NCBI RefSeq assembly: GCF_009668025.1
Contig: NZ_WJXZ01000006.1
Location: 186,001 to 250,000, forward strand
Reading direction: 5' to 3'
Source: Larkinella terrae
GTDB taxonomy: Bacteria > Bacteroidota > Bacteroidia > Cytophagales > Spirosomataceae
Length of the DNA: 64,000 nucleotides
Shown here: one piece after another, positions 1 through 64,000 of the stretch
Position numbering within the stretch: the stretch's first letter is position 1
Layout of the letters: each line of letters begins with the position of its first letter
Notes under the pieces: generated by a model
Told to the model about the DNA's origin: nothing
The model's database searches: none
Seen by the model: only the letters and a program-made list of their open reading frames with translations
Made by a program: the position numbers and the translations under genes

Positions 1-48
1 TAAGCCCCGACCCGTGCGATTTTCTCTGAAAGTCAGTGAGTAAACCGC

Positions 49-151
49 GTACCGACGGACTTTAGTCCGCATGTCACTGTGATTAAATAAGCTTCTTTCT
101 ATTTTTGTCTCTGTTTTATTTAGGATCTGACGGACTCAAGTCTGTCGGTAC
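49..151. repeat. REP-like inverted doublet upstream of hemF
   Basis: Two 21-bp arms (49-69 and 131-151) are inverted copies of each other with 19 of 21 matches. Each arm itself contains a small palindrome (CGGACT-tt-AGTCCG at 56-69 and a one-mismatch version at 129-146). The unit is 103 bp, nearly the same size as the unrelated-sequence doublet at 28236-28335. Paired REP/BIME-like elements have this layout. A TAnnTTTG promoter box for hemF (100-107, TATTTTTG) lies in the spacer. Confidence 0.55.
100..107 (+). promoter_or_regulatory. possible -7 promoter box of hemF
   Basis: TATTTTTG matches the Bacteroidota -7 consensus TAnnTTTG and lies 53 bp before the hemF ATG. I see no clear TTG at the expected -33 position, so this is a moderate guess. 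Confidence 0.35.
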
Positions 152-160
152 ATACCACGA

Positions 161-1060
161 ATGGCTTTCGATAAACAAACGATTACTGATTTTTTTACCG
201 GTTTACAGGATCGGATTTGCCGGGCGCTCGAAGAAACCGACGGAAAAGCGCGTTTTCACGAAGATCTTTGGGAACGGGCCGAAGGCGGGGGAGGCCGGAC
301 GCGAATTATCCAGAACGGCGACGTAATCGAAAAAGGCGGGGTGCTGTTTTCGGCCGTGCACGGCCCGGCTTCGGAAGCGACGCTCAAACAGATGAATAGG
401 TCGGAACCAGCCGATTTTTACGCCACCGGCGTCTCCATTGTCATTCATCCGCACAGCCCGCTGGTACCGATCATTCACATGAACGTGCGGTATTTTGAAC
501 TCAGTACGGGCGAATGCTGGTTCGGGGGCGGTATTGACCTGACTCCTCATTACGTCGACGACGAGGATGCGCGCTGGTTTCATGAGCAGCTCAAAACCGC
601 CTGTGACCGGCATCATCCGGACTATTACGCCAAATTCAAAACCTGGGCCGACGATTATTTTTTCATCCGTCACCGGGCCGAAACGCGCGGCATTGGCGGA
701 GTTTTCTTCGATTACCTGCGCCCAATCGACGACGATCACAAAGCGGCTTTGTTTGCCTTTGTGCAGGAAATCGGCAATTCGTTTGCCCCGATTTATACCT
801 ATTTCATGCAGAAAAACCGGGATTTGCCGTTTGGCGAAACCGAGAAAAAATGGCAGATGCTGCGCCGGGGTCGCTACGTAGAGTTCAATCTGGTCTGGGA
901 CCGGGGAACCAAGTTCGGCCTGGAAACCAACGGACGCACGGAATCCATTCTGATGAGCATGCCCCCACAAGCCAACTGGGTTTATGACTACCAGCCACAA
1001 CCCGGAAGCCGCGAGGAGGAAACCTTGCATAAACTAAAAAAAGGCATTAACTGGGTATAA
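161..1060 (+). CDS. hemF: aerobic coproporphyrinogen III oxidase
   Basis: Oxygen-dependent oxidase that decarboxylates coproporphyrinogen III to protoporphyrinogen IX in cytoplasmic haem synthesis. The 299-residue length is normal for HemF. Visible family signatures are the histidine-rich strand around H96/H98 and H106-N108, the WFGGGIDLTP block at 120-129, GIGGVFFDY at 177-185, and the long C-terminal signature starting RRGRYVEFNLVWDRG near 236. The ATG at 161 gives the expected N-terminus. The gene is followed after 9 bp by a Crp-like regulator on the same strand, so the two are probably co-transcribed. Presence of HemF indicates an aerobic or microaerobic organism. Confidence 0.96.
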   Translation: MAFDKQTITDFFTGLQDRICRALEETDGKARFHEDLWERAEGGGGRTRIIQNGDVIEKGGVLFSAVHGPASEATLKQMNRSEPADFYATGVSIVIHPHSPLVPIIHMNVRYFELSTGECWFGGGIDLTPHYVDDEDARWFHEQLKTACDRHHPDYYAKFKTWADDYFFIRHRAETRGIGGVFFDYLRPIDDDHKAALFAFVQEIGNSFAPIYTYFMQKNRDLPFGETEKKWQMLRRGRYVEFNLVWDRGTKFGLETNGRTESILMSMPPQANWVYDYQPQPGSREEETLHKLKKGINWV

Positions 1061-1069
1061 AACCAAACG

Positions 1070-1654
1070 ATGAATCCGGTTCACCTCGATCGGTTACAGC
1101 AGTTCATGAACGGAATCCTCAGCCGCAAATCGGCTGAGTGGCAGCCGTTTATCAACGCTTTTGAATACGCTGAATACCCGAAAAAGAGCTTTCTGACTCA
1201 GGCCGGTGAACTCGAAAATTACCTTTATTTCATTCTGGAAGGGGGAACGTCCTCGTATTTTGTGAACGAAGGGCGCGAAAAGTGCCTCGATTTGTGGTTT
1301 CCCAACCATTTCGTTTCGTCTTACATGTCTTTTCTGACCCGAAAACCGTCGCAGATTTTTATTCAGGCGCTTTTCCCGACCAAAACATTGCGCATTCATT
1401 ACGATGTCTTGCAGGGATTTTACGGCAGTCAGGAAGGCAGCAATAAAGTTGGGCGACTGCTGGCCGAAGGGTTGTACATTGCCCGAACCCAGCGCGAAAT
1501 CCGGTTTTTGAGCCAATCTGCCGAAGAACGCTACCTTGATTTGCTGCAACGGCAACCCCAACTGGTTCAGCAACTTCCGGTCAAGATCATTGCTTCCTAC
1601 CTGGGAATTCACCCCGAAAGTTTAAGCCGAATCCGGAAGCAACTGATGCCCTGA
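1070..1654 (+). CDS. Crp/Fnr-family transcriptional regulator
   Basis: A 194-residue regulator with an N-terminal cyclic-nucleotide-binding-like beta-roll (about 25-115) and a C-terminal winged helix (about 155-192, with the recognition segment IIASYLGIHPESLSRIRKQ). The N-terminal domain lacks an obvious cNMP phosphate-binding RxE motif, and there are no N-terminal cysteine clusters for an FeS centre, so the ligand is unknown. This is the common short Bacteroidota type. It starts 9 bp after hemF and is followed by a DoxX-like gene; many such regulators act on nearby redox or stress genes, but the target here is inference only. Confidence 0.88.
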   Translation: MNPVHLDRLQQFMNGILSRKSAEWQPFINAFEYAEYPKKSFLTQAGELENYLYFILEGGTSSYFVNEGREKCLDLWFPNHFVSSYMSFLTRKPSQIFIQALFPTKTLRIHYDVLQGFYGSQEGSNKVGRLLAEGLYIARTQREIRFLSQSAEERYLDLLQRQPQLVQQLPVKIIASYLGIHPESLSRIRKQLMP

Positions 1655-1695
1655 TTTTCCTAACATAGGTCATTTTTACGCAGTAGCCAGCCCCG

Positions 1696-1703
1696 TAGTT
1701 TTG
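1696..1703 (+). promoter_or_regulatory. possible -7 box of the DoxX-like gene
   Basis: TAGTTTTG fits the Bacteroidota TAnnTTTG -7 box and sits 23 bp before the ATG at 1727. No good -33 TTG is visible at the expected distance. Confidence 0.35.
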
Positions 1704-1726
1704 TTTCACACAAATGCACTACGAAC

Positions 1727-2188
1727 ATGGCTTTCTTTTTTCTATTGGTATCGATCTGGGCGGTTTTATGGCTGGTTTCCCGGTTTGCCTTTCGGCAGCA
1801 ACTCGCTTCTCACGCAAAAAAGGGTCGCATTGCAGCCGCCATTGCATTCACGTTGATTGGAATTTCGCACTTGGCGTCGCCCGAAAAATTGGCGTATATG
1901 ATTGCCGACTGGCTGCCTTACGCCCACGAAATGGTTATTTTGAGCGGAATTGCCGAAATGGCGGGCGGCATCGGTCTACTGTTGCCCCGCTTCCGGCGCC
2001 TGGCAGCAATGGGTCTGATTATATTGCTCGTGGTAATCTTTCCGGCCAATATCAACGTGGCTATCAACCAATTACCGGCACCGGGTGGTTTGCCGGCTTC
2101 GCCCTGGTATACCTGGTCACGCTTGTTGTTTCAGCCGATGTATATTGCCTGGATCTGGTGGAGCTGTCTTCGGAAGGAGACGAATTAA
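1727..2188 (+). CDS. DoxX-like membrane protein
   Basis: Small integral membrane protein of 153 residues with four hydrophobic segments (about 2-20, 35-52, 68-88 and 95-115, plus a weaker one near the C-terminus), typical of the DoxX-like superfamily. The GISHLASPEKLAYMIADWLP and GIAEMAGGIGLLLP segments are typical of the family. Function in this family is poorly defined; some members are linked to redox stress. The start at 1727 is preferred over an upstream out-of-frame ATG because it opens directly into the first membrane helix. It is convergent with menC, only 15 bp apart, leaving no room for a separate terminator. Confidence 0.8.
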   Translation: MAFFFLLVSIWAVLWLVSRFAFRQQLASHAKKGRIAAAIAFTLIGISHLASPEKLAYMIADWLPYAHEMVILSGIAEMAGGIGLLLPRFRRLAAMGLIILLVVIFPANINVAINQLPAPGGLPASPWYTWSRLLFQPMYIAWIWWSCLRKETN

Positions 2189-2203
2189 CGCAGAATTTTA
2201 GAA

Positions 2204-3313
2204 TCAACTTTCAACCCGCACTCCGCGACCGGCTTCCAGCATTTCCAGATTCCAGCTTTTGGAGAGATCGGTTTTCAGAAAACCGCTTTCAATCGTCAAC
2301 GGACTTTCAATGTTGTTGTGGTAAAGCTGGCCGGTACCGAGTCCCTGCGGAAGGGGATTTTTGAACTGGGCGGTATACTGCGCAATCGCATTCAGGCCAA
2401 TATTGGATTCAAGGGCGGACGTAATCCACCAGCCAATGCCGAGCCGGTTGGCAATTTCGATCCATTGAGAGCAATGGCTAAAACCGCCTAACAATGTGGG
2501 TTTCAGGATGATGTATTGCGGTTGAATCTTTTTCAACAACCGCATTTTGTCGACATATTCCATGTGGCCGATCAATTCCTCATCGAGCGCAATGGGCACC
2601 GGCGACTGGCGACAGAGTTCCGCCATCAGTTCCGGCTGACCCGGTCGGATGGGCTGTTCGATGGAATGGATGTCGTAAACCGCCAGGCAGTTGAGTTTGT
2701 TCAGGGCATCTTCTTGACCAAAAGCGCCGTTGACGTCGACGCGCAGTGTGATCTGCTCGGCGCTGAACCGGTTGCGAATGGATTCGAGCAGGGCGCATTC
2801 CTGCTGAAAATCAATGGCTCCGATCTTTAACTTGATGGTTGTAAAGCCCGCTTCCAGTTTGTCCTCAATCTGCCGACGCATGAAATCCGGTTTTCCCATC
2901 CACACCAACCCGTTGATCGGCAGTTCTTTAGCGCCACTGATAAAACCAGTATCGAAAACTTTGCGGGTTCCGCCGTTGACGTAATCGAGCATGGCGGTTT
3001 CGAATCCAAACTGGATCGACGGCAACTGGTCGCTGATAAGTTGCAGGACAATCGGGATGTTCCAGTGAAAAAGTTGCAGGTCTAACTGGTTGAATGTTTG
3101 GCAGGTTTGTGCGAGCTGTTCGGCAAAATCAGGGCGGTCGTCAATGCTCAGGCCCCGGAGTGGCGCGCATTCGCCCCAGCCAATCACCGAAGGATCTTCG
3201 TCGTCGGAAATGCGGATGAAATAGCTGTCTTTCTGGGTTAATATGCCCCGTGACGTTCCGGCCTCGAACGTAAAATGCAATGTGTATTTGAGGGAGGTGG
3301 CCTTGAGACTCAT
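2204..3313 (-). CDS. menC: o-succinylbenzoate synthase
   Basis: Enolase-superfamily enzyme that dehydrates SHCHC to o-succinylbenzoate in menaquinone synthesis, in the cytoplasm. The full set of active-site residues is visible: the KxK motif at K161/K163, metal ligands D193, E219 and D244, and the second catalytic lysine K271. The ALES segment near 300 is also conserved. At 369 residues the protein is of normal length. No other men genes are nearby. Dipeptide epimerases share the fold and the KxK/K residues, so an epimerase is the main alternative, but the sequence pattern and the Bacteroidota context favour MenC. Confidence 0.85.
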   Translation of the reverse strand: MSLKATSLKYTLHFTFEAGTSRGILTQKDSYFIRISDDEDPSVIGWGECAPLRGLSIDDRPDFAEQLAQTCQTFNQLDLQLFHWNIPIVLQLISDQLPSIQFGFETAMLDYVNGGTRKVFDTGFISGAKELPINGLVWMGKPDFMRRQIEDKLEAGFTTIKLKIGAIDFQQECALLESIRNRFSAEQITLRVDVNGAFGQEDALNKLNCLAVYDIHSIEQPIRPGQPELMAELCRQSPVPIALDEELIGHMEYVDKMRLLKKIQPQYIILKPTLLGGFSHCSQWIEIANRLGIGWWITSALESNIGLNAIAQYTAQFKNPLPQGLGTGQLYHNNIESPLTIESGFLKTDLSKSWNLEMLEAGRGVRVES

Positions 3314-3351
3314 AGTAACGCGAAAGAGACGGCTTTCACCATTAAAAGTAG

Positions 3352-3359
3352 TAATTTTG
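3352..3359 (+). promoter_or_regulatory. possible -7 box of lpxK
   Basis: TAATTTTG matches the TAnnTTTG -7 consensus 45 bp upstream of the GTG start of lpxK, in the divergent region with menC. A convincing -33 element is not visible. Confidence 0.4.
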
Positions 3360-3404
3360 GGTGTTACTGAACAGACTTGTTAATAAATTATTACGTAAAA
3401 TTTA

Positions 3405-4466
3405 GTGCTCGATCGATTGCTGACTCCACTCAACTGGCTTTATGGCGGAATTACTGATGTTCGTAACTTATTGTATGACAGCAGTATTACTAAATCATTA
3501 AGGCCACCAATCTATACCATTAGTGTAGGAAACCTTACCGTTGGTGGAACGGGTAAAACGCCCCATGTCGATTACCTGGTCGATCTGCTAAAGAAAACCG
3601 CCCCGACGGCAACGCTCAGCCGGGGGTATGGTCGCCGGACACACGGCTTCCGGATTGCAACGGATGTCGACACCGCCGACACCATTGGCGACGAACCCTT
3701 ACTTTTGTACCGGAAACATGGAAAAACTGCCGGGCCCGATCAAGTCCGGGTGACGGTGAGCGTGGGCGAAAAACGGGCTGAAGCAATTACGAAACTGTTG
3801 GAATATAGTTCAGATTTACAGGTTATTATACTGGATGATGCGTTTCAGCATCGCCCGGTTCAGCCGCATTTGAATATCCTGCTGACGGATTTTAACCGGC
3901 CTTTTTATCAGGACCAGCCTTTTCCGGGCGGGCGGCTACGCGAACGGCGACATGGTGCCCGCCGGGCGGATCTGATTGTGGTAACCAAATGCCCGGATAA
4001 TCTGAGTTCGGCCGAACAAACGGGGATTCGGCAGCGGATTCAAGTGTACAGCCGGGCGGATGTGCCGGTTTTTTTTACCGGTTTTCGGTACGGGAAACCG
4101 GTCTGTTTTTTGCCGGAGCTAGGTGTTCAGGCGAGAAACGGGGAAGAGGTGAAAAGCGTCGTTCTGGTATCCGGAATTGCCCGTCCTGAACCGCTGGAAG
4201 AGTACGTGAAAGCTCGGTTTTCGATGCTTCGGCACCTGCAATTCGCTGACCATTACCGGTATACGCCCGATGATCTGGAAAAGATTCAGCGTGCGGTACC
4301 GCCGGGCGCTGCTGTTTTGACGACCGAAAAGGATTTTGTCAAACTGGCTCCGCTGGTGGCTGAAATGGGCGCGGATGCTACCGGATTTTATTATTTGCCC
4401 ATTGAAGTGAAGTTTCTGAAGGATGAAAACCGGTTTCGGGAAATGAGTACCCAATTTCAACGCTGA
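3405..4466 (+). CDS. lpxK: tetraacyldisaccharide 4'-kinase
   Basis: Inner-membrane-associated kinase that phosphorylates the 4' position of the lipid A disaccharide precursor. The start is GTG at 3405. A Walker A loop (GGTGKT, 47-52) follows a short hydrophobic/amphipathic N-terminus, and the Walker B-like segment VIILDDAFQHR has D144, D145 and H149. The sequence SRGYGRRTHGF (72-82) is also a family hallmark. Length of 353 residues is normal. It is followed by a porin gene on the same strand after a 99-bp gap, so both may contribute to the outer envelope. Confidence 0.95.
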   Translation: MLDRLLTPLNWLYGGITDVRNLLYDSSITKSLRPPIYTISVGNLTVGGTGKTPHVDYLVDLLKKTAPTATLSRGYGRRTHGFRIATDVDTADTIGDEPLLLYRKHGKTAGPDQVRVTVSVGEKRAEAITKLLEYSSDLQVIILDDAFQHRPVQPHLNILLTDFNRPFYQDQPFPGGRLRERRHGARRADLIVVTKCPDNLSSAEQTGIRQRIQVYSRADVPVFFTGFRYGKPVCFLPELGVQARNGEEVKSVVLVSGIARPEPLEEYVKARFSMLRHLQFADHYRYTPDDLEKIQRAVPPGAAVLTTEKDFVKLAPLVAEMGADATGFYYLPIEVKFLKDENRFREMSTQFQR

Positions 4467-4565
4467 TTCGTAGTTGGCCGTCGGAGCGTGTTGTTAAAAA
4501 AACTAAAAAGCGAGAAAAGTAATCACCGCGAATCAATAAATTGGCGGAATCCCAGTTCAGACAAT

Positions 4566-6593
4566 ATGACCCGACTTTATATTCTTTGTTTAAGTATCCT
4601 GTTGTTTTGGTTGATCATTCCGGCTTCGGCGCAGTTGCCCACCCGACTGCCGACATTCCCGGGAGGAGCCAATCGGACCGGGGGGCAAACAACTCCGTCG
4701 ACCGGTGGCAAGGGGGCAGGCGCGGGCGGGGCTATACTGGACGACTCAACGAAGATGATTTACGGCCCCAAATCAACCCGGTATTTTCTGGAAAGTGACG
4801 TGTTGAACAACCGGAAAGCGCTGATTATTATTGATACCACTCTGGAGGGCATTCATCAGGCTCATTACGTCGAACGGCTCGAAAATAAGTATGCGGATCT
4901 GGGGAATCTGGGTACGGCCCTGCGACCGGTTTTTTACGAATCGCCCGCCATTGGCACCCAGCTGGGGTATAACGTTTACGGCCTTTACGGCTACCAGACC
5001 CAAACCGTCCGGTATTTCGACACCCGCTCGCCGTACACGAACATGGACCTGGTATTGGGCGGGCGCGGGCAAAACCGCATCCATTTCGATTTTACGCAGA
5101 ATATAAACCAGCGCTGGAATCTCGGTTTCAACCTCCAGCGGATGACCTCGGATTTGCAGTTTGGCGGAACCTCCAGTACGTCCGGTTCGATTTCCACGCA
5201 GCGACTGGCCGAAAACTGGAATTTTCTGGTTCACTCCAATTACCGCTCAAAAAACCAGAAATACACCCTGCTGGCGCATTACAACAACATCAACCACCGG
5301 ATGGCCGATCAGGGCGGGATGATTGAACCCGATACGGTTTCCGGCAACGCGATCAATTCCAACTTTGAATTGCAGCCGGTTTTGACCAACGTCAATTCCC
5401 ACGAAAAGCGCAATGACCTGCATTTGTACCATCAATACGTGCTCGATACGGCTTTTCAGGTTTACAATATCATCGATTTCCGATCCCAGACGTACAGCTT
5501 CTCGGACCCGAATATAACCTCCAATTTGCGTCCCGTTGACTCGTCCCACCCGGAGCGGAAACCGTTTTACCCCAGCGTTTATTTCGATAGCCTGGAAACG
5601 AACCAGACCACGCGATTCCGGCTGCTGGATAATCAGATTGGCATAAAAGGACAGTTTGAGACTCGTGGATCGGCTTTTAATTACCGCGCCTGGCTCCGAA
5701 ACCGGGTTTATGGCCAGAGCTATACGTTCAATGTCGGTCGGCTGCTGCCGGATTCGACTTTCAAAACCAACCGGTTTGAAACGATCGTGGGTGGTTGGCT
5801 GGGTTACTACTTCCCGGACAGCCTGACGCGGGCCACGGCGGAAGTCGAATACTTGCTGGGCCGGGATGTCCGGTTTCACGGGCGACTGGAAAGCCGGTTT
5901 CTGACGGCGGGTTACGAGAGTATTTTTGCCTCGCCAACGCTGGTTCAGACGCGTTTTATCAGCAATAATTACCAGTGGGATCACGTGACGCGGCAGTCTT
6001 CCCAATTTCAGTTGCGCGGTACCCAGCACGCGTACGGACAGTTGAATCTGAAGGTTGGAAAACTGGTTTTGAGTCCCGGTCTGGATTATTACCTGCTGTC
6101 GAATTATATTTATTTCGACACAGTTGGGGTTCCGAGACAGGAAAATAACCCATTCAGCGTTTTGCGTACGGGTTTTGGGTTTGAGTTTAAAGCGGGCCGG
6201 TTTGCCGCCGTTGGCCAGGGTTATTATACGCTGGTTTCGCGCGATGTGCTGCGGATTCCGAGGCTGTTTGCCAACGCCCGGGTTGAATATAACTTTCTGT
6301 TGTTTAAAAAGTTATATGTGCTGACGGGCATTCAGTTTCATTACAAATCGGCTTATTTTGCGGATCAGTACATGCCGCTGACCCAGCAGTATCACTTGCA
6401 GAACGAAACGAAGCTTGGCGATTACATCATGGCCGAACCGTTTGCGAATTTCCGGATCAACCGCGTCCGTCTTTTCCTGAAACTGGCCCACGCCAATCAG
6501 GATCTGTTCAACAAAATTTATTACAGTGCGCCTTATTACCGGACCATCAACCGCTCGTTTGCATTCGGGGTCCACTGGTTATTATTTGACTAA
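4566..6593 (+). CDS. putative outer-membrane beta-barrel porin (Porin_10-like)
   Basis: Predicted outer-membrane protein of 675 residues. I chose the ATG at 4566 over an open GTG extension at 4488 because it opens straight into a signal peptide (MTRLYILCLSILLFWLIIPA, cleavage near SAQ). A glycine-rich linker follows (about 30-60), then long stretches of alternating aromatic/polar strands typical of a beta barrel, ending in a phenylalanine-containing strand (VHWLLFD). This matches the large uncharacterised 'putative porin' family widespread in Bacteroidota. Substrate is unknown. It lies between lpxK and the DUF1835 gene, with 9 bp to the latter. Confidence 0.8.
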   Translation: MTRLYILCLSILLFWLIIPASAQLPTRLPTFPGGANRTGGQTTPSTGGKGAGAGGAILDDSTKMIYGPKSTRYFLESDVLNNRKALIIIDTTLEGIHQAHYVERLENKYADLGNLGTALRPVFYESPAIGTQLGYNVYGLYGYQTQTVRYFDTRSPYTNMDLVLGGRGQNRIHFDFTQNINQRWNLGFNLQRMTSDLQFGGTSSTSGSISTQRLAENWNFLVHSNYRSKNQKYTLLAHYNNINHRMADQGGMIEPDTVSGNAINSNFELQPVLTNVNSHEKRNDLHLYHQYVLDTAFQVYNIIDFRSQTYSFSDPNITSNLRPVDSSHPERKPFYPSVYFDSLETNQTTRFRLLDNQIGIKGQFETRGSAFNYRAWLRNRVYGQSYTFNVGRLLPDSTFKTNRFETIVGGWLGYYFPDSLTRATAEVEYLLGRDVRFHGRLESRFLTAGYESIFASPTLVQTRFISNNYQWDHVTRQSSQFQLRGTQHAYGQLNLKVGKLVLSPGLDYYLLSNYIYFDTVGVPRQENNPFSVLRTGFGFEFKAGRFAAVGQGYYTLVSRDVLRIPRLFANARVEYNFLLFKKLYVLTGIQFHYKSAYFADQYMPLTQQYHLQNETKLGDYIMAEPFANFRINRVRLFLKLAHANQDLFNKIYYSAPYYRTINRSFAFGVHWLLFD

Positions 6594-6602
6594 AACGAAC
6601 CC

Positions 6603-7553
6603 GTGAAAATCCTCCACATCCTCAATGGCGACTCAACCGCCGTCTCCTTCGCCGACGCGAATATTCTGGGAAAAACCGATCAGGCCGAAGTCGCCGTCTG
6701 GCGGGAAGCGCTATCGGAAGGCCCCGTCAACGCCGACGTTTCGCTGAACGAACTCTGGGACATTCGGCGGGCGTGGCACAAGGTGGCCGACGAACAACCG
6801 CAGCCAGAGAAATACAACCAGCTGGTGGTTCAGGAATTTGAAAAAATAGCAAATCCGGCCGATTACGAAGAGATTTACCTCTGGTTCGAGCACGATCTGT
6901 TTTGCCAGATCAACCTGGTTTTTCTGCTGGCGCAACTGGGTCAACGGCCGTTGGGAACCACCAGAATCAAACAGGTTTCGGTGGATTCGTTTCCGGGTGT
7001 GCCGTTTTTTAAGGGAATCGGAGAATTGAACGGAGCCCAGCTGGCGACCCTGTTTTTGCAGGCCGAAGAGTTGACTCAACACGAACTGGAGCTGGCGCTG
7101 AAAGTCTGGAACGCCTACGCCGGACCGGATCCGCTGGAAATTCAGAAACTTCTGGGGGCGGATTTTGGCCGATTGCGGTTTTTGAAAACCGCCTTGACCC
7201 TACATTTGCAGCGGTTTCCGTTTACCGAAAACCGCCTGAATCTGATCGAACACCTGCTGACGGCTACGTTGATGGAAGGCCCAATGCCCGAATCGGACCT
7301 GATCGGGCGGTTTTTGAAACAGGACCGGGTTTACGGAATCACGGATTTGAGCATCGGCGAAACCATTCGGCAACTGAATGGAAAATTGTGGGCTTACACC
7401 GAAGAGGGCGTGGGTCTGACCGAAACCGGTGCCGACATCATTGCCGGTCGGCGGACGCTGAACCCGGTGGAACGCTGGCTGGGCGGTTTTTACCAGACCG
7501 GCGACTCGCCGTATCGATGGGACCGCGAATTGGAAAAACTGATCGAATTGTGA
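6603..7553 (+). CDS. DUF1835-domain protein
   Basis: Protein of 316 residues starting at GTG 6603. The N-terminal part (MKILHILNGDSTA and WREALSEGPV) is characteristic of DUF1835, an uncharacterised family. The C-terminal third (about 200-316) looks helical with a winged-helix-like feel (GLTETGADIIAGRRTLNPVERWLGG). No catalytic function is known. Its stop codon overlaps the start of miaE (GTGA), which implies translational coupling. Confidence 0.8.
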   Translation: MKILHILNGDSTAVSFADANILGKTDQAEVAVWREALSEGPVNADVSLNELWDIRRAWHKVADEQPQPEKYNQLVVQEFEKIANPADYEEIYLWFEHDLFCQINLVFLLAQLGQRPLGTTRIKQVSVDSFPGVPFFKGIGELNGAQLATLFLQAEELTQHELELALKVWNAYAGPDPLEIQKLLGADFGRLRFLKTALTLHLQRFPFTENRLNLIEHLLTATLMEGPMPESDLIGRFLKQDRVYGITDLSIGETIRQLNGKLWAYTEEGVGLTETGADIIAGRRTLNPVERWLGGFYQTGDSPYRWDRELEKLIEL

Positions 7554-8140
7554 TTACAACCTTAGGACTGGAGCTCCCGACCGACCCGCGCTGGGTCGAT
7601 ATTGCCCGAATGAACCTCGGCGATATCCTGATCGATCACGCGTTTTGTGAGCAAAAAGCCGCATCGTCGTGTATCTCGCTGATCGTTCAGTATCCCGAAC
7701 ACGAAAAGCTGGTCGAGGTGCTGACGCCGGTGGTGGCTGAAGAATGGGGTCATTTTCAGCGGGTGTTAAAAGAATTGCGGAAACGGAACATCCCGCTCGG
7801 AAAACCGCGCAAGGACGAATACGTGAATCAATTGCAGCAGATTCTGCGGAAACCGAGCGCCCGAAACGAGCAATTGATGGAAAAACTGCTGCTGAATGCG
7901 CTCATTGAAGCCCGAAGCGCGGAGCGCTTTAAGTTGCTGTCCGAGAGCCTGTCCGACGAACCGCTGCAAAAATTTTACCGCGAACTGATGATTTCGGAAG
8001 CCGGTCATTACCGCAATTTTATCGAACTGGCGGAAGAGTACAACCCCAAAGAGCGGGTCAGAAAACGCTGGAAAGAATTTCTGGAAGCCGAAGCTGATAT
8101 TATGAAAACACTGGAAGTTCGGCCCGACCGGTTTCATTGA
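7550..8140 (+). CDS. miaE: tRNA-(ms2io6A)-hydroxylase
   Basis: Ferritin-like diiron monooxygenase that hydroxylates the isopentenyl group of ms2i6A37 in tRNA. I place the start at GTG 7550, which overlaps the upstream TGA by 4 bp and keeps the family N-terminus LPTDPRWVDIA; the longer frame opening at 7388 is a shadow of the DUF1835 gene. In the 196-residue product the carboxylate/histidine ligands are visible as E34, E65-x2-H68, E120 and E150-x2-H153. No signal peptide. Coupled expression with a DUF1835 protein has no obvious functional explanation. Confidence 0.88.
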   Translation: MITTLGLELPTDPRWVDIARMNLGDILIDHAFCEQKAASSCISLIVQYPEHEKLVEVLTPVVAEEWGHFQRVLKELRKRNIPLGKPRKDEYVNQLQQILRKPSARNEQLMEKLLLNALIEARSAERFKLLSESLSDEPLQKFYRELMISEAGHYRNFIELAEEYNPKERVRKRWKEFLEAEADIMKTLEVRPDRFH

Positions 8141-8143
8141 ACC

Positions 8144-8174
8144 TTGCAAAACCGTAGTTTTCGCCGTATTTTTG
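8144..8174 (+). promoter_or_regulatory. promoter of the AddB-like gene
   Basis: TTG at 8144-8146 and TATTTTTG at 8167-8174 are separated by 20 bp, which matches the Bacteroidota -33 TTG / -7 TAnnTTTG arrangement. The ATG at 8231 is 56 bp further downstream. Confidence 0.55.
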
Positions 8175-8230
8175 ATAATCAACTACTGTATTTCCGGGTA
8201 GCCCGAATCGTCGATGCCCGGCCCCATTAA

Positions 8231-11188
8231 ATGTCATTCTTACGCCTGGTTGCCAATCATATTTTCCAGCGCCATCAAACGCGGATGGACAACGTTTGGG
8301 TGATTGTGCCAACGCGTCGGGCGGTATCCACGTTCCAGCAGCACCTGAGCGAACACGCCGACACGCCCTTTTTGTCGCCCCACGTCCTGGCCGTCGACGA
8401 TTTTATCATGCAGAGCGCGGGCGTGTTGCTGATCGATCCGGTCAGTTTACTGTTCGAACTGTTCGAAGTATTCAAGGAAATCGACGATTCGCTGGAATTT
8501 GGGCGGTTTTTGAACTGGGCGAGCATCCTGCTCACCGACTTCGACCGCATCGACCAGTACATGATTTCGCCTTCCGAGCTATTTAGTTACATGACAGCCG
8601 CCAAAGCCCTCGAACGCTGGAAACTCGAACTGCCCGACGGCCGGGCACCCAAACTCGAAACCGCCGGTACGCAGCGGTATTTCAAATTATTCGAAAATCT
8701 GGAAATCGCCTACCAGGCGCTGCACGACCGGCTTTTGGCGAAAGGCTGGGCGTACCGGGGCATGGCGTACCGCTTGCTGGCTAACCGGGTCGACGAGCTG
8801 GTGCGCGACAATCCGGCGTATGAAAAACTCTATTTTGTCGGGTTCAACGCCCTCAGCCGTTCGGAAGAGGAGATTGTTAAAACGCTGGTGAAGGCCCAGA
8901 AAGCTGAAATGCTCTGGGATACGGATTCGTACTACATGCAGTCCCGGCGACAGGAAGCCGGAAAAATGCTGCGAACGTATAAAACCGCCGGTTGGACCGG
9001 CCCCTGGACCTGGGAAGAGAAAAACCTTACCGAAACGCCCAAACACATCCAAATTATCGGCGTTCCGAATGCCAGCATGCAGGCCAAAGTGGCCAGCCAA
9101 TTGTACCGCCAAAAACCGGTCGATGATTCCGAATCCAGTACGACCGCGCTGGTGCTGGGCGATGAAACCTTGTTGTTACCGGTGCTGTATTCACTCGGCG
9201 GTTCAGTAAGCGATCTGAACGTTACGATGGGGCTTTCGTTGCAGAATTCCAATCTGTTTACACTGGTCGATGCCCTTTTCGAAATGCAGCGAACGGTGGC
9301 GGCTTTTCAGAAAAAAGACGGCAGCGGTACGGTTTTTATCCCGAAATTCAACCACCGGAACGTAGTGAAAGTGCTGAATCATCCGTTCATCCGGCAGTAT
9401 GAACAGGTGGAATCCAAAGCGTCGAAAACCGCTCCGGTGCGGATTGTCCAGCGCGCCATCAACACCATTACGACCGATAATCTGGTGTATCTGGACGAAA
9501 AACAGTTGCTGCAAATGGGCGACGGCAGCCCGCTGTTCGAGGTGCTGTTTCGCCGGTGGCCCGACGATAAACCGCTGGTCATCATTCACCAGTTTTACGC
9601 GCTGATCGATGTCTTGAAAGAAGTGTATACCGACCAGCAGGATGCAATTGAAACCGAATACCTGTATCTATTCCAGAATTTACTGCGCCAACTGGAAACC
9701 ACGCTCGAACGCGAGCAACGCAACGAACTGGTGACCATCAAGAGCTTAAAGCAGTTTTTGTACGAACTGATCCGGCAAACCAGCATTCCGTTCGAGAGCG
9801 AGGGCGGCAGTGCGCTGCAGGTGATGGGAATGCTCGAAACGCGGGCGCTGGATTTTGATCACCTGATCATTCTGTCGGTAAACGAAGGCGTTTTGCCGCA
9901 GTCGCGGAAGCTCAACTCGCTGATTCCGTTCGATGCCTGCGTGGAAGTCGGTTTGCCGACCTATCAGGATCAGGAATCGGTCATGTCGTACCACTTTTAC
10001 CGGTTATTGCAGCGAGCGAAAAATGTATCGCTGCTGTATGTTACTTCCGCCGACGCTTACGGCACCAGCAAGGGTGAAAAAAGCCGGTTTATCCGGCAGA
10101 TTGAACACGAACTGGTCCCGGCGTCGGGCGGAAATATAACCGTTAGCTACCCTACGGTGCGGTTTGGACAACTTGCGGACAAAAAACCGGTGATGTTACC
10201 GTTCGATACGCTTGAAATCCCGAAAAGCGACGCGATTCTGGCGAAGCTGAAAAGAGATTTGACGGCCCAGTTCGATCCGGTCAAAAACCGCACTTTCGGG
10301 GGAATTTATCCTACTTCGCTGAATAATTTTGTGAGCTGTTCGCTCAAATATTATTTCAGCCGGGTCATCAAGATGGAAGAAGATGACGAGGTGAGCGACG
10401 GTATGGATGCGGCCGAGTTTGGACAATGGATTCATAACACGCTCGAAACGCTCGATCAGGAACACCGCATGGTCGGGGAGGAGGTGACGAATGAAACCGT
10501 GATTGAAACGCTGAAACGGAAGTACGAGGAAACGTTTGCGAACCGCATGACGGAGTCGGGCATGAACCGCTTGCTGTACCGGGTTGCCGAAGATCTGATG
10601 GTGCGTTTCAATGCGTTGCAGGCCGAAAAGTATGGCAAAAACCTGGAGGTCTTGCAAACGGAAGAAGAATGGGATGCGGAACTGCTGGTTGAAACTGCCA
10701 TCGGGACGATACCCATCCGAATTGCCGGAAAGATCGACCGGGTCGAGCGTCTGAGGATGCCCGACGGTTCGGTACAGATTCGGGTGGCCGACTACAAAAC
10801 CGGTAAAGTGGAAGCCAAAGATGCGGATGTTAAAACCATCGACCTGCTCTTGACCGACGCCCTGAAAGATAAGGCGCGGCAGTTATGGCTTTACCAGTAT
10901 CTGGTGTACCGGAAAATGCTGCAAAACAAGGGATTGCAGTTTGGCGACGAGTGGATCGACGGCACGAAAACCAACGTGGTCGCTGGTTTTTATTCGTTCC
11001 GAAATCTGGAAGGCGGTTTTATGGAAAACAAGCTGTACCTGGGACCGCCCGAAGAATTCGTTGTACAAACGGAAATGCATCTCCGCAAACTCATCGCCGA
11101 ACTGTTCGATCCCAACCAGCCTTTCCGGAAAACCGCCGACAAAAAAATCTGCGAATGGTGCGATTACCGCAAACTTTGTGGAAGGTAG
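8231..11188 (+). CDS. AddB-like PD-(D/E)XK nuclease/helicase-fold protein
   Basis: 985-residue protein with an N-terminal UvrD/AddB-like inactivated-helicase region (VIVPTRRAVSTFQQHL near 24-40) and a C-terminal PD-(D/E)XK nuclease domain. The nuclease core is visible as D854-Y-K856. A four-cysteine iron-sulphur staple typical of AddB nucleases is complete: C703 ahead of the domain, then C974, C977 and C983 at the very C-terminus. AddB works with the AddA helicase-nuclease on double-strand break ends. The AddA partner, often adjacent in this phylum, is not in this window. An own promoter precedes the gene; a long inverted repeat follows it. Confidence 0.85.
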   Translation: MSFLRLVANHIFQRHQTRMDNVWVIVPTRRAVSTFQQHLSEHADTPFLSPHVLAVDDFIMQSAGVLLIDPVSLLFELFEVFKEIDDSLEFGRFLNWASILLTDFDRIDQYMISPSELFSYMTAAKALERWKLELPDGRAPKLETAGTQRYFKLFENLEIAYQALHDRLLAKGWAYRGMAYRLLANRVDELVRDNPAYEKLYFVGFNALSRSEEEIVKTLVKAQKAEMLWDTDSYYMQSRRQEAGKMLRTYKTAGWTGPWTWEEKNLTETPKHIQIIGVPNASMQAKVASQLYRQKPVDDSESSTTALVLGDETLLLPVLYSLGGSVSDLNVTMGLSLQNSNLFTLVDALFEMQRTVAAFQKKDGSGTVFIPKFNHRNVVKVLNHPFIRQYEQVESKASKTAPVRIVQRAINTITTDNLVYLDEKQLLQMGDGSPLFEVLFRRWPDDKPLVIIHQFYALIDVLKEVYTDQQDAIETEYLYLFQNLLRQLETTLEREQRNELVTIKSLKQFLYELIRQTSIPFESEGGSALQVMGMLETRALDFDHLIILSVNEGVLPQSRKLNSLIPFDACVEVGLPTYQDQESVMSYHFYRLLQRAKNVSLLYVTSADAYGTSKGEKSRFIRQIEHELVPASGGNITVSYPTVRFGQLADKKPVMLPFDTLEIPKSDAILAKLKRDLTAQFDPVKNRTFGGIYPTSLNNFVSCSLKYYFSRVIKMEEDDEVSDGMDAAEFGQWIHNTLETLDQEHRMVGEEVTNETVIETLKRKYEETFANRMTESGMNRLLYRVAEDLMVRFNALQAEKYGKNLEVLQTEEEWDAELLVETAIGTIPIRIAGKIDRVERLRMPDGSVQIRVADYKTGKVEAKDADVKTIDLLLTDALKDKARQLWLYQYLVYRKMLQNKGLQFGDEWIDGTKTNVVAGFYSFRNLEGGFMENKLYLGPPEEFVVQTEMHLRKLIAELFDPNQPFRKTADKKICEWCDYRKLCGR

Positions 11189-11206
11189 TTTTAATCATAA
11201 ATGTAA

Positions 11207-11278
11207 AATGATGAATGTAAAATGTAAAAGCGAGCGCGCCCGGAAAACTTTTACATTCGTCATTTTACATTCATCATT
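11207..11278. repeat. long imperfect inverted repeat between convergent genes
   Basis: The right arm (about 11248-11278) is the inverse complement of the left arm (about 11207-11230) except that the left arm lacks 7 bases. Lying between the convergent AddB-like and DUF1801 genes, it could form a strong hairpin in transcripts from either side and probably acts as a bidirectional terminator or 3' stabiliser. Confidence 0.6.
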
Positions 11279-11293
11279 CGATATTCTCATTTT

Positions 11294-11680
11294 TTACTCT
11301 CTTTTCTTGTGAAAAACGGCCGGTTTTTCCTTCGAGGTTTCGTTGAGCAAAATCGCGTCCTGGATTAATTCCCGAATCAGATCTTCGTTGACGGCGTCCG
11401 CCTGAACAATAATGGACTTGACGGTTCGGCGGCCACGGCCTTCCAGAACGCCCCGCTCATCCGCTAATTCGTAGCCTCTCAGAAAGCAAATATCGACGGC
11501 GGCTACCGGCGTTCGGAGCGGATTGAGGTAACACAAATGGCCTTTGTAAAGGTAAAAAGGTACGCCCCAGCTAATTTTTTCCTGAATTTTTGGGGACGCA
11601 TCCAGGATTAATCGACGTATTTGGGCTAATAAGCGGTGAATTTCGGGTGTTTGTCGATTAATGTATTCGTCAACTGTCAT
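11294..11680 (-). CDS. DUF1801-domain protein
   Basis: Cytoplasmic protein of 128 residues of the DUF1801 (YdhG-like) family. The segment IQEKISWGVPFYLYKGHLCYL (about 32-52) and the LRGYELADERGVLEGRGRRTVKS stretch are characteristic. Structures of the family show a small alpha/beta fold with a pocket; the ligand and role are not established. It is convergent with the AddB-like gene and divergent from the RND efflux operon; nothing links it functionally to either. Confidence 0.8.
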   Translation of the reverse strand: MTVDEYINRQTPEIHRLLAQIRRLILDASPKIQEKISWGVPFYLYKGHLCYLNPLRTPVAAVDICFLRGYELADERGVLEGRGRRTVKSIIVQADAVNEDLIRELIQDAILLNETSKEKPAVFHKKRE

Positions 11681-11732
11681 GGCTTGTTGTAATGGAGTAA
11701 TTTCGGTGCTAAGTTAGCTGAAAAATCAGATT

Positions 11733-11754
11733 CAGACAGTAAACCTGCTGTCTG
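11733..11754. promoter_or_regulatory. palindromic site upstream of the RND operon
   Basis: CAGACAG (11733-11739) and CTGTCTG (11748-11754) form a perfect 7-bp inverted repeat with an 8-bp spacer, 24 bp before the adaptor start codon. It is well placed for a repressor operator. The cognate regulator is not evident. Confidence 0.4.
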
Positions 11755-11777
11755 ATGTTACTTTCTCAAAGGGCGCA

Positions 11778-12962
11778 ATGCCGCGCTCGATTCAACACGC
11801 TATTTCTGTGAAAAGGTGGATTGCAATTATTCTGGTGGTGCTGGTATTAGGTGGCGTCATCTATTACAACAAGTTTTATAAACAACAACCCGGTGGTTCG
11901 GGTGGCGGCCGGGGAGGTGCTCCGTCCGGGCAGGCTGGCGGTCGGCCCGGTGGTGGACCAACGGCGGTGAATGTCTTTGTGGTAACCTCGCAAAATCTGA
12001 AAGATGAGGTAGTGGCAACGGGTTCCCTTCTTGCCTCCGAGCAGGTGGATATTTACCCGGAAATTTCGGGTCGGATTGTTGAATTGAACATTCAGGAAGG
12101 CCGTTCCGTTAGCCAGGGAACGCTCCTTGTTAAATTATATGATGGTGATTTACAGGCACAATTGCTGAAATTGCGGTCATTGGAAGAAAATAACCGCCGA
12201 ATTGAAGAACGGAATAAACAATTGTTGCAGCGGGGTGGTATTAGTCAGCAGGAATACGACATCATCGTTACCAACCTGAAAGGTACACTGGCCGATATCG
12301 AGGTGACCAAAGCGGCTCTGCGCAAAACGGAAATCCGGGCGCCCTTTTCGGGCAGTATGGGTTTGCGGAACGTCAGCCTGGGAGCCGTTGTGAGTCCGAA
12401 CACGTTGATTGCCAGGTTGCAGCAGACGAACTCGATGAAGCTGGACTTTTCGGTGCCGGAAAAATATGGCCCGTCTGTAAAAATCGGCAGCGTTATTTCG
12501 TTTCAGATTGACGGATCGGACAAAACGTTTAACGGATCGGTGTATGCCATTGAGCCGGGGGTTGAAGAAGCGACCCGGAATTTGCGCATTCGGGCGCGGG
12601 TGAACAACAACTCGTCGAACCTTCGTCCCGGTACGTTTGCGAAAGTGAATCTGGTGATCAACACCTCAAATGCGCTGATCGTGCCGACGCAGTCAGTTAT
12701 TCCTCAAACGCGTGGTAGCCAGGTCGTGGTGATTAAAAACGGAAAGGCGGTTTTTCAGGATGTAAAAATTGGTTTGCGAAACGCCAGTGTTGTCGAGGTC
12801 ACGCAGGGGTTGCAGAAAGGCGACTCTGTGGCTACGACCGGTTTGATTTTCCTCCGTCCGGAATCGCCGGTTAAAGTGGCTAAAATTGAAAAATTGACGG
12901 GTCAGAACCAGAGCCAATCAGCCGAAGGTTCCGGTGCGGGTAATAGTGCCAGCATGAAATAA
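11778..12962 (+). CDS. RND efflux periplasmic adaptor
   Basis: Membrane-fusion protein of 394 residues. An uncleaved-type N-terminal membrane helix (about 12-28) is followed by a Gly/Pro/Arg-rich linker (about 37-63), a lipoyl-like half (PEISGRIVELNIQEGRSVSQG), a short alpha-hairpin (about 130-175), the second lipoyl half (IRAPFSGSMGLRNVSLGAVV) and beta-barrel and membrane-proximal domains. It would bridge the pump encoded 12 bp downstream to an outer-membrane channel. No TolC gene is in this operon, so a channel encoded elsewhere (for example 30888-32141) must serve it. The charged low-complexity C-terminus is not conserved in the family. Confidence 0.9.
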   Translation: MPRSIQHAISVKRWIAIILVVLVLGGVIYYNKFYKQQPGGSGGGRGGAPSGQAGGRPGGGPTAVNVFVVTSQNLKDEVVATGSLLASEQVDIYPEISGRIVELNIQEGRSVSQGTLLVKLYDGDLQAQLLKLRSLEENNRRIEERNKQLLQRGGISQQEYDIIVTNLKGTLADIEVTKAALRKTEIRAPFSGSMGLRNVSLGAVVSPNTLIARLQQTNSMKLDFSVPEKYGPSVKIGSVISFQIDGSDKTFNGSVYAIEPGVEEATRNLRIRARVNNNSSNLRPGTFAKVNLVINTSNALIVPTQSVIPQTRGSQVVVIKNGKAVFQDVKIGLRNASVVEVTQGLQKGDSVATTGLIFLRPESPVKVAKIEKLTGQNQSQSAEGSGAGNSASMK

Positions 12963-12974
12963 CGAGCTAATCCT

Positions 12975-15900
12975 ATGAGTTTACCTTCAGTAAGTTTACG
13001 TCGACCGGTATTCGCCATGGTAATGTCGATTGTCATCATCCTGTTCGGGGTGATTGGCTTTACCTTTCTGGGCGTGCGCGAATACCCGGCCATTGATCCG
13101 CCGATTATTTCGGTTCGGACCAGCTACGTCGGTGCTAACCCGGAGATTATCGAATCCCAGATTACGGAACCGATTGAAAAATCGCTTAACAGTATCGAAG
13201 GCATTCGAACCATCTCGTCGAACAGCGCACTCGGCAGTAGTAACATTACGATCGAATTTGAATTAGGTGCCGACCTGGAGCGGGCCGCCAACGACGTTCG
13301 GGACAAAGTGGCGCAATCGCAGCGGCAACTTCCGCAGGACATCGATGCGCCACCGGTGGTGAGCAAGGCGGATGCCAACTCCGATCCGATTATTTTCATG
13401 CCGATTCAGAGCACCACCCGCAATCCGATGCAGTTGTCGGATTATGCGGAAAACGTGCTTCAGGAGCGTTTGCAAACTATTCCCGGTGTCAGCCAGGTGA
13501 TGATTTTCGGTCTAAAACGCCCCGCCATGCGGCTCTGGATCGACCCACACAAACTTTCGGCCTATCGCTTGACCGCTCAGGATATTCAGGATGCCCTGAC
13601 CCGCCAGAATGTTGAGTTGCCGGGTGGTAAAATCTACGGAAACAACACGGAGCTGACCGTTAAAGCCGCCGGCCGGTTATCCACGGAAGAGGATTTCAAT
13701 AACCTAATTCTGCGTCAGACCGCCAACCAGATTGTGCGGTTTAAGGATGTGGGCTATGCGGTTTTAGGGCCGGAAAATGAAGAGTCTTCCGCCAAGCAGA
13801 ACAACGCTTCGGGTGCTATTCTGGTGATGATTCCGCAGCCGGGCGCCAATTATGTGGCCATTGCCGATGAATTTAACCGGCGTCTGAATGACATTAAACG
13901 GGAATTGCCGCCCGATATCAAGATTCGGAACGGGATCGACCGGACGATTTTTATTCGGAAATCGATCGAAGAAGTGGGGGAAACCATCCTGCTGGCTTTC
14001 GTTCTGGTTGTTATTGTCATCTACCTGTTCTTCCGCGACTGGCTGATCTCCATTCGACCGCTGATCGATATTCCGGTTTCGCTGATCGGAACGTTTTTCG
14101 TGATGTATATTTCCGGGTTTAGTATCAACGTGTTAACGCTGCTCGGAATCGTTCTGGCAACCGGTCTGGTGGTGGATGACGGGATTGTGGTAACGGAAAA
14201 CATCTTCAAAAAAATCGAAGGTGGAATGGAGCTGAAACGGGCCGCGAAAGAAGGGTCGGAAGAGATTTTCTTTGCCGTTATTTCCACCTCCGCAACGTTG
14301 GCAATCGTGTTTTTGCCGGTAATCTTTCTGGAAGGTTTTACGGGTCGACTCTTTCGCGAATTCGGGGTCGTTGTCGCCAGTTCCGTATTGATTTCGGCGT
14401 TCGTTTCCCTGACTCTCACCCCGGTTTTGAGTGTTAAGCTGGTCAGCAAGGATCACGGAAAAGGATCGTGGTTTTACCGGAAAACCGAACCTTTTTACCA
14501 GTGGCTGGATGAATCCTACCGGTCTTCGCTGACCGATTTCATGGGCCGCCGTCGGTGGGCATTTGGGCTGATTGCGGTTTGTATCGCCATTATATTCGGC
14601 ATTGGTTCGACCTTGAAATCGGAGTTGGCTCCGCTCGAAGACCGGGGTCGGGTTCGGATTCCGATTACGGCTCCCGAAGGAACGAGTTACGAAGCCATGA
14701 GCCGGATCTCGGACAAAGTCAATCAATTTGTGCTGGATTCGGTGCCGGAAATCAACTTTACGTTCAGCGTTATTGCTCCCGGCAATTCAGGTTCGGGGGC
14801 CGTTAACTCCGGCTTCGTTGCGCTTAACCTGGTCGACTCGAAAGATCGGAAACGGTCACAACAGGATATTACTGATTTCCTGAGCAAAAACCTGAAGAAC
14901 TTCAGTGAAGCCCGTATGAATGCTACCCAGGAGCAGACCATCCAGGTCGGACGCGGTGGCGGTGGTGGGGGCGGGGGACTTCCCGTTCAGTTTGTGATTC
15001 AGAACCTGAATTTTGACAAGCTGCAACAGGCATTGCCGAAATTCATGGATGAGGTGCAGAAAGATCCCACCTTTCAGGGTTTTGATGTGGATTTGAAGTT
15101 TAACAAACCGGAATTGAACCTGACTATCGATCGCGAAAAAGCGACGAGTCTTGGCGTAACGGTTCAGGATGTGGCCCAAACACTTCAGCTGGCCCTCAGC
15201 AACCGGCGTCTGGCCTACTTCCTTATGAACGGGAAGCAATACCAGGTGATTGGTCAGGTGTCGCGCGATGACCGCGACGAACCGGTCGATCTGGCGTCGT
15301 TCTACGTTCGGAATAATGTAGGCAACCTCGTTCAGTTGGATAACCTCGTGAAATTCGCCGAAGTATCCAGTCCCCCGCAGGTATATCACTACAACCGGTT
15401 TAAAGCCGCAACGGTATCCGCCGGTCTGGCTCCGGGCAAAACCATTGGTGATGGCGTTGATGCCATGCGGGCTATTGCGGCCCGCACGCTCGACGACACT
15501 TTCCAGACGGCGCTTGCCGGTTCATCCCGTGACTACGCCGAAAGTTCGTCAAACACTTTGTTTGCGTTTGTCCTGGCGCTGGTGCTGATTTACCTGATTC
15601 TGGCGGCTCAGTTTGAGAGCTTTACCGATCCGTTCATCATCATGCTAACCGTGCCGCTGGCGATTGCGGGGGCGGTTTTATCCCTCTGGATGTTCAATCA
15701 GACCCTCAATATTTTCTCGCAGATCGGTATCATCATGTTGGTGGGTCTGGTGACGAAAAACGGGATTCTAATCGTGGAGTTTGCCAACGAGAAACGGAAG
15801 GAAGGTATGAATAAAGTAGAGGCCGCTATCGAAGCTTCTGCGCTGCGGCTCCGCCCGATTCTGATGACGAGTCTCGTAACAGCCTTTGGGGCATTACCGA

Positions 15901-16148
15901 TTGCAATGGGTCTCGGTGCAGCTGCTAAAAGCCGGATTCCGCTCGGGGTCGTTATCGTGGGTGGAATTATGTTCTCACTGGTACTGACGCTCTTTGTTAT
16001 TCCAGCCATGTATTCGTTCATGTCGCGCTTCAAGGCAGTCGACAACTCGGCCTACGAAGATCAGCCTTATCCGCAGCCATTGCCGCTTCCGGAACCGGAG
16101 AAACCGCGGAAACGGAAGAGCGAAGAGCTCCACGGAGAAGAAGTATAA
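12975..16148 (+). CDS. RND multidrug efflux transporter (AcrB/MdtB-like, HAE type)
   Basis: Inner-membrane proton antiporter of 1057 residues with the usual duplicated architecture: one helix, a large periplasmic loop, six helices, then the same again. The proton-relay residues of HAE-type pumps are visible: D401-D402 in TM4 (LVVDDGIVV) and K928 in TM10 (VTKNGILIVEF). That pattern indicates export of organic compounds rather than metals. A run of eight glycines near residue 660 in the periplasmic domain is a local oddity. A hairpin terminator follows the stop codon by 2 bp. Confidence 0.93.
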   Translation: MSLPSVSLRRPVFAMVMSIVIILFGVIGFTFLGVREYPAIDPPIISVRTSYVGANPEIIESQITEPIEKSLNSIEGIRTISSNSALGSSNITIEFELGADLERAANDVRDKVAQSQRQLPQDIDAPPVVSKADANSDPIIFMPIQSTTRNPMQLSDYAENVLQERLQTIPGVSQVMIFGLKRPAMRLWIDPHKLSAYRLTAQDIQDALTRQNVELPGGKIYGNNTELTVKAAGRLSTEEDFNNLILRQTANQIVRFKDVGYAVLGPENEESSAKQNNASGAILVMIPQPGANYVAIADEFNRRLNDIKRELPPDIKIRNGIDRTIFIRKSIEEVGETILLAFVLVVIVIYLFFRDWLISIRPLIDIPVSLIGTFFVMYISGFSINVLTLLGIVLATGLVVDDGIVVTENIFKKIEGGMELKRAAKEGSEEIFFAVISTSATLAIVFLPVIFLEGFTGRLFREFGVVVASSVLISAFVSLTLTPVLSVKLVSKDHGKGSWFYRKTEPFYQWLDESYRSSLTDFMGRRRWAFGLIAVCIAIIFGIGSTLKSELAPLEDRGRVRIPITAPEGTSYEAMSRISDKVNQFVLDSVPEINFTFSVIAPGNSGSGAVNSGFVALNLVDSKDRKRSQQDITDFLSKNLKNFSEARMNATQEQTIQVGRGGGGGGGGLPVQFVIQNLNFDKLQQALPKFMDEVQKDPTFQGFDVDLKFNKPELNLTIDREKATSLGVTVQDVAQTLQLALSNRRLAYFLMNGKQYQVIGQVSRDDRDEPVDLASFYVRNNVGNLVQLDNLVKFAEVSSPPQVYHYNRFKAATVSAGLAPGKTIGDGVDAMRAIAARTLDDTFQTALAGSSRDYAESSSNTLFAFVLALVLIYLILAAQFESFTDPFIIMLTVPLAIAGAVLSLWMFNQTLNIFSQIGIIMLVGLVTKNGILIVEFANEKRKEGMNKVEAAIEASALRLRPILMTSLVTAFGALPIAMGLGAAAKSRIPLGVVIVGGIMFSLVLTLFVIPAMYSFMSRFKAVDNSAYEDQPYPQPLPLPEPEKPRKRKSEELHGEEV

Positions 16149-16150
16149 AA

Positions 16151-16181
16151 CGAAAAAACCGGCCATCTGCCGGTTTTTTCG
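16151..16181 (+). terminator. intrinsic terminator of the RND operon
   Basis: A perfect 13-bp stem (CGAAAAAACCGGC with its complement) and a 5-base loop, ending in a T-rich 3' arm directly after the pump stop codon. The A-tract on the left arm would let it act in both directions. Confidence 0.85.
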
Positions 16182-16239
16182 TTACTGCCAAATCTACATA
16201 ATCGGCTTTTTACAGGAAGTATTGAAGGCTTCGATGATG

Positions 16240-16383
16240 TTATTTTCGGGCATCTGAAAAGCTGTCTTCAAAGCGGAAACTCAGGGTAGGGCGGGCCGGA
16301 TTGGCGTAGAAAAATCCCTGTACAATGGGTTTGTCCAAAACGGAGATAGTGCTGCCCACATTCTTCAAAATGGTTACATTATT
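16240..16383 (-). pseudogene. possible C-terminal gene remnant downstream of padR-like gene
   Basis: About 47 codons are open on the minus strand, ending in TAA at 16240-16242 and reading ...VQGFFYANPARPTLSFRF... near the end. It has normal coding texture but no start codon or RBS, and begins just after the PadR stop. It looks like the tail of a gene whose body was deleted. I do not recognise the parent family. Confidence 0.35.
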
Positions 16384-16392
16384 TTTGGACGA

Positions 16393-16731
16393 TCATCCGC
16401 CAATCAACTGAAATTTTCCCGGCGGAATGGCCTGCCAGAGACGGCTTCGGACTTCCTGGATATCGTTCAGCGCCCGGACACCCGCGTTGGTCAGAGCGAA
16501 AAACCGCTTCCGGCGACCACCGCGTTCGGCGGTAGCACCCCCCATCTCCGACGACAGAAAGCCTTTCTCCTCGAGCCGGTACAGGGTGGCATGAACGGCG
16601 CTCATCGTGATCGACCGCCCGGTTTGCTGCTGCACGTCTTCCCAGATCGTGACCCCGTAGGCTTCGGCCGGGCAAGCCGCCACAACCAGCAGGACAATCT
16701 CTTCAAATTCGCCTAAAAAGGATCTGCGCAT
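16393..16731 (-). CDS. PadR-family transcriptional regulator
   Basis: Winged-helix regulator of 112 residues, typical of PadR subfamily 2. The segment SAVHATLYRLEEKGFLSSE (about 43-61) is the recognition helix and beginning of the wing, and GRRKRFFALTNAGVRAL follows. In Bacteroidota such regulators usually precede a MacB/FtsX-like permease gene in one operon. Here only a short remnant lies downstream, so the regulated partner appears to be lost. A TATATTTG box on the minus strand (16773-16780) could be its promoter. Confidence 0.9.
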   Translation of the reverse strand: MRRSFLGEFEEIVLLVVAACPAEAYGVTIWEDVQQQTGRSITMSAVHATLYRLEEKGFLSSEMGGATAERGGRRKRFFALTNAGVRALNDIQEVRSRLWQAIPPGKFQLIGG

Positions 16732-16890
16732 GATCTTAACCGATTAGGAGCATTAGTTGTAATTTTGCAAAACAAATATATTGCCAAACCGGAAAAAATG
16801 CCTTCTAAAGCTCGTAACAAGGGGACTGGATTCGGGGCCTGTACGATTTCGGACAATAGTTGTCCGGGCTTGGACAGGGCGGTTTTTGAT

Positions 16891-16966
16891 TTACAGTTTT
16901 CGGTTTACGGTTTACGGTGGCTGACGCGACCGACTTCATGCCTCAGCTACCGTAAACCGAAAACCT
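16891..16966. repeat. inverted repeat (GTTTACGGTGGC family)
   Basis: Left arm about 16894-16923 and right arm 16943-16966 are near-complements; the left arm has an extra tandem copy of TTTACGG. Shares the core GTTTACGGTGGC with the perfect inverted repeat at 40978-41055. It lies immediately 3' of the aldo/keto reductase gene, where it could serve as a terminator. Confidence 0.6.
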
Positions 16967-16971
16967 CAAAA

Positions 16972-17925
16972 CTACATCGACCCAATCAGGGTCGCCATTT
17001 TTTCGCGCAGAGCCGGGTCGGGTAAGCGGCCATATCCGGCCAGCATGTTGTCCGCAGCGTGTTTGGGGTCGCTTGTTCCGGGGATAACGCAGGTGACGGC
17101 GGGGTGCGAAACGATGAATTTCAGGAAGAACTGCGCCCAGGTGTTGATGTCGTTTTCTTTGGCCCAATCGGGTAGCGGTTTTCCTTTTACGAGCGAAAAA
17201 AGCCGCCCTTCGGCAAACGGCTGGTTGATGATCGTGGCCACGCCTTTGTCCTGGGCCGCGGGCAGGAGCTTTTTCTCGGCGTTCCGCGACAGAATCGAAT
17301 AGTTAAACTGGACGAAATCGATGGGAAATTTGGAAATGATGTCGATCAGGTCGTCGTGCATCGAATCGGTGTAATGCGTGATGCCAATGTAGCGGATTTT
17401 ACCGGCGGTTTTCCAGCTTTTCAACGTGTCGAGGTGCGTTTTCCAATCGACCAGGTTGTGAATCTGCATCAGATCCATCGACGACCGCTGCATTTTTCGC
17501 ATCGATTCGTCCATCTGCTGAATGCCCGCTTCGCGGCCGCGCGTCCAGACTTTGGTGGCGTAAAAAAACTGATTTTGAATACCGGATGCCGCCGTCAGTG
17601 TGCCGACCACTTCTTCCGAGCGCCCGTACATCGGCGACGAATCGATCAGTTTACCACCCGCTTTGTGGACGGCTTTGAGGGTTTGCAGCAGTTCGTCGTG
17701 GGCCGATGCGCCGGAAGCGTCGAACGTCTGCCAGGTTCCGATGCCGACGACGGGCAGTTTTTCCTTCGTGGAGGGAATGGTTCGGTTGAGCATGGTAGAT
17801 TGGGTAAGTGATGAAAAACCGGTCAAACCATTCACTCCCAGAGCCGAAGCCGAAAGAGCCAGAAGTCGCAGCGCTTCACGCCGGGAGGATAAAGGGGCGC
17901 CGGAGTAGTCATTCGTCGGTTTCAT
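16972..17925 (-). CDS. exported aldo/keto reductase
   Basis: 317-residue NADPH-dependent aldo/keto reductase with the catalytic tetrad D95, Y100, K125 and H156. The N-terminus carries a Tat-like signal (SRREALRLLALSASALG, 14-30), so the enzyme is probably exported with its cofactor, a known pattern in Bacteroidota. The start is ATG 17925. Substrate unknown. It stands alone; the neighbour on the same strand upstream is a degenerate kinase-receiver gene about 90 bp away. Confidence 0.88.
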   Translation of the reverse strand: MKPTNDYSGAPLSSRREALRLLALSASALGVNGLTGFSSLTQSTMLNRTIPSTKEKLPVVGIGTWQTFDASGASAHDELLQTLKAVHKAGGKLIDSSPMYGRSEEVVGTLTAASGIQNQFFYATKVWTRGREAGIQQMDESMRKMQRSSMDLMQIHNLVDWKTHLDTLKSWKTAGKIRYIGITHYTDSMHDDLIDIISKFPIDFVQFNYSILSRNAEKKLLPAAQDKGVATIINQPFAEGRLFSLVKGKPLPDWAKENDINTWAQFFLKFIVSHPAVTCVIPGTSDPKHAADNMLAGYGRLPDPALREKMATLIGSM

Positions 17926-18019
17926 GATCGATTGGATTCGTTTTTTGTGGATCGGTTTTACTACAAACCGGTTTGCTTTGAAAACGTTTCCGGCCGTTGT
18001 CCGAAGATGCGATCAATCA

Positions 18020-18898
18020 CTAAAAAGGGCGAAAAAAGGTGGCCTGCATCCATTGCCGCAACCGGCGCTGATGCTCCATCAGATTCTGAATCCGTAATTG
18101 AAATTCGGTGAAATTATAAGGCTGGGTGAAGTAGTCATCCGCGCCAAGTGCCAGACCTTTGATCCGGTTTTCGGTGGAGGATGTCGTCGTCAGCAAGACC
18201 ACCGGAATGTGCTGGGTGCGCTGGTCCTCTTTCAATTTTCGGCAGAGCGTAAAACCGTCCATGCCCGGCGTTTCGATGTCGCCAATGACCAGGTCCGGAA
18301 TCAGCCCGGTTGCCTGTTCCCAGCCTTCGAGGCCGTTGGTAACCTGCAAAACGGTATACTTTCCGGTAAAACCGCTAGCGATGGAATCGGCCAGTTCCGG
18401 GTTATTTTCAATCAGCAGAATGAGAGGCTGGACGTTTTGCAGCGGATCCGTTTTCTCCGCATGGGTCGGGGCCCAATCACCGGGCGGTTTTTTCGGGAAA
18501 TCGGACTTCTTCAAAAACCGGTCGTCCAGAATGACGGAATCCATCTGCTGGTTGAAGAGATTCAGGAGTCGATAGGCGTTTTTTTCGATGGTCGTCAGCC
18601 GGTGCCTGTTTTTAGTCTCCTGCGTTTCCATCAGCATGTGTTGAATCGGCAAAAGGATAAGGGTCAGCGTCGTCCGGAATTCCATCGCCAGATTCTCAAC
18701 GAGACTGACTTTCAGATCCTGAGTGGACTGCTGCTTGGTTTGCCGGTTTTTTAGTCTGACCCGTTTTCGCGCCTGAATCCATTTTTGACCATACCAAAGA
18801 AAGCCAAATAGAATTCCGACCAGCAATACCCCAAAAGTAAAGTTGGTTAGCCATTCCATTGCCTGGCTTGAAAACGGGTCAGTTAGTCGATCAGTCAT
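18020..18898 (-). CDS. degenerate membrane histidine kinase-receiver fusion
   Basis: 292 residues: one membrane helix (17-36), a HisKA-like dimerisation helix pair (about 65-120), no ATPase domain, then a receiver domain (about 158-275). Several signalling residues are changed. The phosphoacceptor histidine is M72 in AMEFRTTL (family SHEFRTPL). In the receiver the aspartate D207 is kept, but the acidic pair is E164-N165 and the invariant lysine is Q259 (FTQPY). It therefore cannot autophosphorylate and probably cannot switch normally. It may be a relic of a hybrid two-component protein or a repurposed membrane-tethered receiver. Its ATG follows directly on the TAA of a decayed gene. Confidence 0.75.
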   Translation of the reverse strand: MTDRLTDPFSSQAMEWLTNFTFGVLLVGILFGFLWYGQKWIQARKRVRLKNRQTKQQSTQDLKVSLVENLAMEFRTTLTLILLPIQHMLMETQETKNRHRLTTIEKNAYRLLNLFNQQMDSVILDDRFLKKSDFPKKPPGDWAPTHAEKTDPLQNVQPLILLIENNPELADSIASGFTGKYTVLQVTNGLEGWEQATGLIPDLVIGDIETPGMDGFTLCRKLKEDQRTQHIPVVLLTTTSSTENRIKGLALGADDYFTQPYNFTEFQLRIQNLMEHQRRLRQWMQATFFRPF

Positions 18899-19318
18899 TT
18901 AAAGTCTAAGCAGTGAAAAAGAATACTGCTTCCACCGCCAGTTCAGAAAAAATGCCAACAGAAAGGCCCGGACAGAGCCTAAAATATGGAGTAGCCAACC
19001 TTCTTTCTGCATCAGGATTACCGCCTTTTTGTCGGACTCTTTCGGCGTCAACGCATGCGGAAAAGGTTGAAACGACGGCGTCGGATGACGTCGGCAGTCA
19101 ACGGAAAGTAAGCGCTCTGTCAGTGAATGCCCCTGGAGCTTTCCAATGGAGAAGTATTCTTTTTCAACCAGATACCAATAGATTTCCTCATTCAGAATGG
19201 CTTCGCTCGCGGGAATGCTTGAATATAACTCTTTTCACGCAAAAGACGGAATGTAGGGGTTGTAATACATAAATTTTGGGTCTATTTGGTGACGAATCGC
19301 TTCACTTTGATCTTTCAT
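18899..19318 (-). pseudogene. decayed paralogue of the 131-residue protein at 20695-21090
   Basis: Translating the minus strand gives a product alignable with the intact gene at 20695-21090: NEEIYWYLVEKEYFSIGK here against SEIVYWFLIENDYQAIGK there, then QGxSxxExLLSVD in both and a hydrophobic C-terminus. The reading frame carries an in-frame TGA at 19235-19237 (codon 28 from the ATG at 19318). The alignment continues weakly across it (YIPSF versus YISSF), and no ATG/GTG/TTG start follows soon after. It ends in TAA at 18899-18901, flush with the ATG of the next gene. The frame upstream of 19318 stays open to about 19430, so a fusion of two remnants is an alternative. Confidence 0.6.
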
Positions 19319-19417
19319 CAGCCGGTAATAAAAGGTTTCGGACCGGTTTTCGCCGGAAAGGACCATCGGGTTGATTCCAAAGCGGATTGTTCTCCGCCCG
19401 AAATCGTCAATGGGTAA

Positions 19418-19553
19418 GTGAGTGACTACATTTTATAATTTGTCCGCCCCCACCCCCCTAAAGGGGGCTTTGAAATGCCGATTAAAGCCCCCTTTAGGGG
19501 GGTGGGGGCGGGGCAGACCGAAGAAAGGGAAAATCTGGATTTTAGACAGTCGA
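19418..19553. mobile_element. degenerate MITE-like element, copy 1
   Basis: Shares with 23163-23305 the inner palindrome (GCCCCC-ACCCCCC-TAAAGGGGGCTTT and its complement around a GAAATGCCGATT loop) and the flanks ending in TTTTAGACAGTC. Its left terminus is degraded and there is no matching target duplication, so it is an old copy. It separates two gene remnants on the minus strand. Confidence 0.65.
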
Positions 19554-19604
19554 TAGGATGTTGAGTAACTGAAATCGTTTTTTCAGAGTGGCGATGGCGA
19601 AGGA

Positions 19605-19772
19605 TCAGCGCGGATCGTTTGAAATCAAACGGTCTATTGTAAACGTGGCCGGATTATTCGGATTTTCTGCCCGCAGAATCAAAGCGTGCTTACCGGTTTT
19701 ATACTGAAACGGATTGGTTCGGAAAAACCGGTTCCTGAATTTCAAAAGGACCCAAACCGGTTTCCGTTTCAA
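19605..19772 (-). pseudogene. C-terminal remnant of a carbohydrate-binding-like protein
   Basis: Directly 3' of the SDR gene the minus strand encodes a convincing protein end (YKTGKHALILRAENPN..., then FTIDRLISNDPR and TGA at 19605-19607), of the kind seen at the end of beta-sandwich modules in secreted glycosidases. The plausible upstream portion (ETGLGPFEIQEP) is in another frame, so a frameshift lies between. No start is present. The identification of the parent is tentative. Confidence 0.4.
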
Positions 19773-20522
19773 TCACTGGCATACATAGCCGCCGTCCGCG
19801 CTGACCAGGCTGCCTGTCATGAACGAATTTTCATCGGATAACAGAAACGCCACCACGGCGGCAATTTCCTGCGGTTTTCCGATCCGGCCCCAGGGCTGCA
19901 CCGCGTTGAGGGATTCGTAAACACCGGCTTCCTCCACGCCGTTGATCGTCGCAAAATGCGTGACGGCCCGGTCGAGCAGGGGAGTATCGATGGTGCCGGG
20001 GCAGATGCAGTTGACCCGAATGTTGTAAGGCGCGTAATCGATGGCGGTGCTTTTGGTCAGTTGTCCGGTGGCACCTTTGGTCATTCCGTACACGGAACTG
20101 CTGCCTTTGCCGACGAACGTCTGGTCCGATCCCATCAGAACGATACTGCCCCGTTTCTGCGCTTTCATGTATGGCAAAATTTCCCGAACGCTGTAAAACG
20201 TGCCCTTGATGTTGATGTTGATCAGGTTGTCCAGGTCTTCGTCCGAGGTTTGCTCCATCGTGGCAAAAAGGTGAATGCCTGCGTTGGCGAAGAGCATATC
20301 GATTTTTGTTTCCCGGGCGATAATGGCCGAGAAAGCGTCTTTGATGTCCTGGACCTTTCGCACGTCGCAGGGGATAAACTCCCCCCGCGTGTCGTCGTCG
20401 GCCGGTTTTGTCGTATCGAGATTATAGACTTTGACACCCCGATCGACCAGTAATTCCCGGGTGGCTTTGCCAATACCGGTGGTGGCTCCGGTGATGACAG
20501 CAATTTTTTCTTTCCAACTCAT
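19773..20522 (-). CDS. SDR-family oxidoreductase
   Basis: Classical short-chain dehydrogenase of 249 residues, cytoplasmic. Visible features are the NAD(P)-binding TGATTGIG (11-18), NAG (80-82), and the catalytic S132, Y145 and K149. D36 after the second strand suggests NAD(H) preference. The C-terminal ADGG signature is present. Substrate is not evident; the neighbouring genes are remnants and an unknown small membrane protein. No operon partner is obvious. Confidence 0.9.
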   Translation of the reverse strand: MSWKEKIAVITGATTGIGKATRELLVDRGVKVYNLDTTKPADDDTRGEFIPCDVRKVQDIKDAFSAIIARETKIDMLFANAGIHLFATMEQTSDEDLDNLININIKGTFYSVREILPYMKAQKRGSIVLMGSDQTFVGKGSSSVYGMTKGATGQLTKSTAIDYAPYNIRVNCICPGTIDTPLLDRAVTHFATINGVEEAGVYESLNAVQPWGRIGKPQEIAAVVAFLLSDENSFMTGSLVSADGGYVCQ

Positions 20523-20609
20523 TTTGAATGCATTAAGCAGGTTTGGGTAAATAGATGATTTATTTGAACTATGCCGCTGAATGGCGTGATTACGGTTTTT
20601 CTAACAAAA

Positions 20610-20639
20610 CAACCCGATTGCAAAGCCAGTCGGGTTGTC
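20610..20639 (-). terminator. intrinsic terminator, minus strand
   Basis: CAACCCGA and TCGGGTTG form an 8-bp stem around a 12-base loop; reading on the minus strand the stem is followed by TTTTGTTAG. It terminates the gene at 20695-21090. Confidence 0.65.
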
Positions 20640-20694
20640 ATAACTAAACTACTAATCGTATTCATTTTATCGGTTTTCCAGGCTTCGGGCGTAT

Positions 20695-21090
20695 CTAAAG
20701 CGTTGGAGAATAGTTCCATAACCAATAGAGAAGCAATATGAGCAACAACCCGCACAGACACCAGATGGCAAAAATCAGAGTGGCTTCTTTTTTCACCGGA
20801 AAATGCCGGTTGTGCGGATGAACAGCAACCGGTTTCTGGTTAAAAATTTTATCCGAATGCTCGTTGGAATGCTTCCAATCAACGGATAAAAGCCATTCTT
20901 TGGGCGACTTTCCCTGCGGTTTTCCAATGGCCTGGTAATCGTTTTCGATGAGAAACCAGTAAACGATTTCGCTCACGGCCGACTCGTCTTTGGGCATGTC
21001 ATTAAACAGTTGCCGTAAATGAAATGATGAAATATATTCTTTGTGGCGCATCAACTGAATCTCAACTTTTAGACGAATATTTTCTCTCAT
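20695..21090 (-). CDS. small tail-anchored membrane protein, unknown family
   Basis: 131 residues. The N-terminal 100 are soluble and mixed charged (YWFLIENDYQAIGKPQGKSP near 45-64), followed by a single hydrophobic segment at about 103-127 close to the C-terminus, so the protein is probably anchored in the inner membrane with its N-terminus in the cytoplasm. I do not recognise a named domain. A decayed paralogue lies 1.4 kb away at 18899-19318, showing that the family has duplicated locally. It has its own terminator. Confidence 0.65.
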   Translation of the reverse strand: MRENIRLKVEIQLMRHKEYISSFHLRQLFNDMPKDESAVSEIVYWFLIENDYQAIGKPQGKSPKEWLLSVDWKHSNEHSDKIFNQKPVAVHPHNRHFPVKKEATLIFAIWCLCGLLLILLLYWLWNYSPTL

Positions 21091-21274
21091 TCTTCAAGGG
21101 CTATGTGAAAGAACGCCGGAATCCGTATTCGTTTCCGGCAAGCCTACACGGTCAGCAAACGTAGGCACTTCAGCTCACAACGACTATCACAATTGTCCCA
21201 ATAACTATCGCATTTGTACCATTGACGGGGATTTTTGCGGTTTTTCGAAACACCTGTGCCACGTAGCAAAAAAT

Positions 21275-21299
21275 AACCCGGTTGCAATGCAACCGGGTT
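21275..21299 (-). terminator. intrinsic terminator of the sugar dehydrogenase gene
   Basis: AACCCGGTTGCA and TGCAACCGGGTT form a perfect 12-bp palindrome with a single central base; on the minus strand it runs into ATTTTTTGC. It lies about 60 bp past the stop of the gene at 21357-22688. Confidence 0.8.
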
Positions 21300-21356
21300 G
21301 TCGGAAAGGCTATTTGAAATAAGCCATGAAGTGCGGAGTCCAGACTCCATGATAGA

Positions 21357-22688
21357 CTATTTTGCGCTGACCCGCCAGATTCGGTTCCCGGCATCATCCG
21401 CCACGAGCAGCGAGCCATCGGGCAAAACCGATAACCCAACCGGACGCCCGAACACATCGTTGTCATTTTCGATAAAACCGGTCAGGAAATCTTCCGGTTT
21501 TCCGCTGGGTTTGCCGTTCTGAAAAGGCACAAAGATGACTTTGTAACCGGCAAACGACGAGCGATTCCAGGAACCGTGCTGACCCACAAAGGCTCCGTTG
21601 CGGTATTTTTCCGGAAAAGCGGTTTTGTCGTAAAATGCCAGCCCCAGCGAAGCCGTATGCGAACCCACCGGCACGTCGGGAACGATTGCTTTTTGGACCA
21701 GATCGGGTCGTTCGCCCTTCCGGCGCTGATCTTCGTGCTGGCCGAAATAGGAGTAGGGCCAGCCGTAAAAACCGCCTTCCTTCACGCTGGTGATGTAATC
21801 GGGGACCAGTTCGTCGCCCAGTTCATCGCGCTCGTTGACGGCTGTCCACAGGGTCTTGGTGCCGGGCGCCCAGTCCATCCCGACCGGATTACGCAGGCCA
21901 CTGGCGTAGATGCGTTCGCCCGAACCATCCGGATTGATTTCCAGAATATTCGCCCGTTTTACTTCGTTTTCCATTCCGTGTTCGCCCACGTTGCTACCCG
22001 ATCCCACCGAAACGTAAATCTTGGAACCATCGGCATTGGCTAGCAGGTTGCGGGTCCAGTGGTTGTTGTAACCGCCTGCCGGGAGCGGCAGAATGGACGT
22101 GCCTTTCGCGGTTATTTTGGTCTGACCAGTTTGGTACGGGAATTTGAGAAGCCCATCCGTATTGGCGACGTAGAGCGTATTGCCAATCACCAAAACCCCA
22201 AATGGCTGATTTAAACCTTCGAGAAACGTTTCCCGAACTTCTGGTTTTCCGTCTTTATTGGCATCGCGGAGGAGGGTGATGCGGTTGGCGCTTTTGCCGG
22301 AAGCCCCCGATTTGGCCTGACCGCTGACGGCCGCCACCACTTTCTTAACCACTCCTTTGCGCTCGGTTTGCGATTCGACCACCAGCACATCGCCGTTAGG
22401 CAAAACGTACGTCCGGCGCGGATTGTCCAGGTCGCGGGCAAACTCCGTAACCACAAAACCGTCGGGCGCTTTGGGCATTTGCCCGTCTTTCCAACCGACG
22501 ACATTGCTGAAATGCGTCGAGGATTCGGATGGCGGAGGCAGATCCGGAGAAATGGGCGTTGCGGTTTGTTCCGTCGTTGCCTGGGTATCTGTCGTTGCTG
22601 TATTTTCTGATTTTTTGCCCTGACCGCAGGCCAGCAGTAGGCCGGCCAAAAGTAGGCTGTACGTAGAAAGAATAAACCCGTTTTTCAT
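21357..22688 (-). CDS. PQQ-type sorbosone/glucose dehydrogenase-like lipoprotein
   Basis: 443 residues with a lipoprotein signal (LLAC, Cys21), so probably anchored on the periplasmic side of a membrane. The body is a six-bladed beta-propeller of the soluble glucose/L-sorbosone dehydrogenase family: GLRNPVGMDWAPGT, NERDELGDELVPDY and GQHGSWNRS segments are conserved in those enzymes and line the quinone/Ca site. It would oxidise an aldose or aldehyde in the periplasm. The small secreted protein downstream in sequence (22747-23127, same strand, transcribed first) may be co-expressed. Confidence 0.87.
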   Translation of the reverse strand: MKNGFILSTYSLLLAGLLLACGQGKKSENTATTDTQATTEQTATPISPDLPPPSESSTHFSNVVGWKDGQMPKAPDGFVVTEFARDLDNPRRTYVLPNGDVLVVESQTERKGVVKKVVAAVSGQAKSGASGKSANRITLLRDANKDGKPEVRETFLEGLNQPFGVLVIGNTLYVANTDGLLKFPYQTGQTKITAKGTSILPLPAGGYNNHWTRNLLANADGSKIYVSVGSGSNVGEHGMENEVKRANILEINPDGSGERIYASGLRNPVGMDWAPGTKTLWTAVNERDELGDELVPDYITSVKEGGFYGWPYSYFGQHEDQRRKGERPDLVQKAIVPDVPVGSHTASLGLAFYDKTAFPEKYRNGAFVGQHGSWNRSSFAGYKVIFVPFQNGKPSGKPEDFLTGFIENDNDVFGRPVGLSVLPDGSLLVADDAGNRIWRVSAK

Positions 22689-22746
22689 CGTTGAACAGAA
22701 TTACATTTGAATTCTTAATCAACCGTTCGTGCAGCGGGTTTGTTTG

Positions 22747-23127
22747 TCACTTGTCCCTGGTCGCGCTGAGTTCGTTACCCATAATTTTAATGCTGAAACC
22801 GGTGACCGCTTTGGTGGCGGCATCGCGGGTGAAGGTAAAAATGGAACCGTATTCACTCGTCGATTTGAAGGTTTCGGGAGCGGATTGTTTCACAAGCTTG
22901 TTTTTGGGATATTCATCCACGGCCCCGTACAGGTCGCCGTTTTCCAGCGTAATGGTAAATTGCTTGAACGTATCGTTTTGGGCAAAGGTGTATTTTCCGG
23001 TATACGCTTTGAGATCCGTCGAGTCGGCCTGCTGAACGGTTGCGGTTTTTGAAACCGGCGAATTGGAAGCGAAAGCCAGGGGCGAGGCCGCCGTAAGTGC
23101 GAAAGCGAAAACAAGCAGTTTTTTCAT
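22747..23127 (-). CDS. secreted DUF3471-like protein
   Basis: 126 residues with a Sec signal peptide (1-20, cut near AFA-SN). The mature part, starting DLKAYTGKYTFAQNDTFKQF, resembles the small beta-domain (DUF3471-like) often attached to serine hydrolases of the beta-lactamase class. Here it stands alone. It lies 58 bp upstream of the sugar dehydrogenase gene on the same strand and is probably in one transcript with it. Function unknown. Confidence 0.65.
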   Translation of the reverse strand: MKKLLVFAFALTAASPLAFASNSPVSKTATVQQADSTDLKAYTGKYTFAQNDTFKQFTITLENGDLYGAVDEYPKNKLVKQSAPETFKSTSEYGSIFTFTRDAATKAVTGFSIKIMGNELSATRDK

Positions 23128-23162
23128 GGAAAGATTTGTTGAGGAATGTGAGAGAAGTGTAT

Positions 23163-23305
23163 GAGACTGTCAAAATTTTATAATTTTTCCTTTCTTCGAT
23201 TTGCCCCCAACCCCCTAAAGGGGGCTTTGAAATGCCGATTAAAGCCCCCTTTAGGGGGTTGGGGGCAAAGCGAAGAAAGGAAAAATCTGAATTTTAGACT
23301 GTCTC
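23163..23305. mobile_element. MITE-like element, copy 2 (143 bp, intact ends)
   Basis: Terminal inverted repeats begin GAGACTGTCAAAATT (left) and GAGACAGTCTAAAATT (right, read inward). The 3-bp sequence TAT at 23160-23162 is repeated at 23306-23308, a likely target duplication. The centre is a perfect inverted repeat with 28-bp arms (left from 23202). No coding capacity. The GAG-starting ends and short duplication recall IS5-superfamily elements, which is an inference. It sits right at the stop codon (23308-23310) of the hydrolase gene. Confidence 0.75.
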
Positions 23306-23307
23306 TA

Positions 23308-24294
23308 TCAGTTTTGATGTTCGGCTACGGGCTTGCTTTCCGGTTTCGGACTCACCTGCAGAAAACCGCTGACAGCTGCCTGCCATTTCGCCTTTTCATT
23401 CACGCAGTACGATTGGTGGGCCGAATTTTCAAAAACCACCAGTTGCTTGCGGGAGGTGCCTAAATTTTCAAAAATAGCGTCGGTTTCGTGCCGCAGAACG
23501 CGGGGGTCTTTCGCGCCCCAGTTCAGCAAAACCGGCATGCTGAGTTGTTTCGCGTAAACCGCTGGCCGGTACCCAAACGCCCACATGCTTCGTTCCATGC
23601 CTCCCCAGAGGGTGAGCAGCTCCGCAATCGGGTGGGCGGGAATGTGCATCGAGCGAAGCCGACCCTGAACGGCATCGTAAAGCGAGGCAAACGGACATTC
23701 CAGAATCACCTGCGCCGGTTTTAACCCGTGTTCGGGGATGGCTTTCAGGATGGTAGCGGCCCCCATCGACACGCCCCAGAGAATAATGTTTTTTTCCTTT
23801 CCCTTCACCACAAAATCGTAAGCGGCTTTCAGGTCGTTGGTTTCGCGAAAACCGATCGTGCAAATGTTGCCTTCGCTGTTGCCGTGCGCCCGGAAATCGA
23901 ACGAAAGCGTGTTGTAGCCCAGTTCGTGGAAATATTCCGTTTCGCAGAGAATGCGCGATTTGTTTGACGCGTGGCCGTGGCAGAGAATCACCGTGCCTTT
24001 GGGATTTTCAGCGGGAATATACCAGCCTTCCAGCTTCTGATTGTATTCGTTGGTCAACCGGATGGTTTCGAAGGGAATCCCGGGCTGTTCGTTGACGACC
24101 GATTTCTTCAGTTTTACCCCAAAAAAAGCCGCTTCAAACTTTTCGCCGGTCGTATACTCTTCCGGTTTTCGGGGCGGTGTTTTGTCCGGATTGTTGTAGA
24201 AATACGTGAAGCGGGAAGCCTGGAACGCCGTAATGATGTTCAGCAGAAGAAACAGAACGAGCAAAACCAGCCCGGTTCGGCGCAAAATGAGCAT
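23308..24294 (-). CDS. membrane-anchored alpha/beta hydrolase
   Basis: 328 residues: an N-terminal membrane helix (about 7-25), then an alpha/beta-hydrolase domain of the BEM46/YfhR type. The nucleophile is S176 in GVSMG, the acid probably D263 (WGAKD), and the base H293 (NSAHQS); the oxyanion strand is LCHGHASNKS near 104-113. It is probably an esterase or peptidase-like enzyme facing the periplasm. Substrate unknown. The MITE-like element ends within its stop codon, so its C-terminus may have been reset by the insertion. Confidence 0.88.
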   Translation of the reverse strand: MLILRRTGLVLLVLFLLLNIITAFQASRFTYFYNNPDKTPPRKPEEYTTGEKFEAAFFGVKLKKSVVNEQPGIPFETIRLTNEYNQKLEGWYIPAENPKGTVILCHGHASNKSRILCETEYFHELGYNTLSFDFRAHGNSEGNICTIGFRETNDLKAAYDFVVKGKEKNIILWGVSMGAATILKAIPEHGLKPAQVILECPFASLYDAVQGRLRSMHIPAHPIAELLTLWGGMERSMWAFGYRPAVYAKQLSMPVLLNWGAKDPRVLRHETDAIFENLGTSRKQLVVFENSAHQSYCVNEKAKWQAAVSGFLQVSPKPESKPVAEHQN

Positions 24295-24521
24295 GACTTG
24301 TCAGAATAAGTAAAACCAGATGGGAGATGTACTCGTTCGTCTCCGCTCTTCCGGTGGATGGAATAAACAAACATATCGATTTTTTAGAAACCGTGGGTCG
24401 TTTGGGACATCCTTTCAGCACCGTCCGCAGCGAATTGATCCGGCGGTTTTCTTCGAAAATCGGAAGCGCAGCGTGACAAACCGATTCGTTCTCCGTCTAA
24501 TTTAGGTAAACCGGAAAAATC

Positions 24522-24698
24522 ATGAAATCTTCAACTGTCCTCCTGGTATTGCTGGCGCTGACCTTTTTGCTCAATCTGTATTCCGTTCTGGCGAATGGCG
24601 CTGAAACCAATCAAAAAGCGTTAATCGCGGGCGGGTCAACCGCATTTGGAATGACTTTGCTGCTTGCATTAGTTTTGAAAGCAAAACAGGTAAAGTAG
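24522..24698 (+). CDS. 58-residue two-helix membrane protein
   Basis: A short frame from ATG 24522 to TAG 24698 encodes two hydrophobic stretches (about 4-24 and 33-53) joined by a polar loop (NGAETNQKAL) with a lysine-rich end. This is a sensible small membrane protein, but I know no family for it. It precedes the broken Rpn-type gene by 16 bp. The 227 bp between the hydrolase and this gene (24295-24521) hold nothing else that I recognise. Confidence 0.5.
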   Translation: MKSSTVLLVLLALTFLLNLYSVLANGAETNQKALIAGGSTAFGMTLLLALVLKAKQVK

Positions 24699-24714
24699 CC
24701 TTTCGCTATTTCGC

Positions 24715-25417
24715 ATGGGGAAACAGGCAAATCAATACGACAAAGTTTTCAAGGAAAATATCGAAGCTGCCATACCGAGCCTGATGAAAAATATCCTCGG
24801 TATTACGGCTATTTCATCCGAAGAATTACCCGGTGATATTCAGCATACCAAAGAACGAAAACTCGATTTATTGAAGAAAATTACGGACGTTCAGGGGAAT
24901 GTATTTGTACTTCAGGTCGAGTTTCAATTGCTGGATGAATCGGAAATGGTATACAGAATGACCGCGTATCATATTATGCTCGCCAGAAAATATCGGTTAC
25001 CGGTGCGCCAATTTGTTCTTTTTATTGGCGCTGAAATCCCCAAGATGGCCGTAAAATATCAAAGTGAATGGATGAGCTATGCGTTTCCGCGTTGCTTTGA
25101 AGCAGATCATCCACCGGATTGAGGAAACGGTAAAAGGTGATTTTGCGCTAAAAAGGTACTTCAATCAATTGCGTGTATTAGCACAGTTGCGTAACTTAGA
25201 GCATAAACTAAAAGAGATTGTTATGAATAGCGTAGCACAATACTTTGATGATGAAAAAGATGTGGGCTATATGATTGGAAGGGAAGTAGAGCAGATTAAG
25301 TTTGTAACTTACTTATTAACTGAAACGGATTTTGATGATGAAAAAATAGCAAAAATTACCGGCGTTTCAACCGATTTTGTGGATAAAATCAAGCAGAAAC
25401 TAGCCTCCCAAAAGTAG
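24715..25417 (+). pseudogene. broken Rpn/PD-(D/E)XK-family transposase-like nuclease
   Basis: Two overlapping frames encode two parts of one protein. 24715-25122 gives the N-terminal half with a nuclease core (ERKLDLLKKITD...VFVLQVEFQ, D51 and E/Q of the QVEFQ strand). 25079-25417 gives the C-terminal helical part (ETVKGDFALKRYFNQLRVLAQL). In intact members several dozen residues separate these parts; here they meet at about 25090 (SYAFP / VALKQIIHRI), so a deletion with frameshift has removed the middle. The DNA is noticeably more AT-rich than its surroundings, consistent with acquisition. Family members act as recombination-promoting nucleases and spread as selfish genes. Confidence 0.8.
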
Positions 25418-25555
25418 ATTATACATCCCATTATTGACTTTATCTATAACTGGCTATTCGGTTAAATAACTCCTGGTAAGTTAGCAATTAGTGACTGAGA
25501 TTGAGTAGATTAACTCGTACGGAACCTTATCGGCATAACTCTATTCTGAAACGCT

Positions 25556-26515
25556 ATGCCTTTTCTGCTTCAACGACGCGAATTGTTAAAAGGTCTGCTG
25601 GCAACCAGCCTGATGGGCTCAACGGCAGAAACCCAAGCGGCTCCCGAACGGGTGGCTGGCGCTAAACCGTTCAGCATTCATATATTTTCCAAACTTCTTC
25701 ATTTTCTAAAACCTGCCGAACTGGCCGCAGTGGCGGCTGATCTCGGTTTCGACGGCGTCGATCTGACGGTGCGGCCCGATGGTCACGTCGAACCGGCTAT
25801 GGTCCGAACTGACCTGCCAAAAGCCGTCGAAGTGCTGAAAAAGCGGAATTTAAGTGTCTCTACTATTACCACTGCCATCACCAAAGCCGATGATCTGGCA
25901 CGAAATGTGCTGGAAACCGCCAGTCAGCAGGGAATTCGGTATTACCGCACGGGTTGGCTGGCTTATCCGAACGATCAGTCCATTGCGGTCGCGCTCAAAC
26001 AGTATAAAACGCAGCTTGGCGAACTGGCCAAGCTGAACCAGGAATTCAAAGTGGTCGGGGCGTATCAAAACCATGCCGGAACCAATTTCGGGTCGGCCGT
26101 CTGGGATCTGTACCGGGTTTTGCACGAAATCGATAATCCTGCTCTGGGGAGCCAATACGATATTCGCCATGCGACGGTAGAGGGCGGCACATCGTGGTCG
26201 ACGGGCTTGCGGATGATTGCCTCCCACATCCGGTTTATTGCCATTAAAGACGTGATTTGGGAAAAAGTCGATGGAAAATGGAAAGCTCAGAGTGTGCCGC
26301 TGGGACAGGGAATGGTCGATTTCCCGGCGTACTTTGCGCTGCTGAAGCAATTGAACGTTCAGGTTCCGATCTCACTGCACCTCGAATATCCGCTGGGTGG
26401 AGCCGATCAGGGCAAGCGCGATATTACGATTCCCCGCGAAAAAATCTACCAGGCGATGCAGACGGACTTGGAAACCCTGCGCGGTATGCTGAAAAAATCG
26501 GGCCTGGCCGTTTAA
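25556..26515 (+). CDS. exported sugar phosphate isomerase/epimerase-like TIM barrel
   Basis: 319 residues. The N-terminus has a Tat-type signal (QRRELLKGLLATSLMG, 6-21), followed by a xylose-isomerase-like TIM barrel (FSIHIFSKLLHFLKPAELAA; DLGFDGVDLTVRP; GAYQNHAG; HLEYPLGG). The family binds a divalent metal via Glu/Asp/His at the barrel ends. Exported members are common in Bacteroidota and are thought to act on sugars or inositols in the periplasm. It is convergent with a carboxylesterase and they share one bidirectional terminator. Confidence 0.85.
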   Translation: MPFLLQRRELLKGLLATSLMGSTAETQAAPERVAGAKPFSIHIFSKLLHFLKPAELAAVAADLGFDGVDLTVRPDGHVEPAMVRTDLPKAVEVLKKRNLSVSTITTAITKADDLARNVLETASQQGIRYYRTGWLAYPNDQSIAVALKQYKTQLGELAKLNQEFKVVGAYQNHAGTNFGSAVWDLYRVLHEIDNPALGSQYDIRHATVEGGTSWSTGLRMIASHIRFIAIKDVIWEKVDGKWKAQSVPLGQGMVDFPAYFALLKQLNVQVPISLHLEYPLGGADQGKRDITIPREKIYQAMQTDLETLRGMLKKSGLAV

Positions 26516-26520
26516 AAACA

Positions 26521-26562
26521 AACTCCCCTTGTCGTTTACTTCCGCGAACGACAAGGGGAGTT
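26521..26562. terminator. bidirectional intrinsic terminator
   Basis: Perfect 16-bp inverted repeat (AACTCCCCTTGTCGTT and complement) with a 10-base loop between the convergent genes ending at 26515 and 26575. Confidence 0.8.
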
Positions 26563-26574
26563 GTTCTCCTTCGG

Positions 26575-28200
26575 TTATTGTTTGGTATAAAACGGATCGA
26601 GGAACAAATAACGAGCTCTGTTTGTCTCCGTTTCAAGCCGGGTGTTGACGTCAATCTGCATAAACTGAACGCTGTTCCCGTTGTTGATGGCGGGCCATTT
26701 GGGCAGTCCTGCTCCATTGGGATTACCGGTTTTTACGAAATTGGCGAAATAATCCTGCATAATTGCCGAAACTTTGTGATCATCGGGAGTCCAGGCGTAT
26801 ACCTTGTTTTTCGAAAGATTCCCCATCGCATACTCAATTTCGGCGGAATGGACAGCCCCGCGAGCAGGCGGTATTTTAACCGCATTCGCATCCGTTGATT
26901 TCACCACTCCACCCGCCAGACCGGGCGCTGCATTCCCCATTTCGGGCGTCATCGCGGGGCGGGGCCGCGAATAATAATAGCGATACACCGGTTTTCCGCC
27001 CCCGGTTTTACTTTGTAAATCCGCCCACTTCCAGGTGCTGTACGCCAGAAAACGGTCGCCCGCCAGCGCTGTGGCCGATTGCAGAATTTCTTCTTCCGTC
27101 GAACCCGGATACAGTTTTAAAACCTCGTCGGCGCGGTCCTGATACAGTTTTTTTACCGCATTGGCGTAGTTCTCGGGCGTTGGTTTTTCCTGCCCCAGCA
27201 CGGCGCGCGCGTTCATTTCTTCCGAATTCCAGCCCGCCAATAAGGGTACATGCGCCTGTTCACCCGCCGTAAAAATTTCCATTGGCGGTTTGGGGAAAAA
27301 ATAACCGTCGACGGTTGCACTAAACCGGGGCGCACCGGATTTTCCGGTGGCTTCAAGCAACTGATCGGCAGGCATGGCCCGCATTTCCGCCAGCGAATTG
27401 GCGCCGACAAACTTTGCAAAACCGTTGCCCGTTTCTTCGCCTTTCGCCAGCGGAACGGGCGGCAATCCACCGAGCAGGGAGCCGCTTTCACCAATGGCCC
27501 CGGCAATCAGTCCTTTCGACAGGGGAGACGCCATCAGACCGCTGACCGCAATCGACCCGGCCGACTCTCCGGCAATAGTTACACGGTTGGGATCGCCCCC
27601 AAATGCCGAAATGTTCTGCTTTACCCACCGGAGGGCGGCCGCCATGTCCAGATAGGCGTAATTTCCCGACGAATGGTTGGGTGATTCTTTTGTCAATTCA
27701 GGATGCGCCAGAAAGCCGAATACGCCCAGCCGGTAGTTGACGGTCAGCGCAACCATGCCTTTTCCTGCCATGCTTTCGCCGTCGTAACGACCTTCTGAAC
27801 CATCACCCGCGATAAAACCGCCCCCGTAGAAATACACCAAAACCGGCAATTTTTCTTTGGCAGACTTCGCGGGCGTCCACACATTTAAGTAAAGGCAGTC
27901 TTCGCTCATGCCATCCGAGCGGAAACCCATATCGCCAAAAACCGCGCGCTGCATGGCTCTCGGGCCAAATTTGTCGGTTTTCCGAACGCCCTGCCAGTTC
28001 TTGACGGGCTGCGGCTCCTTCCAGCGCAGCTCACCAACGGGCGGCTGAGCAAACGGAATGCCTTTGAAGGCACGTATCCCACTGGGCTCCAGAACGCCCT
28101 CAACCTCACCATTGGCGGTTTTGGCTTTTGGCGCCGTCTGGGCACTCGCAAAATGAGTAAACTGAATACTTAATGCGGCCAGAATTAATAGCGTTTTCAT
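26575..28200 (-). CDS. secreted carboxylesterase type B
   Basis: 541 residues from the ATG at 28200, which opens a Sec signal peptide (MKTLLILAALSIQFTHFASA); an open in-frame extension to 28260 is rejected. Alpha/beta-hydrolase of the carboxylesterase-B family with nucleophile S213 in GESAGS, oxyanion GGG at 126-128 and the SEDCLYLN signature at 99-106. It hydrolyses esters in the periplasm or outside the cell; in this phylum such enzymes often deacylate polysaccharides or xenobiotic esters. No operon partner. Upstream lies a REP-like doublet. Confidence 0.93.
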   Translation of the reverse strand: MKTLLILAALSIQFTHFASAQTAPKAKTANGEVEGVLEPSGIRAFKGIPFAQPPVGELRWKEPQPVKNWQGVRKTDKFGPRAMQRAVFGDMGFRSDGMSEDCLYLNVWTPAKSAKEKLPVLVYFYGGGFIAGDGSEGRYDGESMAGKGMVALTVNYRLGVFGFLAHPELTKESPNHSSGNYAYLDMAAALRWVKQNISAFGGDPNRVTIAGESAGSIAVSGLMASPLSKGLIAGAIGESGSLLGGLPPVPLAKGEETGNGFAKFVGANSLAEMRAMPADQLLEATGKSGAPRFSATVDGYFFPKPPMEIFTAGEQAHVPLLAGWNSEEMNARAVLGQEKPTPENYANAVKKLYQDRADEVLKLYPGSTEEEILQSATALAGDRFLAYSTWKWADLQSKTGGGKPVYRYYYSRPRPAMTPEMGNAAPGLAGGVVKSTDANAVKIPPARGAVHSAEIEYAMGNLSKNKVYAWTPDDHKVSAIMQDYFANFVKTGNPNGAGLPKWPAINNGNSVQFMQIDVNTRLETETNRARYLFLDPFYTKQ

Positions 28201-28235
28201 GCTGTTTCGTTTAGGTAAAATGGAGCCGTGCCGCC

Positions 28236-28335
28236 GACTTGTAGCCCGAAAGCGGGCCACTGCAGGCTGGGCCGCGGGTCCATTTCCTGAAAGGAAAATT
28301 CACCTCACCATCTACCGGCTTTCTCGCTACAAGTT
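28236..28335. repeat. REP-like doublet with GTAG foot
   Basis: 18-bp arms at 28236-28253 and 28318-28335 are inverted copies with 15 of 18 matches. The left unit has GTAG directly before a CCCG-aaa-GCGGG hairpin, the layout of REP sequences served by RAYT transposases. Total length 100 bp. The rest of the 398-bp gap between the esterase and the response regulator (28201-28598) holds the TTAGAA pair at 28513-28529 and otherwise nothing recognisable. Confidence 0.55.
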
Positions 28336-28512
28336 ATCGGTCAAAGTTCTTCGCTAGGCCAACTGCCTGAAAAACTGTCGTTTTCAAAAAAGGACTCCAT
28401 ACCCGTGCCGGAATTATGGGTTTGATTATTAAAAATGGCATCGTTTCCCGGAAACCGGCGGTTTTTCGGTTCCGAAACCTTCGGATAAGCGTTGAAACCA
28501 TAGATTCCAAGA

Positions 28513-28529
28513 TTAGAATACCCTTAGAA
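28513..28529 (-). promoter_or_regulatory. two reverse TTCTAA boxes 11 bp apart before the response regulator
   Basis: TTAGAA at 28513-28518 and 28524-28529 are the complement of the hexamer that forms the arrays at 30781, 36504 and 36793, with the same 11-bp spacing. Their position 70 bp before the regulator start suggests autoregulation, but no box at the 17-bp distance is seen on the minus strand. Confidence 0.4.
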
Positions 28530-28598
28530 ATACCGGTTCCTGAAACCGCTTTGGTAAATTATGACGTTATTTTGGTAATCGTCCTGAACCGAAGCCGT

Positions 28599-29288
28599 AT
28601 GAAAACCATTCTGATCGTTGAAGATGACCGCCGGATCGCCCAGAACATCAGCCGGGGCTTATTGGAAGAGGGATACCAGACGGAGGTGGCTTACGAAGGC
28701 TACAACGGCCGGGATCTGGCGTTGCGGCAACCGTTCGACCTGATTATTCTCGACATTAATTTGCCCGGTTTGAACGGTTACGAAGTCTGCCGGAACATTC
28801 GCGCCGAAAAACCGCACCTTCCGATCATCATGCTGACAGCACTGGGTGAAATTGAAGACAAGGTGGAAGGACTGGAACGTGGCGCCGACGATTATTTGGT
28901 AAAGCCATTCGATTTCAGGGAGTTAAATGCCCGGATTGCCGCCTGCTTCCGACGCGCTGATCTGCTGGATAAAACCGTGGCCGACGAAGTGCTGCGGATT
29001 TCCAACCTAGAAATCAATATTTCTACCAAGCAGGTCAAACGGGCGGAAATTCCGATCGACCTGACCGCGCGCGAGTTTGCACTGCTTGAATACCTGGTGC
29101 GGAACCGTGGGCGAGTGGTTTCCAAAATGGATCTGGCCGAGAAGGTCTGGAGCCTGAATTTTGATCCCGGTACGAACGTCGTTGAGGTGTATATCAATTA
29201 CTTACGCAAAAAAATCGACCGGGATTTTGAGCCAAAACTGATTCACACCCGCGCCGGAATGGGCTATGTGTTAAAAGTAGAGTCGTAA
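28599..29288 (+). CDS. OmpR-family response regulator (CusR-like)
   Basis: 229 residues from ATG 28599 (MKTILIVEDD); the frame is open to 28416 but that extension lacks family similarity. Receiver domain with the acidic pair E8/D9-D10, phosphoacceptor D52, T80 and K102 all present, then a C-terminal OmpR/PhoB winged helix (about 130-228). The kinase gene starts one base after the stop. The regulator and kinase sit directly before a heavy-metal RND operon, as in CusRS/CzcRS systems, and it is the best candidate to bind the 11-bp-spaced TTCTAA arrays, since this family binds direct repeats with that period. Confidence 0.92.
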   Translation: MKTILIVEDDRRIAQNISRGLLEEGYQTEVAYEGYNGRDLALRQPFDLIILDINLPGLNGYEVCRNIRAEKPHLPIIMLTALGEIEDKVEGLERGADDYLVKPFDFRELNARIAACFRRADLLDKTVADEVLRISNLEINISTKQVKRAEIPIDLTAREFALLEYLVRNRGRVVSKMDLAEKVWSLNFDPGTNVVEVYINYLRKKIDRDFEPKLIHTRAGMGYVLKVES

Positions 29289-29289
29289 G

Positions 29290-30657
29290 ATGAAGATCAG
29301 AAACCGGATCGCACTTCAATTTTCACTCATCGTAGCCACGATCTTACTCGTTTTTTCGGTGGTCATTTATTTTACGACGGCCACCTACAGCCGCGACGAT
29401 TTCTACGATCGGCTGAAAAGTAAGGCACTGACGACCGCCCGGTTTTTGATTCAGGTGAACGAAGTTGACCGCAATCTGCTGAAAATCATCGACCGGAATA
29501 CCCTTACGGCCCTGTACGACGAAAAAGTGCTGGTTTTTGATGAAAACAACCGACTGATTTACGCCAGCGTCGATGATCATATCATTCATTATCAGCGCAG
29601 TTTGCTCAACGAGGTCCGGCAGTTGAAGGAGGTCGAGACCTGGAGCGACGAAAACCAGCTGGCCGGTATTTTATACGAAGAGGGTGGCCGGAAACTGGTG
29701 GTACTGGCGTCGGCGAATGACCGCGTGGGCCGGAACAAACAGAAAAATCTCGGCATTACGCTCGTCTGGGGGCTTCTGGGTGGGATCAGTGTGACGATCG
29801 GTTTGGGGATTTTCTTCGCCGGGCAGTCGCTCGAGCCCATCGACGAAATCAATTCCCAGGTTTCGACTATTACGGCGCGGAACCTGCGGCAGCGTCTCGA
29901 CGAGGGCGACCGGCGTGACGAAATCGATCAGTTGGCGGTCAATTTTAATGCGGTTTTGGGGCGGCTCGAGCAGGCTTTCGAGCAACAGCGCAGCTTTGTT
30001 TCCCACGCTTCGCATGAACTTCGCACGCCGTTGGCCGCGCTCAAATCCGAAATACAACTCGGGTTGCGTCGTCCTTTGAAAACCGCTGAGTATGAAACTA
30101 TTCTGACCAATCTCTTATCGGATACGGACCGACTGATTGGCCTGACCAACAGTTTGTTGTTTCTGGCCCGAACGCTCGAAAACATCAGCCAGATGCCGCT
30201 GGAACCGGTGCAGATGGAGGAAGTGGTGTTGCTGGCGCGGGACGAGTTGCTGAGTGCCAAACCCGACTACCGGATTGAGTTTGACTACGACAATTTACCC
30301 GGATCGGAAACGGAAACGACGGTTTCCGGTAATGAAGAACTGCTGAAGCGGGTTTTGCTCAACCTGATGGACAATGCCTGTAAATATTCCGCCAACCATA
30401 CGGCCCGCGTCCGCATCCGGACCGACAGCCGCTCGTGTTGGGTGAGCGTGCGCGATCAGGGAATCGGGATGTCGCCGGAAGATGCTGTCCTCATTTTTGA
30501 ACCTTTTTACCGCACTTCCAATGCCGTTGGTTACGACGGTTTTGGCATTGGTCTCTCCATTAGCCAGCGGATCATCGAACTGCATCAGGGCCAGATTTCG
30601 GTCGAAAGCGAGTTGAACGCAGGCAGTCAGTTTACCATCCAATTAGCTCATTTGTAA
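29290..30657 (+). CDS. sensor histidine kinase (CusS-like)
   Basis: 455 residues: TM1 about 9-30, a periplasmic sensor of about 125 residues, TM2 about 156-178, HAMP (about 179-232), HisKA with H242 in SHASHELRTPLAAL, and a HATPase domain with N-box (NLMDNACKYS), G1 (VRDQGIGMS) and G2 (GFGIGLSI). Complete and probably functional. It would pair with the response regulator just upstream. The periplasmic part has no obvious metal-binding Cys/His cluster, so the stimulus is inferred only from the pump operon that follows. Confidence 0.93.
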   Translation: MKIRNRIALQFSLIVATILLVFSVVIYFTTATYSRDDFYDRLKSKALTTARFLIQVNEVDRNLLKIIDRNTLTALYDEKVLVFDENNRLIYASVDDHIIHYQRSLLNEVRQLKEVETWSDENQLAGILYEEGGRKLVVLASANDRVGRNKQKNLGITLVWGLLGGISVTIGLGIFFAGQSLEPIDEINSQVSTITARNLRQRLDEGDRRDEIDQLAVNFNAVLGRLEQAFEQQRSFVSHASHELRTPLAALKSEIQLGLRRPLKTAEYETILTNLLSDTDRLIGLTNSLLFLARTLENISQMPLEPVQMEEVVLLARDELLSAKPDYRIEFDYDNLPGSETETTVSGNEELLKRVLLNLMDNACKYSANHTARVRIRTDSRSCWVSVRDQGIGMSPEDAVLIFEPFYRTSNAVGYDGFGIGLSISQRIIELHQGQISVESELNAGSQFTIQLAHL

Positions 30658-30780
30658 GGATCAGAAATGGGTTCTGGCTCAAAAGTTACGGGTTTATAAA
30701 AACCGGTATGATCTGCTGCATGGAAAGCAAGTTTCTGAAAATCAGAAGAATACAGTCAATATTAGGGCCGATTAGAAAAC

Positions 30781-30860
30781 TTCTAAGTTTTTTTTAACGG
30801 CTATTTAACCTTTTTCTAATTCGCTTTTAACGGCCTTCTAACTTCTTTTAGGCAATCTTG
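30781..30860 (+). promoter_or_regulatory. iteron promoter 1: TTCTAA array driving the tolC-cusBA operon
   Basis: Six hexamers start exactly every 11 bp: TTCTAA 30781, TTTTAA 30792, ATTTAA 30803, TTCTAA 30814, TTTTAA 30825, TTCTAA 30836, and a weaker TTTAGG at 30847. CAATCTTG (30853-30860), a TTTG-like -7 box, begins 17 bp after the start of the sixth. The last full unit therefore occupies the -33 position, as expected for an activator of the PhoB/OmpR type. Confidence 0.75.
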
Positions 30861-30887
30861 CATTCCGAAATGTGCTAACCTTTTTTA

Positions 30888-32141
30888 ATGCGCCTGATAT
30901 TTAGTTTTTGTTTGATTGGCCTGATTTCTATCCACGTTCAGGCACAGGATTCGTTACGACTTAGTCGACGGCAGGCCGACAGCCTTTTTCTCAAAAATAA
31001 CCTCTTGCTGCTGGCCGGGCGGTTTCGGATCGAAGCCGGACAAGCGCAGATCATCCAGGCGAATTTGTACGATAATCCCACGGCCTTGCTCGAAGTCAGT
31101 GCTTACAATACGGAACAGCATCGGGTTCTGGATGCAGGGCGGCAGGGGCAGAAAATTATCTCCGTTCAGCAACTTTTGTATACCGCCGGGAAACGCAACA
31201 AGCGCGTGGCGCTGGCGCAGGAATCGGCCCGACTTAACGATTACGAGTTCGCAGATCTGCTCCGGTCCCTGCGGTTTGAACTCCGGAGCCGGTTTTTCGA
31301 TCTGTATTTCCAGCAGGAAACGCTGGCCCGCTACGACCGCCAGATCACGACCTTACAGGGAACCGTAACGGCTTTTGAACAACAGTACGACAAAAATAAC
31401 GTGTCGCTGCGTGAACTCCTCCGGCTGAAAGCGCTACTGTTTCAACTCAATAACGACCGACTGGAAATCCGGCTCAACCAGGCTGAAAACCAGCAGTTTT
31501 TGCGAACCCTGCTGTCGGTTGAGCAGCCGATTCTGCCGCAGGTCGATGAAACACAATTGCAAATTTACCGCTTTCCGAACGAATCGGTCGACTCGCTACG
31601 CAGCCGGGCGCTTCACCACCGGGCCGACGTGCTGGCCAACCAGTCGCTCACCCGGCAGGCGGAACTGAACTACAATCTGCAAAAAGCGCTGGCAACGCCG
31701 GACCTGCGGGTGGGCGGAACCTACGATCAGGCCGGGAGCTACGTTCCCAATTACCTCGGTGTTTCGGTGAGCATGGATTTGCCGTTTTTCAACCGGAATC
31801 AGGGGGCCATCAAAGCCGCCCGCAGCCAGATCGATTATCAGAAGCAGATCCAGAGTCAGAAAGCCGTTCAGGTTGGTAATGAGGTCATTGCGGCCTTGCA
31901 GAAAGTCCGGGAAGTAGAGCGGACGGTGCAGTCGGTCGAGTCGCGGTTTTCGGAACAATTTGAGCTGCTGAATCAGGGGTTGTTTACCAATTTCCAGAAA
32001 CGGAACATTTCCCTGCTGGAATTCATCGACCTGATCGAGACGTACAACGAAAGCACCAAAGAACTGAACCGCCTGAAAGCCGACCGCATCGGCGCCTACG
32101 AAGAACTGAACTACGTGGTGGGGGAGGAATTATTTAATTAA
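30888..32141 (+). CDS. TolC-family outer-membrane channel
   Basis: 417 residues with a signal peptide (1-19, cut near VQA-QD). Long amphipathic helices with the internal duplication of TolC-like proteins, for example ARSQIDYQKQIQSQKAVQVGNEV in the second half. It forms the trimeric outer-membrane exit duct for the adaptor and pump encoded next (7 bp and 134 bp gaps). It may also serve the channel-less HAE pump at 11778-16148. Transcription is predicted to start just upstream at the iteron promoter. Confidence 0.92.
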   Translation: MRLIFSFCLIGLISIHVQAQDSLRLSRRQADSLFLKNNLLLLAGRFRIEAGQAQIIQANLYDNPTALLEVSAYNTEQHRVLDAGRQGQKIISVQQLLYTAGKRNKRVALAQESARLNDYEFADLLRSLRFELRSRFFDLYFQQETLARYDRQITTLQGTVTAFEQQYDKNNVSLRELLRLKALLFQLNNDRLEIRLNQAENQQFLRTLLSVEQPILPQVDETQLQIYRFPNESVDSLRSRALHHRADVLANQSLTRQAELNYNLQKALATPDLRVGGTYDQAGSYVPNYLGVSVSMDLPFFNRNQGAIKAARSQIDYQKQIQSQKAVQVGNEVIAALQKVREVERTVQSVESRFSEQFELLNQGLFTNFQKRNISLLEFIDLIETYNESTKELNRLKADRIGAYEELNYVVGEELFN

Positions 32142-32148
32142 CTATCCA

Positions 32149-33231
32149 ATGAAACAACTCGTTAGCTGCGTGCTGCTGGGAACACTCGGGCTGGCAACGG
32201 CTTGCCATCAGAAAGCAGAAGTAGAAGAGGCTAAGGCATTTATGATGTCGGACACGATGATGAATCGCATCCGGCTCGACACAGTGCTGAACCAGCCGGT
32301 TCGCTCTGAACTGACGCTGGTGGGGAAAGTAGCCGCCGACGAAAGCAAGGTCATTAAAGTATTCCCGCTGGTGGGCGGGGTCGTGGAGGAAGTGGACGTC
32401 GAACTGGGTGACTTTGTGAAAAAAGGCCAGCAACTGGCAATTATCCGGTCGGGCGAAGTGGCTGATTTTGAACGGCAAATGATTCAGGCGCAATCGGATC
32501 TGCTGCTGGCGCAAAAGAACCTGAGTGTGGCCGAGGATCTGTTTGAGAGCAAATTGAACTCGCAGCGCGAGGTGGTCGCGGCCCGCAAAGACGTAGAAAC
32601 CGCCCAGGCCGAACTCAGCCGTGTAAAGGAAATTTTCCAGATTTATGGTTTGGGCAAAACGCCGACGTACACGGTTCGCGCGCCAATCGACGGTTTTGTG
32701 ATCGAAAAAAACGTTAACCGGGACATGCAACTGCGGTCCGATAACGCCGACAACCTGTTCACCGTCGGCCAGATCAGCGACGTCTGGGTGCTGGCCAACG
32801 TCAACGAAAGCGACATCGGCCGGGTGAAAGCCGGAATGCCCGCCAGCGTTCAGACGCTGAGCTATCCCGACCAGCGGTTCAACGGAAAAGTCGATAAGAT
32901 TTTCAGCGTGCTCGACCCCGGTACCAAGGCCATGACGATCCGGATTCGGTTGCAGAACGAAGGCATGAAGCTCAAACCGGAGATGCACGCGACGGTGGCG
33001 CTGCGGTTTGATGAGGGCGATCAAATGGCCACGGTTCCGTCTAACGCCGTTATTTTCGATAATTCGAAATACTACGTCATGGTTTTCCGCAGCCGTTCCG
33101 ACGTCGAAACCCGCCCGGTTCAGGTGCACAAATTTCTGGGAGACATCGCCTACATCAACGCCGGTTTGAAACCGGGTGAAAAAGTCATCTCGAAGAACCA
33201 GCTTCTGGTTTACGACGCACTAAACGATTAA
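32149..33231 (+). CDS. CusB/CzcB-like RND adaptor lipoprotein
   Basis: 360 residues with a lipoprotein signal (LATAC, Cys19). Membrane-fusion architecture: barrel strand, lipoyl half (VGGVVEEVDVELGDFVKKGQ, near 72-91), helical hairpin, second lipoyl half (YTVRAPIDGFVIEKNVNRD), beta-barrel and C-terminal membrane-proximal domain. There is no His-rich C-terminal extension. It couples the CusA-like pump to the TolC-like channel. It starts 7 bp after tolC. Confidence 0.92.
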   Translation: MKQLVSCVLLGTLGLATACHQKAEVEEAKAFMMSDTMMNRIRLDTVLNQPVRSELTLVGKVAADESKVIKVFPLVGGVVEEVDVELGDFVKKGQQLAIIRSGEVADFERQMIQAQSDLLLAQKNLSVAEDLFESKLNSQREVVAARKDVETAQAELSRVKEIFQIYGLGKTPTYTVRAPIDGFVIEKNVNRDMQLRSDNADNLFTVGQISDVWVLANVNESDIGRVKAGMPASVQTLSYPDQRFNGKVDKIFSVLDPGTKAMTIRIRLQNEGMKLKPEMHATVALRFDEGDQMATVPSNAVIFDNSKYYVMVFRSRSDVETRPVQVHKFLGDIAYINAGLKPGEKVISKNQLLVYDALND

Positions 33232-33237
33232 TTAGTG

Positions 33238-33343
33238 AATGAGTGATTGAGCGACGGGGCCGCCCGCGCGGTGAGTGAATAAGATCGAAGATCACGCTTA
33301 TTAATTTGTAGAACTGCGGTAGCTATTCACTCAATCACTCATT
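33238..33343. repeat. inverted repeat with a GC-rich palindromic insert
   Basis: The right arm at 33324-33343 is the exact complement of the left arm once bases 33252-33275 are removed from the latter. The removed block is a 21-bp GC-rich palindrome-bearing segment (core GACGGGGCCGCCCG) plus a repeated GAG (33249-33251 and 33273-33275). The same 14-base core occurs at 63728-63741 in an unrelated repeat. Lies inside the efflux operon between the adaptor and pump genes. Confidence 0.65.
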
Positions 33344-33365
33344 CGCTCATTCACTCATTGGAAGC

Positions 33366-36300
33366 ATGAACAGATTTATCCGGAATATTGTCGGTTTTTC
33401 GCTTAAAAACCGGTTTTTCATCTTCTTCATGACCACCGCGCTGATCATTGCCGGGGTGGTCAGCTATTTGAATACCCCGCTCGAAGCATTTCCCGACGTG
33501 ACCAACACGCAGATTATCGTCGTGACGGAGTGGAATGGCCGGAGTGCCGAAGAAGTTGAGCGGTTTGTAACCGTGCCGATTGAAGTGGCCATGAACTCGG
33601 TGCAGCGCAAAACCAACGTTCGTTCGATCACGATGTTTGGGTTGTCGGTCATCAAAATCATTTTTGAAGACGATGTGGAAGACTTTTTTGCCCGGCAACA
33701 GGTTAATAACCAGTTACGTACCGTCACGCTTCCCGAAACCGTCGAGCCAGATGTGCAGCCGCCGTACGGCCCAACGGGCGAGATTTTCCGGTTTACACTC
33801 CAAAGTCAAACGCGCGACAGCCGCGAACTGCTGACGTTGCATAACTGGGTGATCGACCGGCAGTTGCGGTCCGTTCCTGGTGTGGCCGATGTGGTGGCGT
33901 TTGGCGGACAGGAAAAAATCTACGAAATCCGGGTGAATCCGACCCAACTGACCAAGTACGATCTGACTCCCCTTGAAGTTTACCAGGCTATCACGCGCAG
34001 TAACATCAACGTCGGGGGCGATGTCATCGAGCGCAACGGGCAGGCGTATGTCGTGCGGGGCGTGGGGTTACTCACGTCGATTCCTGATATTGAAAACATC
34101 ATTATTGAAGAGCTGAACGGCAACCCGGTTTTGGTGCGCAACGTGGCCGAAGTGGCCGAATCGAGTCTGCCCCGGGTGGGTCAGGTCGGTTTAAACAACA
34201 ACGACGACGTGGTGGAAGGCATCGTGGTGATGCGCAAAGGTGAAAATCCGAGCGAAATTTTAAAGCGGGTGAAGGACAAAATCGACGAGCTGAACACCCG
34301 GATTTTGCCCGCCGATACCAAAATGGTGACTTTCTACGACCGCGACAACCTCATCGCGTTCTGTACCCGCACCGTGATGCACAACCTGACCGAAGGGATC
34401 ATTCTGGTGACGGTGATCGTCTTCATTTTCATGGCCGACTGGCGGACCACGATCATCGTTTCGATCATCATTCCGCTGGCGCTGCTGTTCGCATTCATGT
34501 GCCTTCGGTTGCGCGGGATGTCGGCCAATTTGCTGTCGATGGGCGCGGTTGACTTCGGGATCATCATCGACGGAGCCGTCGTGATGGTCGAAGGGGTTTT
34601 TGTAACGCTCGATCATCTGGCGCATAAAAAAGGTATGCCGGCCTTTAACCGCATGTCCAAACTCGGGCTGATAAAAAAAACCGGGGGCGATCTCGGGAAA
34701 GCGGTTTTCTTCTCCAAACTGATCATTATCACGGCGTTGCTGCCCATTTTTTCGTTCCAGAAAGTGGAAGGAAAGATGTTCTCCCCGCTGGCCTGGACGC
34801 TCGGTTTTGCCCTGCTCGGCGCTTTATTATATACGTTGACGCTGGTGCCGGTTCTGTGTTCGATCCTGTTGCGGAAAAACGTTCGGGAGACCAACAACTT
34901 CGTTGTCCGGTTTTTCAACAATTCCGTAACGGCCGGTTTTGAATGGTGTTACGCGCGCAAGCGGCTGAGCTTTTTGCTGGCAACGGTTTTCCTGGGCGTT
35001 ACTTTTTTCTCAGCCACCCTGCTCGGAACCGAGTTTTTACCCCAACTGAACGAAGGGGCTTTGTGGGTGGAAGCCAAACTGCCGATGAGTTCCTCGCTGA
35101 GTGAAACGACGAAAATGGTGCGCGTACTTCGCAAGAAACTGATGGAATTTCCGGAAGTCAACGGCGTATTGTCGCAAACCGGTCGCTCCAACGACGGAAC
35201 CGATCCGTCCGGTTTTTATTACGTTCAGATGCAGGTCAACCTGAAACCCAAAGACGACTGGCAGCGGAAGATTTCGACCGATGAGCTGATCGAGGAAATG
35301 GACGGCAAACTCAAACAGTTTCAGGGCATTAACTACAATTATTCGCAGCCGATTATCGACAACGTGGCTGAAGCTGTGGCCGGGATGAACGCGTCCAATG
35401 CCGTCAAGATTTTCGGCGAAGACCTCAACCAGCTCAACGGCCTGGCCAACGAGGTGATTGCCGCCATCAAGGACGTGCCGGGGATCAAGGATGTCGGTAT
35501 TCTGCGAAACATCGGTCAGCCTGAAATTAGTGTCTTGTTTCACGATCATAAAATGGCGTTGTACGGGGTTTCAACGGCTGACGCTCAGGCGGTTATTGAG
35601 ATGGCAATCGGCGGCAAAACCGCTTCCATTCTGTACGAAGGTGAACGCCGGTTCGACATCCGGTTGCGGTACGCCGAGAATTACCGGAAAACCGAAGATG
35701 ACATCATGCGGCTCATGGTGCCGACCATGCACGGCAGCAAAATTCCGCTCAGCGAAATTGCCACCCTGCGTAAAACCACCGGCCCGGCTTTCATTTATCG
35801 CGACCTGAACAAGCGATTTATTGGCGTCAAATTCTCGGTTCGGGAGCGTGATCTGGGCAGCACGATTGCCGAAGCGCAGCAGAAAGTGGAGCAGAAACTG
35901 AAGAAACTGCCCAAGGGGTATTCCATCAACTGGACCGGCGAATTTGAGAATCAGGTGCGGGCCACGCAGCGGCTCGGGCAGGTGGTTCCGCTGAGTCTGG
36001 CGGCTATTTTCGTTATTCTGTTCATTACGTTCGGCAATCCGAAAGACGCGGGATTGGTGCTCCTGAACGTGCCGTTTGCGCTCATGGGCGGTATTCTTGC
36101 GCTGCACGTGACCGGGATCAACTTCGGGATTTCGGCGGGCGTCGGTTTTATCGCCCTGTTCGGAATCTGCGTCCAGAACGGGGTGATTCTCGTATCGGTT
36201 TTTAACCAGAACCGGGCCGATCGGCAACCGCTCGATGAAGCCATCCGGCAGGGTGTTCGGAGCCGGATTCGGCCGGTGGTCATGACCGCCCTGATGGCGG

Positions 36301-36503
36301 CCATTGGCTTGCTGCCCGCGGCCGTCTCGACCGGTATTGGTTCCGAAACCCAAAAACCGCTCGCGGTGGTCGTCATTGGCGGTTTGATTACGGCCACGAT
36401 CCTGACGCTGCTCATATTCCCGATTCTGTACCGTTATTTTTACCGTAAAGCCGAATCGGAAGCCAAACCCTGGCGACGCCAGCCGCAGGTACTGGAAAGT
36501 TAG
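33366..36503 (+). CDS. heavy-metal RND efflux pump (CusA/CzcA-like)
   Basis: 1045-residue inner-membrane pump of the HME-RND class. TM4 has the metal-type signature D396-F-G-x3-D402-G-A-V-V-M-V-E409, which separates CzcA/CusA pumps from the DD-type drug pumps such as the one at 12975-16148. It exports mono- or divalent metal ions from periplasm or cytoplasm through the adaptor and TolC homologue. Methionine pairs for Cu/Ag were not convincingly located, so the metal is open. Its stop codon (36501-36503) abuts the next iteron promoter. Confidence 0.94.
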   Translation: MNRFIRNIVGFSLKNRFFIFFMTTALIIAGVVSYLNTPLEAFPDVTNTQIIVVTEWNGRSAEEVERFVTVPIEVAMNSVQRKTNVRSITMFGLSVIKIIFEDDVEDFFARQQVNNQLRTVTLPETVEPDVQPPYGPTGEIFRFTLQSQTRDSRELLTLHNWVIDRQLRSVPGVADVVAFGGQEKIYEIRVNPTQLTKYDLTPLEVYQAITRSNINVGGDVIERNGQAYVVRGVGLLTSIPDIENIIIEELNGNPVLVRNVAEVAESSLPRVGQVGLNNNDDVVEGIVVMRKGENPSEILKRVKDKIDELNTRILPADTKMVTFYDRDNLIAFCTRTVMHNLTEGIILVTVIVFIFMADWRTTIIVSIIIPLALLFAFMCLRLRGMSANLLSMGAVDFGIIIDGAVVMVEGVFVTLDHLAHKKGMPAFNRMSKLGLIKKTGGDLGKAVFFSKLIIITALLPIFSFQKVEGKMFSPLAWTLGFALLGALLYTLTLVPVLCSILLRKNVRETNNFVVRFFNNSVTAGFEWCYARKRLSFLLATVFLGVTFFSATLLGTEFLPQLNEGALWVEAKLPMSSSLSETTKMVRVLRKKLMEFPEVNGVLSQTGRSNDGTDPSGFYYVQMQVNLKPKDDWQRKISTDELIEEMDGKLKQFQGINYNYSQPIIDNVAEAVAGMNASNAVKIFGEDLNQLNGLANEVIAAIKDVPGIKDVGILRNIGQPEISVLFHDHKMALYGVSTADAQAVIEMAIGGKTASILYEGERRFDIRLRYAENYRKTEDDIMRLMVPTMHGSKIPLSEIATLRKTTGPAFIYRDLNKRFIGVKFSVRERDLGSTIAEAQQKVEQKLKKLPKGYSINWTGEFENQVRATQRLGQVVPLSLAAIFVILFITFGNPKDAGLVLLNVPFALMGGILALHVTGINFGISAGVGFIALFGICVQNGVILVSVFNQNRADRQPLDEAIRQGVRSRIRPVVMTALMAAIGLLPAAVSTGIGSETQKPLAVVVIGGLITATILTLLIFPILYRYFYRKAESEAKPWRRQPQVLES

Positions 36504-36561
36504 AATTAACTTTTTTCTAAGACGGCTCTAAGCATTTTCTAATTTGACGGCTCCTTCTTTG
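36504..36561 (+). promoter_or_regulatory. iteron promoter 2: TTCTAA array downstream of the pump gene
   Basis: Hexamers every 11 bp: AATTAA 36504, TTCTAA 36515, CTCTAA 36526, TTCTAA 36537; CTTCTTTG (36554-36561) begins 17 bp after the last. Same geometry as the promoters at 30781 and 36793. No gene of normal size follows before the terminator at 36748. Confidence 0.7.
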
Positions 36562-36783
36562 TACCGGGAACGTCGGAAGCAGAATCAGCCTCCTGCTCCG
36601 GTTTGCTTATTGAGATAATAGATAGGAGAGGTGAGGCAAGAGACGAAGATGGTTGATTTTCAGGCCTTTATTCTCGCGTCTCTGGTCTTTTATCTCAATG
36701 CAATAGAAGGTTTTGGCGAGTAAAATTGCTAATTTCAGGTGATTTCGATAGCCGGTTACGTCATGGAAACCGGCTATTTTTTT
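36562..36783 (+). ncRNA. candidate small RNA between iteron promoter and terminator
   Basis: About 215 bases lie between iteron promoter 2 and a strong terminator. They hold a partially self-complementary segment (left arm about 36609-36650, right arm about 36672-36702) and no convincing gene; the only frame, 24 codons from 36649, overlaps the stem. A transcript that is induced with the pump operon would be a structured small RNA, or a decayed copy of the neighbouring unit (36793-37210), which has the same promoter and terminator type but encodes a protein. Confidence 0.4.
36748..36783 (+). terminator. intrinsic terminator of the candidate small RNA
   Basis: Perfect 10-bp stem ATAGCCGGTT / AACCGGCTAT (36748-36757 and 36768-36777), 10-base loop, then a run of seven T. 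The same stem sequence recurs at 37178-37204. Confidence 0.85.
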
Positions 36784-36792
36784 GCCTAAAAA

Positions 36793-36850
36793 TTCTAATT
36801 TTTTTCTAATCGCCGTCTAAGGGTTATTTAAACTGACTACCCCATCTTTG
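36793..36850 (+). promoter_or_regulatory. iteron promoter 3: TTCTAA array before a 57-residue gene
   Basis: Hexamers every 11 bp: TTCTAA 36793, TTCTAA 36804, GTCTAA 36815, ATTTAA 36826; CATCTTTG (36843-36850) begins 17 bp after the last. It starts directly after the preceding terminator and lies 38 bp before the ATG at 36889. Confidence 0.72.
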
Positions 36851-36888
36851 CGGTAAGACTATCCCACATTTAACCTCATTAACTGAAC

Positions 36889-37062
36889 ATGTCCTGGTTT
36901 GAATATAGCAAGTGTGTATTGAATAAAGTTGATTTTGACCGACGATTATTCCGCAAGGAATTACGTAAACTGCTGCGGCTGCTTTCTCACCCGGAACGAC
37001 TGCAATTGCTTCAATGGTGCCGCCAGCAGGTTAAACGAAAAAGGGTGGTTCTGAATACATAG
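36889..37062 (+). CDS. 57-residue basic cytoplasmic protein
   Basis: Starts MSWFEYSKCVLNKVDFDRRL and continues as a highly basic helical peptide (RKELRKLLRLL; KRKRVVLN at the end), with no signal or membrane segment. Similar 55-65-residue proteins with a W-x-x-Y/F-x-K-x-V-L start occur in Cytophagales by my recollection, without known function. It is preceded by iteron promoter 3 and followed by its own terminator, so it forms a monocistronic unit predicted to respond to the same regulator as the metal pump. Its charge suggests nucleic-acid or protein binding, which is speculation. Confidence 0.65.
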   Translation: MSWFEYSKCVLNKVDFDRRLFRKELRKLLRLLSHPERLQLLQWCRQQVKRKRVVLNT

Positions 37063-37177
37063 AAATGAACGGTAAGACCGAAGAGTAGAGCTGTAAAATA
37101 CCGTAAGTCTTTATTCTCCTGTCTCATTTCTTTTCTCTGATTGTGTGTTTTCTTTAGCGTTTTAGGTAGAAAGGGAG

Positions 37178-37210
37178 TAGCCGGTTCGTGAAAAGGACCG
37201 GCTATCTTGT
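37178..37210 (+). terminator. intrinsic terminator of the 57-residue gene
   Basis: TAGCCGGT (37178-37185) pairs with ACCGGCTA (37197-37204), followed by TCTTGTT. The stem matches the terminator at 36748, supporting a tandem origin of the two units. The 115 bases between the stop codon and this site contain weakly self-complementary T/C-rich DNA. Confidence 0.65.
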
Positions 37211-37251
37211 TAACGATTGACTGGGCGCGTTTTAACTAAAACCGTAGTATC

Positions 37252-37647
37252 ATGCAGTTAAAAAACAATCTTATTTTTATCGTTGATGACGACGATGATG
37301 ACCGGTTTATGCTGTGGCAGGCGTTTCAGAAAAAACACCCCGGTTGTCTGGTATTCACGTTTACGGACGGGCAGGAATTGCTGGATCACCTGAGCGAGTA
37401 TTACGACACACCCGACCTGATAATTCTCGATCAGAACATGCCGGTCATGGACGGTTTTACGACCTTAAAACGCTTGAAAGGAAGTAGCCGACTCCGGTCG
37501 ATACCCACCGTGATCCTCGGTTCTTCATTCGAAACGAACGACAACTGCCGTGGTCATGAACTCGGTGCGGATGCGTTGCTTACAAAGCCAACCCGGTACA
37601 GCGAACTGGTGCAACTGGCGAATCAAATGTTTTCGGCCAGCGCCTGA
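37252..37647 (+). CDS. stand-alone receiver-domain response regulator
   Basis: 131 residues comprising only a receiver: acidic cluster DDDDDD at 12-17, phosphoacceptor D60 (IILDQNMPVMDG), S91 in place of the usual Thr, and K112 (LLTKP). No output domain, so it acts through protein interaction, like CheY- or phosphorelay-type receivers. The very common Bacteroidota 'response regulator' class with this N-terminus is usually paired with orphan hybrid kinases. It lies after the metal-efflux locus but has no iteron array of its own. Confidence 0.88.
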   Translation: MQLKNNLIFIVDDDDDDRFMLWQAFQKKHPGCLVFTFTDGQELLDHLSEYYDTPDLIILDQNMPVMDGFTTLKRLKGSSRLRSIPTVILGSSFETNDNCRGHELGADALLTKPTRYSELVQLANQMFSASA

Positions 37648-37679
37648 TTTTGTCGCGTTATTCGGTTGCTGAAGCCTTT

Positions 37680-40019
37680 TTACTTCAACGGCAACGATAG
37701 TTTCACCACCTGCTGATTGCGAATTACGGAAACGTTCATGCGTCCCGTCCAGGTAACCTGCTGCTGAATGGCCACCAGCCGCCCGATGTTGGGGGTCTCT
37801 TCCTGGTTGGCCGTTCGGATTACATCACCGGTTTTCAGACCCGAATTTTCGAGCAGGCTACCGGCCGGGATGTTTACCACAATAATGCCGTTTTCGTCGG
37901 GTAAACCGTAGGCCGACCGGTCGCCGAGGCCGCGTACGTTTCGGAGCAAAGCACCCAGCCAGGTCAGCTCCTGCACGGATTTTTCAAACTGCTGATCCAA
38001 CAAAACCGGTAGTTTGGGCGTGCGGGCCAACGCTCGGAGAGCGGTTTTTTGGACCCCAAACTGATTCATCGGAAAATTCTGAAAACCTATTTTCAGCGCG
38101 GGACTGCTGGCCCGAACCTGATAATTTCCCTTTTCCGGCTGAACGAAAACCGGGTCGCCAAAGGTGCTGTGGAAGTCGGTGCCGTCTTTCTGCGCTTTCA
38201 GCAGAGCGCCCTCATCGGGAAACAGATTGTAATCAACTTCCTTGCCCCAATCCTGAACGCCAATCGGAAAATAAGACCGCATGACGATGTTGTTCCGGAA
38301 AACGTCCCCGCTGTTTTTGAACCAGACGTGTGGATGGAATGAGTTGTTAATCAGGATGTTATTTTGGGCAGTGCGGTTAAAGCCTTCCCGGAACTTCAAT
38401 CCGCCGTTTAGCAGCACATTGTTGTAGATGAGGTAATTACTGCTGCCATCGTCGAGGTCGATATCCCAGCCGTGGTCGCAACGAAACCGGTTGTTGCGAA
38501 TGATTGTGGTTTTTTGGGCGTCGATCAGAATCAGTTCGGGATGAGCCGCCACCAGGCTGTCCATTTTGGAGCGGTTGGGATGCCAGTACCGATCGCGACC
38601 CCAGGAGTTGAACGCGCCGTGATCACCGGTTTCCAAAACCGTATCGAACACGTCGTTGAATTCCAGCAGGTGACCGCCCCAGGTGCCGTCGCCGATGTTG
38701 ATGCCAGCGCGGGGAACCTGATAAATGGAATTATGCCGAACGACAATCCCGGAAGCCATTGCAATCTGAACCCCCGCCGACTGTTTTTCAATGCGCCCGA
38801 TATCGTGAATCAGGTTATTCTCCGCGACGCATTCCAATGGATAGTGGTTGTTTTTCGGACCCGGTTTCAGATCCATCTGATCATAAGGCACAAACTGTTC
38901 GTACCGAAAAGCCGGAGAGCGAACCGCCGATGAATCGCCGATAAAACTGATGGCGCTGGCGCCAATTTCGAAGAAGTGCGAACCTTCGACAGCTGATTTT
39001 CGATTATATCGACTGAAAATCAGCGCATTTCCGCCCAGATTGCTAAACTGACAATCTTCAATCTGGCAGTTTTCGGTATTTTCCAGAAAAACCGCTGCGC
39101 CCCGGTACATCATCCAGTCGCTGCGTAACAGCGGCTCGTATGGCTCCATAAACGTCCGTTCGGTCTGAACAAACCGGATGCCGCGAAGGGTGACCTGCCG
39201 AAGTGGTTTATCCGGTGTCCCGTTTAAAGCAATTAGTCCCTTGAGTTGGGAAACCTCGACGATGGCGGTTGTCGGATTGACGCCGGTTGGCGGAATCAGG
39301 TGAAGCTGTTGGGTCTTTCTGTCGTAAAACCACTCGCCGGGCGCGTCCATTTCCTCAAAAATGTTCTCGACAAACCGCTCTTTGGCGTGCAGGGGCGAAG
39401 GGCGGTTATTCTGCCAGCCGCCTTCCAGCTGAAGTTTTCCATCCGATTTGCCGGTAATCCGGTAATGAAAATCCCCCCATTCGCCTTCGTGCAGGGCGTG
39501 GACATAACCGCCTTCGGGCGATTGCCAGCCATTGATTCGGGCTTCGCTCAGCGCGTCGGCGGCTGTGCCGTTAAAAACCCTGGCGCGGGCGTCGAAATTG
39601 GGATAACGGGCCAGAATCTGCTTTTTCCCGTTTAGAAAGAGTTGCTCGAAAACCGGCCCTTCGACGGGGGCCGTCCAACGGGCCTGACCGGTTTTCTGCC
39701 AGCGAAGCGACAACCTCCTACCTCCGCTGATCTGAACGGTTTCGTTGGGGAAGTTGCTAATGGTCAGGGTTTTATTCTGAACCAGTTCCGGGTCGATGCG
39801 GATGGTTTCTGTCAGGTAATACGTGCCTTTTCGTAAAAAAATCTGGACGGCAGGCTGGGGCGCGGTTTTTACTTTTTCCAGCGCTTTGGCCAGCGTGGCC
39901 AGTGGCAGCGAAACGGTTCCGGGGTTGCTATCTTTCCCCGACGGCGCGACGTAAAACCGGCTTTGCGCCCGGACAGTCAGGGAAGTGCCGACAAGAAAAA
40001 ATAGCAACCATCGGAGCAT
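37680..40019 (-). CDS. secreted right-handed beta-helix protein with C-terminal PDZ domain
   Basis: 779 residues with a signal peptide (1-18, cut near VRA-QS). The start of the mature region, FYVAPSGKDSNPGTVSLPLA, is the classical entry to pectate-lyase-like parallel beta-helix enzymes, and repeated turns with N-x-I/F-x-x-N ladders run from about 280 to 640. The last 85 residues form a PDZ-like domain (GSLLENSGLKTGDVIRTAN). Proteins of this kind are polysaccharide lyases, epimerases or glycosidases acting on uronate- or galactose-containing glycans; the activity here is unknown. Last gene of a minus-strand sugar cluster, 34 bp after the isomerase. Confidence 0.82.
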   Translation of the reverse strand: MLRWLLFFLVGTSLTVRAQSRFYVAPSGKDSNPGTVSLPLATLAKALEKVKTAPQPAVQIFLRKGTYYLTETIRIDPELVQNKTLTISNFPNETVQISGGRRLSLRWQKTGQARWTAPVEGPVFEQLFLNGKKQILARYPNFDARARVFNGTAADALSEARINGWQSPEGGYVHALHEGEWGDFHYRITGKSDGKLQLEGGWQNNRPSPLHAKERFVENIFEEMDAPGEWFYDRKTQQLHLIPPTGVNPTTAIVEVSQLKGLIALNGTPDKPLRQVTLRGIRFVQTERTFMEPYEPLLRSDWMMYRGAAVFLENTENCQIEDCQFSNLGGNALIFSRYNRKSAVEGSHFFEIGASAISFIGDSSAVRSPAFRYEQFVPYDQMDLKPGPKNNHYPLECVAENNLIHDIGRIEKQSAGVQIAMASGIVVRHNSIYQVPRAGINIGDGTWGGHLLEFNDVFDTVLETGDHGAFNSWGRDRYWHPNRSKMDSLVAAHPELILIDAQKTTIIRNNRFRCDHGWDIDLDDGSSNYLIYNNVLLNGGLKFREGFNRTAQNNILINNSFHPHVWFKNSGDVFRNNIVMRSYFPIGVQDWGKEVDYNLFPDEGALLKAQKDGTDFHSTFGDPVFVQPEKGNYQVRASSPALKIGFQNFPMNQFGVQKTALRALARTPKLPVLLDQQFEKSVQELTWLGALLRNVRGLGDRSAYGLPDENGIIVVNIPAGSLLENSGLKTGDVIRTANQEETPNIGRLVAIQQQVTWTGRMNVSVIRNQQVVKLSLPLK

Positions 40020-40053
40020 AAAGTACTATTTTAGGAAAAAGCGTACCGGTTTT

Positions 40054-40950
40054 TCAGGCCGTTTGTTCGGGCCAGTGCTGCGCAATTTTCCGACGGAGGA
40101 AAGCCACACTGCGCGCGAGTTGCTCCATGCCATCGACACCGTCTTCGATGCTGATCCAGCCATCGAAACCAACGCCTTTCAAGGTAGTGAAAATCGCGTC
40201 ATAATCATTCAGCCCTTTGCCGATTTCGCCGTGGCTGAGCCGCTTTGCGTAGCCTGTAGCGCCACCTTCTTCCTTGCGCAGATCTTCAATGGTTCCTTCC
40301 AGCAAATACCGGTCGCTGGCGTGCATCGTCACCACGCGGTTGGCGACCCGGTCCAGCAGTTCCAACGGTTCTTCGCCCGCCAGGTAGGTATTGCTCGGGT
40401 CGTAATTGACGCCAAAGTTCGGGTCATGAATCGCATCGACCAACTGACAGAAAACGTCCATTTTCTGCGCAAATTCCGGGTATTCCCAGAAATCGTCCTT
40501 GTAGTGGTTTTCGATAATCAGCGTAATGCCGCGTTCGCGGGCGTAGGGCAAACACGCTTCGATGCATTCAGCGGCTAGCCGAACACCTTCATCGATCGTG
40601 AGTTCCGGGCGACGCTGGCCCGAAAGCACGCGGCAGTACGAACCACCCAGCGCGTAAGTCATGTCGATCCAGTGTTTCTGTTTGGCGATTTCCTTGGCGC
40701 GGAAAGCCGGATCGGGGTGCGTGAAATCCGGTGAACAGCACATCATCGGAATCACCTTGCCGTGGCTCTCCACCTGCTGGCGAAAACGCGACCAGTTGGT
40801 TTCGTCCGCCATTTCCAGAAAACCGGCGTACCATTCGAGCCCGTCGATGTCGAGCTGGACGGCGAGTTCGATCCATTCAGAAACCGTCATTGTGCCATCT
40901 TTGCAGAGGGCTTGAATAAAAGCTTTGGGAAAAGCAGCCAATTTAGGCAT
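40054..40950 (-). CDS. sugar phosphate isomerase/epimerase
   Basis: 298-residue cytoplasmic TIM barrel of the xylose-isomerase-like superfamily, no signal peptide. Metal-site segments are visible: ITLIIENHYKDDFWEYPEF (Glu and His), NFGVNYDPSN (Asp), TMHASDRYLLEG (His), and GWISIEDGVDGME (Glu). Members isomerise or epimerise sugars, ketoses or inosose derivatives. It lies in the minus-strand cluster with an SDR, a zinc dehydrogenase and a decarboxylase, which suggests one catabolic route. A perfect 30-bp inverted repeat lies between it and the SDR gene. Confidence 0.87.
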   Translation of the reverse strand: MPKLAAFPKAFIQALCKDGTMTVSEWIELAVQLDIDGLEWYAGFLEMADETNWSRFRQQVESHGKVIPMMCCSPDFTHPDPAFRAKEIAKQKHWIDMTYALGGSYCRVLSGQRRPELTIDEGVRLAAECIEACLPYARERGITLIIENHYKDDFWEYPEFAQKMDVFCQLVDAIHDPNFGVNYDPSNTYLAGEEPLELLDRVANRVVTMHASDRYLLEGTIEDLRKEEGGATGYAKRLSHGEIGKGLNDYDAIFTTLKGVGFDGWISIEDGVDGMEQLARSVAFLRRKIAQHWPEQTA

Positions 40951-40977
40951 AATATTTTTTGAGGTTTATGGGTTAGA

Positions 40978-41055
40978 GTTTACGGTTTTCAGTTTACGGT
41001 GGCGGACGCACGAAAAGACGAATGTGTCCGCCACCGTAAACTGAAAACCGTAAAC
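40978..41055. repeat. perfect 30-bp inverted repeat
   Basis: Arms 40978-41007 and 41026-41055 are exact complements (30 of 30) around an 18-base loop. It lies between the SDR and isomerase genes of one strand. In RNA it would be a very stable hairpin suited to RNase III cleavage, termination or transcript stabilisation. Shares GTTTACGGTGGC with 16891-16966. Confidence 0.85.
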
Positions 41056-41064
41056 CGAAAACCG

Positions 41065-41841
41065 TTAATTTTTTGGCGGATTTCGCCCGATCAACGGATA
41101 TTGTTCTAAATCAACGATCTGACCACTGATTGGGCCGCTCTCGTCGGCCAGCCAATAGACGGCGGCTGCAGCAAGTTCATCGGGCCAGATAATCCGACCC
41201 GAGGGGGCAAAAACCGGTGAAATGTCTTTGTACCAATCGACGGGCATACCGTGTTCGTGTTTCCGACGGGCTTCGTTTTCGGTGAGCACCCAACCCGGAT
41301 TGATCTGGTTGACCCGAACACCTTCTTCGCGGTGGAGCGTGTCGCCGAGATTACGGGTCAGGGTCATCAACGCCCCTTTCGAAACGCTGTAGGCCATCAG
41401 ATCCGGTTCGCCACTCCAGCCATTGACGGAACCGATGTTCAAAACCGCCCCTTTGGTTTGCTTCAAATGGGGCAAAGCGGCCTGGATCAGCGCAAAAGGG
41501 GCGAGGGTGTTCACTTCCAGAATATGACGGAAAAAGGCAAGATCGGTCGTGTGAATGTTCGACGAAGCCACCAAAGCCGCGTTGTTCACCACTGCATCCA
41601 GCCGACCGAAGGTCTGAACAGCCCGGTCGACCAGCCGCTGCGCAACGCCTTCCACCGCCAGATCTTCGATGTGCAGAACGGCGTTGGCGGAACCCAGTTC
41701 GTCTACCACTTTCTGACCCAGTTCCGGTTCCAGGCCGTGAATAACCACCTGCGCTCCTTCTGCCACGCAACGTTTCGCAATGGCTTTCCCGATGCCCGTA
41801 CAACTGCCGGTAACAATAATAACTTTCTGATGTAAGCGCAT
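41065..41841 (-). CDS. SDR-family oxidoreductase
   Basis: 258-residue classical SDR with TGSCTGIG (11-18), NNAA (86-89), and catalytic S138, Y151 and K155. Unlike the SDR at 19773, it has H35-G in the cofactor specificity region, so NAD/NADP preference is unclear. Part of the minus-strand sugar cluster; it probably oxidises or reduces a sugar or sugar-acid intermediate together with the zinc dehydrogenase just upstream. Confidence 0.9.
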   Translation of the reverse strand: MRLHQKVIIVTGSCTGIGKAIAKRCVAEGAQVVIHGLEPELGQKVVDELGSANAVLHIEDLAVEGVAQRLVDRAVQTFGRLDAVVNNAALVASSNIHTTDLAFFRHILEVNTLAPFALIQAALPHLKQTKGAVLNIGSVNGWSGEPDLMAYSVSKGALMTLTRNLGDTLHREEGVRVNQINPGWVLTENEARRKHEHGMPVDWYKDISPVFAPSGRIIWPDELAAAAVYWLADESGPISGQIVDLEQYPLIGRNPPKN

Positions 41842-41853
41842 TTGCTAGAATAA

Positions 41854-41935
41854 AGAAGTGAGAATAAAGACAAGAGATTTAAAACAGAAACCAGTCACCG
41901 GTTTTGTCTCACTTCTCTTGTCTCACCTCTCCCGT
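41854..41935. repeat. imperfect inverted repeat (CTCTTGTCTCACCTCT family)
   Basis: Left part has AAGTGAGAATAAAGACAAGAGA, roughly complementary to the right part TCACTTCTCTTGTCTCACC. The 18-base string TTCTCTTGTCTCACCTCT (41913-41930) occurs identically at 47992-48009. Lies between the zinc dehydrogenase and SDR genes. Confidence 0.55.
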
Positions 41936-42961
41936 CTATACAGGTTTTAAAACGCTTTTGATGACTTCGCCGTGGTGCATTTTTTCGAAGGCTTCGTGCC
42001 ATTCGGTGATGGGCCACACGCCACCAATGATCGGTTTGACGTCGAGCTGGCCGCTGGCTAATAGCGCGAGAACGCGTTCCCAGATGGGCCAGTTGTGGCT
42101 GAAACTTCCCTGCAGTGTGACGTTTTTCTGCACCAGTGCATCGAGTGAAAAGCCGAGCGGCTGCGGACCCCAGCCTACTTTCGTGATGTGACCATTCGGG
42201 CGAACCAGTTGGAGCGCGATTTTTAAGGTAATGCTGGCTCCGGCGGCATCGATGATGCAGTCGGCACCCAGACCGTCGCGTTTTCTGGCCCATTCCGTGG
42301 CGTCGCCGATGATGGCCTCGCAACCATACTGCTGGGCGATGGCGAGCCGGTGACGATCCGCTTCCAGACCCACTACCGCTACTTCGGCACCACAAAGCCG
42401 GGCCATGGCTGCGCATAAAATCCCGATCGTTCCGGGACCCAGCACGATAACGCGGTCGCCGGGTTTCAGTCGTGAATTTTCGACCACAGCATTGAAAGCC
42501 ACGCAGCAGGGTTCGGTCAGGCAGGCCTGCTCGAATGCCAGTGCGTCCGGCACTCTGTGGAGAATGCGCATGGGAACCCGAACATATTTGGTCATGGCGC
42601 CATCGACGCCGTAGCCAAACCCTTTGCGGGTGGGGTCCAGGTTATAGAGACCCTGCCGGGTCATCGGGTTATTGGGGTCGATGATGGCGGCCGTTTCGCT
42701 CACAACGCGGTCACCTTCTTTCCAGCCCACCACCCGGCTTCCGACTTCGACGATGTGACCGCCAAATTCGTGGCCGAGTACGACGGGATAATTAACCGGC
42801 CAGCTATGATCGGCGGTCCACTGGTGAAGGTCGCTGCCGCAAACACCGACGTTGGCGACTTCCAGCAAAACATCTTCCTCACCAATGGTCGGTTTTGGAA
42901 TTTCACGAATTTCAACCGAGCCTTTCTCGGGAGCAAAATTGACAACAGCAGCAGAATTCAT
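41936..42961 (-). CDS. zinc-type alcohol/polyol dehydrogenase
   Basis: 341-residue medium-chain dehydrogenase. Catalytic zinc ligands are C41 (VCGSDLH), H64-E65 (LGHEF), and the Rossmann motif is GPGTIGIL near 170. The lobe that normally carries four cysteines for the structural zinc reads DRVVSETAAIIDPNNPMTR and contains none, so the structural zinc site is lost, as in some sorbitol- and threonate-type enzymes. Probably oxidises a polyol or sugar acid with NAD(P). Sits between the decarboxylase and SDR genes on the same strand. Confidence 0.9.
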   Translation of the reverse strand: MNSAAVVNFAPEKGSVEIREIPKPTIGEEDVLLEVANVGVCGSDLHQWTADHSWPVNYPVVLGHEFGGHIVEVGSRVVGWKEGDRVVSETAAIIDPNNPMTRQGLYNLDPTRKGFGYGVDGAMTKYVRVPMRILHRVPDALAFEQACLTEPCCVAFNAVVENSRLKPGDRVIVLGPGTIGILCAAMARLCGAEVAVVGLEADRHRLAIAQQYGCEAIIGDATEWARKRDGLGADCIIDAAGASITLKIALQLVRPNGHITKVGWGPQPLGFSLDALVQKNVTLQGSFSHNWPIWERVLALLASGQLDVKPIIGGVWPITEWHEAFEKMHHGEVIKSVLKPV

Positions 42962-43024
42962 TGAGATAAGTAAGGGTTTAATTGTGAGAAAGTTATGCGT
43001 TTATTCTCACAGATATGCCGGTTT

Positions 43025-43729
43025 TTATTTTCCGACGGGAACATCGCCGTACGCGTGAATTTTTTCGCAAATCAGACGAAGGGAGCTTTCCAGATCGCCG
43101 TCGGCGGTTTTGAACGCGTCGGCATCGATGGTCAGCGGAGCGCCCAGCACCACGAGCGGAGCGCCGTATTCCGGGCAGCGAATGGCCTGTTCCAGCGAAA
43201 GTCCGCCCACGGCCTGCACTGGCACGTTAACCGCCTGCACCACTTCGCGCAGTTGATCGAGCGGGCTCGGCATCCGCAATCCCTGAGCCGCGATGCCCCG
43301 GCGTTCATCGTAGCCGATGTGGTGAATAATGAAATCGCAACCCAGATCTTCGAGCCATTTAGCGCCCGCGACCATGTCGGTGGAAATCATGTTGTCACCC
43401 ATTACCTGAACGCCAAAATCACGACCGGCTTTCACGACGCACTTGACGGTTTCGGCATGGGCGCGCGCCATTACCACGACGTAAGACGCCCCGGCTTTTG
43501 CCATCATTTCCACTTCGAGGTAACCGCCGTCCATCGTTTTCAGGTCGGCCACAATGGGCACATTCGGGAAGGCTTCGCGTAGTTTTCGGACACCGTGCAG
43601 GCCTTCCGCCAGCAGCAGCGGGGTTCCGGCTTCGAGCCAGTCGACCCCGGCGCGCATGGCCAGTGCCGCTGTTTCGAGCGCTTCATCAATATTGGTGAGG
43701 TCTAGGGAAATTTGGACAATCGGTTTCAT
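43025..43729 (-). CDS. OMPDC-family decarboxylase/aldolase (KGPDC or hexulose-6-P synthase type)
   Basis: 234 residues from ATG 43729 (MKPIVQISLDL); an 11-residue open extension to 43762 is rejected because family members begin here. The half-barrel carries the OMP-decarboxylase-suprafamily signature D62-x-K64-x2-D67, with D10 and E33, the Mg-binding set of 3-keto-L-gulonate-6-P decarboxylase and hexulose-6-P synthase. The downstream segment HHIGYDERRG is closer to the synthase side. It either decarboxylates a 3-keto sugar acid phosphate or links formaldehyde and a pentulose phosphate. First gene of the minus-strand sugar cluster, divergent from an aldolase. Confidence 0.85.
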   Translation of the reverse strand: MKPIVQISLDLTNIDEALETAALAMRAGVDWLEAGTPLLLAEGLHGVRKLREAFPNVPIVADLKTMDGGYLEVEMMAKAGASYVVVMARAHAETVKCVVKAGRDFGVQVMGDNMISTDMVAGAKWLEDLGCDFIIHHIGYDERRGIAAQGLRMPSPLDQLREVVQAVNVPVQAVGGLSLEQAIRCPEYGAPLVVLGAPLTIDADAFKTADGDLESSLRLICEKIHAYGDVPVGK

Positions 43730-43885
43730 TAAATGGGGTTGAATTGAAGGATTACGGGACAACTAACAACGTCGGTACTTTTAACTACCAAGGCATTTTT
43801 TACCTAATGACTACTCATTTTTTTGCAAAAAAGGCCACTGGAAGATAAATAATTCCTTTAAAAATAGTCGGAATCAGGGACGGAA

Positions 43886-43922
43886 AAGTACTATAAAGGT
43901 GAGCGGTTTCGCATTAGTACTT
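43886..43922. promoter_or_regulatory. inverted repeat in the divergent sugar-gene promoter region
   Basis: AAGTACTA (43886-43893) and TAGTACTT (43915-43922) are perfect 8-bp inverted copies, 21 bp apart, immediately before the aldolase gene. Possible operator for a regulator controlling both divergent clusters. Confidence 0.35.
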
Positions 43923-43944
43923 CTAACCCCAAACTATTTTTAAA

Positions 43945-44769
43945 ATGGCAGCCAAGCCGGATTCTACGTTGCTTGAAAAACTGAAAAATGGCCAGAATGT
44001 CTATGGCACCTGTATTACCTCCACCGCGCCGATGTGGCCGATTACGCTCCAGCGGGCGGGCCTCGATTTTGTTTTTTTAGACACTGAACATATCCCCCTC
44101 GATCGGGCGGAACTCGCGCGTTTGTGCCAGATTTTTCGCGCTTATCACATTACGCCCATTGTCCGTATTCCGAAACCCGATCCGTTTCTGGCCTGTCAGG
44201 TCATTGACGGGGGAGCAGTTGGTGTGATTGCGCCCTACCTCGAATCCGTCGATCAGATCATCGATCTGGTAGGAGCTACCAAATACCGACCCCTGAAAGG
44301 CGAGCGGCTGGCCCGGTTTCTGAGCGGAAAAGAACAGATGCCCGACGATTTGAAACAATACATTGAAGCCCACAATGCCGGAAATATCTGCATCGCCAAC
44401 ATCGAAAGCGTTCCGGCGCTCGAACGGCTGGATAGCCTACTGTCGGTCCCCGGACTCGATGCGGTTTTCATCGGTCCGCACGATTTGTCGGTGAGTCTGG
44501 GCATTCCCGAACAGTACGATCATCCGGATTTTGAAGCTGCGGTTCTGAAAATCATTCACACGACGCGCGCCAAAGGACTTGCCATCGGCATCCACTTTTC
44601 ACTGGAACCCGAGCGCCAGATTCGCTGGGTGAAAGAAGGCGTTAACATTGTGGTGCACAGTTTCGATGTCGCTCTGTTCGCGCAGCGGTTACGGCACGAC
44701 ATCGGAACGATCAGGAAAGCCGTCGGCGATGAACCGACGTCGGACGATAGTCCTTCCCTCATCGTTTAA
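43945..44769 (+). CDS. HpcH/HpaI-family class II aldolase
   Basis: 274-residue TIM-barrel aldolase that cleaves 2-keto-3-deoxy sugar acids or 4-hydroxy-2-keto acids to pyruvate and an aldehyde. Metal ligands E154 and D180 and the catalytic H49 and R74 are all visible (IANIESVPA, GPHDLS, DTEHIPLD, PIVRIPKP). No signal peptide. Together with the divergent dehydrogenases and decarboxylase it suggests non-phosphorylated or mixed catabolism of a sugar acid. The membrane-protein gene begins 7 bp after its stop. Confidence 0.9.
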   Translation: MAAKPDSTLLEKLKNGQNVYGTCITSTAPMWPITLQRAGLDFVFLDTEHIPLDRAELARLCQIFRAYHITPIVRIPKPDPFLACQVIDGGAVGVIAPYLESVDQIIDLVGATKYRPLKGERLARFLSGKEQMPDDLKQYIEAHNAGNICIANIESVPALERLDSLLSVPGLDAVFIGPHDLSVSLGIPEQYDHPDFEAAVLKIIHTTRAKGLAIGIHFSLEPERQIRWVKEGVNIVVHSFDVALFAQRLRHDIGTIRKAVGDEPTSDDSPSLIV

Positions 44770-44776
44770 TTTTGCC

Positions 44777-46918
44777 ATGATTACCACGGATTCTCCGAAG
44801 CGAGTTGCCAAAACCGCCCAGTCGCCAGCTCACCGTTTAAGTACGTTTTTGCTGGTTGGGCTTTCTTTGTCAATTGGTTGGGGAATTCGGGGTAATTTCG
44901 GGCACGAATACGGAGCGGCTTTTGCAGGCTGCCTGGCGGCCATCACCGTGGCGCTGCTGTCGGGCCGGGATGACTGGCGGCAGCGGGTCCTGTATTTTGC
45001 CTTCTTCGGTGCCATCGGCTGGGGGTTTGGGGCCTCGATTTCCTACATGCAGGTCATCTCCTACACCCAGAGCGGCCACGCGCTTTCGCAGTGGTACGGA
45101 TACACCGGTTTGTTCTACATTGGTTTTTTGTGGGCCGGACTCGGCGGAGCTGGCACCGCGCTGGCCGCTGTTGCCGGGCAGGATCGGCTGGTACGCTTGT
45201 TCAAACCCGTTCTGTTCGTCTTTGCGGCCTGGTTTTTTCAGGATTTGATCGAAGATGCCGTGGCCACTGCTTTGCAGTCCAGCCTTGGTTTCGACCGGAC
45301 GTGGTCTCGGCACAAAAGCCCGCTCTACTGGTTCGACGCTGATTATCTGGGTGCTTTTTTCGCCTTGCTGGGCGTGGGAGTTTACGATTTGCAGGAACGC
45401 CGACAAACCAACGGCTGGCTGCTCCCGGTTTTTGCGTTGATGGGGGCGGTTTTGGGGTATCTGGTCCAATGGATCCTGCAAAAAACCGATCTGGAAGCGG
45501 GGCTTTCATCGCTTCTGACGTATTCCTTGGGCGACCCGGCGTACATCGATCCCGCTACGGGAAAACCGGCCTTTGATCCGCACAACTTCCTGAATAACTG
45601 GCCGCAGTGGTTCGGCGATTACCCGCAGCACGTCGGCTGGATGCTAGGGCTGGTGCTCGGCATCACGGCTTATTTTATCCGGTTTGGCAAATTCCGCAAC
45701 GGTTCTTCGCTCATCGTTTACATGGCTTCGGGCTGGTTGCTCGCCTTTCTGGCTTTTCCGGTGCTGGGTAGCCTGTTTTTTGCCGACGCGGGCGGTATTC
45801 GGATGACACCGCCCCGGAGCGACGACTGGGCCGGGATTACCGGCGTTTTCGTCGGAACAATCCTTTGGATGCGTCGGAACCAGTTGCTGCCGGTTGCGGT
45901 GGCGGCAGTCATGAGCGGAACCATTGGCGGACTCGGTTTCTCGGGCGTTCAATGGCTGAAACAACTACTGATGGCACCGGGAAATCCAGCGATCCTGAAA
46001 AACAAGGGATTTTTTCCAGAAAGTGAATCGTTCAGGCACATTGCATCGGACTGGGCCAACTGGCAGCACCAGAACTGGCATAGTTTTCTGGAGCAGTCGT
46101 ACGGTTTTGTCAACGGTATTGCCATTGCGGTTACGCTGGGTTTTCTGGCCACCCGCATCCCGATGCACGATACGTCCAAAACCGTAGAGCCAACCCGGGG
46201 GCGCTGGACGCTCGGCGTGGCTGCGGTTTTTGTTTTGCTGGCGATTCCATACGTCAATCTGGTCAAAAACGTGGAGGAATGGGGTAAGAAACTGAATCCG
46301 GAAGTATGGACACAAACCCTCTTTCAAGCCGACGGCAGTTTAAAAACCGCCCCCGCCGTCTGGGATGTCCCGTATCTGGGCCATCTGCCCGGCGTCGATT
46401 TCCTCAACCTGAGTCCGGATAGCTGGTTTAAACTCACCTGGTTTTTCCTGCTGCTGATGGCGGTTTTAGTCATCCGGCGTCATTTCCGGGAACCGCTGGC
46501 AATCATCCCGAAAAGCTGGCTGGGCAAGGGGCAAATGCTGTATCTGATTCTGCTCTGGGTAATGGTCATCGGAAATTTTGAACGCGCGCTGGTCGACTGG
46601 GCTCCCCAACGCCTGCTGACCGAATGGGTCATTACCGTCAACGCCGTTCTGGCTACGGCGCTGGTGTTGCTGGCTCCGTTTGAGAGAGAAACCGTCCGCA
46701 TCCAGCAGGAAAAAGCGTTTGCGTTTTGGTACAGGCGGGTCTGGTTTTGGGCTGTTGCCTCGGCAGTAGTTGCCGTTCCAATTTTTCTGGTTACCAACCG
46801 ATTGATTTACCAGTATCCGCCGTATGAAAAACTGGATAAAGTTACCAACCACACGCGGTTTGGGCCGGAAGCGAGTTGGCGCGCCCGCCCCAATCTAAAA
46901 AACGCGGAACATAAGTAG
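44777..46918 (+). CDS. large multipass membrane protein, unknown family
   Basis: 713 residues from ATG 44777; the open frame back to 44648 overlaps the aldolase and is rejected. I count at least fourteen hydrophobic segments. The first helix leads into GWGIRGNFGHEYGAAFAGCL (about 34-53), a conspicuous motif, and there are soluble insertions at about 245-300 (containing DPAYIDPATGKPAFDPHNF) and near 430-460. I do not recognise the family. Position between an aldolase and a Gfo/Idh oxidoreductase suggests transport or membrane sensing of the sugar handled by this cluster, but that is inference from context only. Confidence 0.8.
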   Translation: MITTDSPKRVAKTAQSPAHRLSTFLLVGLSLSIGWGIRGNFGHEYGAAFAGCLAAITVALLSGRDDWRQRVLYFAFFGAIGWGFGASISYMQVISYTQSGHALSQWYGYTGLFYIGFLWAGLGGAGTALAAVAGQDRLVRLFKPVLFVFAAWFFQDLIEDAVATALQSSLGFDRTWSRHKSPLYWFDADYLGAFFALLGVGVYDLQERRQTNGWLLPVFALMGAVLGYLVQWILQKTDLEAGLSSLLTYSLGDPAYIDPATGKPAFDPHNFLNNWPQWFGDYPQHVGWMLGLVLGITAYFIRFGKFRNGSSLIVYMASGWLLAFLAFPVLGSLFFADAGGIRMTPPRSDDWAGITGVFVGTILWMRRNQLLPVAVAAVMSGTIGGLGFSGVQWLKQLLMAPGNPAILKNKGFFPESESFRHIASDWANWQHQNWHSFLEQSYGFVNGIAIAVTLGFLATRIPMHDTSKTVEPTRGRWTLGVAAVFVLLAIPYVNLVKNVEEWGKKLNPEVWTQTLFQADGSLKTAPAVWDVPYLGHLPGVDFLNLSPDSWFKLTWFFLLLMAVLVIRRHFREPLAIIPKSWLGKGQMLYLILLWVMVIGNFERALVDWAPQRLLTEWVITVNAVLATALVLLAPFERETVRIQQEKAFAFWYRRVWFWAVASAVVAVPIFLVTNRLIYQYPPYEKLDKVTNHTRFGPEASWRARPNLKNAEHK

Positions 46919-46946
46919 GTTTTGTTTTTTCGACTCTTACGTGGGC

Positions 46947-47930
46947 ATGATGGATCAGATCAAATGGGGAATTATCGGTTGCGGGAATGTAACCGAAGTC
47001 AAAAGCGGCCCGGCTTTCAACAAAGTGCCGAACTCGTCGCTGGTGGCGGTGATGCGCCGGGATGGCGAACAGGCCGCCGATTACTCCATGCGCCACGGCG
47101 TGCCGAAATGGTATGACGATGTGGACGACCTGATTAACGATCCGGACGTCAATGCGGTTTACATTGCCACCCCGCCGGACGTTCACACCGATTACGCCAT
47201 TCGGGCCATGAAGGCCGGAAAACCGGTTTACATCGAAAAACCGATGGCTCGAAACTGGGCCGAATGCGACGCCGTTATTCAAATGGGCAAGCAAACCGGG
47301 TTGCCGGTTTTTGTCGCGTTCTACCGCCGATCGCTTCCGTATTTCCTGAAAGTGAAGGAGTTGATCGACACGAAGGCGATTGGCGACATTCGGCTGGTCA
47401 ACATTCAATTGCACTGGCAGCCGTATGCTGAGGAGGTCGGGGAGAATCCCCAGCCACGCTGGCGGGTTTTTCCGGAAATTTCGGGCGGTGGCCACTTTCA
47501 CGACCTGGCTTCCCACCAGTTCGATTTTCTGGAATTTGCGCTGGGACCGATCAAAACCGCTCAAGGTTTTGCCCGGAATCAGGCCGGTTTATACGAAGCC
47601 GACGACATTGTGATCGCCAATTTCGAGTTCGAATCCGGCGTTCTCGGAACCGGCAGCTGGTGTTACACCGTCAACAAGGAGCAACGGATCGACGAAGCGC
47701 AACTCATTGGTTCAGAAGGGAAAATTACATTTCATTACTTCGAAAAATTCACCATCAAAGTCGAAACGGCGGCCGGTGTGGAAGAATTTAATCTGCCGTA
47801 TCCGCCCCACGTTCAGCAGCCGATGATCGAAGAAATCGTTAAGGAATTGCGGGGCGAAGGCAAATCGCCGAGTACCGGCGAAACCGGTGGCCGGGCCAAT
47901 CTGATCATGGACTGGATTACGGCGAAATAA
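46947..47930 (+). CDS. Gfo/Idh/MocA-family oxidoreductase
   Basis: 327 residues. Start placed at ATG 46947; GTG 46941 and ATG 46950 are close alternatives. N-terminal Rossmann domain (GIIGCGNVTE), the family motif EKPMA near 97-101, and a C-terminal alpha/beta domain with HFHDLASHQFD-type residues (histidine pair) for substrate. It oxidises or reduces a sugar or inositol with NAD(P). Third gene of the plus-strand set after the aldolase and membrane protein (28 bp gap), likely one operon. An inverted repeat separates it from the convergent glycosidase-like gene. Confidence 0.92.
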   Translation: MMDQIKWGIIGCGNVTEVKSGPAFNKVPNSSLVAVMRRDGEQAADYSMRHGVPKWYDDVDDLINDPDVNAVYIATPPDVHTDYAIRAMKAGKPVYIEKPMARNWAECDAVIQMGKQTGLPVFVAFYRRSLPYFLKVKELIDTKAIGDIRLVNIQLHWQPYAEEVGENPQPRWRVFPEISGGGHFHDLASHQFDFLEFALGPIKTAQGFARNQAGLYEADDIVIANFEFESGVLGTGSWCYTVNKEQRIDEAQLIGSEGKITFHYFEKFTIKVETAAGVEEFNLPYPPHVQQPMIEEIVKELRGEGKSPSTGETGGRANLIMDWITAK

Positions 47931-47937
47931 ATTTCCA

Positions 47938-48012
47938 GACAAGAGAGGTGAGACAATAGAGTAGAGACTTTTCTTACTATGCGAGTCTCTATTCTCTTGT
48001 CTCACCTCTTAC
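47938..48012. repeat. inverted repeat between convergent genes (CTCTTGTCTCACCTCT family)
   Basis: Left arm begins GACAAGAGAGGTGAGAC at 47938 and pairs with the right arm ending TTCTCTTGTCTCACCTCT at 48009; an inner pair (AGAGTAGAGACT / AGTCTCTATTCT) extends the stem. The right arm shares 18 identical bases with 41913-41930. Likely bidirectional terminator. Confidence 0.65.
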
Positions 48013-48015
48013 TTC

Positions 48016-50445
48016 TCATTTCCGAATCAACCAGATTTCCGTTACCTGCGAGCCACGTTCCCCTTCACCGCAGGTCCAGACAAAGGTTACTTTGCCATCG
48101 GACGAAGCCGTTTGGGGAAGATCGAATTCATAAATCGGCTGTTCGCCGGTCTGGATAAAGTCGTGAATCACCGAGCCGTCGTCCGTCGTCATTTTCATGC
48201 GCGACCGAAACCGCCCGGTGTAGGCAATCCGGATTCGGTACGATGCCGTCGGGTCCAGTTCATCGTAGGCGATTTTCAGCGGCTGGTCGTACAGCGTTTT
48301 GGCCTGTTTCATCCAGACCCGGGGCGTAATCTGGCCTTTAAAACCGGTCGCCTTGATCTCGTCCACCCACTCGACACCGACCAGACCCACACCAAAGCCG
48401 ATTCGGGGCGATTGCAGACTGCCGGGGTCTTTTTCCCAACCCACACCGGGAACGACGCGGTACCAGCTTTCTGGTGCGCCAAAATGATCGTAAAAACCGC
48501 CCGGGCCGGGATCGGTGCGGTGCAGCATCTCGTAGATTCTGGCCTGCCGCGCCTTTTCATCGGGTAACTTCTCAATTTTCGCCATCTGATCCATCAGCCA
48601 GGGCGAATCGTTGAGCGGAATGCCAATGTTGTCCACAAAATTTCCCCGCCCCGACATCGCGCCGTGCTTTTCCATCGTTAGCTGGGCACCGATCGACTTG
48701 AAGAGCGAATCGGCCAGCGCGAAACATTTGGCGCGGTATTCGGGCAGAATCGGCGACTTCCAGGCTTTTTCGAGAATTTCCCGGGCGCGGTTCATGGTCG
48801 GTATGGAACCACCCGTTGCGTAAGTTGCCAGCACCTCCCGGGCTCGTTGTTCCAACTCGCTTTCGTACAAAAACCGCTGCTGGGTGTAGGCGTCGAAGTA
48901 GGCGCGGATCAAGCCCATCTGAAAACGGGCATTCTGCAACACCTTCAGCGGAGCCTGCTTTTCGAGCGTTTGCCACTGCATCAGCGACTGGTTGACGGCC
49001 TGATTGGTGAGGAGGCTTCCGCGCCAGTTATTTTCCAGCGAAATCAGGGCCTGCGCCACGGTTTCGGTATAATCCGGACCGATAAACAGCCGGGAAAAAT
49101 CGCGCAGGGTTTCGATCACCGGCGTTTCGGGGTTCCAGTCCTGATCGCTCCAGACAAACTTGTTGACGTCGTCGTTGGTGCCTTCCGAATAGCTGATGCT
49201 GCCCACGCCAAACTCATCGAGCGCGTTATGAATCGCCTTTTCGTCGTGCGGGCGCGGGTTGATGCTTTCGCGCCCACAAGTCATCGACCAGGCCAGATCC
49301 CAGTGCGGAACCGGGTATTGCGAACTGTAATTATGCGTGATGTCGGGATAGTGTCGAATCGGAATCGACGGTTTGACAATTTTCCGAATTTCCTGCACCG
49401 GCATTTTCACCCAGGGCCCGAAAACGACTCCGCCGAACCACGGATATTCCTTGTTGACGTGCTTGTAAAAAGCGTCGAACCACGCCTGGTTTGGCCGAAA
49501 AACCTGCGGAGAAACCCAGATTTTGGCTTTCGGGTGGTATTTATTCAAAACCACGGCTTCCTTTTCGAGCCAGGCAAACAGCACGTCGGGCTCGAGGTCG
49601 CCGGGATCACCGCCCGGAACAAAAACCGCATCCAGTTTCGGAACGGACGCAAAAATCTCCTGCCGTTCTTTCAGTTCCTTCTGGATCGAATCCGGATGGA
49701 CGTAATCTTTAGCCAGGTTCGGGTACCACATCCAGACATCCAGACCGTACTCCTTGCAAATCCGCGACTGCTCGCCGATCATTTTGATGGCGGGAAGTTT
49801 CATGTGCCGACTCGTAAAATCGTCGTCGGTGCGCGGGGGCATGATTTCGATACTGTTGGCCCCAAACAGCGCCAGATCGCGGATATACTGGTCGAACTGG
49901 GCGACCGTGAACGCATCGTAGGCGTTGGTTTTGGGTCGGTAACCCAACTGGTGTCCACGAATCGGGTACCGGGGACTGGTGGCGATAGTTGCGTTGTCGG
50001 GCACCAGAATCTGGCCGGGGCGAATTTCCATTTTGCGCAACAGCCGACCTACCCCAAACAGCAGTCCGCGCGCATCTTTCCCCACCACCAGAACGGCCTG
50101 CGAATTCTCCTGAACCAATAATTTATATCCTTCTTTGGTAATTGAAGGCATTCCGGCCAAAGCCGTTCGGAAGGTTTCAGGAAGTGTATTTAGCTCATTT
50201 TCGGTTAGTAAATAAATTGCAGGTTGCCCGGCCCCCGGCAGTTTTTTGGCGACAGGCAATTTGATCCGGCTTCGTTTGGCAAGTTCTTCCTGGAAAACCG
50301 CCAGGCTTCGGAGCAATACATTCGGGTCTTTTACGGGGCAATAAATCTGCGCTTTGGTAAGGTCAATGGGGTTTGAACAGGCCGGTTTCGACAGCAAAAT
50401 CACAAATCCAATCAGCACAAAAAACGCTTTGAGTGGCTTCAACAT
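48016..50445 (-). CDS. secreted glycosidase-like protein A (unclassified TIM-barrel type)
   Basis: 809 residues with a Sec signal peptide (about 1-24). The first 150 residues look like the small alpha/beta domain that precedes the barrel in GH20/GH67-type enzymes (LLVQENSQAVLVVGKDARGL, LFGVGRLLRKME). The barrel begins YPIRGHQLGYR (about 157) and includes FVPGGDPGD (about 278), AKIWVSPQVF and GRESINPRP (about 393), rich in conserved Asp/Glu/His. A C-terminal beta-rich domain follows (about 690-809). It shares these blocks with the 773-residue protein at 61369-63690. No named glycosidase family is assigned with confidence; GH67/GH115-like uronidases and GH20/GH84-like hexosaminidases are the nearest ideas. 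Confidence 0.65.
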   Translation of the reverse strand: MLKPLKAFFVLIGFVILLSKPACSNPIDLTKAQIYCPVKDPNVLLRSLAVFQEELAKRSRIKLPVAKKLPGAGQPAIYLLTENELNTLPETFRTALAGMPSITKEGYKLLVQENSQAVLVVGKDARGLLFGVGRLLRKMEIRPGQILVPDNATIATSPRYPIRGHQLGYRPKTNAYDAFTVAQFDQYIRDLALFGANSIEIMPPRTDDDFTSRHMKLPAIKMIGEQSRICKEYGLDVWMWYPNLAKDYVHPDSIQKELKERQEIFASVPKLDAVFVPGGDPGDLEPDVLFAWLEKEAVVLNKYHPKAKIWVSPQVFRPNQAWFDAFYKHVNKEYPWFGGVVFGPWVKMPVQEIRKIVKPSIPIRHYPDITHNYSSQYPVPHWDLAWSMTCGRESINPRPHDEKAIHNALDEFGVGSISYSEGTNDDVNKFVWSDQDWNPETPVIETLRDFSRLFIGPDYTETVAQALISLENNWRGSLLTNQAVNQSLMQWQTLEKQAPLKVLQNARFQMGLIRAYFDAYTQQRFLYESELEQRAREVLATYATGGSIPTMNRAREILEKAWKSPILPEYRAKCFALADSLFKSIGAQLTMEKHGAMSGRGNFVDNIGIPLNDSPWLMDQMAKIEKLPDEKARQARIYEMLHRTDPGPGGFYDHFGAPESWYRVVPGVGWEKDPGSLQSPRIGFGVGLVGVEWVDEIKATGFKGQITPRVWMKQAKTLYDQPLKIAYDELDPTASYRIRIAYTGRFRSRMKMTTDDGSVIHDFIQTGEQPIYEFDLPQTASSDGKVTFVWTCGEGERGSQVTEIWLIRK

Positions 50446-50560
50446 GGTAATTTTAAGGGTCTGGGTTTTGGTAAACTTTTAATTAAAAATGGACTTCAAC
50501 AATCATAAACGGTTTTACTACTGAACGACATTCGCGGTAAGATTAAAGTTTGATTGATGA

Positions 50561-52435
50561 CTATTTTATTGCCTTAACCTGCACATCATCAATGTGGTAG
50601 GTGGCCGCAGTCACGGGCTCGTCGGCTCCCGGCAGGGGCGGCCCCGGTTCTTCGTTGGGCGTTTTCCGGTTGGGTAAATTCCGGTATGGCCCCGTCCGTA
50701 TCGACAGCCGTTCGACCGACTTGACGGCTTTGGCCAATGCCGCTTTTGTTAAGACTTTTTTGCCATCGATTGCCAGATCGTAACATCCTTTCAGGCTGGC
50801 GTCAACGCTGAATGTCAATTCATACCACTTTCCCGGCTGATACGACTGGAGCGGTTTTTCGGTGCTGCCATCGGTTGCCACAATGCTGCCTGTTTCATCG
50901 AACCGCAGCCGCACCGGACGATTTCCGTAGCGGTCGGTGAGGTCAATTTCCAACGTGCCGGTGTTGTTTTGGGAAGCGCGAACTTTTAGCCGGGTTTCGA
51001 TCCGATTTCCCTCCTCAAATACCCGAACCGCACGGGCATAATCGTAGGGGTCTTTGTCGGTTAATTCCAGGCATTTTTCACTTGAACCCGGAGTATTGAC
51101 CACCAAAACCGGAGCCCATTTCGGTGCGTAGATATTCCAGTCGGTAACGCTGCCATTCAGCACCAATCCATTGAAGTCATCGGCCACTGGACCACGGATC
51201 GCATACCGCACCGGCGTCGGTATCCGGCTGATCCAGATGTCCTCTTTGTTCATGCTGTACGACAGCCACATGTCGTTGCCGGGCGGATTTCCGTTGCCTT
51301 CTTCGATGCCGCGCATGTAGCAGGGGCCAAAGTCTTTCCAGCGGCCAAAAAACCGGCGGGGTGGCACTTCCCCCTGAACAATCAGCAAGTTATCGAATAA
51401 AACGCCGTCGTCTCCGGTAATGATTGTGAGCGGATACCGGTATTCATCCAGTTCAATCGGATTGTAGCAAATGGCAAACCGACCATCGTCCGTGCGCTGG
51501 CCCCACTGCTTTCCACCCGCCATGACCATCGTCGGCACCTTGATTGGTTTGGAAAACGTTTTCCCTTCGTCGGACGACAGGGCACTGTGCGAGCGCTTCC
51601 ACAACGCCACCACTTTTCCGTCTTTTCGGTGGTAATACGAGAGCGCTTCGCGGGCTTCTTTTCCGCCGTAAAAACCGTCGAGTCCCCGGTCTTCGTCCCA
51701 CCATTGAAAAGTCATGAGTTTGTCTGCCAATAGTGCATTGCAGGCATCCAGAAAACCGGTGTCGGTCGACTTTTTAAAAAAGGGGAAGCTCGTGTTGGTT
51801 TCGTTCCAGCGAACGCCGTTGATGGTGGCATGACTGCTGTATCGGATGAAATAGATCGGGCCGTAGGTGCCGTCTTTGTAGGCTTCCCGAACCACGCGGC
51901 CAATACCGCCCTGCCCGAACGGATCCTCAGCGTGCCCGTAGAACGCCAGCACGAGCAGACGACCGTTAGGGGCTACGTAAAAACCCATGCGCTGGTGCAT
52001 CATGTAACCGTTGGAACTGTCGGGAATTTTAACGCCGGTGGGCGGTTCGTAAGGCGGAAAAACCACCTTTGGTTTGCTCCAGTCCCGACCGTCTTTGGAA
52101 GTCATCACCAGCGTTTGACCCGGCGAAATGTGTTCATCGACCGGATTGCTCAGGTATTGCTGGTAAAACGTGTTGTTCCAGTAGCAAAGATTGGAAGCGT
52201 GGTTGTACGTCCAGCCGTGTCCGTCGGCGAGGTCGGGGTGGGTGCGATTAACGCGCAGCGTCTGGCGGCTTTCGACCCCAATGGCGTAGCGAAGTCGCCC
52301 GTCGTGGACACTCGGATCGACGGATTCTCCGCCGATATACCGCACGGGTTCTGCCGGGGTACCGGTTTGAGCGTGGCTGGTAAAATTAACAAACAAACAA
52401 AAAGCAATAGAAAGTAAAGAGTTTTGGAACGTCAT
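50561..52435 (-). CDS. secreted BNR/sialidase-like propeller protein with C-terminal lectin-like domain
   Basis: 624 residues with a signal peptide (1-22, cut near SHA-QT). The central region is a beta-propeller of the sialidase-like/BNR type (SKDGRDWSKPKVVFPPYEPP; SSDEGKTFSKPIKVPTMV). Residues from about 450 form a concanavalin-like sandwich (LEIDLTDRYGNRPVRLRF, GKWYELTFSVDASLKGCYDLAIDG). It is likely a surface or periplasmic glycosidase or glycan-binding protein; catalytic residues of true sialidases (Arg triad, FRIP) are not evident. It lies between glycosidase-like protein A and a phosphoesterase on the same strand. Confidence 0.7.
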   Translation of the reverse strand: MTFQNSLLSIAFCLFVNFTSHAQTGTPAEPVRYIGGESVDPSVHDGRLRYAIGVESRQTLRVNRTHPDLADGHGWTYNHASNLCYWNNTFYQQYLSNPVDEHISPGQTLVMTSKDGRDWSKPKVVFPPYEPPTGVKIPDSSNGYMMHQRMGFYVAPNGRLLVLAFYGHAEDPFGQGGIGRVVREAYKDGTYGPIYFIRYSSHATINGVRWNETNTSFPFFKKSTDTGFLDACNALLADKLMTFQWWDEDRGLDGFYGGKEAREALSYYHRKDGKVVALWKRSHSALSSDEGKTFSKPIKVPTMVMAGGKQWGQRTDDGRFAICYNPIELDEYRYPLTIITGDDGVLFDNLLIVQGEVPPRRFFGRWKDFGPCYMRGIEEGNGNPPGNDMWLSYSMNKEDIWISRIPTPVRYAIRGPVADDFNGLVLNGSVTDWNIYAPKWAPVLVVNTPGSSEKCLELTDKDPYDYARAVRVFEEGNRIETRLKVRASQNNTGTLEIDLTDRYGNRPVRLRFDETGSIVATDGSTEKPLQSYQPGKWYELTFSVDASLKGCYDLAIDGKKVLTKAALAKAVKSVERLSIRTGPYRNLPNRKTPNEEPGPPLPGADEPVTAATYHIDDVQVKAIK

Positions 52436-52450
52436 TCTTTCTGAAATTAC

Positions 52451-52526
52451 ACCCCTAAATCCCCTAAAGTGGACTTTTTCAGCTGGACAATTCTGTGTCC
52501 CAGTCCCCTTTAAGGGATTTAGGGGT
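52451..52526. repeat. inverted repeat (CCCCTAAATCCC type)
   Basis: Arms 52451-52475 and 52502-52526 are complementary at 23 of 25 positions. It lies between the phosphoesterase gene (stop at 52536) and the sialidase-like gene start on the minus strand. The CCCCTAAA core resembles that of the MITE-like elements, but the GAGACTGTC ends are absent. Confidence 0.6.
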
Positions 52527-52535
52527 TATGATTAA

Positions 52536-53495
52536 TTACTGATTTACGGGAGAAAAGCGTAGTTTCTTTTCCCGGATTCCGGGCCGATCATACGCTTTAT
52601 TTTTGTCGGGATAGCCGACATCCCAGGGCGAAGGACCCACCCAGCTTGACTTTTTACCGGCAATCTGGATCACGCCATTCGTTGAGATTTCGACGACGGT
52701 ATAGAGCGGATCTTTGTATGGAGCCGTGTATTTGATCCACTTATAATTCTTATCAATTTCGTCGCTGTACCGAACGTGACCGTATTCTTCACCCAGCCAT
52801 TTATAAGACATGGAATTGATGCAGATGTACCAGATTCCGTTTACCTCTTCGGCCCGGTCGTAGTGAACATGGCCGTAGAAATTGGCGATGATTTTAGCCT
52901 TTTTCGTTTTGGCATTGTGCGCTTCCAGCATGGCCCGGATTTCGGCGGCATTATCCACGCCGTCGAGGCCCAAACCCTGATGGGAAAAGATAATAATGGG
53001 CGTGGTGGCTTTTTCCAGTTCAGCTTTCAGCCACGCCAGTTGAACGGTTCCGACGTGTTCCTGATAACCTTTCAGTTCCGGAGATTTTTTGTCGTTACCA
53101 TCCAGAATGATGAAGCGAAAGCCTTGTTGATCAAAGGTGTAGTAGGAGGAAGGCATCTTCCGGTGCGCCAGTGCCTGAGCGAGTGTGGTGCCGCCATCCA
53201 TTTCGTGGTTACCGATCAGGTGGTATTTGGGGCCGGGATAAGACTCCCAGATTTTGAACGCATAGTCGTATTTTTCGGCGGGTGTGCTGAAATCACCGAG
53301 TTCGATAATGAAATCCGGTTTGGCGGTTTTCATGCTGTCCATAAAGGCCTTCAGCCGTGATTCGCCGTCGTGCATCGTCGGAACGTGAACGTCGGCAAAC
53401 ATCCCGATTTTTACTTTTTTTATCCCGTTTTTCTGGGCAATCGAAAATGTCGTTACCAGACAGAAAAATAGGGTTAGAAAAGAATATTGTTTCAT
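52536..53495 (-). CDS. secreted calcineurin-like metallophosphoesterase
   Basis: 319 residues with a signal peptide (1-20, cut near SIA-QK). Metal-site motifs are complete: D35-x-H37, G-D68, G-N96-H97-E98, then SHQG and GHVH (FYGHVHYD). Family members hydrolyse phosphomonoesters or diesters in the periplasm. It is transcribed with the NagX-like acyltransferase gene upstream (11-bp gap). Its substrate may be a phosphorylated sugar released by the cluster, which is a guess. Confidence 0.9.
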   Translation of the reverse strand: MKQYSFLTLFFCLVTTFSIAQKNGIKKVKIGMFADVHVPTMHDGESRLKAFMDSMKTAKPDFIIELGDFSTPAEKYDYAFKIWESYPGPKYHLIGNHEMDGGTTLAQALAHRKMPSSYYTFDQQGFRFIILDGNDKKSPELKGYQEHVGTVQLAWLKAELEKATTPIIIFSHQGLGLDGVDNAAEIRAMLEAHNAKTKKAKIIANFYGHVHYDRAEEVNGIWYICINSMSYKWLGEEYGHVRYSDEIDKNYKWIKYTAPYKDPLYTVVEISTNGVIQIAGKKSSWVGPSPWDVGYPDKNKAYDRPGIREKKLRFSPVNQ

Positions 53496-53506
53496 TTTTT
53501 AATCGC

Positions 53507-54646
53507 TCAAAGCTTAATAAAAATCTTTCGCCGGTAGAGGATGTAGGCCGGAATAAAATTGATCCCAACAAAAAACAGGGCATACGCCATACTGGCAAAT
53601 CGGGGATCGAAACCCAGCCCCGTTAAAGCCGCAACGCCGTGTTCGTTTAGCGAATGTCCGCCGAATTTCAGGGAATAAAAAAGAATGGAAAATACGTCCG
53701 CTAAAACGAAAACCGTTATCGCGTTGGCTCCGAAAATGATACCCGGTTTGGTGCCACCGGTTTTTCCCAGAATGTCCACCAGAAAATAAACCGCACCGAG
53801 CAACAACGCGGCAAAACCGGAAGTAACCAAAACGAACGAACTGGTCCACAGGTTTTCGTTCAGCGGGAACGTCAGGTTCCAGAAAAAACCGGCAGCTGCC
53901 GTGAACACCCCGGCCGTCATCAGGTAATTTACTTTTTCATTGCGACTTAACGGGCTGATCATCAGGCGACCCGCCAGCAACCCGGTTATCCCGGAAACCG
54001 CCGATGGGAAGGTACTGAGAATGCTTTCGGGGTCCCAGGTGTGCTGCCACATCCGCCCCGGCAGGTATAAATTATCAAACCAGGCGACGAGGTTGGCCCC
54101 CGGTTCCAGCATGACTTTTCCGTATCCGGGCGTCGGAATCAGCGTCAACGCGAGCCAGTAAACGACCAGCGTAACGATGGCAATCCAGGCTTGCTGCCGC
54201 CAGGTAGTATTCAGGAAAAGAAAGGCGCAGATGAGAAACACGAAAGCAATCCGCTGGAGCGTGCCCGTCCACCGAATATCGGAAAAGCTGAACGTGGACA
54301 GGATATTCAGGAACATTCCGACGGCAAAGATCTTCACCGCCCGGATGATAATTTTTTTGTACATTTCTCCTTTCGGATCACCGCTTTCCAGCCGTTTGGC
54401 GTACGCCAGCGTAATGGAAACTCCAATGATGAACAGGAAGAATGGTGCAATTAAATCGGTGAATGACAGGCCGTTCCACTTCGTGTGCTGCAACTGAAAA
54501 TAGACATGCTCGCCGTCGCCCGGGAAATTGACCAAAACCATGGCCGCAATCGTAAAACCGCGCAGGGCATCGAGCGATATCAACCGGTTTGGGCTGGAAG
54601 CCAGCAACTCGGTTGAAGGGACCGATTGATTCGTTGGAGTAATCAT
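53507..54646 (-). CDS. NagX-like (DUF5009) membrane acyltransferase
   Basis: 379 residues with about ten membrane helices. The N-terminal signature RLISLDALRGFTIAAMVLVN (about 22-41) is shared with heparan-alpha-glucosaminide N-acetyltransferase-like and NagX proteins. Such proteins are repeatedly found with N-acetylglucosamine utilisation genes and may acylate or transport the sugar. The neighbouring divergent GH20 hexosaminidase supports that role. The 89-bp gap between the two starts is the shared promoter region. Confidence 0.85.
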   Translation of the reverse strand: MITPTNQSVPSTELLASSPNRLISLDALRGFTIAAMVLVNFPGDGEHVYFQLQHTKWNGLSFTDLIAPFFLFIIGVSITLAYAKRLESGDPKGEMYKKIIIRAVKIFAVGMFLNILSTFSFSDIRWTGTLQRIAFVFLICAFLFLNTTWRQQAWIAIVTLVVYWLALTLIPTPGYGKVMLEPGANLVAWFDNLYLPGRMWQHTWDPESILSTFPSAVSGITGLLAGRLMISPLSRNEKVNYLMTAGVFTAAAGFFWNLTFPLNENLWTSSFVLVTSGFAALLLGAVYFLVDILGKTGGTKPGIIFGANAITVFVLADVFSILFYSLKFGGHSLNEHGVAALTGLGFDPRFASMAYALFFVGINFIPAYILYRRKIFIKL

Positions 54647-54735
54647 CGATGGGAAAGCTTGAAAAAGTCTTTGAGCGCCAGTGGTATTTTTAATACTGGA
54701 TTCCGTATTATTAAGGCTATTTAACTCACCCTTCC

Positions 54736-57333
54736 ATGCGTAACTTTTTTTGTCTCACGGCTTTATTCGCCGTTGTATTTCTGCTCAATAGCTGCAAATC
54801 ATCCGAAAAAGAAACCGGGCAAATCGCGGTATCCTGGCAACTGGTGACCAATTTTACGGAGGTCGAGAACGGTTTTGAAGCCCGGTTTACCCTGGCAAAT
54901 CACGGCAATACGGCCCTGACGGACAAAAACTGGGCGCTGTTTTTCAACATGTCGCCCCGGCCGATTATTCCAACAAAAACCTCGCAATCCGCTACCGTTC
55001 AGCATATTAATGGCGATTGGTACAAGATGACGCCAAATGCCGGTTTTACGCTGGCTCCCGGCGATTCGACGGCCATTCTGTATGCCGGAACCGAAGCCGT
55101 GATCAAACTAACCGATGCGCCACTGGGACTGTATTTTGTATTTTACGACAAGGATGGCAAGGAAGAAAACGTTGTCGAGGTCGCCAATTACCGGGCGTTG
55201 CCATTGACGAAAAAAGAGCAGCAACTGCGCGGAAAAGCCGACCTTCTGCCGCTATATACGGCGGCCAAACGGTACGAAGACAACCTGGCACTGAGTCTGC
55301 TCGGTGCAAACCAGTTGCAGAAAATTGTGCCCTCACCAGTCAAAATAACGAGCGGTTCGGGTACGCTGAATCTGGATAAAAGTTTTCCGATTTACTACGG
55401 GAATGGCTTGGAAACGGAAGCGAAACTGCTGAGTCAGAAGTTGAAAGCCGTTACCAATACCGATTTCCCGGTTCAGGGCGGTGCTGCTTCCGGCAAAGGG
55501 ATTGTACTCAAAACCGGGCCGGTTTCGGTGAACGGCGTGGCGAAAGAAGCTTATAAACTGGATATCAACCCGAATGGAATCACAATTACGGGCAGCGACG
55601 CGGCTGGTGTTTTTTACGGTGTCCAGAGCTTGCTGGCGCTGGTACCGACCGAATCGTACCTGAAACCGTCCGCGAGCCTGACCCTGCCTTTGGTGCAGGT
55701 GGAGGACGCCCCGCGCTTTGCGTTCCGGAGTATGCACCTGGACGTGAGCCGGAATTTCCAGACCAAGGAAACCGTGTTGCGGCTCATTGACCTGCTGGCT
55801 TTTTACAAGATCAATCACTTTCTGTTTTATACGACCGAAGACGAAGGCTGGCGGCTCGAGATCGACGGTTTGCCGGAACTGACCAAAGTCGGTGCCCAGC
55901 GCGAACACACCGCCGGGGGAATGGCGGCACCGGTTTTGCACCCGGCTTACGGATCGGGGCCGAAAGCATACGAAGAAGGCAAACACGGCAGCGGTTTTTA
56001 CACAAAAGCGGATTTTATCGAAATTCTGAAATACGCCACCGAGCGGCACATCAAAGTCATTCCCGAACTGAACTTTCCGGGCCACGCCCGTGCGGCCATC
56101 AAGTCGATGGAAGCCCGGTACGAGCGGCTGATGAAGGAAGGCAAGGAAAAAGAAGCGAATGAATACCGCCTGGTCGATCCGAATGACAAATCGGTGTATC
56201 TGTCGGCGCAGGGTTACAAGGACAATGTGGTGAATGTGGCCCGTGAATCGACCTACCATTTTTACGAAAAAGTGGTGGATGAAATCACGAAAATGTACGC
56301 CGAAGCCGGTTTGAAACTGGATACGTTCCACGCCGGGGGGGATGAGGTGGCCGAGGGCGTCTGGACGAAATCACCCGAAGCAGCCCAGTTACTGAAAGAT
56401 AATCCGGCGGTAAAAGATCCCAAAAACCTGCAATCGTATTTTTTCGGAAAACTGCTGAAACGGCTTGAAAAACGTAATCTGAGCATCCACGGCTGGGAAG
56501 AAGTCGCACTCAACAAATCGCCGGAGGGCAAATACCTGCCGAATCCGGAGTTTGTGGGTAAAAAAGTGGTGCCTTACATCTGGAACAACATTTACGACCT
56601 GGATTTAGGGAACCGGCTGGCGAATGCAGGCTATCCGGTCGTGCTATGTAATGTTACCAACTTCTATTTTGACCTGGCCTACAACAACGATCCGCAGGAG
56701 CCGGGTCTGTATTGGGGCGGTTTTGTCGATACGCGCGCCAACTGGACGTTTGCGCCTTTCGATATGTTCAAGACGACGTACCGAACTTCAATGGGCAAAC
56801 CGCTGGTCTTCAGCGGTTTGGAAAAGATGAAGCCCGAAGCGCGCAAAAATGTGATCGGTTTGGAATCGCAACTGTGGAGCGAAACCGTGAAAGGTCGCGA
56901 GATGCTCGAATACTATTCACTGCCGAAACTACTCGGCTTTGCTGAAAGTGCCTGGGCAGCTGAACGGCCTTGGGAAACCATCGAAAACCGGGAAGCTCGT
57001 GAGAAATCCATGCAGACCGGCTGGAATGTATTTGCCAATACGCTGGCGCAGAAGGAGTTGCCCCGGCTGGCGGTTTTGAACAACGGCTACAATTACCGAT
57101 TGCCGTTACCAGGAGCGGTTTTGCAGAACGGCGAATTGAAAGCAAACATCGAGTATCCGGGGTTGAGCATTCGGTATACAACCGACGGCTCCGAACCTAC
57201 CGCCCAATCGACCTTGTATACCGCGCCGGTGAAGGTTTCCGGAAAAGTGAAATTAAAAAGTTTTGATGCTGCTGGCCGGTCGAGTCGGACGGCAGCATTG
57301 GACGGCAACGCGGCCGGGTCGACGCTCGATTGA
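54736..57333 (+). CDS. beta-N-acetylhexosaminidase, GH20, lipoprotein
   Basis: 865 residues with a lipoprotein signal (LLNSC, Cys20). Domain order: CHB_HEX-like chitobiase sandwich (about 30-165), GH20 N-terminal domain (about 195-325), GH20 catalytic barrel (about 328-770) with the Asp-Glu pair D536-E537 in HAGGDEVAEGVW, and a C-terminal chitobiase-type domain (about 800-850, SIRYTTDGSEP). It releases terminal GlcNAc or GalNAc from chitobiose or glycans at the cell surface or periplasm by substrate-assisted catalysis. A sugar MFS carrier follows 100 bp downstream. Confidence 0.95.
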   Translation: MRNFFCLTALFAVVFLLNSCKSSEKETGQIAVSWQLVTNFTEVENGFEARFTLANHGNTALTDKNWALFFNMSPRPIIPTKTSQSATVQHINGDWYKMTPNAGFTLAPGDSTAILYAGTEAVIKLTDAPLGLYFVFYDKDGKEENVVEVANYRALPLTKKEQQLRGKADLLPLYTAAKRYEDNLALSLLGANQLQKIVPSPVKITSGSGTLNLDKSFPIYYGNGLETEAKLLSQKLKAVTNTDFPVQGGAASGKGIVLKTGPVSVNGVAKEAYKLDINPNGITITGSDAAGVFYGVQSLLALVPTESYLKPSASLTLPLVQVEDAPRFAFRSMHLDVSRNFQTKETVLRLIDLLAFYKINHFLFYTTEDEGWRLEIDGLPELTKVGAQREHTAGGMAAPVLHPAYGSGPKAYEEGKHGSGFYTKADFIEILKYATERHIKVIPELNFPGHARAAIKSMEARYERLMKEGKEKEANEYRLVDPNDKSVYLSAQGYKDNVVNVARESTYHFYEKVVDEITKMYAEAGLKLDTFHAGGDEVAEGVWTKSPEAAQLLKDNPAVKDPKNLQSYFFGKLLKRLEKRNLSIHGWEEVALNKSPEGKYLPNPEFVGKKVVPYIWNNIYDLDLGNRLANAGYPVVLCNVTNFYFDLAYNNDPQEPGLYWGGFVDTRANWTFAPFDMFKTTYRTSMGKPLVFSGLEKMKPEARKNVIGLESQLWSETVKGREMLEYYSLPKLLGFAESAWAAERPWETIENREAREKSMQTGWNVFANTLAQKELPRLAVLNNGYNYRLPLPGAVLQNGELKANIEYPGLSIRYTTDGSEPTAQSTLYTAPVKVSGKVKLKSFDAAGRSSRTAALDGNAAGSTLD

Positions 57334-57410
57334 ACAGATGTAACGGATTTTAACTGATAATCCGTTTTAATCCGTCCCATCCGTTCAATCAAGCGCCGAC
57401 CCGGCCGCGT
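57308..57410. repeat. inverted repeat whose left arm is the 3' end of the GH20 gene
   Basis: Arms 57308-57335 and 57383-57410 are complementary at 26 of 28 positions. The left arm covers the last eight codons and stop of the hexosaminidase gene, so the right arm is an inverted copy of coding sequence. A smaller inner pair (TAACGGATT / AATCCGTT) adds to the stem. Confidence 0.75.
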
Positions 57411-57433
57411 TCCTATCAATAATTTGAAAAGAA

Positions 57434-58687
57434 ATGAAGCATAATTCCCTGATTGTCACATTAATCCTGCTCATATTTTTTGTTATATCATTTCTGACCA
57501 ATATCCTCGGTCCGCTTATTCCGGACATTATCAAAAGTTTTGAGTTAAGCATCGGTCTGGCCGGTTTTCTGCCGTTTGCGTTCTTTGTGGCTTATGGCGT
57601 GATGTCGATCCCGTCGGGAATTCTGGTCGAAAAGTACCGCGAAAAACCGGTGCTGCTGGGGGCATTTTTCCTCGCTTTTGCGGGCGCTTTATTGTTCGCC
57701 TTGGTACCCGGTTTTTCCGTTGCCCTGTTCTCCCTTTTCCTGATCGGCGTCGGGATGGCAATGCTTCAGGTGGTGATCAATCCATTGCTGCGGGTGGCCG
57801 GTGGCGAAGCGCAATTTGCGTTCAATTCGGTGCTGGCGCAGTTGTTTTTTGGGGCGGCTTCGTTTTTGAGTCCGCTGTTATACAGCTACTTAGTGAGTAA
57901 TGTGCATTCCGGGGTCGAGTCGTCGGCGTTGATTGCGCTCTTCAATCAACTGGTTCCCTCCAATCTTCGCTGGGTGTCGCTCTACTGGGTTTTTGCCCTG
58001 ACGGCCTTCCTGATGGTGGTCGTCATTTATTTCGTTCGCTTCCCGGAAGTGGAATTGAAAGATGACGAGAAGATCGATACCGGAAAAGCGTTTAGCGACT
58101 TGCTCGGTAACAAAACCGTGTGGCTATTTTTCGCCGGAATTTTCGCATATGTCGGCACGGAACAGGGCATTGCCAACTGGACGTCGCAGTTTTTGCAAAC
58201 CTATCACGGCGTCGATCCGGCCACGACCGGCGCTTCGGTTATTGCCTATTTCTGGGGGTTGCTAACGGTCGGTTGTTTGCTGGGATTGTTGCTCCTGAAG
58301 ATTTTCGACAGCCGCCGGGTGCTGATGCTATTCGCGGCCGGGGCCATCATTGCATTGTTGGCCGGGTTGTTCGGCACGAAGGAACTGGCGATTTACGCTT
58401 TTCCGTTGACCGGTTTTTTTGCTTCCGTCATGTGGTCGATTACCGTTTCGCTGGCGCTGAATTCGGTGCCGCACCACCACGGAACGTTTTCGGGAATTTT
58501 GTGTACGGGCATTGCCGGGGGTGCCGTCGTGCCGCTGATCATCGGCGGTTTGGGAGAGCTGGTTGGATTGAGATTCGCGATGTTGTTCCTTTTGATAACG
58601 TTGGGTTACATTTTCAGCATCGGTCTGTGGGCCCGTCCACTGGTGAACAATGCAACGGTGAAGAGTTTTCGGGAGTTATTTGAGTGA
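57434..58687 (+). CDS. FucP-like sugar MFS transporter
   Basis: 417-residue, 12-helix major facilitator carrier of the FHS/FucP type. Family features are FVISFLTNILGPLIPDIIK in helix 1, YGVMSIPSGILVEKY with the loop 2-3 motif, and the GVGMAMLQVVINPLL segment in helix 4. It would bring a hexose or N-acetylhexosamine across the inner membrane by proton symport. Context (GH20, NagX-like protein) favours GlcNAc or a related sugar. The kinase and deacetylase that would follow are not in the window. Confidence 0.88.
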   Translation: MKHNSLIVTLILLIFFVISFLTNILGPLIPDIIKSFELSIGLAGFLPFAFFVAYGVMSIPSGILVEKYREKPVLLGAFFLAFAGALLFALVPGFSVALFSLFLIGVGMAMLQVVINPLLRVAGGEAQFAFNSVLAQLFFGAASFLSPLLYSYLVSNVHSGVESSALIALFNQLVPSNLRWVSLYWVFALTAFLMVVVIYFVRFPEVELKDDEKIDTGKAFSDLLGNKTVWLFFAGIFAYVGTEQGIANWTSQFLQTYHGVDPATTGASVIAYFWGLLTVGCLLGLLLLKIFDSRRVLMLFAAGAIIALLAGLFGTKELAIYAFPLTGFFASVMWSITVSLALNSVPHHHGTFSGILCTGIAGGAVVPLIIGGLGELVGLRFAMLFLLITLGYIFSIGLWARPLVNNATVKSFRELFE

Positions 58688-58689
58688 GA

Positions 58690-58774
58690 GAGTTATTTCG
58701 CGGAGATTAGCGGAGAAAAAGGGAGTTTAGCGGAGTTATATTTTTTTTCTCCGCTAAACTCTGCGAAATAATTC
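58690..58774. repeat. inverted repeat, GCGGAG family, copy A
   Basis: Arms 58690-58715 and 58749-58774 (26 bp, near-complete complementarity); an additional GGGAGTTTAGCGGAG at 58721-58735 can pair with the same right arm. Related to 59964-60069 and 63715-63973. Lies between the MFS and regulator genes. Confidence 0.7.
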
Positions 58775-58789
58775 CTTTACAAAACAAAT

Positions 58790-59953
58790 ATGCTTAAAAT
58801 CATCCTTCTGATCGATTTCGCTGAGGATTACAGCAAAAACCTGCTGAAAGGCGTTACGAAATATTCGCGGGAACATGGCCCCTGGGTGTTTTGCCGGATG
58901 CCGCTTTATTACCGCGAGACCATCGGAATTAAAGGCATTCTGCAATGGGCGCAGGAGTGGGGCGCTGACGGGATTATCGGACAGTTTTATAACGACAACG
59001 AAATTTCCGAAATCATCAAAGCCGGGATTGCGGTGATTGCGCAGGACTTCAAGGAGCGGTTTGACGACATCCCGAATATTACCGGAGCCTACCACGAAGC
59101 CGGGGCGATGGCTGCCGATTATTTCCTGAAAAAAGGTTTTACGCAGTTTGCCTTTTACGGTTTTAAGGACATTGTCTGGTCGCGGGAGCGGGCGGAAGGA
59201 TTCGAAAACCGCATCAAAAGTGCGGGCTACGAGGTACATTCGTTCGAGCATACCAAGGCCCAATCCAGCGAATTGTGGTATTACAAACCGAGTTCGTTGA
59301 GCCAATGGCTGCAATCGTTGCCGAAACCGATTGCGATTATGGCCTGCGATGACCGTCAGGGTCAGCACATTACGGAAGCCTGCCGCCAGACAGGCATCCG
59401 GATTCCCGAGGAAGTGGCGGTTTTGGGTGTCGATAATGACGAGACGATCTGTGAACTTTCCGATCCACCTTTGTCGAGCATTGCGCTGGATGCGGAGAAA
59501 GGCGGTTACGACTCAGCCCGGCTCCTCGATCAGATGATCCGTACGGGCGTGGCCGGTTTTTACGATATTGTGGTGAAACCGACGCAGGTGGTCACGCGAC
59601 ACTCGACGGATATCTATGCCACTAACGATCATTACATCGCTTCCTCGCTGAAATACATCCACCAGAACATCGATAAAAATCTCCAGGTGGAGGAGGTTGT
59701 CAGACAGGTTCCGCTATCGAGACGAGCATTGGAAAAGCGGTTTTTCACGATTACTGGCTACCCGATTTACAAGTATATTTTTAACCTCAGGATTGAAAAG
59801 TTTACGCAGAAACTCCTGGAAACCGACATGACGGTTTTTGAAATTGCGCTCGATATGGGGCTGACGGACAGCAAGAACATCGCCCGGCAATTCCGGCAGG
59901 TAAAAGGCTGCACGCCGATTGAATTCCGGAATAAATACGTGGCGGGGAAGTGA
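58790..59953 (+). CDS. XylR-type LacI/AraC transcriptional regulator
   Basis: 387 residues: an N-terminal LacI-like periplasmic-binding-protein fold (about 1-275, with IAIMACDDRQGQHITEACRQ and GVDNDE) and a C-terminal AraC double helix-turn-helix (about 285-385: NLQVEEVVRQVPLSRRALEKRF and EIALDMGLTDSKNIARQFR). There is no N-terminal LacI HTH. Such regulators respond to a free sugar and activate the neighbouring utilisation genes; D-xylose is the classical ligand, but here an amino sugar or uronate is equally possible. Flanked by GCGGAG-family repeats on both sides. Confidence 0.92.
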   Translation: MLKIILLIDFAEDYSKNLLKGVTKYSREHGPWVFCRMPLYYRETIGIKGILQWAQEWGADGIIGQFYNDNEISEIIKAGIAVIAQDFKERFDDIPNITGAYHEAGAMAADYFLKKGFTQFAFYGFKDIVWSRERAEGFENRIKSAGYEVHSFEHTKAQSSELWYYKPSSLSQWLQSLPKPIAIMACDDRQGQHITEACRQTGIRIPEEVAVLGVDNDETICELSDPPLSSIALDAEKGGYDSARLLDQMIRTGVAGFYDIVVKPTQVVTRHSTDIYATNDHYIASSLKYIHQNIDKNLQVEEVVRQVPLSRRALEKRFFTITGYPIYKYIFNLRIEKFTQKLLETDMTVFEIALDMGLTDSKNIARQFRQVKGCTPIEFRNKYVAGK

Positions 59954-59963
59954 GTTTGAAAAA

Positions 59964-60069
59964 GAGTTGTTTCGCAGAGTTTAGCGGAGGAAAAGAGAGT
60001 TAAGCAGAGTTTTTTATACATTTCTCCGCTTAACTCTCTTTTCCTCCGCTAAACTCCCCGAAATAACTC
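59964..60069. repeat. inverted repeat, GCGGAG family, copy B (46-bp arms)
   Basis: Arms 59964-60009 and 60024-60069 are complementary at 42 of 46 positions around a 14-base T-rich loop. The longest hairpin in the window. It fills the gap between the regulator and the small membrane protein and ends 9 bp before the next ATG. Confidence 0.85.
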
Positions 60070-60078
60070 AAATAACCT

Positions 60079-60534
60079 ATGACATCTCGACTTAAGACGA
60101 TTTTACTTGCGGGTTTTACCGCCGGGACATTGGACATCATAGCCGCCATTGTTTTGCTTGGCAATAGGAAGGCGGTTCCGATTTTGAAGTACATCGCGAG
60201 TGGCGTGTTTGGAAAAGAAGCGTTCGCCGGTGGCACCGAAATGGCGGTGCTGGGCCTCCTTTTTCATTACACGATCGCGTTTTCATTCGCCATCGCGTAC
60301 TTTCTGCTATTTCCGTCGCTGCCACCGCTGCTGAAAAAACATAAATTGCTGAGCGGTTTGCTCTACGGAATTTTAGTCTGGTGCGTGATGAATCTGGTAG
60401 TCGTGCCGATGACCAACGTGTCGCGCGGGCCGATCAAACTGGAGAGCGCGTTGCTCAATATGGGTATTCTGATGGTGTGCATCGGGTTGCCCATTTCGCT
60501 TATTGTCGAGCGGTATTATGCGTCGAAAAAATAA
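60079..60534 (+). CDS. small four-helix membrane protein (DUF1440/YagU-like)
   Basis: 151 residues with four hydrophobic segments (about 7-27, 57-80, 92-112, 124-144) and the short polar loop RKAVPILKYIASGVFGKEAF. It resembles the YagU/DUF1440 type of inner-membrane protein, but the match is by impression. Function unknown. It lies between the regulator and the DUF1080 gene (27-bp gap to the latter). Confidence 0.6.
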   Translation: MTSRLKTILLAGFTAGTLDIIAAIVLLGNRKAVPILKYIASGVFGKEAFAGGTEMAVLGLLFHYTIAFSFAIAYFLLFPSLPPLLKKHKLLSGLLYGILVWCVMNLVVVPMTNVSRGPIKLESALLNMGILMVCIGLPISLIVERYYASKK

Positions 60535-60561
60535 TAAACCTTATAACCAACTCCTAAACCC

Positions 60562-61257
60562 ATGTATTTTCTGCTTGCAATTTCCCTTTTTGTTAACTCT
60601 TTCTCAGGTTTCGAAAATCGTTCCAAACCCGTTCAGTCCGGTTGGATCTGGCTTTTTGATGGCTCCAACACCAGCCAGTGGACCAGCGCCAAAGCGGCCG
60701 GATTTCCGAAGGAAGGCTGGAGTATTGAAAATAAAACGCTGATTGCCAACAAAGGCGGTGATAAATCGAAGCGGGGCGGTGACCTGATTTCGACCCGGAA
60801 ATTCAGCAATTTCGATTTACGGTTTGAGTTCAAACTGACGCCCGGCGCCAACAGCGGTTTGAAATATTTCGTCAAGAAATATCCCGACGGCGCCTGGCTG
60901 GGCTGCGAATACCAGATCATCGACGACGCGAATAACAAAGACATTGCCGCCGACAAAGACGACAAACGCCGGACAGCCGGTTTGTACGAATTGTTCGCAC
61001 CGACGTCCCGAAAACTGAAACCGATTGGACAATGGAACGAAGGCCGGGTGGTAGTCAAAGGCAAGCACGTTGAACATTGGCTCAACGGAACAAAAGTCCT
61101 TGAATACGAGCGTGGTGACGACCGGTTTAAAGCCGCCAAAGCTCAAAGTAAATTCAAAGCCGTTGAAGATTTCGGAACCATGGAATCCGGCTATTTTCTC
61201 CTGCAGGACCACGGCGACGAAAGCGCGTTTCGGAATATTAAGGTGAAGGAATTATAG
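60562..61257 (+). CDS. secreted DUF1080 (3-keto-disaccharide hydrolase-like) protein
   Basis: 231 residues with a signal peptide (about 1-16). One concanavalin-like beta-sandwich with the family hallmarks LFDGSNTSQWTS (near 31-42), GGDLISTRKFSNFDLRFEFK, ANSGLKYFVK, EYQIIDD and the C-terminal FRNIKVKEL. Characterised relatives hydrolyse 3-keto-glycosides made by Gfo/Idh-type dehydrogenases; others are only carbohydrate binders. The Gfo/Idh gene at 46947 and sugar isomerases in the window make the 3-keto route conceivable. Its stop codon's last base is the first base of a perfect inverted repeat. Confidence 0.9.
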   Translation: MYFLLAISLFVNSFSGFENRSKPVQSGWIWLFDGSNTSQWTSAKAAGFPKEGWSIENKTLIANKGGDKSKRGGDLISTRKFSNFDLRFEFKLTPGANSGLKYFVKKYPDGAWLGCEYQIIDDANNKDIAADKDDKRRTAGLYELFAPTSRKLKPIGQWNEGRVVVKGKHVEHWLNGTKVLEYERGDDRFKAAKAQSKFKAVEDFGTMESGYFLLQDHGDESAFRNIKVKEL

Positions 61258-61350
61258 TTTTTAGTTTACAGTGTATGGTTTTTAGTTGTAAATGTGAACC
61301 GCCAGAATCTCGCGTCAAAAACTAAAAACCATACACTGTAAACTAAAAAC
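61257..61350. repeat. perfect 31-bp inverted repeat between convergent genes
   Basis: Arms 61257-61287 and 61320-61350 are exact complements (31 of 31) with a 32-base loop. Each arm contains two copies of GTTTTTAGTT. Located between the convergent DUF1080 and glycosidase-like B genes; likely bidirectional terminator. Confidence 0.85.
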
Positions 61351-61368
61351 ATAAGCCGTCAACAGGTA

Positions 61369-63690
61369 CTACTGCTTCAACAGCCACACGTCCGAAACTT
61401 TCGAGTGTTGGCGCCAGTTCAGGTGGGATTCTTCGGGCTCATCGAAGGTGACGGAAATCTTTCCATCTTGGGTGAGCGACAGCGGAACGATCCATTCCTT
61501 AAAAGTTTCGTTCGCTTTGTTGTAAATGAGCGGTTTCAAGCGATAGCCGTCCACGCGGAGGAGCGCTTCGCCCAAACCAGCTACCCGGATGATGTACCGG
61601 CTGCCCGGGTCGAGGTTATCGTAATCCAGCGCCGGTTCGTTCTGAAACGTTTGCGTCGATAGCCGGGCGCGGCTGAAACCGTTGTCCCACCAGGCAATGT
61701 CCGTGGCATCTTCGGAGATGGTTTTCACGCGCGGACTTTTGCTGCCGCTCGACACATCATCGTAATAGCTACCTTCGCCGGGCGTTTCCCAGTTGCCTAT
61801 AACGTGCAGCCGCTCCAGCTTTTCTTTCGGCGTTTTCATGGCCTGAACTTTCTTGAATTCATCGGCCAGCCACCAGCGGTTATTCAGCGGATAATCCACA
61901 AAATCGAGCGAAGCACCCCGCTCGTAATTCTTCGCCTTGTATTTTGGAACGCTGGTTTGCAAACCGATGGAAGCGTACAAATCCGCGCACAACGTTTCGA
62001 TTTTCTTCCGCAATTCGGGCGAAACCGGCTCTTTATCGGCCTTCGTTACAACCGCCAGCGCCGATTCCATGCTCTTTTCCACATCTCCTTCTTTCGCCTG
62101 CGCCAGAATCGCATTAGCGGTTTTTTCGAGGCCTTGCTCATAAATTAACCGCCGACGCGTATAAGTGTCGTAGTAGGCGCGCATGAGCAGCATTTGCCAC
62201 CGCCAGTTGTTTTTAAGTTCAGGATGAGCGGTTTCCAGACTTTTCCAGAAACGAAATGTAGCTTCCACACCGCCGTTTTGGGCCAGCGGCCCCTGCCAGT
62301 TGTTTTCGAGCGCGGAAATACCGTCGGCGGCTTCGTTGGCCACCAACCAACCGAAGAAAAACCGGCTGTAGTCGTTCAGGATTTCGTTGACGTCTTTGGT
62401 CGGATCCCAGGCGCGCTGGCTCCAAACGATCTTGTTAATATCATCGTGACAACCATCGGAGTACGACACAAAACCGTCAGTAAAGGCAGCGTATTTTCCG
62501 TGGATTCCGGCGAAGAAAAACGGCCGCGGATTGATGGCTTCCCGGCCCAGCGTCAGGGCGTAAGCCTGATCCCAGCGCTCGACCGGAAATTCGCAACGGA
62601 CGTTGTGCGTCAAATCCGGGTATTCGCGATGTTGGTAGTTTTTGGGCAGCCGGTACCGGGTTTCGGCCATCGGCGGACTGCTTGGTCCCGACACCACACC
62701 CTGCAACCAGGTCGGCTTGTTTTGCGCCAGGTAATTGTAGAAATAGTCGATCTGTTCGGTGTTAAAACCCTGCAACGAAATCCAGATTTTGGCCTTCGGA
62801 TGGGCTTTAACCAGCCTTTCCTGCAGGTCTTTCAGAAACGCCATCACCTCGCGCGGATGGTTATCGCCGGGGTCACCGCCGGGGAAAAAGATGTGGTCGA
62901 GCCGGGGGCAGGATTTATAAAAAGCCTCGTGCTTTTCGATTTCCGCTTTTCGCTTCGCTTCGTCGGTCAGTTCGAATTCAACCGGCGTCCAGACCCAATA
63001 ATCCATGTCGTATTTCTGGCACAATTCGCTCATCCGAACCTGCATTTCGGTGGGCGGAATCTTGAAATGCGGGCTGGGTTTTTCTTCTTCGTGGAACGGA
63101 ATCCCTTCAATGGCATTGGTGCCGAAAATCGCCAGATCGCGGTAATACTGGTCAAATTGGGCAACCGTCCAGGCATCGTACGAATTAGCGGTGGTGCGAT
63201 ACCCCAACTGATGGCCACGAATCGGGTAGACGGGGGCGCTGGCAAATTCGACCGGGCTGACGAGTTCGAGCCGTTTGGCGTCCATTTTCAAATTCCGGAG
63301 TAACCAGCCGGAGCCGAATAGAATGCCGCGTGAATCGGCCCCGATGATCCAGAGGGTCGTTCCTTTGGCCCCGGTTTCAGTTACGATCCGGAAACCTTCC
63401 GGTTTTTGTTCCGGCAATCCGGTACCCGTTCGGGTCGGAACCGGTTTTCCCAGCACGTCCTTGTCCGAAGAAAGCGCCAGAACGAGCGTCGTTGCGCCCC
63501 AGCTTTGCGACTGTTTCAGCGTCGTATTGGTGCGTTTGTCAATCTCCTCCACCAGCATCTGCGGAGCGGTCGTCCGCATGGGAGCGGGGATGGAAGGGGA
63601 AACGACAATAACCGCATTTTTTAGATTAACGGGTTGAGCGGCAAGCGGTAACGTGAGCAGGAGTAATAGAATACTTAAAAAAGATTTCAT
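61369..63690 (-). CDS. secreted glycosidase-like protein B (paralogue of A)
   Basis: 773 residues with a signal peptide (1-18, cut near LAA-QP). Same layout as protein A at 48016-50445: small N-terminal domain, then YPIRGHQLGYR (about 155), a block with TVAQFDQYYRDLAIFGTNAI, FFPGGDPGD (about 265), AKIWISLQGF and GREAINPRP (about 386), and a C-terminal beta domain ending in DVWLLKQ against EIWLIRK in A. The barrel blocks are strongly conserved between the two, the catalytic candidates being the Asp/Glu/His in these motifs. The protein probably acts on an extracellular glycan. Upstream of it lie two nested repeats (63715-63973). Confidence 0.65.
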   Translation of the reverse strand: MKSFLSILLLLLTLPLAAQPVNLKNAVIVVSPSIPAPMRTTAPQMLVEEIDKRTNTTLKQSQSWGATTLVLALSSDKDVLGKPVPTRTGTGLPEQKPEGFRIVTETGAKGTTLWIIGADSRGILFGSGWLLRNLKMDAKRLELVSPVEFASAPVYPIRGHQLGYRTTANSYDAWTVAQFDQYYRDLAIFGTNAIEGIPFHEEEKPSPHFKIPPTEMQVRMSELCQKYDMDYWVWTPVEFELTDEAKRKAEIEKHEAFYKSCPRLDHIFFPGGDPGDNHPREVMAFLKDLQERLVKAHPKAKIWISLQGFNTEQIDYFYNYLAQNKPTWLQGVVSGPSSPPMAETRYRLPKNYQHREYPDLTHNVRCEFPVERWDQAYALTLGREAINPRPFFFAGIHGKYAAFTDGFVSYSDGCHDDINKIVWSQRAWDPTKDVNEILNDYSRFFFGWLVANEAADGISALENNWQGPLAQNGGVEATFRFWKSLETAHPELKNNWRWQMLLMRAYYDTYTRRRLIYEQGLEKTANAILAQAKEGDVEKSMESALAVVTKADKEPVSPELRKKIETLCADLYASIGLQTSVPKYKAKNYERGASLDFVDYPLNNRWWLADEFKKVQAMKTPKEKLERLHVIGNWETPGEGSYYDDVSSGSKSPRVKTISEDATDIAWWDNGFSRARLSTQTFQNEPALDYDNLDPGSRYIIRVAGLGEALLRVDGYRLKPLIYNKANETFKEWIVPLSLTQDGKISVTFDEPEESHLNWRQHSKVSDVWLLKQ

Positions 63691-63714
63691 TTTAGGGACT
63701 AGGAGAGTTTGTTG

Positions 63715-63973
63715 GAGTTATTTCGCGGACGGGGCCGCCCGGCGGTTGAGCAGAGTTAAAGGGAGTTAAGCGGAGAAATATAAAACTCTGCTTAACTCTT
63801 TTTTACTCCGCTTAGAGCCTGTCTAAATTTTATACTTTACTTTCTTTCGCGTTGCCCCCAACCCCCTAAAGGGGGCTTTAATCGGTGTGCGAAAGCCCCC
63901 TTTAGGGGGTTGGGGGCAACATAGAAAACATGATTTACTATTTTTGGACAATCTTTTAACTCTGCGAAACAAC
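63715..63973. repeat. GCGGAG-family repeat, copy C, interrupted by a MITE-like element
   Basis: Starts GAGTTATTTCGCGGA like copies A and B, contains the GC-rich insert core GACGGGGCCGCCCG at 63728-63741, continues through GAGTTAAGCGGAG and its complement, and is cut at 63814 by the element 63815-63955. The expected end (AACTCTGCGAAACAAC) resumes at 63958. The 310 bases from 63691 to the window end hold these repeats and possibly the end of one gene. Confidence 0.65.
63815..63955. mobile_element. MITE-like element, copy 3 (141 bp)
   Basis: Same family as 23163-23305: left end GAGCCTGTCTAAATTTTATA, central palindrome built on GCCCCCAACCCCCTAAAGG, right end GGACAATCTT. TTA at 63812-63814 is repeated at 63956-63958, a 3-bp target duplication. 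It interrupts a GCGGAG-family repeat, which shows that it moved after that repeat was in place. Confidence 0.75.
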
Positions 63974-64000
63974 CCGTTGGATTTTACGAATGGCTTCAGC
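63956..64000 (-). CDS. possible 3' end of a minus-strand gene entering from the right
   Basis: Reading leftward from the window edge gives 14 open codons (AEAIRKIQRVVSQS) and a TAA that coincides with the TTA target duplication of the MITE-like element. It resembles the end of a helical protein such as a sugar isomerase, but the piece is too short to identify. Confidence 0.3.
   Translation of the reverse strand, partial: AEAIRKIQRVVSQS

Follow-up and report, generated by a model that had tools for sequence, protein, structure and literature searches.

A tandem 11-bp hexamer array as putative operator of CusR/CzcR-like regulators in Larkinella terrae and other Bacteroidota

Three arrays of TTCTAA-like hexamers in a 64-kb stretch of Larkinella terrae DNA (hereafter the window; NZ_WJXZ01000006.1, 186,001-250,000, forward strand) are very probably tandem operators of an adjacent CusR/CzcR-like regulator of the OmpR/PhoB family and of its close paralogues, which would use them for class II activation. 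A hallmark of the arrays is their rigid geometry: the hexamers follow one another in steps of 11 bp, keep a single orientation within each array (by reading) and end at a set distance from a promoter box. Other Bacteroidota show this layout again next to related regulators, so that it is probably the binding code of these proteins.

Reading of the sequence confirmed the six, four and four hexamers given in the preliminary description, the last of which starts 17 bp before the box in all three arrays (30836 to 30853, 36537 to 36554 and 36826 to 36843; Table 1). In order, the hexamers are TTCTAA, TTTTAA, ATTTAA, TTCTAA, TTTTAA and TTCTAA in array 1, AATTAA, TTCTAA, CTCTAA and TTCTAA in array 2, and TTCTAA, TTCTAA, GTCTAA and ATTTAA in array 3. 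Array 2, by opening with AATTAA, departs from the TTCTAA, TTTTAA and ATTTAA types described throughout, and the first of the supposed TTTG-type boxes, CAATCTTG, carries CTTG; all three boxes (CAATCTTG, CTTCTTTG and CATCTTTG) are imperfect versions of TAnnTTTG. Direct repeats with a fixed period of ~11 bp, as expected of an OmpR/PhoB-family operator, and a TAnnTTTG-type -7 box at a fixed distance, as expected of a class II activated sigma-ABfr promoter, are both present.

Table 1. Features of the window discussed in the text (positions within the 64 kb)
Feature	Position	Strand	Basis and remarks
OmpR/PhoB-type response regulator, receiver and winged-helix DNA-binding domains; presumed array binder	28599..29288	+	Pfam Response_reg, Trans_reg_C
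Sensor histidine kinase (HAMP, HisKA, HATPase)	29290..30657	+	Pfam
Array 1, six hexamers in 11-bp steps; presumed efflux-operon promoter	30781..30841	+	Sequence
-7-type box of array 1, CAATCTTG	30853..30860	+	Sequence; 17 bp from last hexamer start
Outer-membrane efflux protein, OEP/TolC family	30888..32141	+	Pfam OEP
Periplasmic adaptor, CusB/HlyD family	32149..33231	+	Pfam HlyD_D23; TIGR01730 above cut-off
RND pump, CusA/CzcA heavy-metal family	33366..36503	+	TIGR00914, 950.7 bits (cut-off 701.45)
Array 2, four hexamers; begins one base past pump stop codon	36504..36542	+	Sequence
-7-type box of promoter 2, CTTCTTTG	36554..36561	+	Sequence
Candidate non-coding RNA	36562..36785	+	Start inferred from box
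Array 3, four hexamers	36793..36831	+	Sequence
-7-type box of promoter 3, CATCTTTG	36843..36850	+	Sequence
57-aa protein	36889..37062	+	Relatives in 131/150 family genomes
Stand-alone receiver-domain protein	37252..37647	+	Pfam Response_reg

The best NCBIfam match of the regulator is TIGR01387 at 245.8 bits, under the cut-off of 279.2 bits that no regulator in the genome reaches; because of this score it is called CusR/CzcR-like and not a TIGR01387 member. The kinase scores 209 bits against TIGR01386, under the cut-off of 292.55. All seven regulators at 233-254 bits against TIGR01387, the window's included, have an array within 1.7 kb that reaches a score of 20 or more, and those ranked 8th (219 bits) and 9th (185 bits) have none; six other OmpR-family loci of the genome hold one array-like site (20.1), with no box at the right place. 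In six of the seven array-bearing systems the array comes next after the kinase gene, and in three of the seven the kinase stop codon falls inside the first hexamer. At two paralogous sites (L012, L011) the box lies at 28-29 bp rather than 17, and at two (L009) it is poor. The genes after the arrays of the seven paralogues are of heavy-metal RND, AcrB-type RND, antiporter-like and SulP type. The array code is not metal-specific, and the 'compact metal-responsive regulon' proposed earlier is unsupported as stated: seven paralogous systems share the code, several of them beside genes other than metal exporters.

Loci chosen by regulator homology, with phylum labels taken from record titles, show the same association: among the matches listed (80 of at least 596 stretches), arrays occur in five of eight Bacteroidota-labelled loci versus one of 72 others. 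In these five (Runella, Neolewinella, Mucilaginibacter, Dyadobacter and a Cyclobacteriaceae MAG), the array lies near the regulator; it follows the kinase gene in four and precedes a divergent outer-membrane efflux gene in the fifth, with TTTG at the expected place in only three. The assignment of the arrays to the neighbouring OmpR/PhoB-type regulator thus stands as regards the 11-bp phase, the -33 position, the geometry in other genera and the linkage to this regulator/kinase family, while binding itself is a prediction from sequence. A recognition-helix code was considered and dropped: L223, L224 and L232, labelled Bacteroidota, have the same or nearly the same helix (VYINYLR in the window's regulator) and no array, and similar helices without arrays occur in other phyla (e.g. 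L229, L246), so that the helix alone does not predict an array.

One master regulator, a paralogue or an unrelated protein, might instead run all promoters, the adjacent regulator not being the binder. Since the hexamer consensus is nearly identical at most paralogous loci, cross-binding is plausible and one regulator could serve several sites. Such an arrangement is nevertheless unlikely: an array of its own lies near every one of the seven regulator genes, the same-genus loci of the paralogues (window, C7, C12a, C12b, C1a) again carry arrays, the five other Bacteroidota, found by homology only and among the matches listed, have the array near the regulator, and in the C20 system a TTTAA-rich hexamer variant accompanies a slightly different helix.

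Within the genus, the 11-bp phase is kept, as the preliminary description would have it: arrays 2 and 3 are present in all eight aligned loci (own plus seven), their spacers drifting, and orthologous six-hexamer arrays correspond to array 1 in all four loci inspected (L159-L162). At the place of the array 1 box, CAATCTTG, GAATCTTG or GAACCTTG is found in 4/4 same-genus loci, CTTG being kept. The promoter 2 box is C[TA]nnTTTG, 11 bp past the hexamer end, in all eight loci (own included); the promoter 3 box is CATCTTTG in seven of eight and CATATTTG in one, and CATCTTTA in a ninth same-genus genome (G007, L140). Across 60 arrays, TTTG follows the last hexamer by 15 bp in 27 and by 26 bp in six, the latter forming a second class whose box lies exactly one repeat further. 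In same-genus stretches, TTTG is at +15 or +26 in 20 of 29 arrays beside these systems versus 0 of 12 elsewhere (Fisher p 5e-5), by a hand tally in which L316, with a 35% receiver-like match, is classed as elsewhere; with L316 reclassed as adjacent, the counts become 20/31 and 0/10. Of the 41 arrays, the 12 lying elsewhere have no box.

The preliminary description had made its case depend on arrays not being equally frequent in random intergenic DNA, and the Markov, period and background controls are indeed low. A scoring matrix built on 30 hexamers from arrays of this genome that lie outside the window places the three arrays at the top of the 64 kb (36.1, 32.6 and 30.7; next site 12.9), compared with a best site of 18.7 at periods 9, 10, 12 and 13 and a maximum of 16.9 across 60 order-1 Markov replicas of 28001-38000; this test is partly non-independent, because the arrays supplying the hexamers were found with the window's matrix. 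In the whole genome, three TTCTAA at 11 bp (up to two mismatches) have eight matches, three of them in the window, versus one for the reversed pattern, and the exact pattern of three YTAA plus YTTG has seven, again three in the window, versus one for the control; six of these seven have one of the seven regulators at a distance of no more than 7.6 kb. The phase test is valid only in protein-chosen sets, because L099-128, L159-178 and L301-320 were selected with the 11-bp pattern or around it. The seven own sequences with array-bearing regulators hold 13 triplets at 11 bp (two box-less sites in L011 included) and at most one at any other period from 7 to 16; 860 kb of own background hold one at 11 bp and 0-4 at other periods. 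This count took 56 of 61 own sequences and left out L013, L014, L015, L061 and L062, of which L015 has one array (24.2), L013 one site (18.6) and the other three none of at least 16. Thirty protein-chosen loci, close relatives and the window's own locus counted, contain 28 triplets at 11 bp versus at most two at other periods.

Repressor or nucleoid-protein sites, or curved DNA made of A-tracts phased at 11 bp, would require no specific regulator, and AT-rich helically phased repeats, some of whose hexamers retain TAA only, do look like curved DNA. TTCTAA, however, is no A-tract, the own background yields a single triplet, and the box spacing is missing from all 12 same-genus arrays elsewhere. 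Contact of a protein with RNA polymerase is what the favoured distance and the second class, shifted by exactly 11 bp, suggest. Taken together, this makes the regulator-free explanation very improbable. Chance repeats are scarcely credible for the window in view of the period and spacing controls and the conservation in the genus, even though intergenic DNA is AT-richer than genes and plain TTCTAA matches come near the control in distant genomes of the order.

A plain TTCTAA search (two mismatches allowed) gave 103 matches versus 5 for the control in eight genomes of the genus, 105 versus 43 in 28 of the family and 45 versus 31, not clearly above, in 22 of other families of the order; only eight of 30 loci from this search have such a kinase within 1.5 kb. 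The pattern of three YTAA plus TAnnTTTG was matched 47 times, in 41 of the 395 genomes of the phylum, mixing hexamer classes so that part of them belong to another class, versus three in three genomes when the gap is 3 bp longer. Thirty of the 47, examined as loci, comprise 12 YTAAT-type, eight TTAAC-type and 10 other arrays; kinase or efflux homologues lie within 1.5 kb in eight, all YTAAT-type, and 22 are without such a neighbour. A wider reading can be offered tentatively, as less likely than not: a whole Bacteroidota clade of efflux and envelope-stress regulators would share one tandem code (TTCTAA-like hexamers at 11 bp, the last repeat 17 bp before TAnnTTTG), kept in parallel by seven paralogues within one cell, other PhoB-type regulators of the phylum would use the same geometry with other hexamers, and some of the output would be regulatory RNA, promoter 2 and the L009 array each driving a short terminator-ended non-coding RNA tied to its own two-component system.

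A conserved non-coding RNA seems to be made from promoter 2, and the 57-aa protein from promoter 3. The candidate RNA, a likely product that the preliminary description had overlooked, consists of a variable body and a conserved 3' block (~36725-36783) that closes with an intrinsic terminator, made of a stem (36748-36757/36768-36777) and a run of T (36778-36783). Its fold has a z of -4.46; in the stem, all 90 cells are paired, two of its pairs show double changes, and 30 of 500 shuffles are as good. ORFs in 36562-36785 measure only 24-30 aa, none of them conserved in the eight-locus alignment (by eye), and an Rfam search of 36400-37300 returned no match up to E 1. The RNA is single-copy in all nine same-genus genomes and found in none of 50 others. 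Allowing up to three mismatches in the nine genomes, the complement of its conserved 20-mer matches the RNA locus itself exactly in seven, and 10 other sites with three mismatches versus two for the reversed pattern; a single sequence shared by three sister genomes accounts for three of these 10, and none of them is put forward as a target of the RNA.

The 57-aa protein has no match in Pfam or NCBIfam. The receiver protein, perhaps co-regulated with it, is found no more than 1.5 kb from the 57-aa ORF in six of eight other same-genus loci and is absent there in G005 and G007; a terminator-like stem (~37177-37205) stands between the two genes. The pump has a DFGxxxDG motif that we take to be reminiscent of CzcA-type divalent-metal pumps.

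With the adjacent regulator and its paralogues as binders, the arrays could work in the following manner: Upon a presumed inducing signal, each TTCTAA-like hexamer would take up one phosphorylated monomer in a head-to-tail row, the 11-bp steps placing all monomers on the same face of the DNA. The last monomer, with the TAnnTTTG-type -7 box 17 bp downstream, would occupy the position of the -33 element and recruit the housekeeping sigma factor. Transcription would then (i) switch on the outer-membrane/adaptor/RND efflux operon, and yield (ii) the short terminator-ended RNA and (iii) the 57-aa protein, to which the receiver protein encoded downstream may be added.

The operator had been called previously undescribed, and no description of it was found in the open-licence PMC literature, among the matches listed. 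To our knowledge, little is known on how activators act at the unusual Bacteroidota sigma factor. For Flavobacterium johnsoniae, one study reports that a -33 motif could not be found (PMC7366714). The geometry rule is testable and would allow efflux and stress regulons to be predicted from sequence; it also raises the question of whether seven regulators whose recognition helices and operators are nearly identical avoid cross-talk or use it. The array-driven RNA adjoining the efflux operon is a ready knock-out target.

In Escherichia coli, the Pho box stands in for the -35 element. Proteins of the OmpR/PhoB family occupy direct repeats as tandem dimers whose spacing is strict, and the PhoP sites of M. 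tuberculosis are direct repeats with an 11-bp period (7-bp motif plus 4-bp spacer), three or four of which are bound with higher affinity than two (PMC4832192). The 11-bp direct repeats are shared by the PhoB Pho box, the PhoP sites and the window, whereas the TTCTAA-like hexamer, the three to six copies and the Bacteroidota TAnnTTTG -7 box in place of a sigma-70 -10 element set the present arrays apart. The proteobacterial CusR/CzcR/CopR/AgrR group is the nearest subfamily by profile (TIGR01387) and likewise exerts two-component control of a CusA/CzcA efflux operon. The AgrR operator is an inverted repeat (ATKACA-N4-TGTMAT), some copies having an extra in-phase direct repeat (PMC7380067); by reading, the palindrome of two half-sites 4 bp apart is absent from the window's arrays. 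Many proteobacterial homologues have the helix VA[IV][RK]RLR, unlike that of the window's regulator, although VY..YLR is also found in other phyla. Repeats of TTAACATT, putative PhoB-type boxes of Bacteroidota present in eight of 30 phylum loci, have the same period and the same distance to TAnnTTTG, with another hexamer and presumably another regulator; PhoB binding is putative here, and two of them lie in front of genes for a PBP_like_2 (PstS-like) protein and a Porin_O_P porin. Finally, compared with sigma-ABfr promoters (-33 TTTG, -7 TAnnTTTG), the window's -7 box resembles the consensus given in PMC7366714, and the last array hexamer replaces the -33 element.

All three arrays of TTCTAA-like hexamers reported in the preliminary description were found at their places by direct reading of the sequence (table). 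A matrix of 30 hexamers taken from arrays elsewhere in the Larkinella terrae genome, which had originally been found with the window's own matrix, ranks arrays 1-3 as the top four-hexamer sites in the 64 kb, with scores of 36.1, 32.6 and 30.7; the next site scores 12.9. With the same matrix, periods of 9, 10, 12 and 13 bp reach at most 18.7 in the window, and 60 Markov replicas of 10 kb at most 16.9.

Arrays, boxes and genes of the locus
Feature	Position	Details
Response regulator	28599-29288	
Kinase	29290-30657	
Array 1	hexamer starts 30781 + 11n	6 hexamers
Box of array 1	30853	CAATCTTG; 17 bp from start of last hexamer
Outer-membrane factor, adaptor, RND pump	ending 36503	downstream of kinase
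Array 2	hexamer starts 36504 + 11n	4 hexamers
Box of array 2	36554	CTTCTTTG; 17 bp from start of last hexamer
Array 3	hexamer starts 36793 + 11n	4 hexamers
Box of array 3	36843	CATCTTTG; 17 bp from start of last hexamer
57-aa ORF	36889-37062	
Receiver-only protein	37252-37647	

In 1.23 Mb of this genome, a sample partly selected around such regulators, 16 triplets score at least 20 at period 11, vs 0-4 for any of the other periods between 7 and 16. Seven sequences carrying the array-bearing regulators hold 13 triplets at 11 bp (two of them box-less sites in locus L011) vs at most one at other periods; 860 kb of own-genome background give one vs 0-4, and six other OmpR-family loci one vs at most one. 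The same period emerges from loci chosen by protein rather than by DNA pattern: 28 triplets vs at most two in 30 loci (own locus and close relatives among them) selected via the 57-aa protein, and six vs at most one in 80 loci selected via the regulator.

The arrays accompany one set of OmpR/PhoB-family paralogues. Three TTCTAA hexamers at 11 bp occur eight times in the whole genome (reversed control: one), always within 7.6 kb of one of seven regulators scoring 233-254 bits to the heavy-metal profile TIGR01387; none of the regulators reaches the cut-off of this model, and they are therefore named CusR/CzcR-like rather than TIGR01387 members. Each of the seven has, within 1.7 kb, an array that scores 20 or more. 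In six systems the array comes next after the kinase gene, whose stop codon in three of these lies inside the first hexamer; in C12a the array stands between regulator and kinase, and C20 has an additional array upstream of the regulator. Regulators ranking eighth and ninth in the genome (219 and 185 bits) are without array, and six more distant OmpR-family loci yielded one site of 20.1, with no box there. A helix TN-[VF]-[VI]-[DE]-VY-[IV]-[NS]-[YF]-LRKK is common to the seven; in the eighth it reads SNVIEVHIYQLRKK. Outside this genome, helix and array are not always coupled.

The box has preferred distances. In own and related loci, some of them close relatives, 60 distinct arrays score at least 22. 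TTTG follows the last hexamer at a distance of 15 bp in 27 of these, of 26 bp in six and of 27 bp in three, other offsets within 0-39 being shared by at most two arrays each; the 26-bp class is the 15-bp geometry with one hexamer skipped. In same-genus stretches, a hand tally placed TTTG at +15 or +26 in 20 of 29 arrays adjoining these systems and in none of 12 elsewhere. Same-genus loci L301, L303, L306-L310, L314, L316 and L317 carry arrays of the same hexamers with no box at the fixed distance and none of these two-component systems within the fetched 5 kb. Across the phylum, YTAA-N7-YTAA-N7-YTAA-N11-TANNTTTG has 47 matches in 41 of 395 genomes (reversed pattern: nine); with N14 in place of N11 there are three matches in three of the 395. 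With a YTTG box, the own genome gives seven matches vs one in the control. The phylum-wide pattern mixes hexamer classes: of 30 matches inspected as loci, 12 are YTAAT-type, eight TTAAC-type and ten other. In eight of the 30, all YTAAT-type and one being the own genome, a relative of the kinases or outer-membrane factors found in the own genome lies within 1.5 kb.

Arrays 2 and 3 are kept at the own locus and at seven others of the genus, hexamers and boxes being conserved while the spacers drift; array 1, with CTTG in its box, is kept in all four loci examined. A plain search for three TTCTAA (two mismatches allowed, overlapping matches counted separately) gave 103 vs 5 reversed matches in eight other genomes of the genus, 105 vs 43 in 28 others of the family and 45 vs 31 in 22 genomes from other families of the order. 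In the genus the plain pattern thus stands out clearly, in the family it is present, and further out it cannot be told from chance; such a kinase lies within 1.5 kb in eight of 30 loci returned. Among the matches listed for regulator homology alone, an array is found in five of eight Bacteroidota-labelled loci and in one of 72 with other labels, the latter without box. In a Cyclobacteriaceae MAG, Runella limosa, Neolewinella aurantiaca and Mucilaginibacter sp. it lies behind the kinase gene, and in Dyadobacter alkalitolerans it precedes a divergent outer-membrane efflux gene; TTTG is at the expected place in three of the five.

Promoter 1 is predicted to drive the efflux operon. The stretch between its adaptor and pump genes (33230-33359) holds 25-nt inverted repeats with 84-88% complementarity, which consist of TGAGTGAATGAG-like units and could form a hairpin affecting pump expression. 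Behind promoter 3, the 57-aa protein matches no known domain. Of 150 family genomes, 131 encode relatives of it, many of them in two copies, of which in the genus one is 68-93% and the other ~45% identical. A terminator-like stem separates its ORF from the receiver gene, which is nearby in six of eight other same-genus loci.

Elsewhere in the genome, arrays stand before a CusA-type (L011), an AcrB-type (L060) and an OEP-RND pump set (L010), a Proton_antipo_M protein (L059), a 102-aa protein and a SulP transporter (L012) and a receiver protein (L015). Since AcrB-type, Proton_antipo_M and SulP genes are included, the code is not metal-specific, and the metal-responsive regulon proposed earlier is not upheld. 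At L015:2326 (C6), a four-hexamer array stands before the gene of a receiver-only protein; the 20-kb stretch around it contains none of the seven regulators.

Promoter 2 precedes a candidate RNA (36562-36785), which we consider the most novel single element. No conserved ORF follows this promoter (alignment judged by eye), and Rfam returned no match. A conserved block just before the terminator is present in single copy in 9/9 same-genus genomes and in 0/50 others. The fold has z = -4.46; two doubly changed base pairs in the stem were equalled by 30 of 500 shuffles and are weak alone. In the same-genus genome G007, judged by eye, the candidate RNA with array and CATCTTTG box at the same spacing directly follows a kinase-like frame, with no pump gene between; this links the RNA with the regulator and not with the operon. 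Another candidate RNA, which goes with a different two-component system, lies in L009:9213-9418 (own genome, minus strand), where an array at 9418 is followed by a terminator-like stem and by no ORF of at least 60 aa on that strand. One 3-mismatch complement of the conserved 20-mer of the first candidate is kept in three sister genomes (L330, L331, L332).

OmpR/PhoB proteins are described as forming head-to-tail dimers on direct repeats whose spacing is strict, PhoP having higher affinity for three or four repeats than for two (PMC4832192), and the Bacteroidota -7 box is given as TAnnTTTG (PMC7366714). With the -7 box so placed, the last hexamer would lie over the -33 region, as in class II activation. 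We infer regulator binding and phosphorylation as well as the start sites and the signal. Among the open-licence PMC papers listed, none was found to describe this hexamer, the number of its copies, how it is coupled to the -7 box of Bacteroidota or that a set of paralogues uses it; direct-repeat operators with an 11-bp period are an old kind. In eight of the 30 phylum loci (L195, L196, L200, L202, L203, L205, L206, L208), TTAAC(ATT) repeats at 11 bp keep the same distance to TAnnTTTG. They precede PstS-like and Porin_O_P (phosphate-selective porin) genes in L202 and L208, a TonB-receptor-like gene (Pfam) in L203 and, by eye, similar proteins in L205 and L206, and are possibly a Bacteroidota Pho box. 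The array geometry therefore seems common to activators of the PhoB type across the phylum, specificity coming from the hexamer; this wider rule is put forward as a lead.
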